From contig JAMYGW020000016.1 in NCBI GenBank assembly GCA_025617375.2, positions 117,805 to 181,804 on the forward strand: 64,000 bases of DNA, given 5' to 3'. A program made the translations under genes and the position numbers. Below are positions 1-64,000 of this stretch, piece after piece. The first letter of the stretch is position 1, and each line of letters starts with the position of its first letter. This DNA comes from Acarospora socialis (taxonomy: Eukaryota; Ascomycota; Lecanoromycetes; Acarosporales; Acarosporaceae). The notes under the pieces are model-generated. The model made no database searches. It worked only from the letters and a program-made list of their open reading frames with translations, and was not told the DNA's origin.

Positions 1-54
1 TTAGAATATTCATTCTAAGAATTATTTATGAGAATTCGAGTTTCTCTCCTGGCT
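1..54 (+). tRNA. trnR: tRNA-Arg(TCT), 3' part only
   Basis: The window opens inside a tRNA. A 4-bp anticodon stem (ATTC/GAAT) surrounds the loop ATTCTAA, giving anticodon TCT. It is followed by a perfect T-stem (GAGAA/TTCTC at 30-34 and 42-46) around TTCGAGT and the acceptor 3' strand TCCTGGC. T-arm and acceptor match those of trnM at 42097-42169, so the two genes are related by duplication or conversion. The 5' half lies outside the window, so a fragment cannot be excluded. Confidence 0.55.
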
Positions 55-780
55 AATAGTTATTGTTTTTTTTGTTAATCTCTTGGGCATATTAATGATG
101 GACATTTTACTCTTAATAATAAGTGGATATTTACGAATAAAAAAAAAATAAAAAAAAGAATGTAGAATGTTATTATGCCTAAACTAATTTTTTGTATAAT
201 ACAAGAGTAAAGTAATGATTTAGAAAATTATTTTTTGTAAGATTGACTTTAACCTAGAACAAACTTTTATAAACCTGTTGTATAATTAACTTATACCCTT
301 AGCATTAGCACATGGTATAATCATACGGTACTTTTAACGGTATTACTTTGTATATATTTAAAAATGCCTTTTTTTAATTAAATTTTCACATAATGATGGT
401 TTTTCTTTTTTGTACATTAAACTCTTATATAGGTATACAATAGTTTAATCTTATTTCTAAGTTTTAAAGTTTTTACATTGTGTTTTACAGTTGACAATTT
501 AGATTCTTTATAGTATATTATGTTATTAACTGTCTAAGTTTAAAGAATTTTTAAAAGTAAAAAATTATTTTTTGGTCTTTGTATATTATAATAGTAATAT
601 GATGAACTAGATTTACCTAATCATAATTTGAATTATAATAAATTAACTTTATGAAAAATAGTTTGTTGTATAGAGTAGTAATGTGATTAAATAAATTTAG
701 ATTTACTCAATCATAATTTGCAAGATTGATTTTAGTTCATTACAAACTTTTATAAAAGTTAGAGGTTAATTAATGAATAA
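55..780. other. AT-rich spacer with worn repeats
   Basis: No intact gene. Two imperfect repeat pairs are visible: a block around 607-630 recurs at 697-720, and one around 236-270 recurs at 720-758. Around 287-350 the text resembles the 'LTPLALAH' stretch of LAGLIDADG_2 endonucleases, suggesting a decayed intron ORF. Confidence 0.4.
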
Positions 781-1010
781 AATAAAAAAAATTATGAGTT
801 TGATAATGGCTCTTAATGAACGCTGTCCAAATGCTTGACACATGCTAATCGAACGTCATCTTTTGCATAGCTTAAGATGAAGTGGTGTACAGGTGAGGAA
901 ATGATAATATTGCTTTCTTAAAGTAAGGGAGAAAGATCCCTTATAAAAGTTATTATAACTAGAAAAAGAAGAAAATTCGCTTTAAGATGCTAATATATTT
1001 TTAGGGTAAA
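781..1010 (+). rRNA. rns: small-subunit rRNA, 5' fragment
   Basis: The stretch beginning ATGAGTTTGATAATGGCTCT, followed by GAACGCTGTCC and ACACATGCTAATCGAACG, matches the universally conserved 5' domain of 16S-type rRNA. The GTGGTGTACAGGTGAGG segment that follows fits the next helices. Similarity fades near 1000 (CGCTTTAAGATG). None of the later conserved blocks (the 530 loop, the decoding site) occur in the window. It is either a duplicated fragment or the first piece of a gene interrupted by rearrangement. Confidence 0.7.
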
Positions 1011-1149
1011 TAGTATAAAAAGTGAAATGCATCTATCTTTGGTTTCTTGAGGTCACAATTTGCCATCTATTGTAGGAGTAAAACTTACATATACAGAATT
1101 AAAGATTATAAAATTACCTTTTCATCTAAAAAGTATATAACCATTCAAT

Positions 1150-1475
1150 AGCAACAATTCAACAATAATACTTTTTAGCGCAAGCGCAAAAAAAGGGCGA
1201 TTGGGTTTAACTCAATCTTTAAATCATTTGGGTTATATATACTATGTATTTAAATATTTATCTTATTATTGTTCTTTTTTTAGAAAAGATCTAGCTGTGA
1301 AACATTAACATATAGTTTGGGTATTATGACTAGATATATACGTTGTATAACAGAGTTGTATAATTTATTTTATTTACATAAAAAGATTAAATCTTTTAGA
1401 TATAATTAACTTACACACATAGGATTAGCAGATTGGATCATCTGACTGTGCAATTATATTACTTTGTTCTTATGC
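1150..1475 (+). pseudogene. LAGLIDADG_2 homing endonuclease remnant
   Basis: Translation across frames gives pieces typical of this family: KKGRLGLTQSLNHLGYIY, YCSFFRKD, ITELYNLFYLHKKIK-like text and a weak LTHIGLADWI. Frame changes and stops prevent a protein. A paralogous remnant with the same KKGRLGLTQSL core lies at 6600-7010 and again at 57210-57600. It was probably once inside a group I intron of rns or another gene. Confidence 0.5.
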
Positions 1476-1894
1476 ACGGATTATTTTTGAATAAAAGAAG
1501 TTTTTATTAATGAATCTGCTTATTATTAGTCTAATATAAATTTTAATTTAGGTTTTTATAAATTCAATTTTCTTAGAATCTTTATAAAAATCTATGTAAA
1601 GTCTATACAATTGTAGAGCCACATATAGAAATGAAAAGGTTTTTTTCTCTAAAATATAATTTTTATATATTTTTATTACTTTTTGGTTTTTTGTTATTCC
1701 AAAACACTTTTTTTTAGCATTTTGTTTTATTAGCAAGTTTACTTGCACTAAAATTATAAAAATATAAACCCTTATTAATGGTAGACTATTATACTTCTAA
1801 TATCTAGATACTAGTTTTTATAAAATCTTGAATGAGAATCTAAAGTAATATTTCACAAAACATCTTAAAATAAGTAAATTTTCTATTCTTAACA
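1476..1894. other. spacer with tRNA 3' end remnant
   Basis: No gene. The segment around 1826-1892 (GAATGAGAATCTAAAG followed by an A/T leader) resembles the sequence that precedes atp8 at 18020-18082. It is the tail of a tRNA of the TTCTCAT/ATGAGAA acceptor type plus the atp8 leader. Confidence 0.35.
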
Positions 1895-2173
1895 ATGGTC
1901 AAATTAATTCCTTTTTTATTTCATAAAGTAACTACAATGTTTTTACATACTTTATTATTAATAAAAAAAATATATTTTAATTTGGATACTTTTTATTTGG
2001 ATTCTTTTACTAATGAGATCAAAAATATTGATTTCAAATTTGGTGTTACTTATTTTGTTTACTTGTTTTGTAAAGGAAGTGGAAGCGGGGTGATTAATGA
2101 CAATTACAAATTAGCTTCTGTAATCCCTTTTACTTTATCTAGTGATAGGGTTAAAAATAATTTTATAGTTTAA
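1895..2173 (+). CDS. atp8-derived chimeric small ORF
   Basis: 92 codons. The N-terminus (MVKLIPFLFHKVTTMF) aligns with the start of atp8 at 18083 (MPQLVPFYFINQVMFGF), and the upstream tRNA-tail and leader also match. After about 25 residues similarity ends and an unrelated tail follows, with a GSGSG linker near residue 63. Read: a duplicated atp8 5' end fused to accessory sequence. The second transmembrane half of ATP8 and its basic C-terminus are missing, so it should not work as ATP8. Expression is unknown. Confidence 0.4.
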   Translation: MVKLIPFLFHKVTTMFLHTLLLIKKIYFNLDTFYLDSFTNEIKNIDFKFGVTYFVYLFCKGSGSGVINDNYKLASVIPFTLSSDRVKNNFIV

Positions 2174-2280
2174 TAAAGAAAATATTTGAACATATAGCTT
2201 TCCTCGAGCATAGTAATAGATCTTATTATATTTGTTTTTCTTGTTATTAATTATATAGTTTAATATGGGATCTATTGTGA

Positions 2281-2310
2281 TATCTAGATATTTAATCTCT
2301 AGTATTGTGT
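2281..2310 (+). repeat. CTAGA/TCTAG hairpin element, copy 1
   Basis: TATCTAGA, about 6 nt, then TCTCTAGTATTGTGT: a short inverted repeat followed by a conserved tail. Similar elements occur at 3317-3345, 4301-4331, 17018-17045, 39402-39428 (half only) and around 6445-6470/57032-57060. The first and third lie about 130 and 20 bp before the ORFs at 2409 and 4352. Possible promoter, processing site or plasmid-end relic. Confidence 0.45.
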
Positions 2311-2408
2311 TTTTTATTCTTTTTTTAATATTATAATTAGTTGCTTTTTATTAAATGATTTTACCATTTACTTTATATTTACTTTTCTTCTTGTTTATTT
2401 TTATTTAG

Positions 2409-2960
2409 ATGACTGAAGATTTTCTAATAATAAATTTATTAAATATCTACAAATATTATCTTTTTTTATTTATTCTCCTTTTTACAATGCATATTTGTTA
2501 CAAATTTTCTGACTATTTGAATAACTTAGATCTTTTGAATGTTACTGAAAATAGTAGTAATACTAAATGTAATAATGTATCTATTAGTGCTAATATTGAG
2601 TTATGTAAAGAAGCTGCAAAACAAATCGCTAAAGGTATTAGTAATCTAGCTTCAAATATAGGATTAGGTGCTGCAGCTGCAGCTGGCGTTGCATCAATGA
2701 ATATTGAAGGTAAAACTATAGCTAACTATTCAATGCCTTTTCTTCAAAAGGCGGGTATTGTAGTGGGTAGTACTACAATTGGTGCTGGTATTCATGTGGC
2801 GGCTTCTGCGGTTAATATAAAAGGTAACTTTGATCTTGGTGGTAATAGTAGACCATTTAATGGTGGTATTAGTAAATTCTTTGATCACGGTAAATTAAAT
2901 AATAGCCCTTTATATGATTTAACACTAGGTATTCAAAGGATAAATTATGGTTGTTTATGA
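2409..2960 (+). CDS. unknown membrane ORF, Gly/Ala-rich hydrophobic core
   Basis: 183 codons from an ATG. Residues about 8-35 form a hydrophobic segment. Then comes a polar stretch with many Asn/Ser, then a small-residue-rich hydrophobic region (IGLGAAAAAGVASM, GSTTIGAGIHVAASAV, residues about 90-140) that could be membrane-inserted. It ends in TGA, which is Trp in code 4, so the frame continues slightly in decayed sequence. A close paralog at 50835-51785 is split by a frameshift and has an extra C-terminal membrane segment. Family not recognised; its neighbours suggest plasmid origin. Confidence 0.5.
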   Translation: MTEDFLIINLLNIYKYYLFLFILLFTMHICYKFSDYLNNLDLLNVTENSSNTKCNNVSISANIELCKEAAKQIAKGISNLASNIGLGAAAAAGVASMNIEGKTIANYSMPFLQKAGIVVGSTTIGAGIHVAASAVNIKGNFDLGGNSRPFNGGISKFFDHGKLNNSPLYDLTLGIQRINYGCL

Positions 2961-3300
2961 TTAGTTTTAATATTATTTAAGTTTTATTTATATGAAAAAA
3001 AAGGTAAAACTTAATTTATCTAGTTTTATATATTCTAGTTTTAATGATATATTAAACTATTATTTACTAAAAATTATAATATTAAACCAAAAAAATGAGT
3101 AATTTTTATATTAATAATTGGATTATCTTGTTCTAGTTATTTTACTACGGAGTTACATAATAACTTAGATATTTATATAAATTCACATATTAATAAATAA
3201 TTTATGTATTTAGGTATAATAAAAAAAAGTAAATTATATAAATAAAACTGTAGATAATTATTATAGAATAATCTATTACTTGCCCAGAAAATATAATTAA
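2961..3300 (+). pseudogene. decayed C-terminus of the 2409 ORF
   Basis: Nucleotide text here (AAAACTTAATTTATCTAGTTTT, ATGAGTAATTTTTATATT, ACATAATAACTTAGAT) matches 51425-51640 of the paralog, where it encodes the C-terminal membrane segment. In this copy TAA codons and indels break it. It shows the ancestral protein was longer than the 183 codons still open at 2409. Confidence 0.5.
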
Positions 3301-3316
3301 TAGTGTTACTTATAGG

Positions 3317-3345
3317 TTATCTAGACCTTAATCTAGTATTGTGTT
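3317..3345 (+). repeat. CTAGA/TCTAG hairpin element, copy 2
   Basis: TTATCTAGACCTTAATCTAGTATTGTGTT. CTAGA and TCTAG can pair around a 4-5 nt loop, and the ATTGTGTT tail is conserved in the other copies. It precedes the decayed ORF at 3610-4200. Confidence 0.45.
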
Positions 3346-4200
3346 ATGCATTTTTAATAAAAGATTAGATCATTAATAAAATTAACGATGGTTCACTTTA
3401 CAATTTGGATTTGCATTGTTCTTTATTAAAGGGTAAACTTGTAAATAAAACTAACAAATATATAAATGGGGGGTGTATTTTTAGTTGTATTTAGAGTATT
3501 GAAAAAAATAAAGTCGTACTATTATATATAATTATATATATTACCCAGATATATTTACTGATAGTCTTCTAGCTTATTTAATAATAAAAAGTAATTTTAA
3601 GTTATCTCTTTAAAGAATGGGGGTATTTTTTTTACATTAATAGATAATAGTTTAGGTGTAACTAGTATAGCAAATGATATAAAAAAGAATCGTCATACAG
3701 CTAATGAATATTGATCACACTATAGAGATGATGGTTTTCTAGGTAATCTTGCCCCTAGTTTTCCCTGTAATCTAATTGAATTGTTTGATATAATAAAAAA
3801 GTTAACTCATGTAGTTTAATGTAGTGAAATAATAGAATTATTACAGATAATTATTAATAAAGATTATTCAAAATTAATAGAATTTCTATATAGACATAAA
3901 AATGAGGGTGGAAAAAATAAATTAGATCTAATTACAGATCTTTCAAATAAAAAGCCTTATTTTTTAAAAGATTGTCTTTTTGTGGTAAAAGATTTACAAT
4001 TTGTGCAACGCGGTTTACAACAGAATAAATATACACTAAAGGTACTAGAACTTTGAGAGATAAACTTAATTCTATGAGTAGTTTTTTATCTTGTATTGAT
4101 AATGATTATAGACATAATCTTTATAAACATCATCTTGAATTAATAAATAAGAAAGTTATACCTTTTGAGGTAAGATTACCCCAGATCTCAATTTTCATTT
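3346..4200 (+). pseudogene. broken unknown ORF
   Basis: From about 3638 one frame reads LDNSLGVTSIANDIKKNRH, then NEYWSHYRDDGFLGNLAPSF, then on to KLTHVV, a TAA near 3817, IELLQIIINKDYSKLIEFLY and KPYFLKDCLFVVKDLQFVQ. At about 4045 the frame shifts and continues as TKGTRTLRDKLNSMSSFLSC to about 4195. With the stop and shift ignored it would be a soluble, basic protein of at least 190 residues. No family recognised. 3346-3610 has no readable gene. Confidence 0.4.
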
Positions 4201-4300
4201 AATAATATACATATGAACTTAGGTAATGTTAGATATTATTCAACTAGTATGAATAATATTATAGGTAAAGAAAGTATGAAGGGAGGAGGCTATAAATAGG

Positions 4301-4331
4301 TTATCTAGACCTTTAAATTCTAGTGTTTTTT
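4301..4331 (+). repeat. CTAGA/TCTAG hairpin element, copy 3
   Basis: TTATCTAGACCTTTAAATTCTAGTGTTTTT ends about 20 bp before the ATG of the 4352 ORF. Same element as at 2281 and 3317. Confidence 0.45.
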
Positions 4332-4351
4332 ATTTTTACTTTTAATCTACA

Positions 4352-5323
4352 ATGAAAATTTTATATAGAAATATTAGATCTTTAGGTCTTAAATTTGTTT
4401 CCAATAGTTCCTTTAAAATACTGTTTAATACTCTTAGTAAAGCAGTTGTTATTTTTACTTTTGGTTTAGTTTATAGAATATTAATAAATAATATTTATGA
4501 TGTTTATGTTTTTAGAGATTATGCTAATATAATATCTTTAATGTATTATGGAATGATGTCTATTTTTATGGTTTTAATCAATGAACTCATGTCATCTTTT
4601 GATTTTATTAATATTCCTAAAATTAACTTAGGAGTATTTAATCCCCCTTGTATTAGAAAGGGGATTAGATCTTTAATCTATTCACATATGAATGGTACTA
4701 GTAATAAGAGTTTTATTATGGGTAATAATGCCATGGAAGACTCTAAACGTTTTAGTGTTAACGCTGAAACTAAAAAATTATCTCATGTTAATTTTACTAG
4801 CCATGCATCAGGATCAGGATCAGGAGGTGGAAATAATCCTCAACAAAGGCTTCCTTATGACCCAGTTAGACCAGAAGCAGCAGAAGCAGCAGTAGGTGGA
4901 GGTGGGAATAATCTTCAACAAAGGGTTCTATATGACCCCAGTAGAGGCTTTGACCCTCAGAGCAGGGACTCATATAGCACTCGGTGAGAACAAGGTGAAC
5001 CAAATATACCTGTACAAACACCTGCAATGAAAATGGCTATACATGACACAATAGCACGTTGAAGAGATGTTGCTATAGATAAGGGTGTTAAGAATGTTAC
5101 TTTTAGTAAGGCAATAGAAGTGGGTGAATATCTAGTGGACCCAGAAGGTCAAAGGATACATAACAAACAGTATATTTATGGTATCACAGTAGAACTCCGT
5201 AAAATTATATGGACGGAAGATGAATTTAAGAAATATCTAAACCCTAATGCAGGTGTACATTTATCCAAAATATCTACTGGACCAAATTCTAGTTTTATGA
5301 TATATTTAAGAGGGGAAAGATAA
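4352..5323 (+). CDS. unknown membrane ORF with Gly-rich linker
   Basis: 323 residues when TGA is Trp (at 4985-4987 and in CGT-TGA-AGA). Residues about 20-45 and 60-85 are hydrophobic segments. A basic/polar part (HMNGTSNKS, SKRFSVNAETKKL) leads to a linker of SGSGSGGGNN plus Ala/Gly/Gln runs near residues 150-190. A soluble C-terminus follows with IVELRKII-like and MIYLRGER endings. Residues 20-160 and the C-terminus are closely matched by the ORF at 54450-55568, which carries an ATP6 N-terminus instead of this start. Function unknown; probably a plasmid-borne membrane-anchored protein. Confidence 0.6.
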
Positions 5324-5580
5324 TTAATATGAATCCTCTTTATTAGTAAGTGTTAGTGCATTAGAGTTGTTATATTAATCTTATCTTTTTAATGCATTTA
5401 ATCTACCATTACGGAAGGAGGAATCCAAAAACTAGAGATAAAGATTGAAAACATTGTATTATAAACGAGCTTAACTACAACGATCTCTTTTTTACTTTTA
5501 TAATCTCATTATTTATATTTATCCCTTATGAATGACTTAGTTTAGCGAACATATTAGCACTTATAATTTTTAATCCTTAA
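5324..5580. other. spacer, partly duplicated
   Basis: 5324-5412 matches 55569-55646 almost exactly, as the shared 3' flank of the 4352/54450 ORFs. The rest leads into the nad3 remnant. No gene seen. Confidence 0.5.
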
Positions 5581-5582
5581 AT

Positions 5583-5885
5583 GACAAGTCAAACTTTTTG
5601 TCTTTATCCCTTTGTTGTGTTTTATATTATTAGCAGTTAATTTAATTTTTGCTAGTCATAAGCCGTATCCAGAAAAAGGATAGTTTATTCGAGTGTGGAT
5701 TTCACTCGTTTTTAGGTCAAAATAGAACCCAGTTTAGTATTTCTTTCTTTATTTTTGCATTATTATTTTTATTATTTGATCTTGAAATTCTCCTAGTTTA
5801 CCCTTATATTGTGAGTGGTTATAGTAATGGAAAATATAGCATTAAATTTACAGGTTTAAGTTTTTATACCTTTTCATCTAGTTAA
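5583..5885 (+). pseudogene. nad3: nad3 remnant, frameshifted and 3'-truncated
   Basis: NADH dehydrogenase subunit 3 (complex I membrane arm). The first frame reads VKLFVFIPLLCFILLAVNLI, then ASHKPYPEK. After one surplus base in the run near 5669-5676 the next frame gives KDSLFECGFHSFLGQNRTQF and LLFLLFDLEILLVYP, both hallmarks of Nad3. No credible start is left: TAA occurs at 5564 in frame. After VSGYSNG (about 5830) the normal last 40 or so residues are replaced by spacer sequence that is also found after 55656. A working nad3 is expected elsewhere in the genome. Confidence 0.75.
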
Positions 5886-7110
5886 GATAGGTTTGTCTTA
5901 ATTCATTTACTCTATTGTCATCCAGATTTATATAATGTTATGCAAAACAAAAATTTTCTTAGTTATTTACAGTTATAAGCTTTAAATTTATTTGGTTAAA
6001 AAACTATATCCATTGAAATCATAATAACATTTATAAACCTTTTTTGTATATTATAATGTATTGATTTGGCTTGTGTTATTTTCTTTAATTCAAAGATGAA
6101 TGGATGTAAAGTATATAAAGAAACTAATAGAGTATAACAGAATTATTTTTGTTAAATTATAAAACACTTAAACTAATTTCTTTTAAGAATTTTATTACTA
6201 AATAGATTACTTTTATTTAGGATAAAGTTTCTTATTTAATAAAATATTGAAAAGATTACTAATAATTACATCTATGTTTTCTATCTTATTTATATAAATT
6301 GTATAAAAAAAATCTTTAAATCTTTAGGTATTTTAATAGAGGTTTAACGATTTTAATTTGTGAAGTTATTATTAAAAATTCTTTGGCTTTAGTGTTTGCA
6401 TTAAAAATTAAGAATTTATCTGGAATTATCATATTAGTTTTTAATCTAGTATTGTCTAGTATCGTATTTTAAGTAAAGCAATGAAAAATAAAGAGATTAA
6501 ATTATCTAAATGTAAATCTCTAATTTATTGAAGTATAAATTTACCTTAGTAGGAATAAAGATCTCTCAAACTTAATTAGAAATGAATAAATTTCCTTTCT
6601 TTTTTAGGTATAAAAAGTGTTATGGTAGGAATGTTATTATCTGACGGATATATATATATTATTCACCACTAAAAGTAAAAAAGGTCGTTTAGGATTAACT
6701 CAATCTTTAGCTTATTAATCTTATCTATTTTTGGTTTTTAATCTTTTGGTTCATTACTGAGCCAAAAGTACTGTATTAATTATAAGATCTATATTTGATA
6801 TATCAGTATTTAGTTTAGAAATTTGCACTAGATTCCTTTTTTGTGTTACAGAATTATATCATGATTATTTTGCTAATAAGTTTTTTTAATTAGGCATTAA
6901 ACCTTGTATTTATAATGATCTTACACTTATTCTACTAGTTCATTGAATTAGGGTAGATCGAACATTTAATGGTATTATTTTATTATTCTGCACTTAATCA
7001 TATTTAGAAGATATTTTTAGACTAATAAACGTTTTAATGATTAAATCTGATATACATTGTACTATACGCTATTTTAAAAATTTTTATCCCAGAATCTATT
7101 TTTTTTTAAT
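5828..7110. repeat. segmental duplication A (pairs with 55656-57700)
   Basis: Near-identical to 55656-56053 plus 56806-57700; the second copy carries a 752-bp insertion after ACTAAATAGATTACT. It contains spacer (5886-6600) and the endonuclease remnant at 6600-7010. The part around 6045-6150 also resembles 9110-9230, just ahead of the rnl fragment. Confidence 0.75.
6600..7010 (+). pseudogene. LAGLIDADG_2 endonuclease remnant
   Basis: Frames give GIKSVMVGMLLSDGYIY, KSKKGRLGLTQSLAY and TRFLFCVTELYHDYFANK, matching the 'VGLLLSDGW ... LGFKQSL ... FTELYNLFY' signature of the family. Frameshifts and stops throughout. Copy at 57210-57600. Confidence 0.6.
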
Positions 7111-7133
7111 ATATGGTTAAATATGTAAAAAAA

Positions 7134-7219
7134 AGAGAATTGGCTGAGTGGTTTATAGCGATAAGCTTGAGACTTATTTGGTTTAAACAACCACATCCGT
7201 TCGAATAGGATATTCTCTG
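7134..7219 (+). tRNA. trnS: tRNA-Ser(TGA)
   Basis: Class II tRNA. Acceptor AGAGAAT pairs with ATTCTCT (7212-7218). Anticodon stem ATAAG/CTTAT holds the loop CTTGAGA (anticodon TGA). Long variable arm (TTGGTTTAAACAACC) and T-arm CATCC-GTTCGAA-TAGGATA. Intact appearance. Confidence 0.85.
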
Positions 7220-7322
7220 TTTCATTTTTCCTCGTTTTTTCACAAATTTGGTGTTATTTATTTTTTTGCAATAGTTTTATTACAATTCTTTTTATTTAAC
7301 TTTTTTAAGCAATTATTAGTGG

Positions 7323-7373
7323 TTTTTTCTGGACTCTGGACTTTAAAGCCGAGAGTCCAGAGTCCAGAAAAAA
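7323..7373. terminator. perfect 20-bp hairpin
   Basis: Arms TTTTTTCTGGACTCTGGACT (7323-7342) and its exact complement (7354-7373) around an 11-nt loop. It lies about 100 bp after trnS and just outside the left plasmid repeat. Such GC-rich hairpins in mtDNA may be transcript 3' ends, processing signals or mobile hairpin elements; the role is inferred. Confidence 0.4.
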
Positions 7374-7645
7374 AAATACACCTCTTCTATCTATTACATC
7401 GTTTTCTTAATAAAGTAACTTTGTAAAAACAAAGTAATATCTGGCTATGGCCAAAGAAAACTGCAGAGTAAAGGGATAAAGACTAGAATTATGTAACAAG
7501 ACCTAATCCTGCAGATATTACAGATGAAGATTTTCTTTTTTGGGTGGTCACTATTCACTATGGTGGGTGAGATCCCAGAAAGTAAAATTGGTGCAAAAAA
7601 TAGGAGGAAGAAAATTGAAGCAAGAAAATTGGAGCCAGAAAATTT

Positions 7646-7814
7646 GAGCAAAAACTATATCTGCATGATTTCTTTGCCATGTGTTCTTTGAGATAGCTTA
7701 GGGGGCGCTTGGTGAGTAATGCAGGGATAAGCGCTCATTTTGTACTTTAGATATTTTATGATCTCCCTGCAACATAAGGCAATCTCCTGCTTGGTACATA
7801 AGAAATTTAGCAGG
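7646..7814 (+). repeat. left terminal inverted repeat of integrated linear plasmid
   Basis: The reverse complement of 15426-15599 aligns along its whole length. Shared blocks in order: ACTATnTCTGCATnATTT, GATAGCTT.GGGGCGCT, CGCTCA.TTTGTACTTTAGA, AAG.CAATCTCCTGC, GGTACATAAGAAATTT.AGCAGG. Divergence of about 20-25 percent with small indels indicates an old integration. Weaker similarity may extend outward to about 7540. Confidence 0.75.
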
Positions 7815-7831
7815 TGATTGTGTTATTTAGA

Positions 7832-8092
7832 ATGAAAATTAAATTATTACTTCGTTTATTGTCTGATTTAGCCAAGTGGTCTGACATCGAAAAAGCTGCT
7901 TATCCTGGTTTGCCTGCTACTGTTAAGTGCGCTATAATTAGGGCTATTATTTGTAGTACAGTTTGTGCTAATTCATTAAATTTCTCACAAATAGTTTATT
8001 TTGCCTTTAAACATAAAAAAAAATTAAATTTAGACTATATAATATTATTATTTTATAGGATATTTATATTTAGAGCTTTTATAGTTATTTAA
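7832..8092 (+). CDS. unknown small ORF next to plasmid left repeat
   Basis: 86 codons from ATG at 7832 (an in-frame GTG lies at 7814). Basic N-terminal stretch (MKIKLLLRLLSDLAKWSD), small central Cys-containing hydrophobic part, and a hydrophobic C-terminus likely to span the membrane. First ORF inside the left plasmid repeat. No family recognised. Confidence 0.4.
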   Translation: MKIKLLLRLLSDLAKWSDIEKAAYPGLPATVKCAIIRAIICSTVCANSLNFSQIVYFAFKHKKKLNLDYIILLFYRIFIFRAFIVI

Positions 8093-8129
8093 TTTTTTTG
8101 TTTTACATTCTTTTTCATTCATTATTTTA

Positions 8130-8888
8130 ATGGAGTATTCAGGATTAATTATATATACATCATTGTTAATGTATTATATAAATAATATCTATATAAATTG
8201 TGGAAAAAGTGTTAAAAAATTCTTATTTTTATCCATTAGTTTAATTTTAACCATATATACTATATTTTTCTGGGATATCTTTTTATATTTATTTAGCTTT
8301 TTTAACCTATCTATCTATACTTATAATATTTTAAATGGTTACTTTCTATTTTCTGAACCATAAGGTGGAGAACAATTTGGAGGATATAAAGGCGAATCCT
8401 CTGCAGGTCGATCAGGTCATGGAGATGGCGGTCCATCAGGTCATGGAGATGGTGGTCCATAAGGTAATGAAAACAAAGTCCCATAAAGTAAACACTCATC
8501 AGGTCAAGATTCATAAAGTCAAGACGCAATGGAGACATAAGGTGGAAGTTGATCAGAAAATCCAATAGAACAAGCATTAGCTAAAATTACCCCTAAAAAT
8601 AAAGAGCAACTAGATTCAATATATAAATTAAGAGTAGCTACAGAAAACGTCAAAGATCATGAAGAGGCTAGAAGATGAATGCGTTCTCCTATTGATGAGA
8701 TGGAAAGAGAGAGGGAAGAGGATAGACCCTGATACAATATTGTTCATAAAAATTATCATAATTTCATACGTTTTTCTTATCAGGATGCATTAGCTGAACA
8801 AGAAGAGCAAAGACGAAAAGTAAATAGGTTAATACCAGAAGCTAATATACCCGAATCAAATGAATTAAATACATGATGGGATTATTAA
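8130..8888 (+). pseudogene. plasmid membrane ORF with Gly/Ser linker, six in-frame TAA
   Basis: One frame runs from ATG 8130 to 8888 and then to TAA. Residues about 5-70 contain two or three membrane segments (LSISLILTIYTIFF, FLYLFSFFNL). A Gly/Ser/His linker with GHGDGGP repeats follows, then a charged, probably helical C-terminus (ARRWMRSPIDEMERE, DALAEQEEQRRKVNRL). In-frame TAA codons occur at 8361, 8460, 8484, 8514, 8538 and about 8886. The first five fall where the repeat context expects TCA (Ser). Architecture resembles the ORFs at 4352, 18638 and 48707. Function unknown. Confidence 0.5.
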
Positions 8889-9026
8889 TACAAAAAAGAA
8901 AACTATGCAGATAATTTGTTAATGCAAGTTATAGAGATAGAAAAGCAATTTTATATGATACAGTCTCTATAGTAATATTAGATTTATGATTTACTAATTT
9001 AAAACATAAAATTAAAAATAAAAAAA

Positions 9027-9099
9027 CGGGTTAGAGCCAGGTTGGTTAGGCGCCTCATTTGGGTTGAGGACTAGTTATGTTCGAATCATAATAACCCGA
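9027..9099 (+). tRNA. trnP: tRNA-Pro(TGG)
   Basis: Acceptor CGGGTTA/TAACCCG (perfect 7 bp), D-arm with GGTTGG, anticodon stem CCTCA/TGAGG around TTTGGGT (anticodon TGG), T-arm with GTTCGAAT, discriminator A. It lies within the plasmid inverted-repeat borders, directly before the rnl fragment. Confidence 0.88.
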
Positions 9100-9109
9100 T
9101 AAAATCCTT

Positions 9110-9660
9110 TTCAGTCTAATACAATAATAATGTATTGATTTGATTTCAATTGTGTTATTTCATCCATTCATCTTTGAATGGAGGGCAAGTATATAAAGAA
9201 ACTATTTTGGAGAATAGCTATATATCAAAGAGAGTGCTAATTAATTTAAATTGGTCTAAAATCCATAAACTCTTAGATAAATAAATAAACTAAGTTAATT
9301 TAAATATCTTATTAACTTCAGGAAAATAAATCAAACGAGATTCTACAATTAGTGTGAATTAAACTAGAAAAGCCTGTGAATAACGTGTATTAATATGGAA
9401 CGATAAACTCAAAAAGATGAGCAAGTATTAATATACCTTATTCTTTAAGTAAGTAAAATGGATTATTAATCTGTTTGAAGTTTTATAAAGGGGAACCTTC
9501 CTCTAAGGCTAAATATGACATATGAGCGATAGAGAAATTACCGTGAGGGAAGTTTTTAAATAGTTTATCTCCTCAAAGAGTTCCTATACAAATAGGTGAA
9601 AACACGGCCGAGGTTCATGCTAAATTAACGGGTAAGGAATCCTTAAACCCTCAAATTTTC
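9110..9660 (+). rRNA. rnl: large-subunit rRNA, 5' fragment
   Basis: From about 9240 the sequence matches domain I of mitochondrial 23S-type rRNA: CGAGATTCTACAATTAGTGTG, TAGAAAAGCCTGTGAATAAC, AAGGGGAACCTTCCTC, and the highly conserved ATTACCGTGAGGGAAG at 9538-9553. After about 9600 the match is lost and none of domains II-VI appear in the window. 9110-9230 resembles 6045-6150 and 55888-55985. Fragment or first exon of a displaced gene. Confidence 0.7.
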
Positions 9661-9807
9661 GCGACAATTTTTATATATGTTCTGAGAATTAATATATATT
9701 ACACGTAAAAATTATTCAAAAACCTCCAATAACGTCAGTTATTGAACAAAAATAAAATTTAATTTTACAAAAGTAACACAGAACTTTTTCTTGTGCAAAA
9801 AATACTT

Positions 9808-10310
9808 ATGTCTAAAGTGGAATTGTATAATTTAGATATAGATAACATATTGGTAGTTGAACTTTAACACCCCCTACAGAAGGTTGAAAAGATTATCTTG
9901 ATGTTGAAGCTGAACTTGAACAATTAGTGGAAGATTGTTAAAGGGAATATAACGTGATATCAGGAGATAGCTTTGAATACGATTCTGAAGAATTAATTTA
10001 ACCTTAATGGGCTATGACTAGCTATTATAAATTAACTCTTCAAGAATTAAAAGATATAAACCAAATACGTAGATTATTTGAATTAAATGAGTCTGGTTCA
10101 GTTAATGTTAAAGTTTGATACCACTCTCGTAATTTACGACTAGTAAAAGATAATAGATTATTAATAATGAATGCTATTTGTGCTTAAAAACGATAATAGA
10201 GATAAAGATCTCGAAGGTATTCAAAAAGCTATAATCTTAAAGATAAATGATTTTAAACCTTTTATGGATAAAGATAATAAAGATTTTGAATTAGAAATAA
10301 GTGGAAATTA
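9808..10310 (+). pseudogene. broken acidic plasmid ORF
   Basis: ATG at 9808 gives MSKVELYNLDIDNILVVEL. A shifted frame continues TPPTEGWKDYLDVEAELEQL, GDSFEYDSEEL (stops near 9940 and 10000), then MTSYYKLTLQELKDINQIRR and VKVWYHSRNLRLVKDNRLLI up to 10188. Another shift gives DKDLEGIQKAIILKINDFKP to about 10308. Acidic, soluble, unrecognised. It lies between rnl and the C-terminal side of the plasmid polymerase region. Confidence 0.35.
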
Positions 10311-10790
10311 AATAAACTAGAGTATATGAACCCATAGCAATTAAATTGTTTACTAAAATAAATAATGCATAAACAAAAGGAAAGTAGATTTGGTTTTGTA
10401 TTCCCCCTTATTTATTACTATTCCCAGTAGGGAAGCGTACATAGATTCTTGACTTATAAACTATTTGATCAATTTATATATCTTAATATACACATATATT
10501 ATGAGAGATTGCCCTCACGCAATGTGCGGGGGATCCCAATAGGGTGTGAGGTCTAGGTTAGTTGCAAACAGTAGGTGTAAAATGTATATTATAATATTAA
10601 TAAAAACTCCCTTAATATACACATATATTATGAGAGAAAAAAGTTTTTTCCTATCATTATTAACTTTAAGTTAAGGTTAATAGTGGTAGGTTTTTATTTG
10701 CAAACTGTTACTTTTTTAGTTGTGGAAACGTTTTATTGTTAGTTTATTATACAATATAGATTATAATTAATGGGTATAAGTTAAGATTAT
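10311..10790. other. spacer with a direct repeat
   Basis: CTTAATATACACATATATTATGAGAGA occurs at 10482-10508 and 10613-10639. After the second copy, AACTTTAAGTTAAGGTTAATAG can form a hairpin. TAGTTGTGGAAACGTTTTAT (about 10714-10733) occurs inverted at about 21152-21172. No gene seen. Confidence 0.45.
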
Positions 10791-12130
10791 TTTTCATCTT
10801 TTCTATCATAATCATACATATCTAATAGATTATTTAAACTATCTTCTTTAGTTGGTTTATTCTTATCATCGTTAGACTTGAATAAACTTTCAAGATTATA
10901 AGAATAATCTTTTTCCATTCACTGAGTATTATCCTTAATGTTTTCAGTGTTAGTGTTTTCACTAGGTGTTGAAGGAGATTCTTTAAATAATTGATCTAAA
11001 CTATAACTATCGTTTTCCTCCTTCCATTCTGGATTTTTGTCAGAAGGTTTAGTTTGATCTATATGACTTTATAATCACCTTTGAACATATTATCTAATGT
11101 GTTTCTTTTTACAGAATAGTCTTTATGTTCATAGTGAATTTGAGTTCAATTAGGTAGTGGAGGTATTGATTCACCCTTTTCAACCTTTTTAGTTACTATT
11201 ACAAAAGCTGGTTTAACAGGTCTCTGAACTGAATTAGAACAACCCCCTCCATTATCTAATGGCGGTGTTTTTCCTACTGAGTTTGGTGAATCTATTCCTA
11301 ATTTATTATCTTCATGTAAACTTTGACCAATCTCTTCAGAACCAGGAGAAAATATACTAACAACACTCCCTTATCTTATTTCTCTAACGAATCTCTCAAA
11401 CTCTCTTTGAGATTCAGTTAATGAAAGATCGGATCCTATAGTACTAGGAGGTATTTCTTTATTTTCATTAGATTCTAAATTATCTAATAATTGTTTAAAA
11501 AGCCTAAATTTCTCAGGTGACAATAAAGAAATTTCTGAATCAGGATATGCTTCTATTAATTTATTTTTATAAAAGTTTTCATAGTTAGATTGAATAGTAT
11601 TATCTAGATCTAGTTCATTGTGATGATAAACATCAAATAATCTTGTTAAACCTAAATCATCCATCTTATCTAGAGCACTTTCTTTATCTATAGGAGGTTT
11701 ATTCTCTCCGTGAGGAATATTACAGCTTACATAGTTATTATTTTCATCATCAAAACTATGATTATCTTCAGATATATTAGATACTACAGACTCATTGTCA
11801 CAAATTTTATCTGTATTTGTATTTGTATTATGATTATAATCATTTGATGATGGTTTATCTTTAGACTCAACTTTATTTGAAACTAGCTGTTCAATTTCAG
11901 TATCATTTGGATAAAATCTATCTTCATAACTACTAAATATTAAAGATACTAATAATAATATTAATATGGCAATTAAGATAATTAGATCTGTAAATATATT
12001 TTTCTATCTGAATATTTTATTTATAATAATACTGTGTATTTTCGCAGCTTGTTTTGTTATTAATAGAGGAATAAGTGAAAGAGAGAAAAGATATTTATAA
12101 ACAGTTACAGATTTATTTCCTTCGTTAATA
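10790..12130 (-). pseudogene. membrane-anchored acidic repeat ORF beside dpo
   Basis: Minus strand. The N-terminal side has a strong membrane segment (LIILIAILILLLVSLIF, about 11935-11990). A long acidic Asn/Asp/Glu-rich region follows (open piece 11371-11664: LGLTRLFDVYHHNELD, SLTESQREFERFVREIR). After a TAA at 11371 comes a tail with repeated motifs of the form YS-x-x-x-L-x-x-L/M-F (DYSVKRNTLDNMF, DSYSLDQLF, DYSYNLESLF). Separately broken by one nonsense codon and one frameshift near 11060. Function unknown; it could interact with a partner through the repeated motifs (inference). Confidence 0.4.
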
Positions 12131-15100
12131 AATATAGGCTTAGTATCTACTCACCTTTTATCAACATTATGGATTTTATCACGCTTTGTATAACTATCAC
12201 TATAAATTGTAACCTTTAGATATTACAACCTCTCCTTTTTCCCAATTCCGTTTAGCTTGTGTTTTTAAAGCTCCTTTTTTATCAACATTATGTAATAAAG
12301 ATAAGTAATAATAATAATTGAGTGATCTAGATTTTATACCTTTAGCTTTATTAACAAAGTGATCAGTTTTAGTTATAAGACAATATGTTTTACCACTAAT
12401 GAAAATACCTTTTTTTACTACATGTTCTAATTTTAATTTACCTATTTCAGTAGAACTCACCATATCCTCAGACAATTGTATATCAGTAACTATACTATCT
12501 GTATCCGAATAGTATATATTACCTTTTTTATTCAAAATTTCTAATTTTAATTTAGAAATATGAATTCTACCATAAGCAGTTATAGCTGCGCTTATAGCTA
12601 TAGAAGTTACACTAGAAGACTGAGTTTCCTCATCTCTATATTTACTAGCTAATTTAACTATATCTAGTCCGTGACTTGCGATTATATCTGGATCTAAGGA
12701 AGGATAATAGCTTACTAATACTTTATTTTCATTAATGTTTACATAAAATGCAATTTTATTCATGTGAGACATTCTGTCAAAAGTGGTTTGACTTACCAAT
12801 TTAGTAACTGCTTTTTCCAATTTTATACCAAATCTACCCAATAAATTATTAAGTAAACTTTTAGCTATAGATTTTTGTACTGAATTAACAGCATTTGTTT
12901 TAATACTGTATATTTTCTCAACATATTTATTGAATACATGAGATTGTCTATTAAAACTATAACCGCTAATTACATTAATTCTATAACCACATTCCTGAGC
13001 GAACTTTAGTTGCTTACTGAACTATCAACCATATCATTTACCCACAGGGAAATATATACCATCTTTATTTCTTAATGGTAAAACTCCTATATAACTATTC
13101 TTAGGTGCTGAGATTTCACAATAAAAGAAACTAAAAAGATAATTTATGGATTTATCTTTAAAATAATCTAGTCTACTACACTCTATACCAGATAAATCCT
13201 GTAAAGCTAGATATGGATATAATGAATTTACATCGTAATAATAAAGATTTTCACCATAAGGTTTGTATACCTCTGTTATACCTCCATAATAAGCTTCTCT
13301 GAGATCTCTGTATATATTTGTTTTATTTATAACAGGAATATCATTATTATAATAATCTTTAAAAAAAGATTCTAATAGCTAAACCTGATATAGTAACATT
13401 ATAAGTCATATTAACACCATAATCTTTAAAAACTTGTTTATTAGCTTTAACTAGAACTTCATATAAACTATTTAAATCATAATTTAAATATTTTATTAGT
13501 TCATCCTTAAACGACCAATTTTCACTATGTATATCACAGTAATCTTTTAATTCAATATCATTATAGTATCTTATATCCGGTGTATTACCAACATAAAATA
13601 AGTTGTTTTGTATAGAAAATCTATAAGGAAATGTAGATTTTTGTGTATCTACATCAAAGATTTCAGCGAAATCTTTAAGCTTATTATTCAGCATACAATA
13701 GCTATCTAAGATACTCAACTCACGTTTAACTTCATAGGTTTTAGTTACTACCGTTGTTTTCCCATCTAGAGTAATTTTTTCATTTCTAGTAACGAGTTCA
13801 AGTTTAGAAATTGTAATTTTAATGATTTTTTCATCTCTAAACACGCAACTAAACTTATATTTAAGTTTATAATCAATATAAGTATTCTCGTTATATTCAG
13901 CTAAAACTTTCAATATAAAAACTATATCATATCCACCTAAATTATGACAATAAAATTTTATATCGCTATAGATAGGTTTAAGTAATTAATTTACTAATCT
14001 TAACACGAGACTATCAGAATCCAACTTCTCTTTATCTATATAATAAACAATAGGTTTACTGTGAAGATTCGTCATAAAACCTAAACAAACTACTCTAACA
14101 CTATCGTCATTAGCTAGATATGTCTCAATATAACACCTATATTAAGATTACTAGTAGCCAAGTTTTTTAATTATTGGTTTATCAATAACTTTAAGCTTCA
14201 TATCCTGTTTAGTAGAAATAACATCATTATTTTTAATAACAATTTCAGCATTATCATAGTTTCTCTTGACTATATTATTATCTAATAAAGTATAAGTAAC
14301 ATTATTAATAACTACACCCTTTATAACGTATTTTTTCGATATTAAACTCATCTAATCATTTAATCGCAACTACATAGTGAGATTTTACATATTTTAATAA
14401 ATAAAATCTAAAACAACTGTCCTGTCAAAAACAGTAATATTATCTTTATTATTATCTTTTAAATAAAGAGCTTTTCCTTAATAATATCTCATAAATTAAC
14501 AATTTATGAATATTTAATTCAATAAAATTAATAAAATTGTTATTATCCACAACGGTTTTTAACGGATCACCTAATGAATACTCATATACAGAAACAGGAA
14601 TATTAGAGAGTTTACTAATAGAATTTTTATGTAAAGTAAATATCTTATTCTTATAAGATACATCTAAACCAAACTCTTCTAGAAGTCTAATATCAACCTT
14701 TTTAAAGCTAATTTGTATATAAACAACATCTTTATCAAGTAATGTATAAGTTTCAAACAACTTATCAATTCTTTCTTAAACTGTATTAAATAACTCAGAA
14801 AGTTTTTCATCACTCTTAAAGGACCAACCAAATTGATTACCACACATTCTGAAATTATCCTCAGAATATCTAATTTTAATAAATACAGTATATCTAGAAT
14901 GATTAGATATATTATTCATAATTCTACTATAAAACACCGAAAAATTACGTAGATCAGATAATAGAAAGAAAACTAAAGTAGCAGAACCTTTTCTATCTAC
15001 ATAATTAAAAGGAATAGGAACCAAAAATGGATTATAAGAAAGTGAAGACACATTTTCAGAATTAAGTTTCTGCAAATTAGAAAATTATCTTTTATGACTC

Positions 15101-15474
15101 AGATTGTAAATAAATACAGGCTTAGCATTAGAATCATAACTAAGTAAACGAGGAAGTCTATTATTAGCAGTTTTCTGTAGTCTAACCGTCACCAAAAAAG
15201 GATCTCTATTAGCACCAGTAATTACTTTAAGAGTCTCCAAATAAGGATTTCTATATCCTCCTTTTGTAAATCCAAGTCTTTTTTCAGATCGTAGTACTGT
15301 AAGCCCCGCACTGGTCAAATACCGCACCAACTGTGATGCTTGTGTAAAATACCGCACCAACTGTGATGCTTGTGTAAAATACCGCACCAACTGTGATGCA
15401 TGTGTAAAATTTTGTTTCATAGTTTCCCTGCTAAAATTTCTTATGTACCCCTGCAGGAGATTGCTTATATGCAA
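12080..15474 (-). pseudogene. dpo: plasmid family B DNA polymerase (dpo), broken
   Basis: Protein-primed DNA polymerase of linear mitochondrial plasmids, encoded leftward from near the right repeat. Recognisable motifs: ExoI-like YIETYL (about 14133-14116, normally DIETYL), ExoII FYCHNLGGYD (about 13960), ExoIII YLNYDLNSLYEVL (about 13475-13435), YYGGITEVY, motif A YDVNSLYPY (about 13240-13215), GKWYGW then stop then FSKQLKF (about 13040), motif B AKSLLNNLLGRFG (about 12870-12830), motif C YSDTDSIV (12514-12489), and C-terminal KRWVDTKPI after a frameshift at 12200. Homopolymer frameshifts (for example 13360) and in-frame TAA/TAG codons at several sites make it non-functional. The N-terminal piece (15085-15474) contains a 30-bp tandem repeat. 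Confidence 0.85.
15310..15415. repeat. 30-bp tandem repeat in dpo 5' end
   Basis: Three copies of a 30-bp unit containing ACCGCACCAACTGTGATGC. It keeps the reading frame on the minus strand and encodes a decapeptide (ASQLVRYFTQ-like). It probably arose by slippage. Confidence 0.75.
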
Positions 15475-15599
15475 GTGAGATATCTCTAAAGTACAAAGTG
15501 AGCGAAGATCAGCGTTAACGGTTACGTTTGTGTCAGCGCCCCGAAGCTATCCCAACCGACATATGAGAAAAAGCAAATAATGCAGAGATAGTTTTGTTC
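15426..15599 (-). repeat. right terminal inverted repeat of integrated linear plasmid
   Basis: Inverse counterpart of 7646-7814; see that entry for the matched blocks. The dpo start lies at its inner edge, as expected for an invertron. Just outside, 15689-15713 is a CATC microsatellite. Confidence 0.75.
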
Positions 15600-15986
15600 A
15601 GGGCTAAGAATAAAAGAGTTTTAATGCAAAACACAGTTATCTCATATCCGTTGAGAAAGAGATAAAGAGAGAGAAAATAAGTTTCACATTCCATCCATCC
15701 ATCCATCCATCCCAACCCAACCATGCTTTTTTTGCTAAACGGAAGAAAATCCATTTTTCATCATATAAGTTTTTTTATCCCCTTACAAAAAACTATATAA
15801 GGATGTAAAATCCAAAGGGAAAAGTGCGTTCTCTCCCTTGCATCCAAACGGATAGAAAACACAAAAATTTGGTAAAAAATTTTTAGGGTTGCGTTTCGTC
15901 TCCTTAGAAAGGATTAAATTTGTTGGAAATATACCACTTGGCTTATTTACAACAATTTTAATAAAGTTTAAAGACAACTACACTTA
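15600..15986. other. outer flank of plasmid, microsatellite
   Basis: Contains (CATC)n at about 15689-15713 and AC-rich CCCAACCCAACC. Possible weak outward continuation of the inverted repeat (GGATTTTCTTCC-like text on the minus strand against 7530-7540). No gene supported. Confidence 0.35.
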
Positions 15987-16727
15987 ATGACAGCATTAGA
16001 GGCACATTCTCAAGATGCAGGATCTATGTATAGTACAAAATATAATGAGTTTAATGATCTACAAGTTTTGATTAATGAGTTAAACAGTATACCAGGTGTT
16101 ATTGTGCGTATTGTAAATGGAACTCTGGTTAGTAATTTATCTGACTATTTATCGCAAAATAAAAATATGCTTTATAGGATTAGTAATCTAGACTCTATGA
16201 TAGGTAAAAAACAAGGTCATTTCGCAGATATGATTAGATCCATATCTGCGATGATGCAATTGATTAAATTGATTCAAAACTTCTCCTCTGGATTTACTTA
16301 CAGTATATTTGAACATCTAGCCAACATTAATTATTTAATTGCACATAGTTTTACACTATACTCAATGCAGGAGTATAATGAATTATTAGATGAAACTTTA
16401 ATTGAGCTATCTAATTATTCATCCCCTCGTGATTTCTCTAATATACATGATTATGTTTCTTCTCGTGAGGATTGGTTTTGCAAACCTACTCAGCATAGAT
16501 ATGGTTATGGGGTTACATATGATTCTGCCGGCGCGTCCAGTTATTGTGGTATTAACAGAGGTCTATACGGTTCACTTCATTGGTACGTATCTGAGCAACC
16601 TGTTTCAGGTGAACATCCTTTTTGTTATTGCAATAATTATTTTTCAGATTCGGATCACAGAATTAGATGCCATATGTGTAAATGCACTCTTCATACTAAC
16701 TGTTACAGTGATTTACACAGAAAATAA
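15987..16727 (+). CDS. unknown coiled-coil / Cys-His knuckle ORF
   Basis: 246 residues from ATG. Residues 20-150 are helical with heptad-like Leu/Ile spacing ([60 protein letters not shown]). The C-terminus is Cys/His-rich: CYC, 12 residues, C-x2-C-x4-H-x2-C (ending SDLHRK), like half of a PHD/RING-type zinc site. It is highly similar to the last 200 or so residues of the nad5 extension (about 37200-37934). Like that one it is followed by an intron-tail stretch and a cox1 fragment. Start context A-rich. Function unknown. Confidence 0.65.
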   Translation: MTALEAHSQDAGSMYSTKYNEFNDLQVLINELNSIPGVIVRIVNGTLVSNLSDYLSQNKNMLYRISNLDSMIGKKQGHFADMIRSISAMMQLIKLIQNFSSGFTYSIFEHLANINYLIAHSFTLYSMQEYNELLDETLIELSNYSSPRDFSNIHDYVSSREDWFCKPTQHRYGYGVTYDSAGASSYCGINRGLYGSLHWYVSEQPVSGEHPFCYCNNYFSDSDHRIRCHMCKCTLHTNCYSDLHRK

Positions 16728-17022
16728 TTAATTTAAAAGTTTTAATGTTATTACAAAGTTTACCTATAGCTATAACATAACTATGCGTAAGATATAGTGC
16801 ATATTTCAATGTTAGAGTGTTTCTATCATTGTTTTAGTAATGTAACTTTCTTCCCTCAACAATTGTTAGGTTTACCTGGAATGCCTAGTAGAATTAGAGC
16901 CTTTCCTTACGCGTTTGCGGCTTGAAATTTAGTAACTAGTTTCGGATCTACAATTTCAGTAGTAGCTACAAGGTTATTTTTAGATATCTTGTATTTATTA
17001 AAGAAAAATAGTGAATTTATCT
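16728..17022 (+). pseudogene. cox1: cox1 exon fragment, copy 1, with intron tail
   Basis: 16760-16831 resembles the 3' end of a group I intron (CGTAAGATATAGTGCATATT). From 16832 the text encodes [51 protein letters not shown]: the region near the end of COX1 (cytochrome oxidase subunit I). Substitutions at normally fixed positions (PDAFAGWN is PYAFAAWN here) and an early stop at about 17020 mark a non-functional copy. Confidence 0.75.
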
Positions 17023-17045
17023 AGAGCTTAAATCTAGTATTGTGT
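17018..17045 (+). repeat. CTAGA/TCTAG hairpin element, copy 4
   Basis: TTATCTAGAGCTTAAATCTAGTATTGTGT, following the cox1 fragment; half of it is kept at 39402-39428 in the duplicate. Confidence 0.45.
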
Positions 17046-17406
17046 ATATCTTTATAAAAATCTGAAAAAAAAATTAAAATTTATTTAAATTTTTTGTTTG
17101 TTTAAATTTGCTTTTTCATAAGATAGTTTTAAACTATGTAATTTTAGATCTTACGGTAAAATTTGTAGTCTTGTGGTTGTATCCTTTTGTTTTAAATACT
17201 TTTTTATCATGTTTGATTATTTAATATCTAATCATGTTTTGTTTGGAATAACTAGTATTTTTGTATTACAAGTTTAATTTTTATAAAAGCTTTTTATGAT
17301 TTTTAGACATCCCTAATTTAGATAAAAAGATTTTTATAATTTTTTATAACTTTTTACACTAATAAGCTTAATTTTAGATCTTTTTGTTAAAAAGATCTAA
17401 AAAAAA

Positions 17407-17476
17407 CGAGGAATAGTTCAAAGGCTAGAACATTAATTTAAGATTAAAAATGGGAGTTTAATTCTCTCTTGCTCTA
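17407..17476 (+). tRNA. tRNA-like, Met/Leu-type relic (loop TTTAAGA)
   Basis: D-arm GTTC/GAAC, imperfect anticodon stem around TTTAAGA (would read TAA), T-stem GGGAG/CTCTC around TTTAATT, acceptor with two mismatches (CGAGGAA/TTGCTCT). The body resembles trnM at 42097, so it is probably a degenerate duplicate. An identical copy lies at 39792-39861. Not confidently functional. Confidence 0.4.
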
Positions 17477-17689
17477 GATTGTTATTTTTTTGGTTTGTTT
17501 TTTTGTGATTATCTAAGGCTTTAAATTCTAGACCAGAAAGGGCAACACTTTATATTTGCAATTTTAATATTAATTTCTTCTATTATAGTTACAAGAAATG
17601 CTTTGTATACAACCTTTTTAGATAAAGGTATAGGTTTACAAAGAGTTTTTTTTGTTTAATACACAAGAAAAGTAAATAATTCTCAATAA

Positions 17690-17930
17690 ATAAACGTATG
17701 AGTAAAATCTACAGACATGGTAACATAGTTTGTGGCACAGGTAATGACTCGTGGTATGGTAAAATCGAGATTTATGTACGAAAGGAAATGGGTAATCCGC
17801 AACCAAGCACCCATAGGGTGTGCAGTTTATCGACTAAATGTTGGCTGGCGTATCCCTAATCCAGAACGATACGCTTAAGATATAGTCAAGCCCCACTTTA
17901 AAGAGTGCAGGATTGTAAAGTACTTAACAA
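17690..17930 (+). mobile_element. group I intron core, no ORF
   Basis: GGGTAATCCGCAACCAAGC, then CGACTAAATG, then CGCTTAAGATATAGTC: the P4-P6 and paired P7 strands (GACTA/TATAGTC) of an IC-type group I intron. It is absent from the duplicate copy near 40065-40130, where a worn tRNA of the TTCTCAT type stands. It may therefore be an intron inserted in, or replacing, a tRNA remnant. Confidence 0.55.
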
Positions 17931-18082
17931 TGCTATTTTTCACATTACATATTTAAATAAGTAAAGATTTGATATTAATAATGTAATCTCTAGATCCAAG
18001 TTCTCATAAAGTGTTTTGGATTAGAATCTAAATTTATAGCTTGTAAGACATATTTCAATAAATGAACTTTTTAATGTGAATA

Positions 18083-18229
18083 ATGCCACAATTAGTACCT
18101 TTTTATTTCATAAACCAAGTAATGTTTGGTTTTATTATCCTTATTTTAATTATATATATATTTTCAAAATACATTTTACCAAGATTTGTACGTTTATTTT
18201 TAGGTCGTGTTTTCATAAGTAAATTATAA
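18083..18229 (+). CDS. atp8: ATP synthase F0 subunit 8
   Basis: 48 residues starting MPQLVPFYFINQ, one transmembrane segment (FGFIILILIIYIF), basic C-terminus RLFLGRVFISKL: the classic fungal ATP8 layout and length. The subunit sits in the membrane stalk of ATP synthase. It lies upstream of atp6, its usual partner, though a chimeric ORF now sits between them. A frameshifted copy is at 40196 and a 3' end copy at about 53920-53970. Confidence 0.93.
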   Translation: MPQLVPFYFINQVMFGFIILILIIYIFSKYILPRFVRLFLGRVFISKL

Positions 18230-18547
18230 GAGTATAATATCGCTTTCATATTATATAATTTATAAAAATTATATTTATCGTTATTTTATATTTGAACCTA
18301 TCATATGAAAAGAGATCTTTTTTTTTTTCACCCTATAAAATACTTATTTTACACCTGTAAACTTATTTAATATCCATCGATAATAGCAGGTTTAATAATT
18401 GTGGGGTTAGAACCCTTATAATTATCCTTAAAACTCAGATTATTTACCATTAAGCTAAGATCTTTAACGAATTAATTTTCTTTTTTACTGTAGTAAGAAA
18501 AGAAGTAAATATGATGTATATATTATTAATTATTAGCTAATTTGAGT
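18230..18547. other. atp8-atp6 spacer, duplicated
   Basis: Matches 53970-54275. On the minus strand around 18385-18470 there is text resembling a tRNA-Lys (GCTTAATGG and a loop with TTTTAA), but acceptor strands do not pair. Confidence 0.45.
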
Positions 18548-18733
18548 ATACATAGGACTCTTTCTAAGCCTAGGAATAATTATAGGTTTAGGATTAAACA
18601 TTTTGCCAACGAATTATAATAAAGTTGTATCAAATAGTTTATAAGTCAAGAATTTATATACGCAACAGTACACAGTATCGTAATAAATCAAATAAATAGC
18701 CATAAAGGACAAATCTACTTTCCTTTTATTTAT
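18548..18733 (+). repeat. atp6 internal fragment, duplicate of about 19964-20150
   Basis: ATAGGACTCTTTCTAAGCCT through GGACAAATCTACTTTCC matches codons about 57-118 of atp6 at the nucleotide level. A 4-bp deletion (GATC) at 18637 shifts the frame relative to the atp6 5' part. It forms the front of the chimeric ORF 18638-19672. Confidence 0.8.
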
Positions 18734-19672
18734 CCTGCGTCTATTTATTTTTTAGATTATAGATTATACTTTTGATTTAGAACTTTTATTATTTCGGTTA
18801 AACATGAAGATCTTAAAACTTTATCTAGAGAATTGTTTAAATTAATTCTAGGAGGTCTTTATTTTTATAGAAAAGATTTATTAATCTTATATGCGAGTGT
18901 TTTACATTTATACTTTTTTGTTAATCCTTGATTTTTATTACCTCTAATTGTACTAAATCTTTTTATTATTTCTAGCATTTGTCTGGTATCTATTATATAT
19001 CTTTTGTTTATTGATGAACAAATAAAACAAAGATATCCTGTTTTATGATGATTATTAGTAATTTTATTGGTAATTTTATTTTTCTTTTCATTTTTTCCCT
19101 TTGTCAAACTTTCTTATATAATGTTGGGGGATATTAAAAGTTACCTATTAAATGTCTTAAGTCCATCTAGTGAAAACAACGGTGGGGGTAATTCATCTGG
19201 TAGTAATAATTCTAGTGGTGGTACTGGTGGGCCTAATGAACCTCAAAACGGTGGTCCATCAAATAATCCAGAATCTAGCCCAAAGTCAAAGAAGAGAGCC
19301 AATGATAAGAGACGGTGAGGGCGTGAAAAAGAAAAAAGGAATAATGATCAACAATACAAGCAAGAAAAATTAGCGAAAAAAAGAGAGAAAGATAAATTAT
19401 ATAGGCAAAGAAAGAAACAAAGAATGAATAATGATCCAATATACAAGGAACAAGAATTAGAGAAAAATAGAAAATACTCTAGTAAATATTCCAAAAAACT
19501 AAAAGAAAACGAGACTCAAGAATTCAAAGAAATGTGTGCTGAGGAATCGAAAAGCCTTTATCAACTAGAGCAAAAACAAAAAGAATCTCCAGGAGATAAA
19601 CCATCTAATAACAATCATAGTAATCATAACTCAGATCCTAATTTAGATAATATAGATCCGAGGCTTCGATAG
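18638..19672 (+). CDS. chimeric ORF: ATP6 fragment + unknown membrane ORF
   Basis: Open for 345 codons with TGA as Trp (for example 19316-19318). The first 32 or so residues (EFIYATVHSIVINQ, HKGQIYFPFIY) are ATP6. From 18734 the sequence is unrelated: several membrane segments (VLHLYFFVNPWFLLPLIVL, SSICLVSIIYLLFI, LLVILLVILFFFSFF), then a Gly/Ser/Asn linker (GGGNSSGSNNSSGGTGGP), then a very basic/charged, probably helical C-terminus (KREKDKLYRQRKKQR). No good ATG: the first in-frame ATG is at 19118, and ATA/ATT starts would be needed. Inserted between atp8 and atp6. Function unknown; it belongs with the membrane-linker ORFs. Confidence 0.5.
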
Positions 19673-19791
19673 ATGACGTAGGAATAAATGTTGAGACCTA
19701 TAAATAAGCCATTATTTTAGAACGAAGAAAATTATTTGGTAAAATAATTTTCAATAACAAAGTAATTTCCATTCCCTTAATATTTAAATAA

Positions 19792-20634
19792 ATGAACACA
19801 CACACAATATTTATAGTGAAATTTTCAGACAAAGAAATTTCTGCTAAAAGCCCTTTAGATCAATTTTCACAGCAAGAAATCACTAGCCCTTTAGAGCAAT
19901 TTGAAATTAGAAATTTAATAAGTTTAGATGCCCCAATATTATCTAATTTACACTTATCATTAACAAACATAGGACTCTTTCTAAGCCTAGGAATAATTAT
20001 AGGTTTAGGATTAAACATTTTGCCAACGAATTATAATAAAGTTGTATCAAATAGTTGATCTATAAGTCAAGAATCTATATACGCAACAGTACACAGTATC
20101 GTAATAAATCAAATAAATAGCCATAAAGGACAAATCTACTTTCCTTTTATTTATGCATTATTTATTTTTATTTTAATAAACAATTTAATAGGAATGATAC
20201 CGTATAGTTTTGCTTCAACTAGTCATTTCATATTAACTTTTTCTCTAAGTTTTACAATAGTTTTAGGAGCAAGCTTTTTAGGATTCCAAAAACATGGTTT
20301 AGAGTTTTTTTCTCTTTTTGTTCCTGCAGGTTGTCCTTTAGCTTTATTACCTCTTTTGGTCTTAATTGAGTTTATTTCTTATTTAGCCCGAAATGTGTCA
20401 TTAGGGTTAAGATTAGCTGCGAATATCCTATCTGGTCATATGCTTTTAAATATTTTAAGTGGATTTACATATAATATAATGACATCTGGCTTTTTATTTT
20501 TCTTTTTAGCTTTATTTCCATTAGCTTTTATTATAGCTTTTTCTGGTTTAGAATTAGGTATTGCTTTCATTCAAGCACAGGTTTTTGTAGTTTTATCATC
20601 CTCTTATATTAAAGATGCTTTAGAACTACATTAA
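19792..20634 (+). CDS. atp6: ATP synthase F0 subunit 6
   Basis: 280 residues with TGA(20056)=Trp. This is the proton-channel a-subunit of ATP synthase. Typical blocks: FSLFVPAGCPLALLPLLVLI, SLGLRLAANILSGHMLL with the essential Arg of the channel, and GLELGIAFIQAQVFVVL near the C-terminus. ATG at 19792 follows a leader (about 19720-19791) that is repeated word for word before the chimera at 54450. Ends TAA. Intact. Confidence 0.96.
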
Positions 20635-21287
20635 TTATCATTAAAGCTTTCTTTTTTATTACATGGATATTGAAAGCTTTAATCAGGTAATCATACGTAA
20701 CGGTGATCGCGGTAAAAGGTGTTCTATGTTATTTAGGATTAGTTTTATGAATTATAATTTTTACACTAATTTTAGACACTTTAAAATGCTTTGTGAACAA
20801 TTAGGTTGAACATGTTTAAATCATAAATCTATTTCTTCTATAAGAGATGCGATTTTGGAGAGATTCTGTTAGAGTCAAAATTATTATAACTATACTAATG
20901 ATGAGATTCAATTTATATATTCCCATAATGTCTAATTTGCTATTTTTAAACCATTAAACCTATATATTTAAGATTATAAATAGTAAATACTTAGACGGAA
21001 TACTCGCTGCAAAAAGTAAAAATGGTTTTGTGATCTTAATGCTCGTTTTTTCTTGTACAGCATTACTGGTGTAATATCAACTAATGCATTTATCACAGAT
21101 AAACCCCAAAAGATATATGAACCATCCATAACTTAGCTAGTATTAAAAACTTATAAAACGTTTCCACAACTAAATAATATATAAATTTTAATGCCTTTTA
21201 GTTAACTAATAACTAAGTAACATTAGTTTCTGGTTATATAACTGGAAAACTAAACAATATAATATACTATAAATTTCTAAAAATATA
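20635..21287. other. atp6-nad4L spacer with ORF relic
   Basis: Around 20700-20870 one frame reads GDRGKRCSMLFRISFMNYN and FKMLCEQLGWTCLNHKS, then stops: an unrecognised remnant. About 21152-21172 is an inverted match to 10714-10733. 21208-21232 vaguely resembles the cox1 piece at 50370. No intact gene. Confidence 0.4.
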
Positions 21288-21557
21288 ATGAATTTATCAC
21301 TAATACTTTTTTTAATCGGAATTTTAGGTTTTGTTTTAAATAGAAAAAACATTATTTTAATGCTTATCTCAATCGAAATAATGCTATTAGCTATTACATT
21401 TTTAATATTAGTAAGTTCACTTAGCTTTGATGATATATTAGGCCAAACTTATGCTATCTATATAATATCAATTGCAGGAGCAGAATCAGCAATAGGGTTG
21501 GGTATTCTAGTAGCATTTTATAGATTAAGAGGAACAGTTTCTATAGAATATAAATAA
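21288..21557 (+). CDS. nad4L: NADH dehydrogenase subunit 4L
   Basis: 89 residues, three membrane segments ([54 protein letters not shown]). The conserved Glu residues of Nad4L/NuoK lie in the second and third helices (SIEIMLL and AGAESAIGL). Its stop TAA (21555-21557) shares one A with the nad5 ATG, the usual fungal overlap, indicating co-transcription. Confidence 0.96.
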
Positions 21558-24500
21558 TGTATCTAGCTATAATAGTCTTACCATTATTAGGATCAATAGT
21601 TTCCGGCTTTTTTGGTAGAAAAGTTGGAGTTAGGGGAGCACAATTAATAACATCAAGTTCTGTAATAATAACAACAATATTGGCAATCGTTGCCTTTTTT
21701 GAAGTAGGTTTAAACAACATACCTGTATCAATTCAACTTTTTAGTTGAATTGATTCAGAGTCACTTAATGTTTCATGAGGTTTTCATTTTGACTCGTTAA
21801 CAGTAACAATGTTAATACCAGTATTAATAGTTTCTTCTTTAGTACATGTATATTCAATAGGTTATATGAGTCATGATCCTCGGCGAGGTTGCGTTAGGGG
21901 AAAACGTGACTATGGGGATAAACTGTCAAATTCCGGGAATCTCCTAAAGCTTATGGTACCAAGCTGTAGTTGAAAAACTATGAGTGGCTGAACTAATTAC
22001 TCAGGTAAGGTAACAAGCCATAAGATAAGTGAAAACAAAATGGACAATCGCGGATCTAAGTCAACAATACTATATAGTATGGTTGTAAAAGAGCCACGAG
22101 TAGACGGCAGTTTATACATTAAGCAATTAATGTATTTAAGGTATACTCTAAGGGGTTTCGAAAGAAACCGAGGTATATACCTCGGTTTCAACATGCAACC
22201 ATGTTGAAACTCTCAGGTCAAAATCCCATCTAAACAATTCAATTAAAAAAAAAAATTCTCTACCTATAACTCAACTCCTCTAAATCCTTGGGTTTGATCT
22301 GGTTTAATAGATGGTGAGGGTTCATTTACTATAGTAATAGATAGAAATAAAATCCGTAAATTAGGTTGACGTGTTCAATTGAAATTTCAAATTGGTCTAC
22401 ACACAAAGGATCTTTATTATGTCTATTACAACAATATTTGGGTGGTATTTGTTCTATTCATTTAGCTCGAAATCGAGACATAGTTAATTATTCAGTTTAT
22501 TCAGTTAAATATTTAAATAAACTTATTATTCATTTAGAAAACTAGCCATTATTAACTCAAAAAGCCTCAGATTTATTTTTATTTAAAAAAGCAGTAAAAC
22601 TTGTGAAGAATAAAGCTCATCTTACTGTCGAAGGTTTAAATCAAATAGTAAACATAAAAGCATAAATGAATTTAGGTTTATAAGTTAAAATAATAGTTTG
22701 CTGGATATACTCCTGTTGAAAGACAAGTGATTAATTATGATAACGTAATTTTAGACCCTTTTTGAATATCGGGTTTTGTCAGCGCTGAAGGGAACTTTTA
22801 TGTTCGTATGCCTCTATCCGGAAGTAAAATTGGATATCGAGTACAATTGAGATTTAGAATAACCCAACATGAAAGAGATCTTAGATTAATGGAGAAAATA
22901 GTTAAATATTTTGGATCCGGAAAAATCTACAAATATAATGGTAAGTCAGCTTTTAGTTTAACAATAGTTGACTTTTCGGTTATTACTAATATAATAGTTC
23001 CTTTTTTTAAGGAAAATCCTTTAGTTGGCATAAAAATATATGATTATCTTGATTGGTGTAAAATTCATAAATTAATGATTAATCGTTGTCATCTTACAGT
23101 TGAGGGTCTAAATTCAATTAGAGAAATAAAATCTGGTATGAATAAAGGTAGAAATTTGGAGGTTAAGTAACACCGGTTATTTATGATAAAATTAATTGTA
23201 GGATAAATTTGACTGTAAAGCATAATCAAAGATTTTTCAGTTACTTAAGTTTATTCACCTTTATGATGATTATACTTGTAACAGCAAATAATTTTTTACT
23301 CATGTTTGTAGGATGAGAAGGTATACATAAATGCCTTAAATGGTTAAATTTGCATGATGATAGTGTTTTAAATTTTATGTTTTTTATACATACTTTTAAT
23401 CAAAAAAGATTCTTTTTTTCCAGAAAATTAAAATCAAAAGAAAGAATAGGTCCACACAACTTAGATGTAATATCTTTAATAGTAGGTTCTTTATTAAGTA
23501 ATTCATACCTGGAAAAAAGAAAGTATGGATTAGGAATTAGAATAATATTTGTAAAGTGTAGTAATAATGTAGAATATTTAATGTGGTTTCACTCATTTTT
23601 AGTTCAAAGAGGATATTGTAGTCATAATAAGCCTAAGTTATCTAAATTAATAGGTAAAGGGAATAAAGTATTGTTTCTTTATAGTTTTAATAGTTATAGT
23701 TTCTCTAGTTTTATTTGGTTATTTAATATGTTTTACAGAGATAACCTGAAAATAATACCTCGTAATTTAGATAAATACATTACACCTTTAGCTTTAGCTA
23801 GTTTATTCTTATCGTCTGCCGAATTAAGTGGTAAAAAAACTGAAAAAGGTAAATTAGGTAAATTAGCTACTAGATTAGTTTCTATAGAAGATTTAAATTA
23901 TTTATCTATTATTTTAAAAAATAAATACAATATAGAGACAGTTATTAAGTTTGATAATGGTGGATCCTTTTATGTTAAAAATTCTTCTTTTTCTACTTTT
24001 TCTAAAATAGTAAAGCCACACATATTACCTTCACTACATTACAAATTAAATAGATCTATCATTAAATTAAGTTTATCTGGTACTCATAGTCTACACAATT
24101 CTTCTATTTCTTATTTATCTTCAAAAGGTATTTCCACTCAAACTAAAAAAGATCTCTCCAATGTAAAATATACCATTAAGTATAAAAAAGAATATTAATT
24201 GAGTTTAGAACAAAAACAAGCTCTTATTGGTATAATTTTAGGAAATGGTTACTTAGAAGTAAAGCTAACCATAATACAAGATTGCGTATAGAACAATCAT
24301 ATACTGAAAAAGAAGGATATTTAAGACATTTATATGAATTACTTGAGCCTCTAACTGCTGTGTCTCCTACTGTTTTAACAAGAAAGGATAAACGTAATTA
24401 TTCTGTTTATAAATCCCTCTATTTTAGAACTTTAGCTATACCTTTTCTAAATTATTATTACGATTTATTTTACCAGGAAAAAGTTAAAATAGTTGCTAGA

Positions 24501-27500
24501 AATTTAGATGAATTATTAACCGCAAAAGGTTTAGCATACTGAATTATGGATGATGGAGGTAAATCAGTATACAATCAAACAATACTACATACTAGAGCGT
24601 ATACCTTAGAAGATGTTAAATATATTCAGTTTGTTTTATTTAAAAATTTTGGTCTGAATACTAGAAGAAAAGAAAAAAGATAAATGAGTTATTTATATTC
24701 CAGTTAGACAAAAAACTAAAATTAAAGATATTGTGGGACCATATTTGCATGAGAGTATGTTATATAAAATATAATAGGTTTTAGAGGCTCTCTCGATCTA
24801 TTAATTCTTATAAACACTTAATTATGATAACTTGCCATAGTTAGTGATATTATATTTAGGGAATCAAAATAGTTTCAGTTATACTGAAACCATCACAATT
24901 GAAGGACAATATATAGATTAAAACCTTATAAGTTTTAAGAGATTAAACTTAACCTTAGGGTTTTAATATATCACTAGCAATACCATTGAAAACGATCAAA
25001 TAAATTATAGTAATTTAGAGATCGTCGGTTATATTTTGGATCGCGATCGACTAGTACAATGGTGGGTGCCTGTAATGGTGCTTAATGCATAGTCAGAATC
25101 TTTATATTATCTCGTATAATATACTAGGGCTTTAAGTAAAACCTGTTAGGTATTAAAGTACAGGGGTTAATCCATTGTGTATAATAAATATTTTATTATC
25201 CAATAATAATTTTAATCCAAGATTTGGTGGGTATTTGCTCATATCTTTTAGTAAGTTTCTGATTTACTAGAATAGCAGCAAATCAAAGTTCCATGTCCGC
25301 TTTTATAACAAACAGAGTAGGTGACTGTTTTTTAACTATAGGTATGTTTGCTATACTTTGAAGTTTTGGTAAGAAAACAAAAATGTTTAAAAATATTAAT
25401 AGAATGAAAAATAAACAGATTAAAACTTATAAAGAATATTCTAATCTTTGTAGTAATTATAAAATGGCTCCTTACTTAGCGGGTTTAATCGAAGGCGTTG
25501 GCCATATAGCCGTACATGATAAAACTTCTAAATCAAAAAAGTTCCGTCCTAAAATTATTATAGTGTTTAATAATAATGATAAACCTTTAGCAGATAAATT
25601 ATCTACTCTTTTAAAGCTAGGTAAAGTAATTCCTAAAAAGGGAGGGTATGTTATATTACAAGTTTTAGCTAAAGAAGAAGTTTTAAAAATTATAAATCTA
25701 ATAAATGGTTATATGCGTACCCCTAAAATAGAAGCTTTACATAGAGCTATAAATTGAATAAATGAAAATTATAATACTTCTATACCCTTTTTAAGTTTAG
25801 ACTTATCACCTATTAACTCTAATAGTTGATTAGCAGGGTTTACTGATGCAAATGGTAATTTCTCTTTAGTTATTTCTGATCAAAATAAAAAAGGTAAGTT
25901 AAAAACAAGAGTACAAACTTTTTTCCGCATAGAGTTAACTCATAGCTACCCTAGATATGTTGAAAAGTGTTTAGGTGGTAGTAGCTATTTTAACATATTA
26001 ACAAAAATTGCCGCCTTTTTAAACGTCAATCTTTATACTAGAACTAGATATATAAAAGATAAAGTCTATCATTCATTTATAGTAATAGCTCATAGCTCTA
26101 GAAACCATAATATAGTTCGAGAATATTTTGATAAGTTTCCTCTATATTCTTCAAAATACTTAGCATATAAAGATTGATGTTTAGTTCAAGATATATATAA
26201 AACTGCAAACATCTTAACTAAAGAAGATTTTAATCAGATTAGAAAAATAAAAGCTCAGTTTAACAATAATCGAAAAATATTTGATTTTTCACATTTAGAT
26301 TCTTTAACATTTTAAATATATTGCCGTGAGTGATAGTAATATCACCCTTATTATATAACTGTATGCGGGAAACTCCTAAAGTCTTTTTGTAGGATGTTGT
26401 GAAATCTTTGTATTAAAAATATTTATAGGTATAATACTAGAAGAGTACACAAACCTTAAACATCAAAAAGAATAGATCTTTTTATTAGATAATTTAAATA
26501 AAACTAAGTGAAAATGGACAATCCGCAGGAAATCGAATAATATTTAATTAAAGAGATCCTCAGAGACTACACGTTATACCCCATTAATGTATATGGGTGA
26601 AGATATAGTCCAATTTATTTATGAAAGTATTTAAGTAAATTGAATATAGATTATGCAACTGTATTTTCATTAGCTCCATTTATTAACGAAAATATTGTTA
26701 CTGTTATAGGAATTTGTTTATTAATTGGTGCTATGGCTAAAAGTTCTCAAATAGGTCGTGTGAAGGCCCTTAAAAAACTGTGAGTTATTTCAGGTTTTTT
26801 TTGAACTTTGATATATGCTGGAATAATTTCAAATGCTTTAGAATCCGTAGGTCCAGTTAAATCTTTTGTACTTTATTCGACATTTTATAGATTAAGGCTT
26901 AAAAAGCCTTTTATCTTGAGTAATAAAAAAGGATTGAGATATTATAGTACAGGGTTAGAAGCAAAAAGGGGTGGTTTAAAAGACTGTAGCCCAGGTAAAG
27001 TTTCTAATGTTAGCAAGATTAGCATACTGGGTCCGGAACAATTTCAAAGACAAGGAATCAATCAGCAGGAATTAAATAAATTAACCGATAAGAAATTATT
27101 GGATATTACATTTTTAGAATGATTTATAGGTTTTACTGAAGGGGATGGATCTTTTGTAGTTACACAAGGTAAATCTGTTTTTTCTTTTCATTTACACATG
27201 GTTGATTTACCCTTATTATATTTAATGCAAAATCAATTAAATATGGGTAATGTTTATTTGCAGAAAAATTCTGCAACATTTATTGTAAAGGCTAAAACCG
27301 ATATTAATATTTTAATAAATCTTTTTAACGGTAACCTTTTTTTGCGTAAACGACAAAAACAATTTTATAAATGAGTTGAAAATTTTAATATAAAAAATAA
27401 AACAACCATTAGAGTTAAATCACATGAGTTTAAACCATCTCTAAATGATAATTGATTAGCAGGATTTATTGATGCAGAGGGAAGTTTTTTTGTTTCTGTT

Positions 27501-30500
27501 AGTAAAATAAGAATCTATCAAAAATTTGCTATTGGGCAAAAAGATGCGGAGTTAGAGTTTTTACACCTAAATACAATGATTAAAGGTAACTATCAGCTGG
27601 AAAAATCTATAGATTTTTCTCGTATTGTTGTAAGTTATTTTAATTTAGATACAATAATTGAATATCTAAGTAAACATAAATTATACTCAGTAAAAGCCCA
27701 ATCTCTAGAAAAATGACTAGAAATATATAAATACCGTAAAAACAAACCAGCAAAAGAAGTCGCCGATTACAAACAAATGAAAAAAAAGGCTAGTTTAATA
27801 AATCAACTAAGAAAAATACCTAGTAAATTTTCTTGTGCTAATAACTCCGGTTAATTGTTTAGAAGATCCTCAGAGACTGAGTTTTAACTAACTCCTGGGT
27901 TAAAAATAAAGGGATTTCTCTATATATCTCTTCATAATTTATTGCTAGATTAGAGCAATATGTTTAAATATCCCTTTTTCTACATCTATTTTTAATCTAG
28001 ACACTCAAAGTAAATAGTTAATCTATATTACTATTTAAAGATATAGTCCAATTTTTTTGCTTCACGTTTGATTGCCTATGGCGATGGAAGGTTTAAAAAA
28101 ATTTTATTTAGTTATTACAGATTATAACTTATTATGCTTTTCTGTTTTAAAAATTTTTTTATAATAAACTAGATTATAAATTGTCAACAAAAAACAATAA
28201 AAATTTACAGAGGTTTTACAAAAAACGTCATTACCGATTTATTTATGTTTGTGCTCCAGATAAATATGTAGCTCGGTTTAGAAATATATCCGAAGCTGCA
28301 AAGTATTTAAATATTAAACCTAGAACTGTAGCAGCTTATTTAGATGTAAATAAACTATTTAAAAATAAATGGATAATTACTTCTAGGCAACTTGGGTGAC
28401 ATAAAGTATGAATAAGTCATCTAAAACTAGACATAATATTGGTACATTTATTAGGTTATTCTAATTTCTGTATTGAACCTATATATTATTCACATATAAA
28501 GTACAATTTAATTTTTAAATTTTTATCTCATAAGGAATATTATGCTAAATATTTACGTCATATTCTATCTAATTTTACACCCTCAGAAATTATATCTTCA
28601 TCAATTACTGACTTTAAAGGTAAAAATCAAACAAGCTACATGTTTTATGCTAGCTGTTTAGAGAATTGATTTTTGTACCATCTTTTATATAGTGATGATA
28701 CAATTATAAAACCTAAAGTAAACATGGACATATATTTAAATCCTATTAGTCTGGCCCATTTAATACACGGGAATGGATACTTTTTTTTAGATTGTGTTCT
28801 AATATATGCATCTATTTCTAAACAAGATGGGTTATATTTAATAAAAATTTTAAACAGAAAATTTGGAATAAAAGCTACTTTAGGTGAAAATTTGGAAAAG
28901 GATTCAGGTATAATTATTAAAATAAATAGCTCAAGTATTGATGAATTAATGCAAAAAAATTTAGTCTTTTATAAAACCTGTAGGGATATTATTTCATTCT
29001 TTTAAATAAATTGGGCTTTCGTTAAACTTCACAATATGCGGGGACATCCTGCTTTAATTGTTGGTCCACTCAAGAGATATTTATTGTTAGGTAAAATCCA
29101 AGTATAGGGACAATCCGCAGGAAACAAACAACAATCAATTATTGGTAGCTTCCCCAGAGACTACTCGTGAAGCATTTAGATTAAAAAATAGTCTATTTAG
29201 AGATCTAAAAATCTAAATAGACTAGATAAGATAAAATAATATAAATTAAGAGATAGTCCGAACAGTTCTGTAAATAACTGTGTATTTTTAATCTTTATAA
29301 ATATTAAAAGTCAACCTTTTTGCCTACACCAGTATCTGCATTAATACACGCTGCTACAATGGTAAACTGTTGCCGTTGATTAATGTGAGTTAATCAATTA
29401 TGATATCGCTATGTGCTGGAATTTCCTTACATCAAGTTTATTCATATTTTAAGTAACTTAAATAAGATGAATAAAAAAATCTTGTGTTCTATAGTAGAAA
29501 AAAGACTCTTTGCTATAGAAGGGGTTAATCAGCAGGAAACTTTATTATCTTATATTAACAGTACAAACACTAATGATAGTAAAGGATCCTCAGAGACTAC
29601 ACGCGATATAACTTATATTTTTGATGAATATTCAAATTTAATACCTCAACACAAAAAGAAAATAAATAAAAATTTCTTAGAGTGATTCATAGGATTTACA
29701 GAAGGAGATGGTTCTTTTATCGTATCTAAAGATAAAGTTTATTTTGATATAACTCAGAGTCTGCATGATATACAAGTTCTCTACTATATAAAAAAAGAGT
29801 TAGGCTTTGGTAAGGTGATAATTCGAAGCGAAATACACAGAAAGCTAGGTGTTTTCTATGTATCTTCTAAAGAAAATTTTACTAGATTAATGGCAATTTT
29901 TAATGGAAATCTTTCTACCAATTACAAAAAAGAACAATTTAGAAGATGACTAGACACATACAATAAACAATATAGTATGCATATTCCTTTTAAAGATAGA
30001 TTAGTTAAACCTAGTTTATTTTCAGGCTGAATATCAGGATTTAGTGATGCGGAAGGTTGCTTTTATGGAAGAGTGAAAAGTTGTTCAACATCTAAGCTTA
30101 GAAAAGCTCCCCATTTGACTTTTCAAGTATCTCAAAAAGAATTTTATATTATAAAAACTTTACGAGATATATTTTTGCTTTGCAGCAAACACTGTGATTC
30201 AGATTTGAAAAATATTAACTATGATAAGTCTTGAGATGGTTGATCATTCCATTGTTCTTCTTTTACTAAACTTAAAGTAATTAGAAATTACTTTTTTAGA
30301 TACGAATTAAAAACCAGAAAATCTCTTGCATTTAAAAAATGATGTAAAATACATGATATGGTATTACATAAGAAACATCTTAGATTAGAAGGTTTAAATA
30401 AAATAGATAATCTAACTAAAGACATAAATAAATTTATAAGTTAAAGATATAGTCCGATCCATATTGAAAAATATGGTGTGCTATTCCTTATCATATCCAT

Positions 30501-33500
30501 TTTTTTTTAAGGGAATAGCCAACACAAATGTACAGCGGGTGTGTATTTATTAATGCGTGCATCTCCTTTAATAGAATATAGTTCAACAGTATTAATACTA
30601 TGTTTATGAATAGGAGCTATTACTACTGTATTTAGTTCTCTTATTGGTTTATTCCAACAAGATATTAAAAAAGTTATAGCATATTCTACTATGAGTCAAT
30701 TGGCTCGAGAATATAAATTAAATTCTATTATATTCAGGCATCAAACTATATACGAAGAAATTATTAAGTATATTATAATTTGTTACATTAAAATGCAATT
30801 ATTTATTAAAAAAAATTTATTTAAAAAAGTTAATTTTATGATAAGACCCTTATCAATGCAGCATTCTATCATTTATAAATTAAATCCTTATTATGTAACT
30901 GGATTTGTATACGGTGAAGGATGTTTCCTTATAAATGTTAATACCAGATCTGATCAGAAATTAGGGTATAACGTAAATTTAATGTTTAAACTAAAAATAC
31001 ATTTAAGAGATAGAAAATTATTAGAAAATATATGAAATTATTTCGATAATCTAGGTAATATTACTATTAGAAAACATGGTTATATTGAATTAATCGTTAG
31101 TTCTATAAAAGATATAAAAGTTCTTATTAATCATTTTGATAGTTATCCTTTAATAACACAAAAGTGGGCGGATTATCAAATATTTAAGCAAATTTTTATA
31201 TTAATAAATAATAAAGAACATGTAAAAATTGAAGGATTCAAAAAAATATTGTCATTAAAATTAGTTTTTAATAAAGGACTATCTTCTCAATTAAAATTAG
31301 CTTTTCCTTATATATTCCCTGCTATAAGACCTCAAACACCTTTATCTCAAATTCAAGATCCTTATTGAATATCAGGATTTGTAGATGCAGAAGGATGTTT
31401 TTTTGTGAGATTATCTAGTACTTTAACTAGTGCAAGTTTAGTATTTAAAGTAACACAAGACATTAGAGATGCTAAGTTATTACAAGAGTTTATTAATTAT
31501 TTTAAATGTGGATATTATAAACTTAGCTCAATAGTGGCGGGTTATTATACTGTTACTAAATTTAATGATATAAATACAATAATTATTCCTTTTTTAAAAA
31601 AATATCCTCTACTCGGATTAAAATCTAAAGATTTTAATGACTTTGTAAAAGTTGCAGAATTAATACAAGATAAAGCCCATTTAAAAGGAATTGAACAAAT
31701 TAAACAACAAATTAAATCTGGTATGAATAAAGCTAGAGATATTAATAATTATTTTTGGAGTTTATTATCTAAAAATAAAAATTCATATAAAGAAATATTA
31801 CAATATCCTGGGGATAAAAAACATTATTCTACTATGGTAACAAAGTCATACAATTCGAGTTTATTATCTTTAACTACTTACAAATCATTTAATGAGTGAT
31901 TGGGAGGATTAATAGATGGTAAAGGTCAGTTAGTAGTATCTAAAAAAGGTTATGCTAATTTTAAAATTATATTATCTGAAAAAGATAAATCTATACTTTA
32001 TGAAATAAAACACAAATATGGAGGATCTATAAAAAGTATTTCTGGAAAAAATTCATATAGATATAAATTACATCATAAAAAAGGTTTAATTAAATTAGTT
32101 AATAGTATTAATGGATTAATTAGAAATCCTGTAAAGATATTACAATTAAATAAAGTTTGTACATTATATAATATAGAACTTAAACCTATTATACCTTTAA
32201 TATATAATAATGGATGATTAAGTGGTATTATAGATGCTGAAGGGTCAATAAGTTTAAATGAACAATCTGATAAATTGATTTTAAGTATTACTCAAAAAAA
32301 TAGATTTATATTAGATCCTTTAAATAAATTATACGGAGGAAGAATTAAAATTGTTAGCTCTAAAGATGCATTTCAATATTCTATATATAGAAAAAATGAA
32401 ATTTTAAATTTAGTAGATAATTATTTTATTAAATATCCATTAAAATCTAGTAAAGCTAATAAACTTAAAATTATAGAAGATTTTTATCTTTATATAGATA
32501 AAAATGAACCAAATAATTTAAAAAAATGAATAAATTTTAAAAATAAATGAGACAAATTATAATATAAATATTAACTTCATATATTGCTATAAATAATATA
32601 GCAAAGAGGTTGGTTTTAAGAACATTTATATAGTTATTTCAATAATTAATTCGCAGATAACCAAAGCTCTAGGTTATATTTATTATAATCTAATTAGTGG
32701 TAATCTTCTTAATTCATCTCTCACTCTGTGATTGTACTATTACATAATTAAATATGTAATTATGTCAGTAAGATGAAAGATTATAACTATAAGCAAGTGA
32801 GTAGGAATCTCAGAGGCCATACGTTTGATATTAATTTTTGTTGTTAAATTAACTATAGTTAATCTAACAACAATAACATTTATCTTTATTAACGATTTAT
32901 TTTTATTAAGTTTAATAATTATATTTAATATCTTATATTTTACAATATTTATGTGTTATTTTTTTTTATATTATATTCTTTAGTTTGTATTACTACAATA
33001 GTTTTTTTGATGTTACCAAATTTAGAAATATCCATAGCTGTATAAATACAACGATTAATACTTCAGATAATAAAAAAAAGGCTAAGGATTTAGCCTTTAA
33101 TTATTAGCGGGTTTAATAGACAAAGACGGATATTTTAAGTAAAAAAGGATATTCTAGTTGTGAAATTTCTATGGATTCTAGAGATAAAAAAGCATTGTAT
33201 GAAATAAAACAAAAATATGGTGGAAGCATAAAACCTATTTCAAATGCTTAATCTATAAGATATAAGACATAAAAAGGTTTAATTTAATTAATAAACGATG
33301 TAAATGGATTAATAAGAAATCCCGCACGGTTATTACAAATTAATAAACTTTGTGTAAATTACGGTATAGAGTTAAAATATCCAGCCCCATTAACTTTTAA
33401 TGATGGATGATTAAGTGGATTTATAGATAGTGACGGATCTATTTATTATAATGAAGCATCTGGACTAGTATTTAGAAGTTTATCTCGGAAAAATAGATAT

Positions 33501-36500
33501 TTATTAGAACGGTTAATAGCAATATACGGAGGAAGAGTTTATATACTTAGCCCTAAAATAGAAGCATTTAAATATGTTATCTATAGAAAAGCTGAGTTAT
33601 TTAATAGATAATTATTTTACGAAATATCCTTTTAAAAACAAACAGAAAAAATGAGCCGGGTTAATTTAATAAAATATTTCAATCGACACACTGTCGATGG
33701 AAATAGCCAAGATATAAATAAATACAATGATTGAATTACATTTAAAGATAGATGAGAAAAATATAAAAATTAATAAAGAAATGGTCCAAATTATACTATT
33801 AATCTTTATAGTGTATTTGCAATTAGGAATGATGGTTATTGCAGTAGGTTTATCATCTTATAATGTAGCTTTATTTCATTTAGTTAATCATGCTTTTTAT
33901 AAAGGACTTCTATTCTTAGGTGCAGGTTCTGTTATACACGCATGAGCTGATAATCAAGACTTTAGAAAATATGGAGGATTAAGAGCATTTTTACCTTTAA
34001 CATACTCAGTTATGTTAATAGCTTCTCTTAGTTTAGTAGCTTTTCCTTTTATGACAGGGTTTTACTCTAAAGATTTTATACTTGAATCTGCTTATGGGCA
34101 ATTTTATTTTTCTAGTACTTTTGTATATTTTATAGCAACTATAGGTGCAATGTTTACTACTTTATATTCAGTTAAAGTTTTATACTTAACTTTTTTAACT
34201 AATCCTAATGGACCTTTAGTTAACTATAGAAAAGCACATGAAAGTGATATTTTTATGAGTATACCTGCCGGGCGATCTGGGATATCGCCCATAGTGGGTA
34301 ATAAACTATCAAACTCCGGGGACACCCTAAAGCTTCTGGTACCAAACTATATACGAAAGATTATAAGTGGCTGAACTAATTATTCAGGTACGGTAATAAG
34401 TCAGGAGATTTCTGAAAAGATAATGGGCTATCGCGGATCTAAGTCAGATTTTATTTAAAAATTTGTAAAAGAGCAACGAGTAGACGGTAGTTGTCACAAA
34501 AGAAATTCTCTTGTGTTTAAGGTGTACTCTAATGGATTTCGAAAGAAATTATCCAGTCAGAATCCCATCTTAACAAATGTATTTACGGGTTATAATCGTA
34601 ACTTTATAACAGGTATTACTTCTATTTCAGGAGGACAGCAGAAATTACATCCCTCTTTTGTAACAGGATTCTCTGATGGAGAAAGCTATTTTTCTATTAA
34701 TTATAACATATCTACTAAGATGAATAAAGGCTGAATTATAAATTTACAATTTGGTATATCTTTACACAAAAAGGATCGACCTCTAGAGTTAATTCAAACA
34801 TTCTTTAGGGGTCGAGGAACTGTTGCGTCACACGGTAGAGGAAAAGTTCAATATAGAGTTTAATCTATTAAGGATTTACAAGTTATTATACACCATTTTG
34901 ATAATTTGCCTTTAATTACTCATAAATGGTCTGATTTTCAATGATTTAAACAAGCTTTTGAATTGGTTAAATCTAAAAAACATTTAACATTAAACGGTTT
35001 AGTCAATATTGTGACAATTAAGACTTAAATGAATTTAGGTTTACCGCATGATTGAAGTCGTACTTTTCCTAAGATAATTCCAATTGTGCGGCCTTTAGTA
35101 GAAAACATGGTAATAATAGATCCGAATTGAATATCAGGATTTGTTAATGGTGAAGGTAACTTTTTTATATTTGTTATAAATTCTAAAACAAAAGTTGGAA
35201 AGCAAGTTGTCTTAATGTTTTCAACAACTGAACATTTTAGAGACGATTGCTTGCTCCGGTCTCTTTGTGATTTATAAGGTTCTCGTGCTTACTATCCTCG
35301 TTCCTATCGAGATAAAGGAAACTTTACTGTTACAAAGTTTTCCGATATAGAACAAAAAATTATACCCTTTTTTAAAAACTATCCAATTAACGGTGTTAAA
35401 TCTCTAGATTTCTCTGATTTTTGTAAAGTGGTGGAAATAATCAGAGTGAAAAAGCATCTAACACAAAAACGGGAGGTTGAGATTGAAAAAATCAAAAGTG
35501 TAATGAATACTAAAAGGGTTAGTTAAGGAATTCTTTTTCCTATACCCTTTTGTATATAGATACAGTTTTTTAATAATGGCCTTTTTGCCTAATAATCTAT
35601 TTAGAGATAACCCATATTTATATTTGTATGATAAATCTGATCGCCTTGTTAATTATTTTAGCTTTTTTTTCTATTTTTTTTGGTTATATCACTAAAGATA
35701 TATTTATTGGATTAGGTTCAGGTTTTTTTGCAGATAACGGTTTATTTATACACCCAAGACATGAAATTATGTTAGACACAGAATTTGCTGTTCCTCCTCT
35801 ATTTAAATTGCTACCTTTAATTTTTACGATTTTATTAAGCGTAATTTCTATAGTTTTATCAGAATTTTACCCTAAACTATTAATAAGGTTTAAATTTACT
35901 AGGTTTGGTTATAATATCTTTAGTTTTTTTAATCAACGTTTCTTAATTGAACTTTTTTATAATCTTTATATTACGGATCTTATATTAAAATTGGGAGGTC
36001 AAACAACGAAGGTTATTGACAAAGGTTCTGTTGAATTATTAGGGCCTTATGGTTTGGAAAAAGGATTGATTAATTTAAGTAAAAATATTGCTAGTTTAGA
36101 TACTGGTGTTATTACATCCTATGCCTTATATATATTAGTTGGACTTATTTTCTATATATTAATACCATATTTATCTTTAACGGATAATTGTCTTATAATT
36201 ATAATGTTGTTTGGTCTAATATCACTTACTGAAAGTAAACAATTTAGGCCGCCTCTTTCTCACTCTTTTGTAATATCACCTTTACAATCTGGTGTCTTAT
36301 ATGCAGTAGGTGTTTTATCTTTAACTTTTTATTTTGAAAATTTATGTAATATAAACGTTAATATAACATATTCTATTCCATATGTTATTTCATTAAATGA
36401 CATTATAGCGGATTTTACTAATAGTATAACTCCAAGTTTTACTAGTCGTTTTACTAATATATACATACCTAGTGTTAACTTCCATGATTTCAGAATAGTA

Positions 36501-37934
36501 GATCTTAGTAGAATTTATAATTCTGTGGTTAATAATAGTACTAGTTTATCAAATAATAGTTTACCTTACTATGGTTTTAATAGAGGATGTATTTTATTGT
36601 CCCATAATCCCTCTATTTTTAATCTAAGTTTTATTTTTAGTTATAAAGCATATATTTTTGTCCTATTAGTTCCTTTGTTGTCATTAATAAATAGTATTTT
36701 TTCCTTTTTATTTGCTAATTCATCAAATTTGCTTTCATCAAGGATTAAATTGCCTACATTTATTAGGGATAAAACTAAAACAATTTATAGTCGCGGGCTT
36801 TCGCTTTTATCTAGGATTAAATTGCCTTCTTTTATTAGGGATAAAACTAAAACAATTTATAGTCGAGGGCTTTCGCTTTCATCTAGGATTAAATTGCCTT
36901 CTTTTATTAGGGATAAATTTAAAACAATTTCTAGTCGTTTGGCTTCATCGATTACTAAATCACCTAATTTTGCTCTTAATATAGAAAAAGAAACTTTAGG
37001 TATATTTAGTAATATGATGGATTCGTCTATAACCAAATTACCGGAATTTCTTTTTGATATACCTAAAACCATTTCTCCTGAGTTTAGGAATATTACGGTT
37101 AACATTTTTCATACTAGTCAAAGAGATACCACTTGGCATAATTACTGCAATTTTAATATTGCTGAAAGAGCACAACACATAAGGAGTGCAATAGACGCAC
37201 ATGCTAGAGAACTATTGTTTTTAGCTACAGCTAGAATTCCAGAACAAATTTCTGAATTATATCGGGAGATTAATGAGTTAAATAGGATCCCTGGTGTTAA
37301 TGTGAGTATTGTAAATGGATTTGTTACTGCTATTTTATCACCACGTCTCGCTGGAAATAGATCTTTGGCTAATAGGATTAAAATTTTAGACGATATGGCT
37401 TGTGTTATACAAGGTTATTTTGCAGATATGGTTAGATCATTGGCTGCAATTATGCAATTAGTTGATATGATGAAAACCTACTACACAGACTTTCAGATGG
37501 ATTCGGCTTTGTCTAATTATAGAAGTATAATTCATGCACTAATTGAAAATAGTTCTACACTATACTCAATGCGGGTGTATAATGAATTATTAGATGAAAC
37601 TTTAATTGAGCTATCTAATTATTCATCCCCTCGTGATTTCTCTAATTTACATGATGATGTTTCTTCTCGTGAGGATTGGTTTTGTAAAAAAATTACGCAT
37701 AGATTTGGTTATGGGGTTACATATGATTCTGCCGGCGAGCCTAGTTCTTGCGGGATTAACATTGGTGTAAACGGTACACATGATTGGTACGAATCAGAGC
37801 AACATGTTACACGTGAGCACCCTTGTTGTTATTGCAATATTGATTTTTCAGATTCGGATCACAGAATTAGATGCTATATGTGTAAATGCACTCTTCATAC
37901 TAACTGTTACAGTGATTTACACAAAAATGCTTAA
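21557..37934 (+). CDS. nad5: NADH dehydrogenase subunit 5, nine exons, long C-terminal fusion
   Basis: Proton-pumping subunit of complex I. Exons from protein continuity plus the T|...G| rule of group I introns: 21557-21880, 23221-23322, 25227-25370, 26643-26756, 28060-28092, 29323-29363, 30531-30696, 33820-34266, 35649-37934. They sum to 3657 nt = 1218 codons plus stop with no frame conflict. Conserved blocks include [88 protein letters not shown] and [19 protein letters not shown]. Ordinary Nad5 ends after about 650 residues (near [11 protein letters not shown], about 36235). The frame then continues for about 565 foreign codons. Confidence 0.9.
21881..23220 (+). mobile_element. nad5 intron 1, group I
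   Basis: Follows T at 21880 and ends with G at 23220. Core text GATAAACTGTCAAATTCC, CTAAAGCTTATGGTACCAAG and the final GTAGACGGCAG are the same class as nad5 intron 8 (34267). Carries a broken LAGLIDADG ORF. Confidence 0.85.
22265..23170 (+). pseudogene. LAGLIDADG endonuclease in nad5 intron 1, frameshifted
   Basis: First half: [20 protein letters not shown] and [15 protein letters not shown], then a frameshift near 22400 and stops. The second half is open from about 22690 to 23170 with [34 protein letters not shown] and [18 protein letters not shown], the canonical family C-terminus. Two-motif LAGLIDADG_1 enzyme, dead through the first half. Confidence 0.8.
23323..24198 (+). CDS. LAGLIDADG_2 ORF, in frame with nad5 exon 2
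   Basis: Open from exon 2 (WEG then [13 protein letters not shown]) to TAA at 24198. LAGLIDADG_2 layout: first motif region [17 protein letters not shown], middle [20 protein letters not shown] and [21 protein letters not shown]-terminal [12 protein letters not shown]. The second motif, normally W-x-M-D-D-G, is [10 protein letters not shown], and the first lacks its acidic residue (LLSNS where LLGDG/LLSDG is usual). The reading frame is kept but DNA cleavage looks lost; a maturase role is possible. Confidence 0.75.
   Translation: MHKCLKWLNLHDDSVLNFMFFIHTFNQKRFFFSRKLKSKERIGPHNLDVISLIVGSLLSNSYLEKRKYGLGIRIIFVKCSNNVEYLMWFHSFLVQRGYCSHNKPKLSKLIGKGNKVLFLYSFNSYSFSSFIWLFNMFYRDNLKIIPRNLDKYITPLALASLFLSSAELSGKKTEKGKLGKLATRLVSIEDLNYLSIILKNKYNIETVIKFDNGGSFYVKNSSFSTFSKIVKPHILPSLHYKLNRSIIKLSLSGTHSLHNSSISYLSSKGISTQTKKDLSNVKYTIKYKKEY
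24199..24774 (+). pseudogene. second LAGLIDADG_2 ORF in nad5 intron 2, frameshifted
   Basis: [20 protein letters not shown] starts it. After a 1-nt shift near 24260 comes [53 protein letters not shown] (motif intact) and [11 protein letters not shown] second shift near 24675 leads to [13 protein letters not shown] and MLYKI, ending at TAA about 24774. Close to the intact family consensus apart from the two shifts, so decay is recent. Confidence 0.8.
25371..26315 (+). CDS. LAGLIDADG maturase-like ORF, both catalytic Asp lost
   Basis: Open from exon 3 to TAA at 26313-26315 (about 315 residues). Two LAGLIDADG motifs, but [14 protein letters not shown] has Val and [14 protein letters not shown] has Asn where the metal-binding acidic residue normally stands (compare GLIEGDG and GFIEADG in the related nad4 intron ORF). 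The C-terminus is normal ([26 protein letters not shown]). With an undamaged frame, this suggests loss of cleavage with retention of RNA splicing help (inference). Confidence 0.85.
25371..26642 (+). mobile_element. nad5 intron 3, group I
   Basis: Between T 25370 (SFG codon) and G 26642. Core strands GGACAATCCGCAGGAAAT, AGATCCTCAGAGACTACACG and GAAGATATAGTCC (26514-26612). Its ORF is continuous with exon 3. Confidence 0.88.
26757..27854 (+). CDS. LAGLIDADG homing endonuclease, nad5 intron 4
   Basis: Reads on from exon 4 ([14 protein letters not shown]) to TAA at 27852-27854. Motifs [14 protein letters not shown] and [14 protein letters not shown] keep both acidic residues. The middle has the [20 protein letters not shown] and FYKWVENF blocks of this LAGLIDADG_1 subtype. 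About 110 poorly conserved residues precede the first motif. Looks intact. Confidence 0.88.
26757..28059 (+). mobile_element. nad5 intron 4, group I
   Basis: Between T 26756 (SQIG) and G 28059, next to the 33-nt exon 5. Core text AGATCCTCAGAGACTGAG and AAAGATATAGTCC near 27865-28050. Confidence 0.85.
28093..29322 (+). mobile_element. nad5 intron 5, group I
   Basis: Between T 28092 (MAMEG) and G 29322. Core strands GGACAATCCGCAGGAAAC, TCCCCAGAGACTACTCG and AGAGATAGTCCGAAC at 29108-29270. Flanked by the two shortest nad5 exons (33 and 41 nt). Confidence 0.85.
28181..29005 (+). CDS. LAGLIDADG_2-type ORF with NUMOD1-like head, nad5 intron 5
   Basis: 275 codons with TGA as Trp at 28397 and 28667; free-standing, TTG or ATT start. 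The N-terminus ([30 protein letters not shown]) looks like a NUMOD1 DNA-binding helix-turn-helix module. Then [50 protein letters not shown] and [19 protein letters not shown] match the second half of LAGLIDADG_2 enzymes. The second motif has Asn for Asp (HGNG against MGDG). Activity doubtful. Confidence 0.65.
29364..30444 (+). CDS. LAGLIDADG homing endonuclease, nad5 intron 6
   Basis: Continuous with exon 6 in code 4, ending TAA at 30442-30444. Motifs [14 protein letters not shown] and [14 protein letters not shown] are intact. C-terminal [19 protein letters not shown] is typical. The N-terminal part runs through the catalytic RNA core, so the same bases serve ribozyme and protein, as in other in-frame intron ORFs. 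Confidence 0.88.
29364..30530 (+). mobile_element. nad5 intron 6, group I
   Basis: Between T 29363 and G 30530. GGGTTAATCAGCAGGAAAC, GGATCCTCAGAGACTACACG and AAAGATATAGTCCGATCC are the core strands; the first two are themselves translated as part of the intron ORF. Confidence 0.88.
30697..32562 (+). CDS. fused double LAGLIDADG endonuclease (four motifs)
   Basis: A single frame from exon 7 through TAA 32560-32562, about 620 residues. First unit: [14 protein letters not shown] and [14 protein letters not shown], ending [20 protein letters not shown]. Second unit from about residue 400: [34 protein letters not shown] and [14 protein letters not shown]. Each unit alone is the usual size of a complete two-motif enzyme. 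The second unit's first motif has Lys where the catalytic Asp belongs. Such a four-motif head-to-tail fusion is unusual; it probably arose when an endonuclease gene inserted in frame at the end of another. Confidence 0.85.
33095..33640 (+). pseudogene. third LAGLIDADG unit in nad5 intron 7, decayed
   Basis: [19 protein letters not shown]-type frameshifted middle, [14 protein letters not shown] and [11 protein letters not shown], with TAA codons and frame changes. It resembles the second unit of the preceding four-motif ORF, so a tandem duplicate of that unit. Confidence 0.7.
34267..35648 (+). mobile_element. nad5 intron 8, group I
   Basis: Between T 34266 (SIP) and G 35648 (then [13 protein letters not shown]). 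The core GATAAACT..., CTAAAGCTTCTGGTACCAAA and GTAGACGGTAG mirror nad5 intron 1, indicating a related intron at a second site in the same gene. Confidence 0.8.
34513..35526 (+). pseudogene. LAGLIDADG endonuclease in nad5 intron 8, nonsense-broken
   Basis: [78 protein letters not shown] to TAA at about 35526. In-frame TAA at about 34861, 35026 and 35275. No frameshift, so decay is recent. Confidence 0.8.
36238..37934 (+). CDS. foreign C-terminal extension of Nad5
   Basis: About 565 residues in frame with nad5. The junction has [16 protein letters not shown], resembling a COX1 C-terminal peptide. Then two membrane segments ([34 protein letters not shown]), then three 24-residue repeats [20 protein letters not shown] (36730-36950). 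A helical domain follows ([35 protein letters not shown]), homologous to the ORFs at 15987 and 38342. The Cys/His knuckle is C-x2-C-x12-C-x2-C-x4-H-x2-C near the end. Either it is translated as a fused Nad5, or it is released or not made; the sequence cannot tell. Confidence 0.7.
36730..36955 (+). repeat. 72-bp tandem repeat, three copies
   Basis: Unit contains AGGATTAAATTGCCTTCTTT and TTTATTAGGGATAAAACTAA. The copies differ by a few bases and stay in frame, giving a 24-residue peptide repeat with a basic, amphipathic character. Confidence 0.85.
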
Positions 37935-38365
37935 TTTAAAAGTTTTAAAGTTATTACAAAGTTTACCTATAGCTATAACATAACTATGCGTAAGATATAG
38001 TGCATATTTCAATGTTAAAGTGTTTCTATCATTGTTTTAGGAATATTACTTTCTTCCCTCAACATTTGTTAGGTTTACCAGGAATGCCTAGAAGAATTAG
38101 TGCCTTTCCTTACGCGTTTGTGGCTTGAAATTTAGTAAGTAGTTTCGGTTCTACAATATAAGTAGTTGCTACAAGGTTATTTTTATATACCGTGTATGCT
38201 CAATTAGTTTGTGGTAAACATACATCAAGATATCCATGGTTAACTCCCCAGTTTTATAGTGATTTATTACAAACTTTATTAAATAGAGCTTACAACAGTT
38301 TAGAATGATGTTTAAATAGTCCGCCTAAACCTCATGCATTTGTGAGTTTACCTTTACAGAGTGGT
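37935..38365 (+). pseudogene. cox1: cox1 3' end copy 2, with intron tail
   Basis: An intron-tail stretch (CGTAAGATATAGTGCATATT) is followed by cox1 codons from about 38035: [36 protein letters not shown] (about 38157), VVATRLF, then [52 protein letters not shown]: the true C-terminus of COX1. The stop and the D-to-Y change at PDAFAGW make it non-functional. After PLQS the frame carries on into the next ORF instead of stopping. Confidence 0.8.
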
Positions 38366-38911
38366 GCAAAGGATATGATAACCATTGCTATATCAGGGAT
38401 ATTAGTGACTATTCCTAGCTCTTATCTATCTCTTGTAAAAAACTTTGGCCTTGGTATATTGTTTGGAATCCCTGTAGTTACTAACATAATCGTATATGCT
38501 AACACAGGAATTGTTATATCAGAGGAGGGGTTATTAGGTCAATTACAAGAGACATTAAGAGATTTAGATAGGTATTTAGTTCAACTTAATAATTTTATAA
38601 ATCAATTTCATAACTTTGTAAGCCAAAATGATATTGCAGTAATTACTAGTGAAACCGGATCTTTACAGATTGATGTATCTGTAAGTCTAGATAACGTTAC
38701 TGCCCAAAACTATGCTAATAGAATTGAAGTATTTGATCGATTAATTCACCATCATATTAATGAGATTGAATCTTTACTAGAGAGAGCTAGTAATATTGAA
38801 AATCAAATAAGGGATTTGAATAGTGATTATGTTACTCAATTAAATTCCTATAGAGAAAGACTTAGTTCATTAATTAGTAGTTATGGCCATACTATACAAT
38901 CTTGGTATTAA
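38342..38911 (+). CDS. COX1-tail / coiled-coil chimeric ORF
   Basis: In frame with the cox1 C-terminus: FVSLPLQSGAKDMITIAISG, a hydrophobic segment (ILVTIPSSYLSLVKNFGLGI), then about 140 residues of helix-forming sequence (LQETLRDLDRYLVQLNNFIN, ANRIEVFDRLIHHHINEIES, LLERASNIENQIRDLNSDY). ANRIEVFDRLI matches [11 protein letters not shown] of the nad5 extension. No zinc knuckle. GTG 38342 or a cox1-linked start. Truncated paralog at 56087-56533. Confidence 0.6.
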   Translation: MSLPLQSGAKDMITIAISGILVTIPSSYLSLVKNFGLGILFGIPVVTNIIVYANTGIVISEEGLLGQLQETLRDLDRYLVQLNNFINQFHNFVSQNDIAVITSETGSLQIDVSVSLDNVTAQNYANRIEVFDRLIHHHINEIESLLERASNIENQIRDLNSDYVTQLNSYRERLSSLISSYGHTIQSWY

Positions 38912-39409
<498 letters not shown>

Positions 39410-39791
39410 CTTAAATCTAGTATTGTGTATATCTTTATAAAAATCTGAAAAAAAAAATTAAATTTTATTTAAATTTTTTGTTTGTTTAAATTTGCTTTTT
39501 CATAAGATAGTTTTAAACTATGTAATTTTAGATCTTTCGGTAAAATTTGTAGTCTTGTGGTTGTATCCTTTTGCATTAGATACTTTTTTATCATGTTTGA
39601 TTATTTAATATCTAATCATGTTTTGTTTGGAATAACTAGTATTTTTGTATTACAAGTTTAATTTTTATAAAAGCTTTTTATGATATTTTAGACATAGCTA
39701 TTTTAGATAAAAAGATTTTTATAATTTTTTATAACTTTTTACACTAATAAGCTTAATTTTAGATCTTTTTGTTAAAAAGATCTAAAAAAAA

Positions 39792-39861
39792 CGAGGAATA
39801 GTTCAAAGGCTAGAACATTAATTTAAGATTAAAAATGGGAGTTTAATTCTCTCTTGCTCTA
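39792..39861 (+). tRNA. tRNA-like relic, identical to 17407-17476
   Basis: Same sequence and same two acceptor mismatches as the first copy. Its preservation in both duplicates reflects recent duplication rather than proven function. Confidence 0.4.
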
Positions 39862-40195
39862 GATTGTTATTTTTTTGGTTTGTTTTTTTGTGATTATCTA
39901 AGGCTTTAAATTCTAGACCAGAAAGGGCAACACTTTATATTTGCAATTTTAATATTAATTTCTTCTATTATAGTTACAAGAAATGCTTTGTATACAACCT
40001 TTTTAGATAAAGGTATAGGTTTACAAAGAGTTTTTTTTGTTTAATACACAAGAAAAGTAAATAAATAATTCTCATAAAAGGGAGAGTAAGTTAAAATATC
40101 TATATACAAGTTCTCCTCCTATAGTTTTTTGGATGAGAATCTAAATTTATAGCTTGTAAGACATATTTCAACAAATAAACTTTTTAATGTGAATA

Positions 40196-40370
40196 ATGCC
40201 ACAATTACTTCCTTTTTATTTAATAAACCAACGAATGTTTGGTTTTATAATTCTTATTTTAATTATATATTTTCAAAATACATTTTACCTAGATTTGTAT
40301 GTTTTTAATAAAAACAGGAGAAAAATTCCTGTTTGTCCTCTTTCTCATGCTACTGAGAGTTTTTACCGCT
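40196..40370 (+). pseudogene. atp8: atp8 copy, frameshifted
   Basis: MPQLLPFYLINQRMFGFIIL then IIYFQNTFYLDLYVF: a 4-bp loss in the ATATAT run (compared with 18155-18165) throws the frame, and the C-terminus KISKL-type tail is gone. Preceded by a worn tRNA tail and leader as at the true atp8. Confidence 0.8.
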
Positions 40371-40374
40371 AGAA

Positions 40375-41204
40375 AGCCGATTTTTTAAAGGAGTTTATAA
40401 GAAAAATCAAAAAATTCAGCATTAGAAAAACTCTAATTGTTATTTTTAGTCTAACGGTTTCATTTTATCTTAAAAATTTAATTATTTAACTTTTTGATTT
40501 GAAACTTGAACAATACAAACTTTATCTTATAGGGTCATTTACCTATCTCATTAAAACTTTTACTGAAACGATTTTCGATAATCTTAATATCACTTTTGGG
40601 TATAATCTTAAGATACCTTTTTGAGTTAAAAAAATCTTTAAAAAGGTTTACAATTTGTTTAAGTTAGATAAAAACCTTTAAAGAGGTTTACTATTTGTTT
40701 AAATCTAGAGGGGATCAAAAAATTACAAAGGGTGGTTTTGATTCAAAGGTTAATAGCCCTTCAAATTTAAAGGTTGATAAACCTAATGTGGTTTTATCTA
40801 ATCGTGAACCACGTATGGATCTAAGCAATATTATTAACCCGTCAAATTATGCCAATAACCCCAAAAATCCAGCTCAATCTACTTATAGTGGAACTGTTAC
40901 TGCAAATTATGACACTAGATTAGGGTCGGATCCTAATTATAGAATAAATATACCGGATCCTTATTGTATTGGGGCTAGAGGTTACAGAAGAGGTCTAGTA
41001 AACCAACCTAATGCTAGCTATTTGTCATATACTATGCAAGAGCATTTTCATAGAACGGGTCGTATTAACAATGTTGATTTTATGGATGACAAATCTAAAA
41101 GATATGTTCGTGACTTTATTTTAGCAGAAATACTGGCAGGCCATACTCTTAGTGGTATTTCCCAGAATACTGAAAGAATAAGGGGAAAACTTACAAAATG
41201 ATAA
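40375..41204 (+). CDS. unknown ORF, basic N-terminal segment and soluble C-terminus
   Basis: The open part is 40695-41204 (169 residues, TTG or upstream start; TGA at 41199 is Trp, TAA at 41202). Upstream frames encode a hydrophobic helix (RKTLIVIFSLTVSFYLKNLI) and KLEQYKLYLIGSFTYLIKTF, so the original protein was probably longer and anchored. A stop and shift near 40667, by a local duplication of AGGTTTAC.ATTTGTTTAA, separate them. C-terminal text: YSGTVTANYDTRLGSDPNYR, SYTMQEHFHRTGRINNVDFM, RYVRDFILAEILAGHTLSGI. No family recognised. Confidence 0.45.
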
Positions 41205-41555
41205 AGATGCTAAATAAAAAGAGGTTTATTTAGTATTTTTAAGTTAATAAAGCAAAGTAAAAAAAAAATTAGTGCAAAGATTCTAATCATGGTTATTGTA
41301 GTTTGTTGCGTGGTTCGTTTTTGGTTCTAGCCCTATAGTTATTATCACTGGTTGTTGGGATTTCTAGGAATAATATTTTACATATAACTATTGTAATAAG
41401 ATATTTATAAAAATAATCTTATTAAACTCAAATTATATTTAATTAATAGCTTAGGACAATTTGGTTTTAAATCTTTTACGATTAAGTCGGATTTACCATC
41501 TAAATTTAAAGGTAATTTAATATTAAAAATTAAGACTATAAGATTTAAACCTCAA
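41205..41555. other. spacer
   Basis: AT-rich, no gene or repeat recognised. Confidence 0.4.
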
Positions 41556-41628
41556 TACGTTGTAGACTAATCGGTAAGTCATAAATTTTTGGTATTTATT
41601 ATTGAGTGTTCGAATCACTCCAACGTAA
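41556..41628 (+). tRNA. trnQ: tRNA-Gln(TTG)
   Basis: Perfect acceptor TACGTTG/CAACGTA, D-arm GACT/AGTC, perfect anticodon stem TAAAT/ATTTA with loop TTTTGGT (anticodon TTG), T-arm GAGTG-TTCGAAT-CACTC, discriminator A. Confidence 0.92.
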
Positions 41629-41739
41629 GACAATAATTTATATCTAAACAAATGTTTAACCCGATAAATTATATAAAATATGCCCATTTTAGCATACATT
41701 AACTAATTTAAATTATACATAATAAAAAAAGTATAAAAA

Positions 41740-41814
41740 GGTGGATCTAGTTCAAAAGGTAGAACAACTGTATGTGGAATAGTAAGTTCTCTGTTCAAGT
41801 CAGAGTATCCTCCC
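41740..41814 (+). tRNA. trnH: tRNA-His(GTG)
   Basis: Acceptor GGTGGAT/ATCCTCC (one mismatch), D-arm GTTC/GAAC, anticodon stem ACTGT/ATAGT around ATGTGGA (GTG), T-arm CTCTG-TTCAAGT-CAGAG, and the His-specific discriminator C. Confidence 0.9.
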
Positions 41815-41959
41815 TAGATGCCAGCCTTTTGCTTACAAGGGTGTTTTTAACTAACTTAATTTTTAATAAAATAAAACGGATTATTTAGTTAATAGTTTAT
41901 GGTTTATAAATATAAAGTAAAGTTTAACTTTTTAATTTTTAATCTAATTCTTTAGCCCT

Positions 41960-42074
41960 AAAAAGATAAAAAGATAAAAAGATAAAAAGATAAAAAGATA
42001 AAAAGATAAAAAGATAAAAAGATAAAAAGATAAAAAGATAAAAAGATAAAAAGATAAAAAGATAAAAAGATAAA
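41960..42074. repeat. 8-bp tandem repeat (GATAAAAA)n
   Basis: About 14 head-to-tail copies of GATAAAAA just before trnM; likely replication slippage. Confidence 0.9.
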
Positions 42075-42096
42075 CTATAAGATATATGAAAAAACC

Positions 42097-42169
42097 GCCC
42101 GGATAGTTCAATTGGTTAGAACATTAATTTCATGCATTAACAATGAGAATTCGAGTTTCTCTCCTGGCT
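42097..42169 (+). tRNA. trnM: tRNA-Met(CAT)
   Basis: Acceptor GCCCGGA/TCCTGGC (one mismatch), D-arm GTTC-AATTGGTTA-GAAC, perfect anticodon stem TTAAT/ATTAA with TTCATGC (CAT), T-arm GAGAA-TTCGAGT-TTCTC. Confidence 0.9.
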
Positions 42170-42273
42170 AGTTATGATTTTTTGTTATGTATGTTAAAAA
42201 CATAATTAAATAAATAAAACCTAATAATATTTTAGGGTATAACATCAAAATAATTTGTATAAACCAGATTTGA

Positions 42274-44939
<2,666 letters not shown>

Positions 44940-45002
44940 TTTTTATAAAAATTTAAGTTTAGATAAAAAAAAACGGTTTTGGCCATATAAGAATAGTAAA
45001 AA

Positions 45003-45073
45003 GTCTCATTAGCTTAATGGTAAAGCGAAATACTCCTAATATTAAGATCAAAGTTCGAGTCTTTGATGGGATT
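45003..45073 (+). tRNA. trnR: tRNA-Arg(CCT)
   Basis: Acceptor GTCTCAT/ATGGGAT (G-T pairs), D-arm GCTT/AAGC, anticodon stem AAATA/TATTA (one mismatch) with loop CTCCTAA (CCT), perfect T-arm CAAAG-TTCGAGT-CTTTG. The body is like those at 53492 and 59870, which carry other anticodons. Confidence 0.7.
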
Positions 45074-45403
45074 ATATATATATATTTACTCTGGTTTATT
45101 TAATTTTTATTTACATCTTTATTAATTATATTTTGTTTAAATCACACAAAAAAAAAACAAAAAAAAAACAAAAGAAAAGCTTTAGTGTTAGATTTAACTT
45201 GAGGTTAATCCGCCAAGGGTTTACCTAGTCAAACTTGTTTATATATTATCTCTAAAGTATTATAAACTTTATTAAACTGCAGATGTACATAAATTATTTT
45301 AAATCTATTACTCTTTGAGTTTATAATATACTCTTTTTTGAAATTATAATAAATTAATAACATTCAAATAAAAGTAAAATAATTTTTGGTTATTTAAACT
45401 AAA
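45074..45403. other. spacer
   Basis: AT-rich, short poly-A/C runs near 45140-45175; no gene recognised. Confidence 0.4.
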
Positions 45404-45473
45404 GGGATATAGTAGATGGTTCTACAGTTTGATTGCAGATCAGAAATAAGAGGTTCGATTCCTCTATATCTCT
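45404..45473 (+). tRNA. trnC: tRNA-Cys(GCA)
   Basis: Acceptor GGGATAT/ATATCTC, anticodon stem TTTGA/TCAGA with loop TTGCAGA (GCA), perfect T-arm AGAGG-TTCGATT-CCTCT. D-arm GTAGATGGTTCTAC. Confidence 0.88.
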
Positions 45474-45822
45474 CCTTAAAGCTTGTTGAAAAGCATTTCA
45501 ACTTATGGTTTAATTATAAGTTTTTAATATTGTTTTTATATTACTTAGAATTTACTTAACATGAGAATTATATTTATACTAACTAGTTGGCAATAATACC
45601 ACTCTAAGTTTATTATTTTTATTATCTAGCTAAAGAGGAAAAGTTTTACCACGCCCTTTTTTTTATACAAAAATTTAACAAAATTTAAAGTTTTATATAA
45701 ATCTATATAAGGCAAGGAAAATTTTTAATAAAACCACATAGATGTATGTGGTGTTACAAAATCGCTTACATTATTAGAGCGATTATGAGGGAAATTTCAA
45801 GATATATATATTTATCTTTTTT
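45474..45822. other. nad4 upstream spacer
   Basis: AT-rich leader with several short hairpins (for example CCACATAGATGTATGTGG at 45734-45751 and TCGCTTACATTATTAGAGCGA near 45762-45782). No gene. Confidence 0.45.
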
Positions 45823-48706
45823 ATGTTACTTATGCTTTTATTGTTAATACCTATACTAGGTATCTTTATTATTTCAACAGGTATGTTTGATGAACTTTCC
45901 GCGATAAATATAAAACGAATTAAAGTTATTGCCTTAACTACATCAATAGTAAACTTATTTGTATCCTTAATAATCTTTATATTATTTGATTTTTCTAGTA
46001 ATCAATTTCAATTTGTTCAAGAATACCATGAAATAACTAGCTTTGATTTTTATTTAGGTGTAGATGGTTTATCTATATATTTTGTACTTTTAACTACGAT
46101 AATAATTCCTATTTCTTTTTTATCTAATTGAACTTCTATTTCAGAAAATGTAAGATCATATGTAATAATTATTTTATTACTAGAGACATTATTATTAGCA
46201 GTGTTTTTAGTATTAGATATTTTATTATTTTATATTTTTTTTGAGAGTATTCTTCCCCCATTATTTATACTAATAGGGTTATTTGGATCAAGTAATAGAG
46301 TTAGAGCGAGTTTTTACCTATTTTTATATACACTTTTAGGGTCATTATTCTTATTACTTTCTATTCTTACAATGTCTTCAATAATGGGAACTACAGATTT
46401 TGATGCATTATACAAAACTAACTTTAATTACTATACTAATTTATTTTTATTTTATGGTGTTTTCATAGCTTTTGCGGTTAAAACTCCTACAATTTTTTTA
46501 AACACTTGACTTTTAAAAGCTCATGTGGAATCACCTTTAAGTGGTAGTATTATTTTAGCAGGTAAAACTGTGCCTGCTTTAAACTTAGCTATATGCTGGA
46601 AACACCTTAAAAACTTTTACATGCAAGTTATAAGGTCAATCAGCAGGAAACTATTTGCGATTAGCAGTTTTAATCATAAATTTTGAGAAGATTTATTGTT
46701 AAAATTAAATATTATTAATTTATTTAAAATACTTAATTTAATTAATATAAAATTAAATAGGATCCTCAGAGGCCATACGCTAAGAGTATTTAATTCAAAT
46801 ACAAATTCAAATAAAAACTATAATATAAATTGCGCAGATTTTAATGAAAATGCTATTTCTTATCAAACGAATAGTAAATTAAGTTGTTATCTGGCAGGAT
46901 TAATTGAAGGAGATGGTAATATATATATTCCGAAAAATAATAAAAATGCTTGTGTAATATCAATAGCATTTAATAGTAAGGATTTACCTTTAGCTTTAAT
47001 AATACAGAAAGAATTAAATATCGGTAATATTTATAAAATAAAGGGTAAAAACGCATATACTTATAGTATAAGTGATTTAAAAGGATTAATAAAAACAATA
47101 AATTTAATAAATGGTTATATGAGAACACCTAAAATTGTACCGTTGCATAAACTTATAGAAATTATTAATAAAAAAGGATATAATATAAATAAATTACCAT
47201 TAGACTATACTAATCTTAACACAAATGCATGACTTTCTGGCTTTATAGAAGCGGATGGTCATTTTTATATTAGAGTAACAAAAAATAAAAATTGTTCTAG
47301 TTATAAAATTGCTTGTATGTTAGAGTTAGCTCAAAAAGCGATTAATCCAAATAATGATAGTTTACTTAATATTATGACTGATATTAGTACATTTTTATCT
47401 TGTATATTAAAGTTTAGAAGTAAAAATAAACAATATTGAATAAGAACGTGTAATTTAAAAGCTAATCTAATATTAAAAGATTATTTAGAAAACTATCCTT
47501 TATTTAGTAGTAAATATTTAGATTATATAGAATGAAAAAAAGTGTTAAAATATATTGAGAAAAAAGAGCAAGGTAAAAACCTAGAAAATATTATTAAAAT
47601 AAAAAACAAAATAAATTCAAAGAGAATTTATTTTAGTTGAAATCATTTAAATAAATTTTATAAATATTTTTAGTAAAATATATAATACTAAGATATGGTC
47701 CGATCCATCATGTAAATGATGGCGTACCTTCCTAACCAATAATAAATTTCTCAATCAATTAAAAGACCTAATTGATATTTATTTTAGTTAGAGGCTAATG
47801 TCATATCCTGAGAAAGGAAGAAGGTCAACAAAATTTTTTTCGATAGTTTTAAAATTAAGCCTTTATGGTATTCTTAGATTAATTTTACCGCTATTACCTA
47901 AAGCTTCTTTAGATTACACATATATAGTATATCTTATAGGAGTTATAACTATTATATATGCTAGTTTAAGTACTTTAAGAACTATAGATGTTAAAGAACT
48001 TATTGCTTATTCTTCTGTATCTCATGCAGCTGTATATCTAATGGGTGTATTTAGTAACACAATACAAGGAATAGAAGGAGGGATCACTTTAGGATTAGCC
48101 CATGGTTTTGTTTCTTCTGGTTTATTTATTTGTGCTGGAGGTGTTTTATATGATAGATCTTCTACTAGATTGATTACTTACTATAGAGGTATAGCTCAAG
48201 TAATGCCTTTATTTTCTATATTATTTTTTATACTCTGTTTAGGTAATGCTGGAACACCGTTAACATTTAACTTCATTGGTGAGTTTATGTGTCTTTATGG
48301 TACTTTTGAAAGATTACCTTTATTAGGGATTTTTTCAAGTTCTTCTATAATATTTTCTGCAGCTTTTACTATATATATGTTTAATAGAATAGCATTTGGA
48401 GGTTCATTTTCTAAATATTTCCTAGTTAATATACCTGATCTGAATAAACGTGAATTCTTTATTTTATTAACATTAGTTGTGTTTACTGTAGTACTAGGTA
48501 TATACCCATCACCAGTTTTAGATGGTTTACATTATTCTGTGTCTTGTTTAATCTATAATAGCCCAATAGATTATGATATAAATAGTTTATCCTCTTTATT
48601 ACCTTTTTTTGTATACAAAAAAAGTATGAAAAATAAAAAAAATAATCTTTCAACTTTTCATCATTGCAAGTTTAGCACTAGTGGGTATTTGGTTTTTATT
48701 AGATAA
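45823..48706 (+). CDS. nad4: NADH dehydrogenase subunit 4, two exons
   Basis: Complex I proton-pumping subunit. Exon 1 45823-46563, exon 2 47843-48706; 534 residues. Blocks: DFYLGVDGLSIYFVLLTTII, YIFFESILPPLFILIGLFG, KTPTIFLNTWLLKAHVESPL, LAYSSVSHAAVYLMG-type ELIAYSSVSHAAVYLMGVFS, LAHGFVSSGLFICAGGVLYD. The last 45 or so residues (after CLIYNSPIDYDINSL) are an oddity. The 3' fragment at 59132-59504 stops at LLPIFV, but here a few bases are lost and the frame reads on to SGYLVFIR. Confidence 0.93.
46564..47673 (+). CDS. LAGLIDADG homing endonuclease, nad4 intron
   Basis: In frame with exon 1, ending TAG 47671-47673. Motifs [14 protein letters not shown] and WLSGFIEADGHFYI (TGA 47229 = Trp) keep both acidic residues. 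FNSKDLPLALIIQKELNIGN and [19 protein letters not shown] are shared with the nad5 intron 3 ORF, its degenerate-motif relative. Looks intact. Confidence 0.9.
46564..47842 (+). mobile_element. nad4 intron, group I
   Basis: Between T 46563 (LAG) and G 47842 (IVLKLSLYG). Core strands GGTCAATCAGCAGGAAAC, GGATCCTCAGAGGCCATACG and CTAAGATATGGTCCGATCC. Confidence 0.88.
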
Positions 48707-50301
48707 TATGTTACAACGGGGTGGAACATTATTCCTTATCTTTGTTTTCAAGATTAGGAATAGCCTTTTCTGTATTGATACATTCAAATCTTAATAACCC
48801 GCCTAAGCCCTATCCCTTTGTAGGTTTAACACTACAAAGTAGAATGGGTCCTAGGAGGACTTGAGAACCTAGGACAAGAGCAATGCCTTGTCCTAAATTA
48901 GTCGCAAAAAAACCACAAAGAGGATTAAAAACTTATGATATTAATATAAAGCAATTAGATTTTGCAGATGCAATTTTATTTGCTTTTATAGACTTCTTTT
49001 TTATTAAGTTAAATCTCTATAATGTATTTAAGTGATTTAAAAACAGTGCTATTTTTAGAGGTTTAATCTTATTATTTTGAGGTGCTCTATGATTAGTTTG
49101 TTATCATTTGCAATTAGGTTGGGATGTATTACAATACGCAAGTGGTATTAGTTCTATCTTAGTTTTAATTTTTTATTCTATCAATATATATAGAAAATCT
49201 GAAAAGAATAAAAGTTTAATGATCTATCTATTAAAAAGCCTTATACTTATTTTTATTTTTTTAGTCCCACTCTGATCATTATTTTATTTTTTTTCAGGTG
49301 CACTTATGCCACTTATATGAATACCTGATTTGGATCTAAATTACTCTATAAATATGGATCTTTTCTCTCAGGATTGGGATACTAGTTTACATAACAACGA
49401 TTTTACTGTTATTGTTTTTGATCTGGAACATAGTCTAAATATGGATCCTAATGATCCGTTAAGAACACCATCCATGCAAAGTTTTGCTTTAGGCTCATCA
49501 CATTCAACTCCTAGCCCTGGCCAGCCAGGAGGAAGCGGAGGTGGTGAAAATATTGCTGCAGTTGGTAATGATCAAGGGTGGGATGAAGATTGAAATAAGA
49601 TGGTTAATTTATCACCAAGCCCTTTTGCTCATGAACCGCTTAATATTGGGGGGCATAATTTGCCACAGGTACAACCTGAATTTAATAATCAGGTACAACC
49701 AGGTGGCCAAATTTTACAACTAGCCTTAAATCCAATTATACAACAAGCCTTGCCAGCATTTCAACCACCGGTGCAACTTGCTCCTAATATAGCTCAAGCT
49801 GCACAAGTTGCACCTCTAAATGTTATAGACATAGAACATGTTGTATCTTGTTACCCTGGTGTTAATCCTGATCTAATACCTAATAATGCTAGTAACATGT
49901 TAAGGGATAGTAATCATCCTGATGGAATTTTGTTAAAAAAAATTTGGCCTAAACGTATAACTACTTATAGTTACCATTATAGCCTTCGCCTTGAACAAGA
50001 GAATTTACATATGGTAGCTTACGGTCCCTTTTCGCGTAATCATTTTTTAAAGGAAGCTATTGCTGTTCCAGAACAAATTGCTGACACACATCAAGGATTA
50101 GGTTTTGCAGTACCTATAAGTAAAGAGTTTAATGAAAAACTCAGTACAGGAACCATTAAATTAAAAGTTAATGGACAAGATCCAACCTACTTTGTTCCTG
50201 GACAAAATAGGTTAAATCATTTTTGGGTACCTAAGAGTGATAATCCTTATGTATCTCATTACACATATTGTTATAAATGTCCATTTACTACTAATGTATA
50301 A
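48707..50301 (+). CDS. unknown membrane ORF with COX1-tail-like junction
   Basis: Open in code 4 from just after the nad4 stop to TAA 50299-50301 (about 530 codons); start unclear, first ATG 48845. LNNPPKPYPFVGLTLQS (about 48793-48843) resembles the COX1 C-terminus. Then come membrane segments (AILFAFIDFFFIKL, FRGLILLFWGALWLVCYHL, GISSILVLIFYSINIY, LKSLILIFIFLVPLWSLFYF), a Pro/Ser/Gly linker (STPSPGQPGGSGGGE) and a Gln/Pro/Ala-rich stretch. The soluble C-terminus holds YSYHYSLRLEQENLHMVAYG and SHYTYCYKCPF. No family recognised; it fits the membrane-linker ORF type. Confidence 0.5.
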
Positions 50302-50339
50302 TACAGGGCTTTATTTTCCATATTATTTTTTAGTAATTA

Positions 50340-50495
50340 TTTTTTATATATTAATGCAACTAGACTAAATAACATTAATTTCTGGTTATTACCTTTTAGT
50401 TTAACTCTATTTTTATTGGCTAATGGGGTGGAAAATGGAGCAGGAACTTTTTGGACTCTTTACATTTTTTATATATTACTTGTATTAGCATAATT
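50340..50495 (+). pseudogene. cox1: cox1 internal fragment
   Basis: [20 protein letters not shown] then [13 protein letters not shown] matches the region of COX1 (NNISFWLLP...VENGAGTGWTVYPPL) before the second copper-binding helix. It then stops. Isolated relic. Confidence 0.6.
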
Positions 50496-50760
50496 AAGCT
50501 TGTATATGGTTTTAAAGTATTGAGAAATGATAAATTATATGTTTGTAATTCTACTTTTGATCTATTAGCTTATATTACAAGAAAATTATTGTTTAAAATA
50601 TGGTTGTAAAGTGGGTTTTGTAGGTTTAGGTCTAGTAGGTATTTGGTTTTTATTAGATAGTATGTTGGAAGCAGGTAATCATGATAATGTATTTACTGTT
50701 TTAATAGGTAAATATGTTAAACTTGTTATTTGTAATTTTACTCATTTTTTTTAATTTTAT
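50496..50760. other. spacer with short coding relic
   Basis: About 50615-50660 reads VGFVGLGLVGIWFLLDSMLE, and the end of nad4 (48675-48715) has LALVGIWFLLDNMLQ in another frame: a shared relic of unknown origin. Confidence 0.4.
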
Positions 50761-50834
50761 GATCCATTATTTTTTATTAAATGGTTTCACCATTTCCTTT
50801 ATATTTACTTTTCTTCTGGTTTCTTTTTATTTAG

Positions 50835-51785
50835 ATGACGGAAGATTTTCTGATAATAAAATTATTAAAAATCTACGAATTTTATCTTTTTTATTTATTT
50901 TTTATATTACATATTTATTATAATTTTTCTGACTCTTTGAATAATTTAGATCTCTTGCATGTAGCTGAAAACAGTAGTAATTCTAAGAGTAATAATGTAT
51001 CTATTGGTGCTAATGTTAAGTAAAGATGCTGCAAAAGAAATAGCTAAAGGAATTAGTAATCTAGGTTCAAATATAGGGTTAGGTGCTACTGCTGCTGGTG
51101 TTGCATCAATGAATATTGAAGGTAAAACAATAGCTAAATCTTCAATGCCTCCTTTACAAAAAGATTGTATTGTAGTAGGTAGTGCTACAATTGGTGCTGG
51201 TGTTCATGTGGCCGCTTCTGCGGTTAAAAAAAGGGTAACTTTGATTTAGGTCGAAACGGTAAATCATTTAATGGTGGTATTAGTAAATTATTTGATGATG
51301 ATCAATTAAACAATAGTGCTTTATATGATTTAACTCTTGGTATTCCGTTTATTAATTATGGTTGTTTATTATTAGTTTTAATATTGTTAATACAGATATT
51401 ATTTAAGTTTTATTTAGACGAAAGAAAAGTAAAACTTAATTTATCTAGTTTTCTAGGCTCTAGTTTTAATGATAAATTAAACTATTATTTACTTAAAATT
51501 ATAGTACTAAATAAAAAAATGAGTAATTTTTATATTTGATTTATCTTAATTATATTGATAATTGGATTATTTTGTTCTAGTTATTTTACTGCTGAGTTAC
51601 ATAATAACTTAGATGTTTATGTAAATTCACACATTAATAATTATTTACCTTTTTTGTTCAATTATACTATTAAAATTAATAATAAATCTAGTACTGTGTT
51701 AAAAATACCACAAAAAATACAAATCAAAACTAGTACAACAGCCGCAGTTCAACCAATAAAAAAAATCTGTACGAAAGTACAGTGA
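50835..51785 (+). pseudogene. paralog of the 2409 ORF, frameshifted
   Basis: MTEDFLIIKLLKIYEFYLFY starts it, breaking after SIGANVK (51021). A second frame continues KDAAKEIAKGISNLGSNIGL and IVVGSATIGAGVHVAASAVK. A third gives FNGGISKLFDD, LYDLTLGIPFINYG, two membrane segments (CLLLVLILLIQILFKFYL; FILIILIIGLFCSSYF) and a polar end (TKVQ at 51783). Two shifts (about 51020 and 51235). Shows the full-length design: N-terminal anchor, Gly/Ala core, C-terminal double anchor. Confidence 0.6.
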
Positions 51786-51839
51786 AAATTTTGCGGTTGA
51801 AAGAATAGAGAAAATGGGAAAAGATAAGAGATCTTTTTC

Positions 51840-52805
51840 TTCCTCCACTATTTCTTTTTCATTGCATAAAGCTTCTAAAATACCCCCATAATTACCAATT
51901 ATTAATAATGAATATACTTCGGTATATCCTTGCCTTAACATTTTGCCTTATACACCTATTGTTAAACAATACTCTTATTCAGCATTTTCTTATAAAGATA
52001 TTGTTAATGATTTAAAAAATAAATCAGTTATATGTGGTTTAATAAAGTTAAAAAAGAGGTTTACGTAGGTAGTGCGGTGGATGCTCAACAACGTTTAAGA
52101 AGATATTATTCTTTATCTAACCTAATTAATCAAAAAAATAGTCGAATAGAAGTATATTATAGTCTGGACATAATAACTACTCTTTTTTTTTATACTACAA
52201 GTGTGTGGTGAAAGGGCTACTGTACCTTCACAGATTCTTTTACAGAGAGAAAAGTTTTATTTGGATTGAGCTTTAAAAACATATCATTTAGATGTTTTAA
52301 ATATTAGACCTGTAAGAGGATCTGAACAAAACTTTAGATTTTCAAATTAAATTCTTTTTAAGTTAATCGGTAAAACATAAAGATAATACTCGACTTATAT
52401 TAAGGCTAGCGAAACTAAAGGAAAATAATCCTAATTTCAATAAGTTAAATCTAGTTAGTATGCGTATTAATATAAAAATAATACATAAAGAAACAAAGAG
52501 AATAATTATGTAGTCTTCTTTATCAAAAGCCGCAAAAGATCTTAAGACCACCAGTAAAACTCTTAAAAGTTACATAAAAGATAAGACACTTTTCAGAGGT
52601 GAGTATGAAATAAAAGATTTTAAGCCTCAATCTAATGCTCTTTTTGTTAAAGTTACTAAGCTAGAGACAAACACAATAGATGTATATGATTCAATTAGAA
52701 AAGCTGCTATGGGGTTAAAACAAGTGTCTCTACTATTCGTAGATATCTTTCAAATAATACTCTTAAACCTTTAAAAGGTAAATATAAAATAAGTTTATTA
52801 TAAAG
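51840..52805 (+). pseudogene. GIY-YIG endonuclease with NUMOD1 tail, decayed
   Basis: Parallel to 57690-59095. LPIINNEYTSVYPCLNILPY, then the GIY-YIG half with deletions (the first motif is damaged), and IIHKETKRI, SSLSKAAKDLKTTSKTLKSY, DKTLFRGEYEIKDF as NUMOD1 repeats. Many frameshifts. Here the nuclease and NUMOD1 parts are adjacent, unlike in the second copy. Confidence 0.65.
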
Positions 52806-53490
52806 AATAATTTATTTTTGCCAATCTTTTTAAAAATTGTTTTTAAAATTTATAATGTATAAATACCATTAATTTTCATATAACTAGAGGGAAGATAGAA
52901 AAGTTGAATAAATAAACGATAACTCTTAAAATATAGAGTTTTTAGTATAATAGTGCGTAATCGGGAGACAGAATATTTTGTTAGTTTGTTTAATTAAGTA
53001 AAAATTCATGATACTCTCATTAGCTTAAAAGTAAATTAGAATCCTTTTGTATGTAGATTTAAGTCAACAAGTTGGGTGAGAATTTATATATTATTGTTTA
53101 TTTAATTTTTTTAATTATAATTAAGAAATTTACTTAAAGGTATTATTTTTAACTTCCTATAAATAGATTGAAGCGGTATACACTTTAATCTAAAATATCT
53201 TTAACAAAATTTAGTTTTATGGTTTAACATCTTGCATGGTTTTCATCGTTATTTCGTTTCTTAGTTTTCTGCTTTGTAGTTTACACATATTGGTCCTTTT
53301 TATTAAAAAATTAACTTTTTTGTTTTTTTTTTACAAATTAATCTTATACTTATCTTTAACTTATAAGGTAGTATATTTATAATGTTATTTGGCTTGCTTG
53401 CTTAATTAAAGCAAATAATTTATTCAACTTAAATCTCATTGTTTTATTAAACAAGATATAACTAAATAAGTATTTAAGCTTTAAATAAAA
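52806..53490. other. spacer with worn tRNA copies
   Basis: 53013-53085 (CTCTCATTAGCTTAAAAG ... GGGTGAGAAT) is a decayed tRNA of the TCTCAT type. No ORF. Confidence 0.4.
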
Positions 53491-53491
53491 A

Positions 53492-53562
53492 CTCTCATTA
53501 GCTCAATTGTAGAGCAAGATACTCTTGCTATCAGGATCCAAGTTCAAGTGTTGGATGAGAAT
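53492..53562 (+). tRNA. tRNA-like, would be Lys(CTT)
   Basis: D-arm GCTC/GAGC, anticodon stem GATA/TATC with loop CTCTTGC (CTT), T-arm CCAAG/GTTGG (one mismatch), acceptor TCTCAT/ATGAGA with an outer C-A mismatch. Sister of 45003 and 59870. Mismatches suggest a pseudogene, but a role is possible. Confidence 0.4.
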
Positions 53563-54449
53563 CTAAAGTTATATTTTACAACACATATTTCAATAAGTAA
53601 AGTTTTTAATCTAAATAATGTCTTATTATAAAATTTTTTAGTTAAACCTGCATAGTTAAATAGTTAGAACATCAATTTAAACTATTATTTAATAATAAAT
53701 TACTCTATTTTTTGGTTTTAGGCTATACTGTTTTTAATAAAGTAAGTAAATAAGTAAGTAAACAAAGTTAATATAAATATAATGTTAACTTAGTGTTTTT
53801 ACAATTAAATAAAATCTTAAGAGCATAATGGTAGAGCGAAACACTCTCTATTTTTAAAATTAAAAGCTTTAATGTTAATACATTAATAATATAATAATAA
53901 TAAAAAAAATAATCGTAATTTTTCCTAGATTTGTAGGTTTATTTTTAACGCGTGTTTTCATAAGTAAATTATAAGAGAATAATATCGGTTTAACAGTGTA
54001 TAATTTATCAAAATTATCTTTAGACTTTTTTGATCTTTGATCCTATCGAAAAGAGATCTTTTTCCACCCACCCGCTAAAAATACTTCTTTTAGCCCTTTA
54101 AAGTTATTTAATATCCATTAGCCAAAGCAGTTTCAATAATTGTGGGGTTTGAACCTTATAATTATCCTTAAAACTCAGATTATTTACATTTAAGCTAAGA
54201 TCTTTATCTAATGGATTTTCTTTTTACTGTAGTAAGAAAATAAGTAAATATGATGTATATATTATTCATTATTAGCTCATTTCAGTATTTATAGCCATGT
54301 ATAAGCTTATATCTAAATATTACATCTACTATAGATAAAAGTAGTATTTTCCTCCCTATAAATAAACCATTCTTTTAGAACGAAGAAAATTATTTGGTAA
54401 AATAATTTTCAATAACAAAGTAATTTCCATTCCCTTAATATTTAAATAA
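53563..54449. other. spacer: duplicated atp8 end to atp6 leader
   Basis: 53640-53710 is a worn trnM-like copy and 53806-53850 another tRNA scrap. 53920-53970 encodes the ATP8 C-terminus (PRFVGLF, RVFISKL, TAA). 53970-54275 matches 18230-18540. 54355-54449 is the atp6 leader, as at 19690-19791. Confidence 0.65.
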
Positions 54450-55568
54450 ATGAACACACACACAATATTTATAGTGAAATTTTCAGACAAAGAAATTTCT
54501 GCTAAAAGCCCTTTAGATCAATTTTCACAGCAAGAAATCACTAGCCCTTTAGAGCAATCTGAAATTAGAAATTTAATAAGTTTAGATACCCCAATATTAT
54601 CCAACTTACACTTATCATTAACAAACATAGGACTCTTTCTAAGCCTAGGAATAATTATATGTATAGGATTAAACATTTTGCCAACAAATTATAAGAAAGA
54701 TTACATAAATAGTTTATCCTCTTTATTTCTTTTTTTATACAAAAAAGCATGGATAGTTTCCAATAGTTACTTTAAAAAACTGTTTAATACTCTTACTAAA
54801 GCACTTGTTATTTTTACTATTGGTTTAGTTTCTAGAATATTAATACATTATTTTTATGATATTGATGTTTTTAGAGATTATACTAATATTATATCTTTAA
54901 TATATTATGGTATTATGTCTATAGCTACTGTTTTAATTAATGAACTTATGTCATATTTTGATTTTATTAATATTACTAAAATTAACTTAGGAGTATTTAA
55001 TCCCACTTGTATTATAAAGGGGATTAGATCTTTAATCTATTCACATATGAATGGAACTAGTAATAAGAGTTTTATGGGTAATAATCCCATGGAAGACTCT
55101 AAACGTTTTAGTGTTAACGCTGAAACCAAAAAATTATCTAATGTTAATTTTACTGACCATGCATCGGAATCAGGATCAGGAGGTGGAAATAATCCTCAAG
55201 GACAGGCTTCTTCTCAACCTATTCCGAAATATAACGGTATGTATTTAAGAGGTGAACCATCGGACATACCAGTACCATCACCTCAAGTTAAGATGGCTTT
55301 ACATGAAACCATAGTAAACTGGAGAGAATTTGCTATATTGAACGGTGTTAAGAATGTTTCTTTAATGGATGCATTAAATGTTGGTGAAACTAAACACGAT
55401 GGAGAGCATATTAGTGGTATTGTTAAAGAACTCCGTAAAATAATATTCACGGGGTCCAATCTTAAAAATAAGAGAAGTTTTATAAGTTCTGTGGGAGCTG
55501 TAAGTTTTTCAAATATAAGTGTTGGAGAAAAATCTTCGCTTATGAAACATTTAAGAGGTGAAGAATAA
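54450..55568 (+). CDS. chimera: ATP6 N-terminus fused to membrane-linker ORF
   Basis: 372 residues, uninterrupted even in the standard code. Residues 1-82 equal the ATP6 N-terminus (MNTHTIFIVKFSDKEISAKS to LNILPTNYKK) with a handful of changes, and the about 95-bp leader is also copied. A piece like the nad4 tail (YINSLSSLFLFLYKK) follows. Then comes a close relative of the 4352 ORF: membrane segments, GTSNKS, SKRFSVNAETKKL, ESGSGGGNNP linker, soluble C-terminus ending MKHLRGEE. It lacks the ATP6 proton-channel helices, so it cannot replace ATP6. A borrowed promoter and start could express it. Confidence 0.75.
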   Translation: MNTHTIFIVKFSDKEISAKSPLDQFSQQEITSPLEQSEIRNLISLDTPILSNLHLSLTNIGLFLSLGIIICIGLNILPTNYKKDYINSLSSLFLFLYKKAWIVSNSYFKKLFNTLTKALVIFTIGLVSRILIHYFYDIDVFRDYTNIISLIYYGIMSIATVLINELMSYFDFINITKINLGVFNPTCIIKGIRSLIYSHMNGTSNKSFMGNNPMEDSKRFSVNAETKKLSNVNFTDHASESGSGGGNNPQGQASSQPIPKYNGMYLRGEPSDIPVPSPQVKMALHETIVNWREFAILNGVKNVSLMDALNVGETKHDGEHISGIVKELRKIIFTGSNLKNKRSFISSVGAVSFSNISVGEKSSLMKHLRGEE

Positions 55569-56052
55569 TTAATTTAAATCCTCTTTATTAGTAAGTGTTA
55601 GTGCATTAGAGTTGTTATATTAATCTTATCTTTTTAATGCATTTAATCTACCATTAATGGAAAATATAGCATTAAATTTACAGGTTTAAGTTTTTATACC
55701 TTTTCATCTAGTTAAGATAAGTTTGTCTTAATTCATTTACTCTGTGTCATCCAGACCAGATTTATATAATGTTATGCAAAAAAAACAAAAATTTTCTTAG
55801 TTATTTACAGTTATAAGCTTTAAATTTATTTGGTTTAAAAACTATATCCATTGAAATCATAATAACATATATAAACCTTTTTTGTTTATTATAATAGTAA
55901 ATGATTGATTTGGGTTGTGTTATTTTCTTTAATTCAAAGATGAATAGATGTAAAGTATATAAAGAAATTAATAGAGTATAACAGAATTATTTTTGTTAAA
56001 TTATAAAACACTTAAACTAATTTCTTTTAAGAATTTTATTACTAAATAGATT
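55569..56052. repeat. segmental duplication A, second copy, part 1
   Basis: 55569-55646 matches 5324-5412 and 55656-56053 matches 5828-6235; the nad3 remnant present in the first locus is missing exactly between them. No gene. Confidence 0.75.
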
Positions 56053-56805
56053 ACTATCTCTTGTAAAAAATTTTGGCCTTGGTTTATTGTTTGGAATCCC
56101 TGTAGTTACTAGCATAATGGCATATGCTAACACAGGAATTGTTATATCAGAGGAGGGGTTATTAGCTCAATTACAAGAGACATTAAGAGATTTAGATAGA
56201 TATCTTGTTCAACTTAATAATTTTATAAACCAGTTTCATAACTTTGTAAGCCAAAATGATATTCTAGTAATTATTAATGAATCCGGATCTTTACAGATTG
56301 ATGTCTCTGTAAGTCTAGATAACGTTACTGGCCAAAGCTATGCTAATAGAATTGAAGTGTTTGATCGGTTAATTCACCATCATATTCATGAGATTGAATC
56401 TTTACTAGAAAGAGCTAGTAATATTGAAAGTCAAATAAGGGACTTGAATAGTGATTATCTTACTCAATTAATTTCCTATAGAGAAAGACTTAGTTCATTA
56501 ATTAGTAGTTATGGTCATACTATACAATCTTAGTATTAATCCATAATTTAATTAAATGGCTAGCTCTTCCCTCTCTCTTTATCTTTTTTTATAGTTTGTA
56601 TATTAGATAACCATTGGTTATATATAATTTAAGGAAAGTAAAAAAGCTTAGTGTTGAGCAATCAGCAGGAAACCAAGAGACTTTTTAGAGTGTTAAAAGG
56701 ATCCGTCTTTTTTTGTTTGTTTGTTTAAAAAGTGGATCCCTAGTCTTGTAGGGATCCACAGAGACTAGACTACACGCGGTCATTTAATACAAATTTTTGT
56801 ATTGT
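56053..56805 (+). mobile_element. inserted module: coiled-coil ORF + group I core
   Basis: Interrupts duplication A (flanks GATTACT before, ACTTTTATTTAGG after). The content matches 38436-39150: the ORF at 56087-56533 and the GGATCC-rich intron core to CACGCGGTCATTTAATAC. The intron part also matches nad1 intron 2. The unit behaves like a mobile cassette. Confidence 0.7.
56087..56533 (+). CDS. truncated coiled-coil ORF
   Basis: 148 codons, TTG start. EEGLLAQLQETLRDLDRYLV, QNDILVIINESGSLQIDVSV, ANRIEVFDRLIHHHIHEIES; about 90 percent like 38480-38905 but without the COX1-tail front and ending IQS at a TAG one codon pair early. Probably a non-coding remnant. Confidence 0.45.
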   Translation: MFGIPVVTSIMAYANTGIVISEEGLLAQLQETLRDLDRYLVQLNNFINQFHNFVSQNDILVIINESGSLQIDVSVSLDNVTGQSYANRIEVFDRLIHHHIHEIESLLERASNIESQIRDLNSDYLTQLISYRERLSSLISSYGHTIQS

Positions 56806-57700
56806 ACTTTTATTTAGGATAAAGTTTTTATTTAATAAAATATTGAAAAGATTACTAATAATTACATCTATGTTTTCTATCTTATTTATATAAATTGTAT
56901 AAAAAAATCTTTAAATCTTTAGGTATTTTAATAGAGGTTTAACGATTTTAATTTGTGAAGTTATTATTAAAAATTCTTTGGCTTTAGTGTTTGCATTAAA
57001 AATTAAGAATTTATCTGGAATTATCATATTAGTTTTTAATCTAGTATTGTCTAGTATCGTATTTTAAGTAAAGCAATGAAAAATAAAGAGATTAAATTAT
57101 CTAAATGTAAATCTCTAATTTATTGAAGTATAAATTTACCTTATACAGTAGGAATAAAGATCTCTCAAACTTAATTAGAAATGAAAAAATTTTCTTTCTT
57201 CCTTTTTTAGGGTTAAAAAGTGTTATGGTAGGAATGTTATTATCTGACTGATATATATTATTCACCACTAAAAGTAAAAAAGGTCGTTTAGGATTAACTC
57301 AATCTTTAGCTTATTAATCTTATGTATTTTTGGTTTTTAATATTTTGGTTCATTACTGAGCCAAAAGTACTGTATTAATTATAAGATCTATATTTGATAT
57401 ATCAGTATTTAGTTTAGAAATTTGCACTAGATTCCTTTTTTGTGTTACAGAATTATATCATGATTATTTTGCTAATAAGTTTTTTTAATTAGGCATTAAA
57501 CCTTGTATTTATAATGATCTTACACTTATTCTACTAGTTCATTGAATTAGGGTAGATCGAACATTTGATGGTATTATTTTATTATTCTGCACTTAATCAT
57601 ATTTAGAAGATATTTTTAGACTAATAAACGTTTTAATGATTAAATCTGATATACATTGTACTATACGCTATTTTAAAAATTTTTATTCCAGAATCTATTT
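56806..57700. repeat. segmental duplication A, second copy, part 2
   Basis: Matches 6225-7110, including the LAGLIDADG_2 remnant at 57210-57600 (MVGMLLSD, KSKKGRLGLTQSLAY). The trnS that follows in the first locus is replaced here by the GIY-YIG ORF. Confidence 0.75.
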
Positions 57701-58128
57701 CTTTTGCATTACATAAAGCTTTTAAAATACCCCCATAAGTACCAATTATTAGTAATGAATATACTTCAGTATATTCTTGCCTTAATACTTTGCCTTATAC
57801 ACAAGTTGTTAAACAATATTCCGATTCAGCATTTTCTTATAAATATATTGTTAATGATTTTAAAAATAAATCAGTTATTTATATGTGGTTTAATAAAGTT
57901 AAAAAAGAGGTTTACATAGGTAGTACAGTGGATGCTCAACAACGTTTAAGAAGATATTATTCTCTATCTAACCTAATTAATCAAAAAAATAGTCGAATAT
58001 GTAAAAGTATATTAAAATATGGTCATAATAACTACTCTTTTTTATATTACAAGTGTGTGGTGAAAAGGGTACTGTACCTTTACACATTCTTTTACAGAGA
58101 GAAAAGTTTTATTTGGATTGAGCTTTAA
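57690..58128 (+). CDS. GIY-YIG endonuclease N-terminal part
   Basis: Open from 57790; an in-frame stop at about 57736 separates the earlier piece. SVIYMWFNKVKKEVYIGST holds the Y-x-Y...YIG signature (first motif VIYMW, second VYIGS), followed by QQRLRRYYS with the catalytic-type Arg and CKSILKYGHNNYSFLYYKCV. Ends at TAA 58126. The missing DNA-binding tail lies at 58706-59095 beyond an insertion. Confidence 0.65.
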
Positions 58129-58315
58129 AAACATATGATTTAGGTGTTTTAAATCTGAGACCTGCAATAGGATTTGGAAAAAAATTTTAGACATTCAAAT
58201 TAAACTATTTTTAAGTTAATAGGTAAAAAATATAAGCATGAGACTCGACCTATAATGAGGCTAGGCAAACTGAATAAAAATAATCCTAATTTCACTAAGT
58301 TAAATGTAGTTAGTC

Positions 58316-58745
58316 CCCTTTAATAACAATAATCCTAGAACTCTTTCTGATCCTCCTTACATTCTACCTAGTCAATAATTATAATCCTTTAACTTCTCTT
58401 TTAGAAAACAGTCTAATTAAGTAAAAGAGAAGAAATTAGTATATTTAGACGGAGTTCAAGATCTAATCCTGCAGCTTTTTCATTTGTAAATTCACCCGTT
58501 CAAAGTAAACGGTTATATACCGTGTGTGTTTTATCCTTAACTTTATACATTGACAGTTATTATATATATAATATACTCAATTCAAAATGCTCTTTCTACT
58601 ATGACATTGTATAATTTAATTCCGGATTTTTCACGGAGTATAACTTAAAGTTCTACTAGTCATTTTATTTTACACGCGTATTAAATAATTCACCTAACTT
58701 TACAAGTGTCCCTCAAATTTGTACATCTAGATAATTTTAAAATTA
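58316..58745 (+). mobile_element. insertion splitting the GIY-YIG gene
   Basis: Compared with 52440-52470, where the gene is contiguous, about 430 bp are inserted. 58446-58730 reads, with stops, NPAAFSFVNSPVQSKRLYTV, CVLSLTLYI and NNSPNFTSVPQI, a decayed relative of the start of the nad5 extension ([20 protein letters not shown]). Confidence 0.55.
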
Positions 58746-59095
58746 TGAAGATTAGTACGTGTATAGAAGTAATACATAAAGAAACAGGTAGAATAACTAT
58801 GTACTCTTCTTTATCAAAAGCAATAAAAGAGCTTAAGACTACTAGTAAAACTCTTAAAAGTTATATAGAAGATAAGACACTTTTTAGAGGAGAGTATGAA
58901 ATAAGAGATTGTAACCCTCAATCTATTGCTTTGCGTGTTAAAGTAACTAACCTAGAGACAAATACAATAGATGTATATGATTCAATTAGAAAAACTGCTA
59001 GGCGGCTTAATACAAGTGTCTCTACTATCCATAGACATCTCTCAAATAATACTCTTAAGCCTTTAAAAGGTAAATATAAAATAAGATTATTATAA
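58706..59095 (+). CDS. NUMOD1-repeat C-terminal part of GIY-YIG ORF
   Basis: 129 codons. Two NUMOD1-like units, IEVIHKETGRITMYSSLSKA then IKELKTTSKTLKSYI, and TNTIDVYDSIRKTARRLNTS then VSTIHRHL..NTLKPLKGKYKI, predicted DNA-binding helix-turn-helix segments of homing endonucleases. The first 15 or so residues derive from the insertion. Severed from its nuclease domain. Confidence 0.6.
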   Translation: MSLKFVHLDNFKIMKISTCIEVIHKETGRITMYSSLSKAIKELKTTSKTLKSYIEDKTLFRGEYEIRDCNPQSIALRVKVTNLETNTIDVYDSIRKTARRLNTSVSTIHRHLSNNTLKPLKGKYKIRLL

Positions 59096-59129
59096 ATAAA
59101 GATTTATTCTAGATGATATTTCTAATAGT

Positions 59130-59504
59130 TTGTACTGTGGTGTGCCATTGACTTTAAATTTTGTAGGTGAATTTATGTCTTTATATGGTGTATTTGAAAG
59201 ATTACCTTTATTAGGTGTTTTTGCAAGTTATTCTATTGTATTTTCTGCAGCTTATACTATATTTATGTTTAACAGAATAGTCTTTGGAGGGGCATTTTCT
59301 AAATATTTCCTGGTTAATATTTCTGACTTGAATAAACGTGAATTCTATATTTTATTAACATTAGTTTTGTTTACTGTAGTATTAGGGATATATCCTGCAG
59401 CAGTTCTAGATGGTTTACATTATCCTGTGTCTTGTTTAATCTATAGTAGCCCAATTGATTATGACATTAATAGTTTATACTGTTTATTACCTATTTTTGT
59501 ATAG
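59130..59504 (+). pseudogene. nad4: nad4 3' fragment, duplicate
   Basis: PLTLNFVGEFMSLYGVFERL to YPAAVLDGLHYPVSCLIYSS and DINSLYCLLPIFV, then TAG. About 90 percent identical to 48243-48600. No upstream nad4 coding. It preserves what looks like the original nad4 C-terminus. Confidence 0.8.
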
Positions 59505-59654
59505 ATATACAAAAAAAGTATGAAAAGTAAAAATACATTGTTTCAACCTTTAATAATTGGTTTAAAACAGGGATGATATACTCTTCTCTTACCTTCTAAA
59601 GTTATTGCTTTAAATAATTATCCTTTGGTTCGGATTTTTAAAGTTATAGGTGGT

Positions 59655-59830
59655 AGTTGGTATATTTATTATTTCAATTGGTATGTTTTATGTAGTTTAC
59701 GCGCTAAAGATAAAACGAATTAAAGTTATTGCTTTAATTAGATAAATAATGAACTTATATTTAATAATCATTATATTATTTTACTAGTAATCAATTTCAA
59801 TTTGTTAAAGGATACTTTTAAATATTTAAA
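59655..59830 (+). pseudogene. nad4: nad4 5' fragment, decayed
   Basis: TATTTATTATTTCAATTGGTATG, AAACGAATTAAAGTTATTGC and TAGTAATCAATTTCAATTTG match 45855-46020 of nad4, with stops and gaps. Confidence 0.65.
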
Positions 59831-59869
59831 GATATCCGCTAAAATAAATAAAAAAATCGAAAAAAAAAA

Positions 59870-59941
59870 TTCTCATTAGCTTAATGGTTAGAGCTGGATA
59901 TTTCGGCTATCATGATCCAAGTTCAAGTCTTGGATGAGAAT
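59870..59941 (+). tRNA. trnR: tRNA-Arg(TCG)
   Basis: Perfect acceptor TTCTCAT/ATGAGAA, D-arm with GGTTAGAGC, anticodon stem GATA/TATC with loop TTTCGGC (TCG), perfect T-arm CCAAG-TTCAAGT-CTTGG. Best preserved member of the TCTCAT-type tRNA group. By position of T33 the anticodon is TCG; a Glu(TTC) reading would need a shifted loop. Confidence 0.7.
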
Positions 59942-60343
59942 ATAAAATTATATTCTAGAAAACACCCCTAAGTAAAAAGTATTTTATAATCTAAATAATG
60001 AAATAATCGCCAAATTAGTTTCTTTTATTTAGCAATCTTATTTAAATAGTTAACTATCTCCCCTGTAATTCCAAAATTATACCTGTTTTTAACTTAATAT
60101 TAACACTTTTTACAATTATTTATCAAACTTTAGTCAAATGTACAAAGCTTAACCCATTCAAAACTTCAATTAATAATAGGTAAAATATTAATTCTTCAAT
60201 AAAGTAAAAATAAAAAAGAATAAAAAAAATTCATTTTTACAAGATAAAGATATGTTTATCGTTAACCTAATAATTTTTTAATCTAAATAATTGTTGTGTA
60301 ACTTTTATTTCGTTTTAAGAAAATTAGACGTTTTTATTTTAAA
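59942..60343. other. nad1 upstream spacer
   Basis: AT-rich; the first 60 bases resemble the tRNA-atp8 leader seen at 18030. No gene. Confidence 0.4.
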
Positions 60344-63300
60344 ATGTTATATATACCAACTATTGTATCTATATTAGAAGTTTTATTAATAACGGTTCCT
60401 GTTTTATTAACGGTTGCCTTTGTAACTATAGCTGAGAGAAAAACTATGGCTAGTATGCAAAGAAGATTAGGGCCTAATATTGTAGGATACTACGGTCTTT
60501 TACAAGCATTTGCAGACGCTCTTAAACTTCTCTTAAAAGAATACGTATCACCTAGTCAAGCTAATTTAATCTTATTTTTTTTGGGACCTATAATTACTTT
60601 AGTGTTTTCTCTTTTAGGTTATGCAGTTATACCTTATGGTCCTGGTTTATCTTTATCAGATTTTAACCTCGGGATACTCTATGTGTTAGCTGTATCTTCA
60701 TTGTCTACATATGGTATATTATTAGCAGGTTGATCTGCTAATTCTAAATATGCTTTTTTAGGGTCAAAGTGGCCCAATAAAGACGAAAATCTTTATTTAA
60801 AACAAACTATATGCGAGAAATTCAGAGAGCAAAATACGCTCACTTTATTAGATACTTTATAACACCCTGTTTTTATCTAAAACGTATTAAAATTATAATA
60901 TGTTTAATTTTAGTCTCGATGAGTTTATACTCAAAAATACAATATGGGGCTCTAAAGTAAAAATTCTTTTAAAGATGAAAAACTCGCAAGTAACCAAAGC
61001 GTTTAACTCGTTAGTAGGAACTTCAGAGGCCATACGTTTGTTATCTCTATATTATTTATACAAATTTAGTAAAAGATTATCTTTAAAAATTATTTAAGGC
61101 TGTAGATTTTACATACGAATTCCCCAGCCTGAAAATCCTATAAGTAAAAGTTGAAATAAATGGTTAGCGGGACTAATAGATGGAGATTGTTTTTTTCATT
61201 TAACTAAAAAAGGTTATGCTAGCTTAGAAATAACTATGGATATTAGAGATATCCACGCATTACAAATAATTAAAAATGTTTATGGTGGATCGGTTAAACT
61301 TGTATCTGGTAAAATGCGCTAAGGTATTGTTTACGTCATAAACAGGGATTTTTAGCTTTAGTGCATGACGTAAACGGTGAAAGAAGAAATTCTTACAGAT
61401 TATAGCAATTAAATAAAATTTGTTTAAAGTATGCAATAACTCTTAGTTATCCAGAGAAATAAAAATATGAAAATGCTTGACTTTCTGGGCTTTTTTGATT
61501 CTGACTGATCTGTAACGTTAAATATAAGTAATTCACAATTAGCTATTACTTTAACTCAAAAAACCAGTGAAATTTTACATCCTTTAATTGAACTTTATTG
61601 GGGTTCTATTTATATAGATAGAACAACAAACTCGTTTAAATGGTATATTACTGACAAAAAAGGTATATTAAAGCTAATTGAATATTAAAAAAAAATATCC
61701 ATCTAGGACTTTAGACTTTTATTAATACCTAAATGCTAGGAGTTAAAAGATATGGAAGCTCATAAAGCATTACCGGAACATAGCCCTTTTTTAGCCAAAA
61801 GTTGGAAACTTTTTACAGATAAATTAGCTAAATATTAAATTTAAATACTTTACAGTTTTTTATTTTTAATAATGTAATATACTAAATCAAAAGAGATAAA
61901 GATATGGTCCATATATTATATATATATTGCACTTAGAAGTACAGCTCAACTAATTAGCTATGAATTAATTTTAAGTTCTGCTATCTTATTAGTTATTTTA
62001 CTTACTGGTAGTCTAAACTTAAATGTTGTCGTAGAAGCTCAGAGAGCTATTTGATTTATAATCCCATTATTCCCTATATTTGTTATTTTCTTTATAGGAT
62101 CCGTTGCAGAAACGAATAGAGCTCCTTTTGATTTAGCTGAGGCTAAGGAATAAATTATTACTAATAGATATGATTTGGCCTCGTTAAAGACTGCTATATG
62201 CTGGAAACCTCCTATAACTAAGATACTCTAATTTAAGTAAAATAAAGTAAAAAAGCTTAGTGTTGAGCAATCAGCAGGAAACCAAGAGACTGCCTAAATA
62301 GTCTTACGAGGATCCGTGTTTGTTTAAAATATGGATCCCTAGTCTTGTTGGGATCCTCAGAGACTAGACTACACGCGGTCATTTAATACAAATTTTTGTA
62401 TTGAATATGATATAGTCCATTATAATATTAATATAATCCTGAAAGATGTTTCTATGCATAATTTTGCTATAAATACCACACCGTTTAGGTGGAGTTATTC
62501 TACTCTTTCATTTTCACCTAGACCGTCTTCATGTTTACCTTGTCCTGTTTTTTTTATAACTTAGACTATAAGGCTTATATAAGATATTACCGTTATTTAC
62601 TAAAAGATAAAGGAGGTATTTATTGCTTTTTCAATACTTTTAAAAATATGCTCTATATCGGTAGCGCAAAAGATTTATATCTAACACTTCTTTAGTATCT
62701 TCTAGGTAAAAAGTCAAATATTGCGTTAAAAAGAGAAATCGCAAAACATGGTTTAGATAAATTCCACTTTTATATGAGTATTTTTCTTAGAGTAATAAAC
62801 TTATTAGTAATAAAAATCTTACTGATTTAGAGACTAGCTAGCTTGAAAATTTTTACTTTAAAACTTTATATAATTTTAACAAACCGCTAGAAGTCTTAGA
62901 GGTTATAAACATACAGAAGAGGCTATGCTAAATATGTTAAATAGATTTATATTTAAGCATAACACCCTATGTTTGGTAAAACCCATTCGGAACAAGCTAG
63001 AAAATTAATAAGTAAACCTTGTCAATTAAATACCATTTATGGGTAAAAACACCCTTAATTAACTAAAATAAAAATTAGTGAAAAAAATAATAAACACCTT
63101 AACCGTATGGGTATTTATGACTTAAATAATAATTTAGTTAAAAAGTTTAAGAATAACGCCGAGTTAGCTAAACATCTAAAGATATCTTTAGATACCATTG
63201 GTAAATATTTAAAATCAGGGCAAATTTAGAATAAAAATGTTATTTTAAGGTAAACCAGACATAAGGAAGATAGCCTTACACCTTTTGTCTTTTTATACTA

Positions 63301-63955
63301 TATTATATTATCGGAATCTGAATTAGTTAGTGGGTTTATGACAGAACATTCTGCAGTTATCTTTGTGTTCTTTTTTTTGGCTGAATATGCGAGTATCGTT
63401 CTTATATGTATATTAACTAGTATATTATTCCTTGGAGGTTATTTATTAAACTTTATGCCTTTAATTGCGAGTTTAATGGAATTTCTAGATATTTTGACGG
63501 TTAATTTTTTTATTTTAATTGATAACATTACATTATTAATATGAAAATTAATTTTTTTTGATTATATTATTGATATTCCTTACGATAAATATATAGAATT
63601 TAATTTTTATAAAAAATATAATCTATCTATAATGGATGAAAATACATTCTTTGATCCTTCAATGGAAGGAATGTTTAATGGTATAATTATAGGACTAAAA
63701 GCTTGTATTATGATTTTCATATTTATTTGGTCGAGAGCCTCATTCCCTCGTATAAGATTTGATCAATTAATGTCATTCTGTTGAACAATCTTATTGCCTA
63801 TTGTTATTGCCTTTATTGTATTAGTTCCATGTATTTTATATAGCTTTGAAATAATTCCTACAAACGTTTATCTAATGTATGTACCATTTTTTGTATTAAA
63901 TAAAAACAAAAATAAAAGTAATAATAAAACTTTAAACGTATCCTTATTGGCTTAA
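60344..63955 (+). CDS. nad1: NADH dehydrogenase subunit 1, three exons
   Basis: Complex I membrane subunit at the quinone site. Exons 60344-60764, 61930-62144, 63314-63955 give 425 residues with no frame conflict. Blocks: [96 protein letters not shown]. Longer than usual (about 330-340) because of some 80 extra residues after FLGGYLL ([19 protein letters not shown] region), in a loop that is variable in the family. Confidence 0.94.
60765..61929 (+). mobile_element. nad1 intron 1, group I (ID-like)
   Basis: After T 60764 and ending G 61929. Core strands GCAAGTAACCAAAGC, GTAGGAACTTCAGAGGCCAT and AAGATATGGTCC (60985-61913), the same class as nad5 intron 7. Confidence 0.8.
61140..61838 (+). pseudogene. 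LAGLIDADG endonuclease in nad1 intron 1, decayed
   Basis: [40 protein letters not shown], a frameshift and TAA near 61320, WLSGLFDSDWSVTLN-like second motif and [20 protein letters not shown], the typical tail of this subtype. Both motifs have lost the Gly after the acidic residue (DCF, DWS). Confidence 0.75.
62145..63313 (+). mobile_element. nad1 intron 2, group I
   Basis: After T 62144 (DLAEA) and ending G 63313. 62215-62420 is the GGATCC-rich core module shared with 38940-39180 and 56590-56800. Carries a broken GIY-YIG ORF. Confidence 0.85.
62560..63240 (+). pseudogene. GIY-YIG endonuclease in nad1 intron 2, decayed
   Basis: [10 protein letters not shown] and [12 protein letters not shown] hold the GIY and YIG motifs. 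Then [45 protein letters not shown] and a NUMOD1-like [20 protein letters not shown], spread over several frames with stops. Confidence 0.75.
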
Positions 63956-64000
63956 AACATGGATGAAATCTACCTAGTTTACCCGTTTATGTAAATAATT

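Follow-up and report, generated by a model that had tools for sequence, protein, structure and literature searches.

The question raised by this locus is whether a mitochondrial nad5 gene, the last exon of which runs without a stop codon into a large unrelated coding sequence, specifies a complex I subunit with a foreign domain at its C terminus, or whether the foreign part is removed from the RNA or the protein. The gene lies within the 64,000-nucleotide stretch of DNA that was analysed (the window), which is fungal mitochondrial DNA in which Pfam identifies atp6, nad1 and nad4, and which comes from a mitochondrial genome resembling those of filamentous ascomycetes. When joined, the nine nad5 exons give 1218 codons and one stop with no frame conflict, as the original prediction had it; the exon boundaries were placed at whole codons, with peptide continuity and not RNA as the guide. 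Exon 9 matches residues 473-670 of the 679-residue Nad5 chain of its best solved relative (255 bits), which we take to be from Chaetomium, with nine residues of that chain remaining beyond the match. On this comparison the Nad5 part ends near residue 652, and what lies beyond it is unrelated to Nad5. The published length of Erysiphe necator nad5 (1959 bp with its stop; PMC8260586) agrees, and the claim that the product becomes foreign past about residue 653 is thus upheld.

Beyond the end of Nad5 the frame (36231-37934) is free of stops up to its terminal TAA, leaving 567 open codons and bearing out the prediction that no stop separates Nad5 from the foreign domain; base shuffles of the same stretch contained a mean of 31.9 in-frame stops, with a minimum of 16 (2000 trials). 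The interval 36204-37014 holds no Met codon, so that the first approximately 260 codons of the extension could be translated only via read-through from nad5, barring a non-AUG start. A tRNA scan from nad5 to 39792 found none, and there is therefore no visible signal for tRNA-punctuated cutting of the RNA near 36240. Self-comparison gave no second nad5 end or displaced nad5 tail within the window. Misassembly at the junction was considered and rejected: the longest exact repeat starting in 36101-36450 measures, within the window, only 13 bp, which gives no hint of a chimeric join.

Table 1. Positions in the window of the nad5 exons, of the parts of the extension and of related sequences.
Feature	Position	Strand	Basis or remark
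nad4L	21288-21557	+	Translation, recognised by eye; directly upstream of nad5, 1-base overlap with nad5 start
nad5 core, nine exons	21557-36230	+	Exon joining and Nad5 match; Nad5 part of exon 9 is 35649-36230
nad5 exons 1-3	21557-21880, 23221-23322, 25227-25370	+	
nad5 exons 4-6	26643-26756, 28060-28092 (11 codons), 29323-29364	+	
nad5 exons 7-9	30532-30702, 33826-34266, 35649-37934	+	
Junction, Nad5 end then COX1-tail-like stretch	36231-36293	+	Residue comparison and scan; COX1-like part is 36246-36293
Extension N part	36267-36710	+	Hydropathy; N/S-rich loop flanked by hydrophobic stretches, 36267-36323 (weak) and 36615-36710
Three 72-bp (24-residue) repeats	36728-36943	+	Self-comparison
Domain A	37152-37934	+	AlphaFold2 model and comparison with copy; ends with TAA stop
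S/P7-like group I element after domain A	37992-38003	+	One mismatch; about 10 chance matches expected in scan; aligned with 39.2-kb copy
cox1 last-exon copy	38036-38368	+	One in-frame TAA; ends SPPKPHAFVSLPLQSG
ORF B, in frame with cox1 tail	38369-38911	+	Helix, beta-hairpin, helix predicted by AlphaFold2
Group I intron core motifs	39030-39175	+	Q 39030, R 39118, S 39164
Second cox1 last-exon copy, truncated	39210-39380	+	Comparison with first copy
A', free-standing copy of domain A	15972-16727	+	Self-comparison; own Met at 15987
ORF B copy without cox1 leader	56021-56533	+	Self-comparison
Remnant of COX1-tail and first extension segment, frameshifted	58462-58775	+	Local alignment, self-comparison

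At the junction, 10 of 16 residues are identical to the end of the cox1 copy (SPPKPHAFVSLPLQSG). When all readings of the + strand were scanned in units of 16 codons, this value was equalled only at 48796 (also 10/16 to the cox1 tail), with 7 at 58462 and at most 6 elsewhere, and the COX1-tail-like nature of the junction is accordingly retained. The motif at 48796 is itself contained in an anonymous 532-codon frame (48703-50301) that runs from the nad4 stop and has hydrophobic stretches as judged by eye.

The extension that follows is composed of several dissimilar parts. Its hydrophobic stretches correspond to residues 664-682 and 780-811 of the fusion product at a hydropathy cut-off of 1.6, which the first barely exceeds; the membrane segments noticed earlier are in this sense confirmed, one of them marginally, and the three 24-residue repeats were recovered as such. 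For domain A, AlphaFold2 (two sequences; mean pLDDT 54.9, with 60-94 in blocks 61-200 and below 50 in the Cys/His part) predicts a long helix, a beta-hairpin, a second long helix and shorter helices, over approximately 37158-37613, ahead of a Cys/His tail at about 37815-37922. The tail scored 13.6 bits against Pfam C1_1 (E 0.06), below the curated cut-off of 26.5, and the tail of the free-standing copy A' gave no Pfam family at E values up to 10. A profile search with domain A reached a diacylglycerol kinase chain in the PDB at E 0.24, the best E value in the PDB profile searches with A and ORF B being 0.13; Foldseek returned nothing at E <= 0.001 for A or B against the PDB, nor for A against viral models. 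Pfam found no LAGLIDADG or GIY-YIG family in P0001, A' or B (E up to 1), or in pieces of the nad5 extension at E up to 10. No relative was confirmed in collections of viruses, prokaryote genomes, plasmids and phages; fungal mitogenomes were outside this scope, so that the result does not address rarity.

Copies within the window allow the extension to be compared with itself. The original prediction placed the Cys/His knuckle alone at 15987-16727; a separate copy does exist there, but it is larger than a knuckle, comprising about the last 250 residues of the extension. Domain A and A' are 81% identical in DNA over 1085 columns, and 144 of 251 aligned residues (57%) are identical in an alignment that stays in register from end to end. 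With the same substitutions placed at random, the frame stayed free of stops in 3 of 2000 simulations and the observed identity was reached in 2 of 2000. This excess lies in the first half of A (identity reached in 64/2000, stop-free in 9/2000), the corresponding figures for the second half being 796/2000 and 422/2000. Cys and His are retained at 16 of 21 places, as in 6 of 2000 simulations, with 14 of 17 retained in the second half when taken by itself (707/2000). The dN/dS of the pair by the plain Nei-Gojobori method is 1.18, which does not show purifying selection. The simulations and the dN/dS value thus conflict, and constraint on A and A' is moderate at best. Codon bias is coding-like for the N part and for A when compared with the other forward frames, yet the score of the extension frame is surpassed by that of the antisense -1 frame in three parts (N, repeat and middle) and, within the repeats, by that of the +1 frame as well; the counts of tryptophan codons are too low for any argument.

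The start of the extension also has a copy, in decayed form, in the 58.46-58.75 kb region. The remnant gave a local alignment score of 152 with the extension start, compared with best scores of 79 for 277 other pieces of the window (300 drawn, 23 dropped as too near) and 72 for 300 shuffles. It sits inside an insertion of about 450 bp that is absent from the homologous region at 52.46 kb. The differences between the extension start and the remnant number 33, 37 and 40 by codon position, an almost even distribution with no sign of constraint.

Immediately downstream of domain A there is a stack of further cassettes built around duplicated cox1 last exons, the identity of which is supported by matches of 38162-38368 (E 1.3e-5) and 39191-39370 (E 2.2e-17) to COX1 in solved structures. 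The first cox1 copy and ORF B together show a replacement-tail pattern, in which an insert carries a tail of the same gene and the native tail is displaced. ORF B, a second coiled-coil ORF, is predicted with a mean pLDDT of 72.4 and gave, among eight ORFs compared with PHROGs, the one weak match (E 0.034, to a family of unknown function). Against its copy, its dN/dS is 0.42 over 159 codons, and the identity of the pair was reached in 23 of 2000 simulations. Common descent of A and B is not claimed, since the equal helix-hairpin-helix order of the two models is accompanied by an hhalign probability of just 0.5%. At 15.9-17.7 kb the arrangement is seen again, with A', a cox1 copy and flank but lacking the B insertion. 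The motifs at 39030-39175, which we take to be the Q, R and S elements of a group I intron core, supplied the query strings for a scan of the window that gave 8 Q, 13 R and 20 S matches where 1.0, 1.4 and 9.8 were expected at the mismatch limits used; the S element alone is therefore weak. An S/P7-like element also follows A' at 16789, and the group I core recurs at 62.2 kb.

Other fused or duplicated sequences are present in the window. In an ORF at 54450-55568 the first approximately 90 codons of atp6 are followed by a short stretch that by eye resembles the nad4 tail, and then by a membrane-type ORF; it recurs without its atp6 leader at 4346-5323 (57% amino acid identity over 312). At 18638-19672, just upstream of the full atp6, an internal atp6 piece (about codons 91-128) is fused in frame to an anonymous ORF. 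A partial copy of the nad4 C terminus lies at 59100-59504 (protein 80% identical over 122 residues), and an ORF region that is duplicated at 2409-3014 and 50736-51646 (DNA 82.5% identical over 928 columns) gave no Pfam or PHROGs match for the 2409 ORF at the limits used. On the - strand, 12200-13985 encodes a DNA polymerase of family B (Pfam DNA_pol_B_2), organellar/viral in type and broken, which is probably the remnant of a mitochondrial plasmid.

Taken together, we consider it on balance probable that a cassette made of a cox1 tail and an ORF for something other than an endonuclease was captured at the end of nad5, and that this ORF is expressed by riding on nad5. In the cassette, a brief stretch from the 3' end of cox1 would lead in frame into a foreign ORF that encodes the hydrophobic segments, basic repeats, predicted helix-hairpin-helix and Cys/His tail; its source may be the stack of similar cassettes around the duplicated cox1 last exons, and its arrival would have removed the nad5 stop. 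The foreign ORF would then most likely be expressed with nad5 as one mRNA and one reading frame, and its product would enter the inner membrane as a C-terminal addition to Nad5. Features of the DNA as read here are the uninterrupted frame, the components of the cassette, the copies (one of them decayed) and the open frames in A and A'. The order of events, with the cox1 cassette first and the nad5 capture second, is suggested by them; the mRNA is presumably continuous and the fusion presumably translated and tolerated by complex I, and the cargo may well be selfish as opposed to useful to the fungus. Capture by nad5 is supported by the open 567 codons, the COX1-like join, the remnant at 58.5 kb and the neighbouring cox1/ORF B stack, by A copies that are both open and more identical than simulated, by the lack of a Met codon in 36204-37014 and of a tRNA ahead of 39792, and by published accounts of hybrid genes in Glomus mRNA and of Tremella nad5-i1 in cDNA (PMC3630166, PMC7315562). 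Against it stand the dN/dS of the A pair, the lack of excess identity in the second half of A, the even codon positions of the remnant, a codon bias beaten by the antisense -1 frame, the lack of relatives in the viral, prokaryote, plasmid and phage collections, and the possibility of a short, unseen last exon.

Such an exon is the basis of the alternative that survives best, though we regard it as unlikely, namely that the extension is an in-frame intronic ORF followed by a tenth, very short nad5 exon, with splicing yielding a normal Nad5. The remainder of the gene gives some reason to take this seriously. Beyond exons 1-8 the open stretch of the nad5 frame measures 121, 291, 314, 365, 23, 359, 619 and 63 codons, respectively; seven of the eight thus read on for 63-619 codons, which makes in-frame ORFs after most exons typical of this nad5. 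In five of the eight introns the frame of the upstream exon is open for at least 290 codons (with two more at 121 and 63), a length reached from 1.1% of random points outside the nad genes and from 4.8% in 20-62 kb, and the single read-on frame tested (30511-32559) contains LAGLIDADG domains by Pfam. For the internal exons, splicing separates these in-frame ORFs. The S/P7-like element at 37992 and the Q-R-S series at 39030-39175 would also fit an intron, and in Tremella, which has six comparable inserts, one of them is described as a real intron (PMC7315562).

Exon 9, however, is unlike the others in that no nad5 exon is visible beyond it and Pfam recognises no endonuclease domain in its ORF; the fusion is thus the default product, barring a tiny unseen terminal exon or cleavage. 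Nad5 has already reached its full length near residue 652, matching the E. necator length (PMC8260586), the stretch at the junction resembles the COX1 tail, and the exon-like sequence past domain A and the S element is cox1, not nad5, although a terminal nad5 exon of a few codons would escape recognition. The region 36231-37991 contains no Q, R or S match, but this argues only weakly against an intron: among the eight nad5 introns the scan located Q in four, R in five and S in five, and introns 1 and 8 gave no match to any of these elements. Rfam similarly reports no intron in 35-42 kb, and none of the eight nad5 introns either.

A second alternative, which we hold to be less likely again, is that translation of the fusion yields a single chain, which is afterwards cleaved near PLQS/G into ordinary Nad5 and a membrane protein with a Cys/His tail. 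We know of no protease motif corresponding to the PLQS/G site, and count this against cleavage; cleavage is favoured by the copy of domain A that stands alone and has a Met of its own, and by the hydrophobic stretch just after the join. In Coniothyrium glycines, a stopless cox1 abuts cox2 and a fused polyprotein has been suggested (PMC6221350). That the extension is a recent, meaningless read-through, its DNA end-joined to nad5 and transcribed, with the product degraded or barely made, is very improbable: the near-unity dN/dS of the A pair, the decay of the N-part copy with differences even over codon positions, and the description of Phlebia cob and nad6 extensions as putatively non-translated (PMC4019555) are consistent with it, but the two copies of A are free of stops to a degree not expected by chance and have more residues in common than simulated, with their protein alignment in register throughout.

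If capture by nad5 is correct, a more far-reaching version of it, which we put forward only tentatively and think rather doubtful as a whole, is that a selfish ORF with a membrane anchor, a coiled coil and a Cys/His tail is expressed solely as an extension of Nad5, such that the host is unable to lose the ORF without losing Nad5. Complex I would then carry a 565-residue appendage, and like cassettes, each a foreign ORF with a piece of a host gene, would have spread onto cox1, atp6 and nad5 sequences. Should the fusion be made, it would imply that a very large additional domain on a membrane subunit is tolerated in one of the core complexes of energy conversion, and that a mobile element with no recognisable endonuclease can be inherited and expressed by becoming inseparable from a gene that is essential; odd NAD5 lengths and unassigned ORFs in annotated fungal mitogenomes would then merit checks at the RNA and protein levels. 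Should the extension instead be spliced out or cut off, the locus would provide a clean test case for the removal of captured sequence by fungal mitochondria.

Comparison with known systems reveals partial precedents for most of these features. Hybrid genes of atp6, atp9, cox2 and nad3 with mobile ORFs are described as mRNA in Glomus sp. (PMC3630166). As in these Glomus genes and in Allomyces atp6, where an ORF-bearing insert takes the place of the 3' end of a core gene or lengthens it in frame, the nad5 insert joins the 3' end of its host gene in phase, and the ORF itself is in phase, as it is in Glomus atp6 and nad3. The Glomus and Allomyces inserts differ, being described as a replacement tail of the same gene plus an endonuclease ORF, with the native tail downstream (PMC3630166). 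At nad5 the tail is cox1-like, self-comparison of the window reveals neither a same-gene replacement tail nor a displaced native one, and Pfam reveals no LAGLIDADG or GIY-YIG ORF. In Tremella, the nad4-i1, nad5-i1 and cob-i2 inserts are reported to be present in cDNA and, among six inserts, one is described as a real intron and two as downstream sequence (PMC7315562). The Tremella inserts resemble the present locus in having a duplicate of the downstream exon at their 5' end, but they repeat their own gene, a pattern that here fits the cox1 copies at 38-39 kb and not nad5.

Core genes that run into unrelated sequence are also reported outside these systems. The atp9-like ORF 0044 of Sclerotinia borealis is stopless and continues for 213 residues into unrelated sequence, although an intact atp9 is present elsewhere (PMC4162613), whereas here the window contains no intact nad5 end; in Phlebia radiata, cob and nad6 have C-terminal extensions of a similar kind (PMC4019555). 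A nad4 length of 2886 bp is listed for Acrocalymma vagum (PMC10725480), approximately twice that of the S. borealis nad4 CDS (1470 bp; PMC4162613), and this is possibly another fused complex I gene in the Pleosporales. A literature search on extension, elongation or fusion of nad5 produced no matches, and in the literature searched we found no description of this anatomy, which combines a non-endonuclease cargo, a cox1-like tail on nad5 and an adjoining cassette stack. The main texts of the Bipolaris oryzae and Edenia gomezpompae mitogenome papers make no mention of a nad5 extension; these two species are given as the sources of the closer homologues of HSP1, a gene of Shiraia-like Pleosporales with a C-terminal part likened to the Mer2 and YtxH-like families (PMC11881002). 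HSP1 is a separate gene there, but in two strains it is followed by trnQ-trnH-trnM, which here come after the nad5 extension (41556-42169), and it has reportedly been regarded as a partial NAD5 region in public mitogenomes (PMC11881002). Stopless core genes that enter foreign sequence are thus already in print, the HSP1/NAD5 report (PMC11881002) being the closest to the nad5 gene described here.
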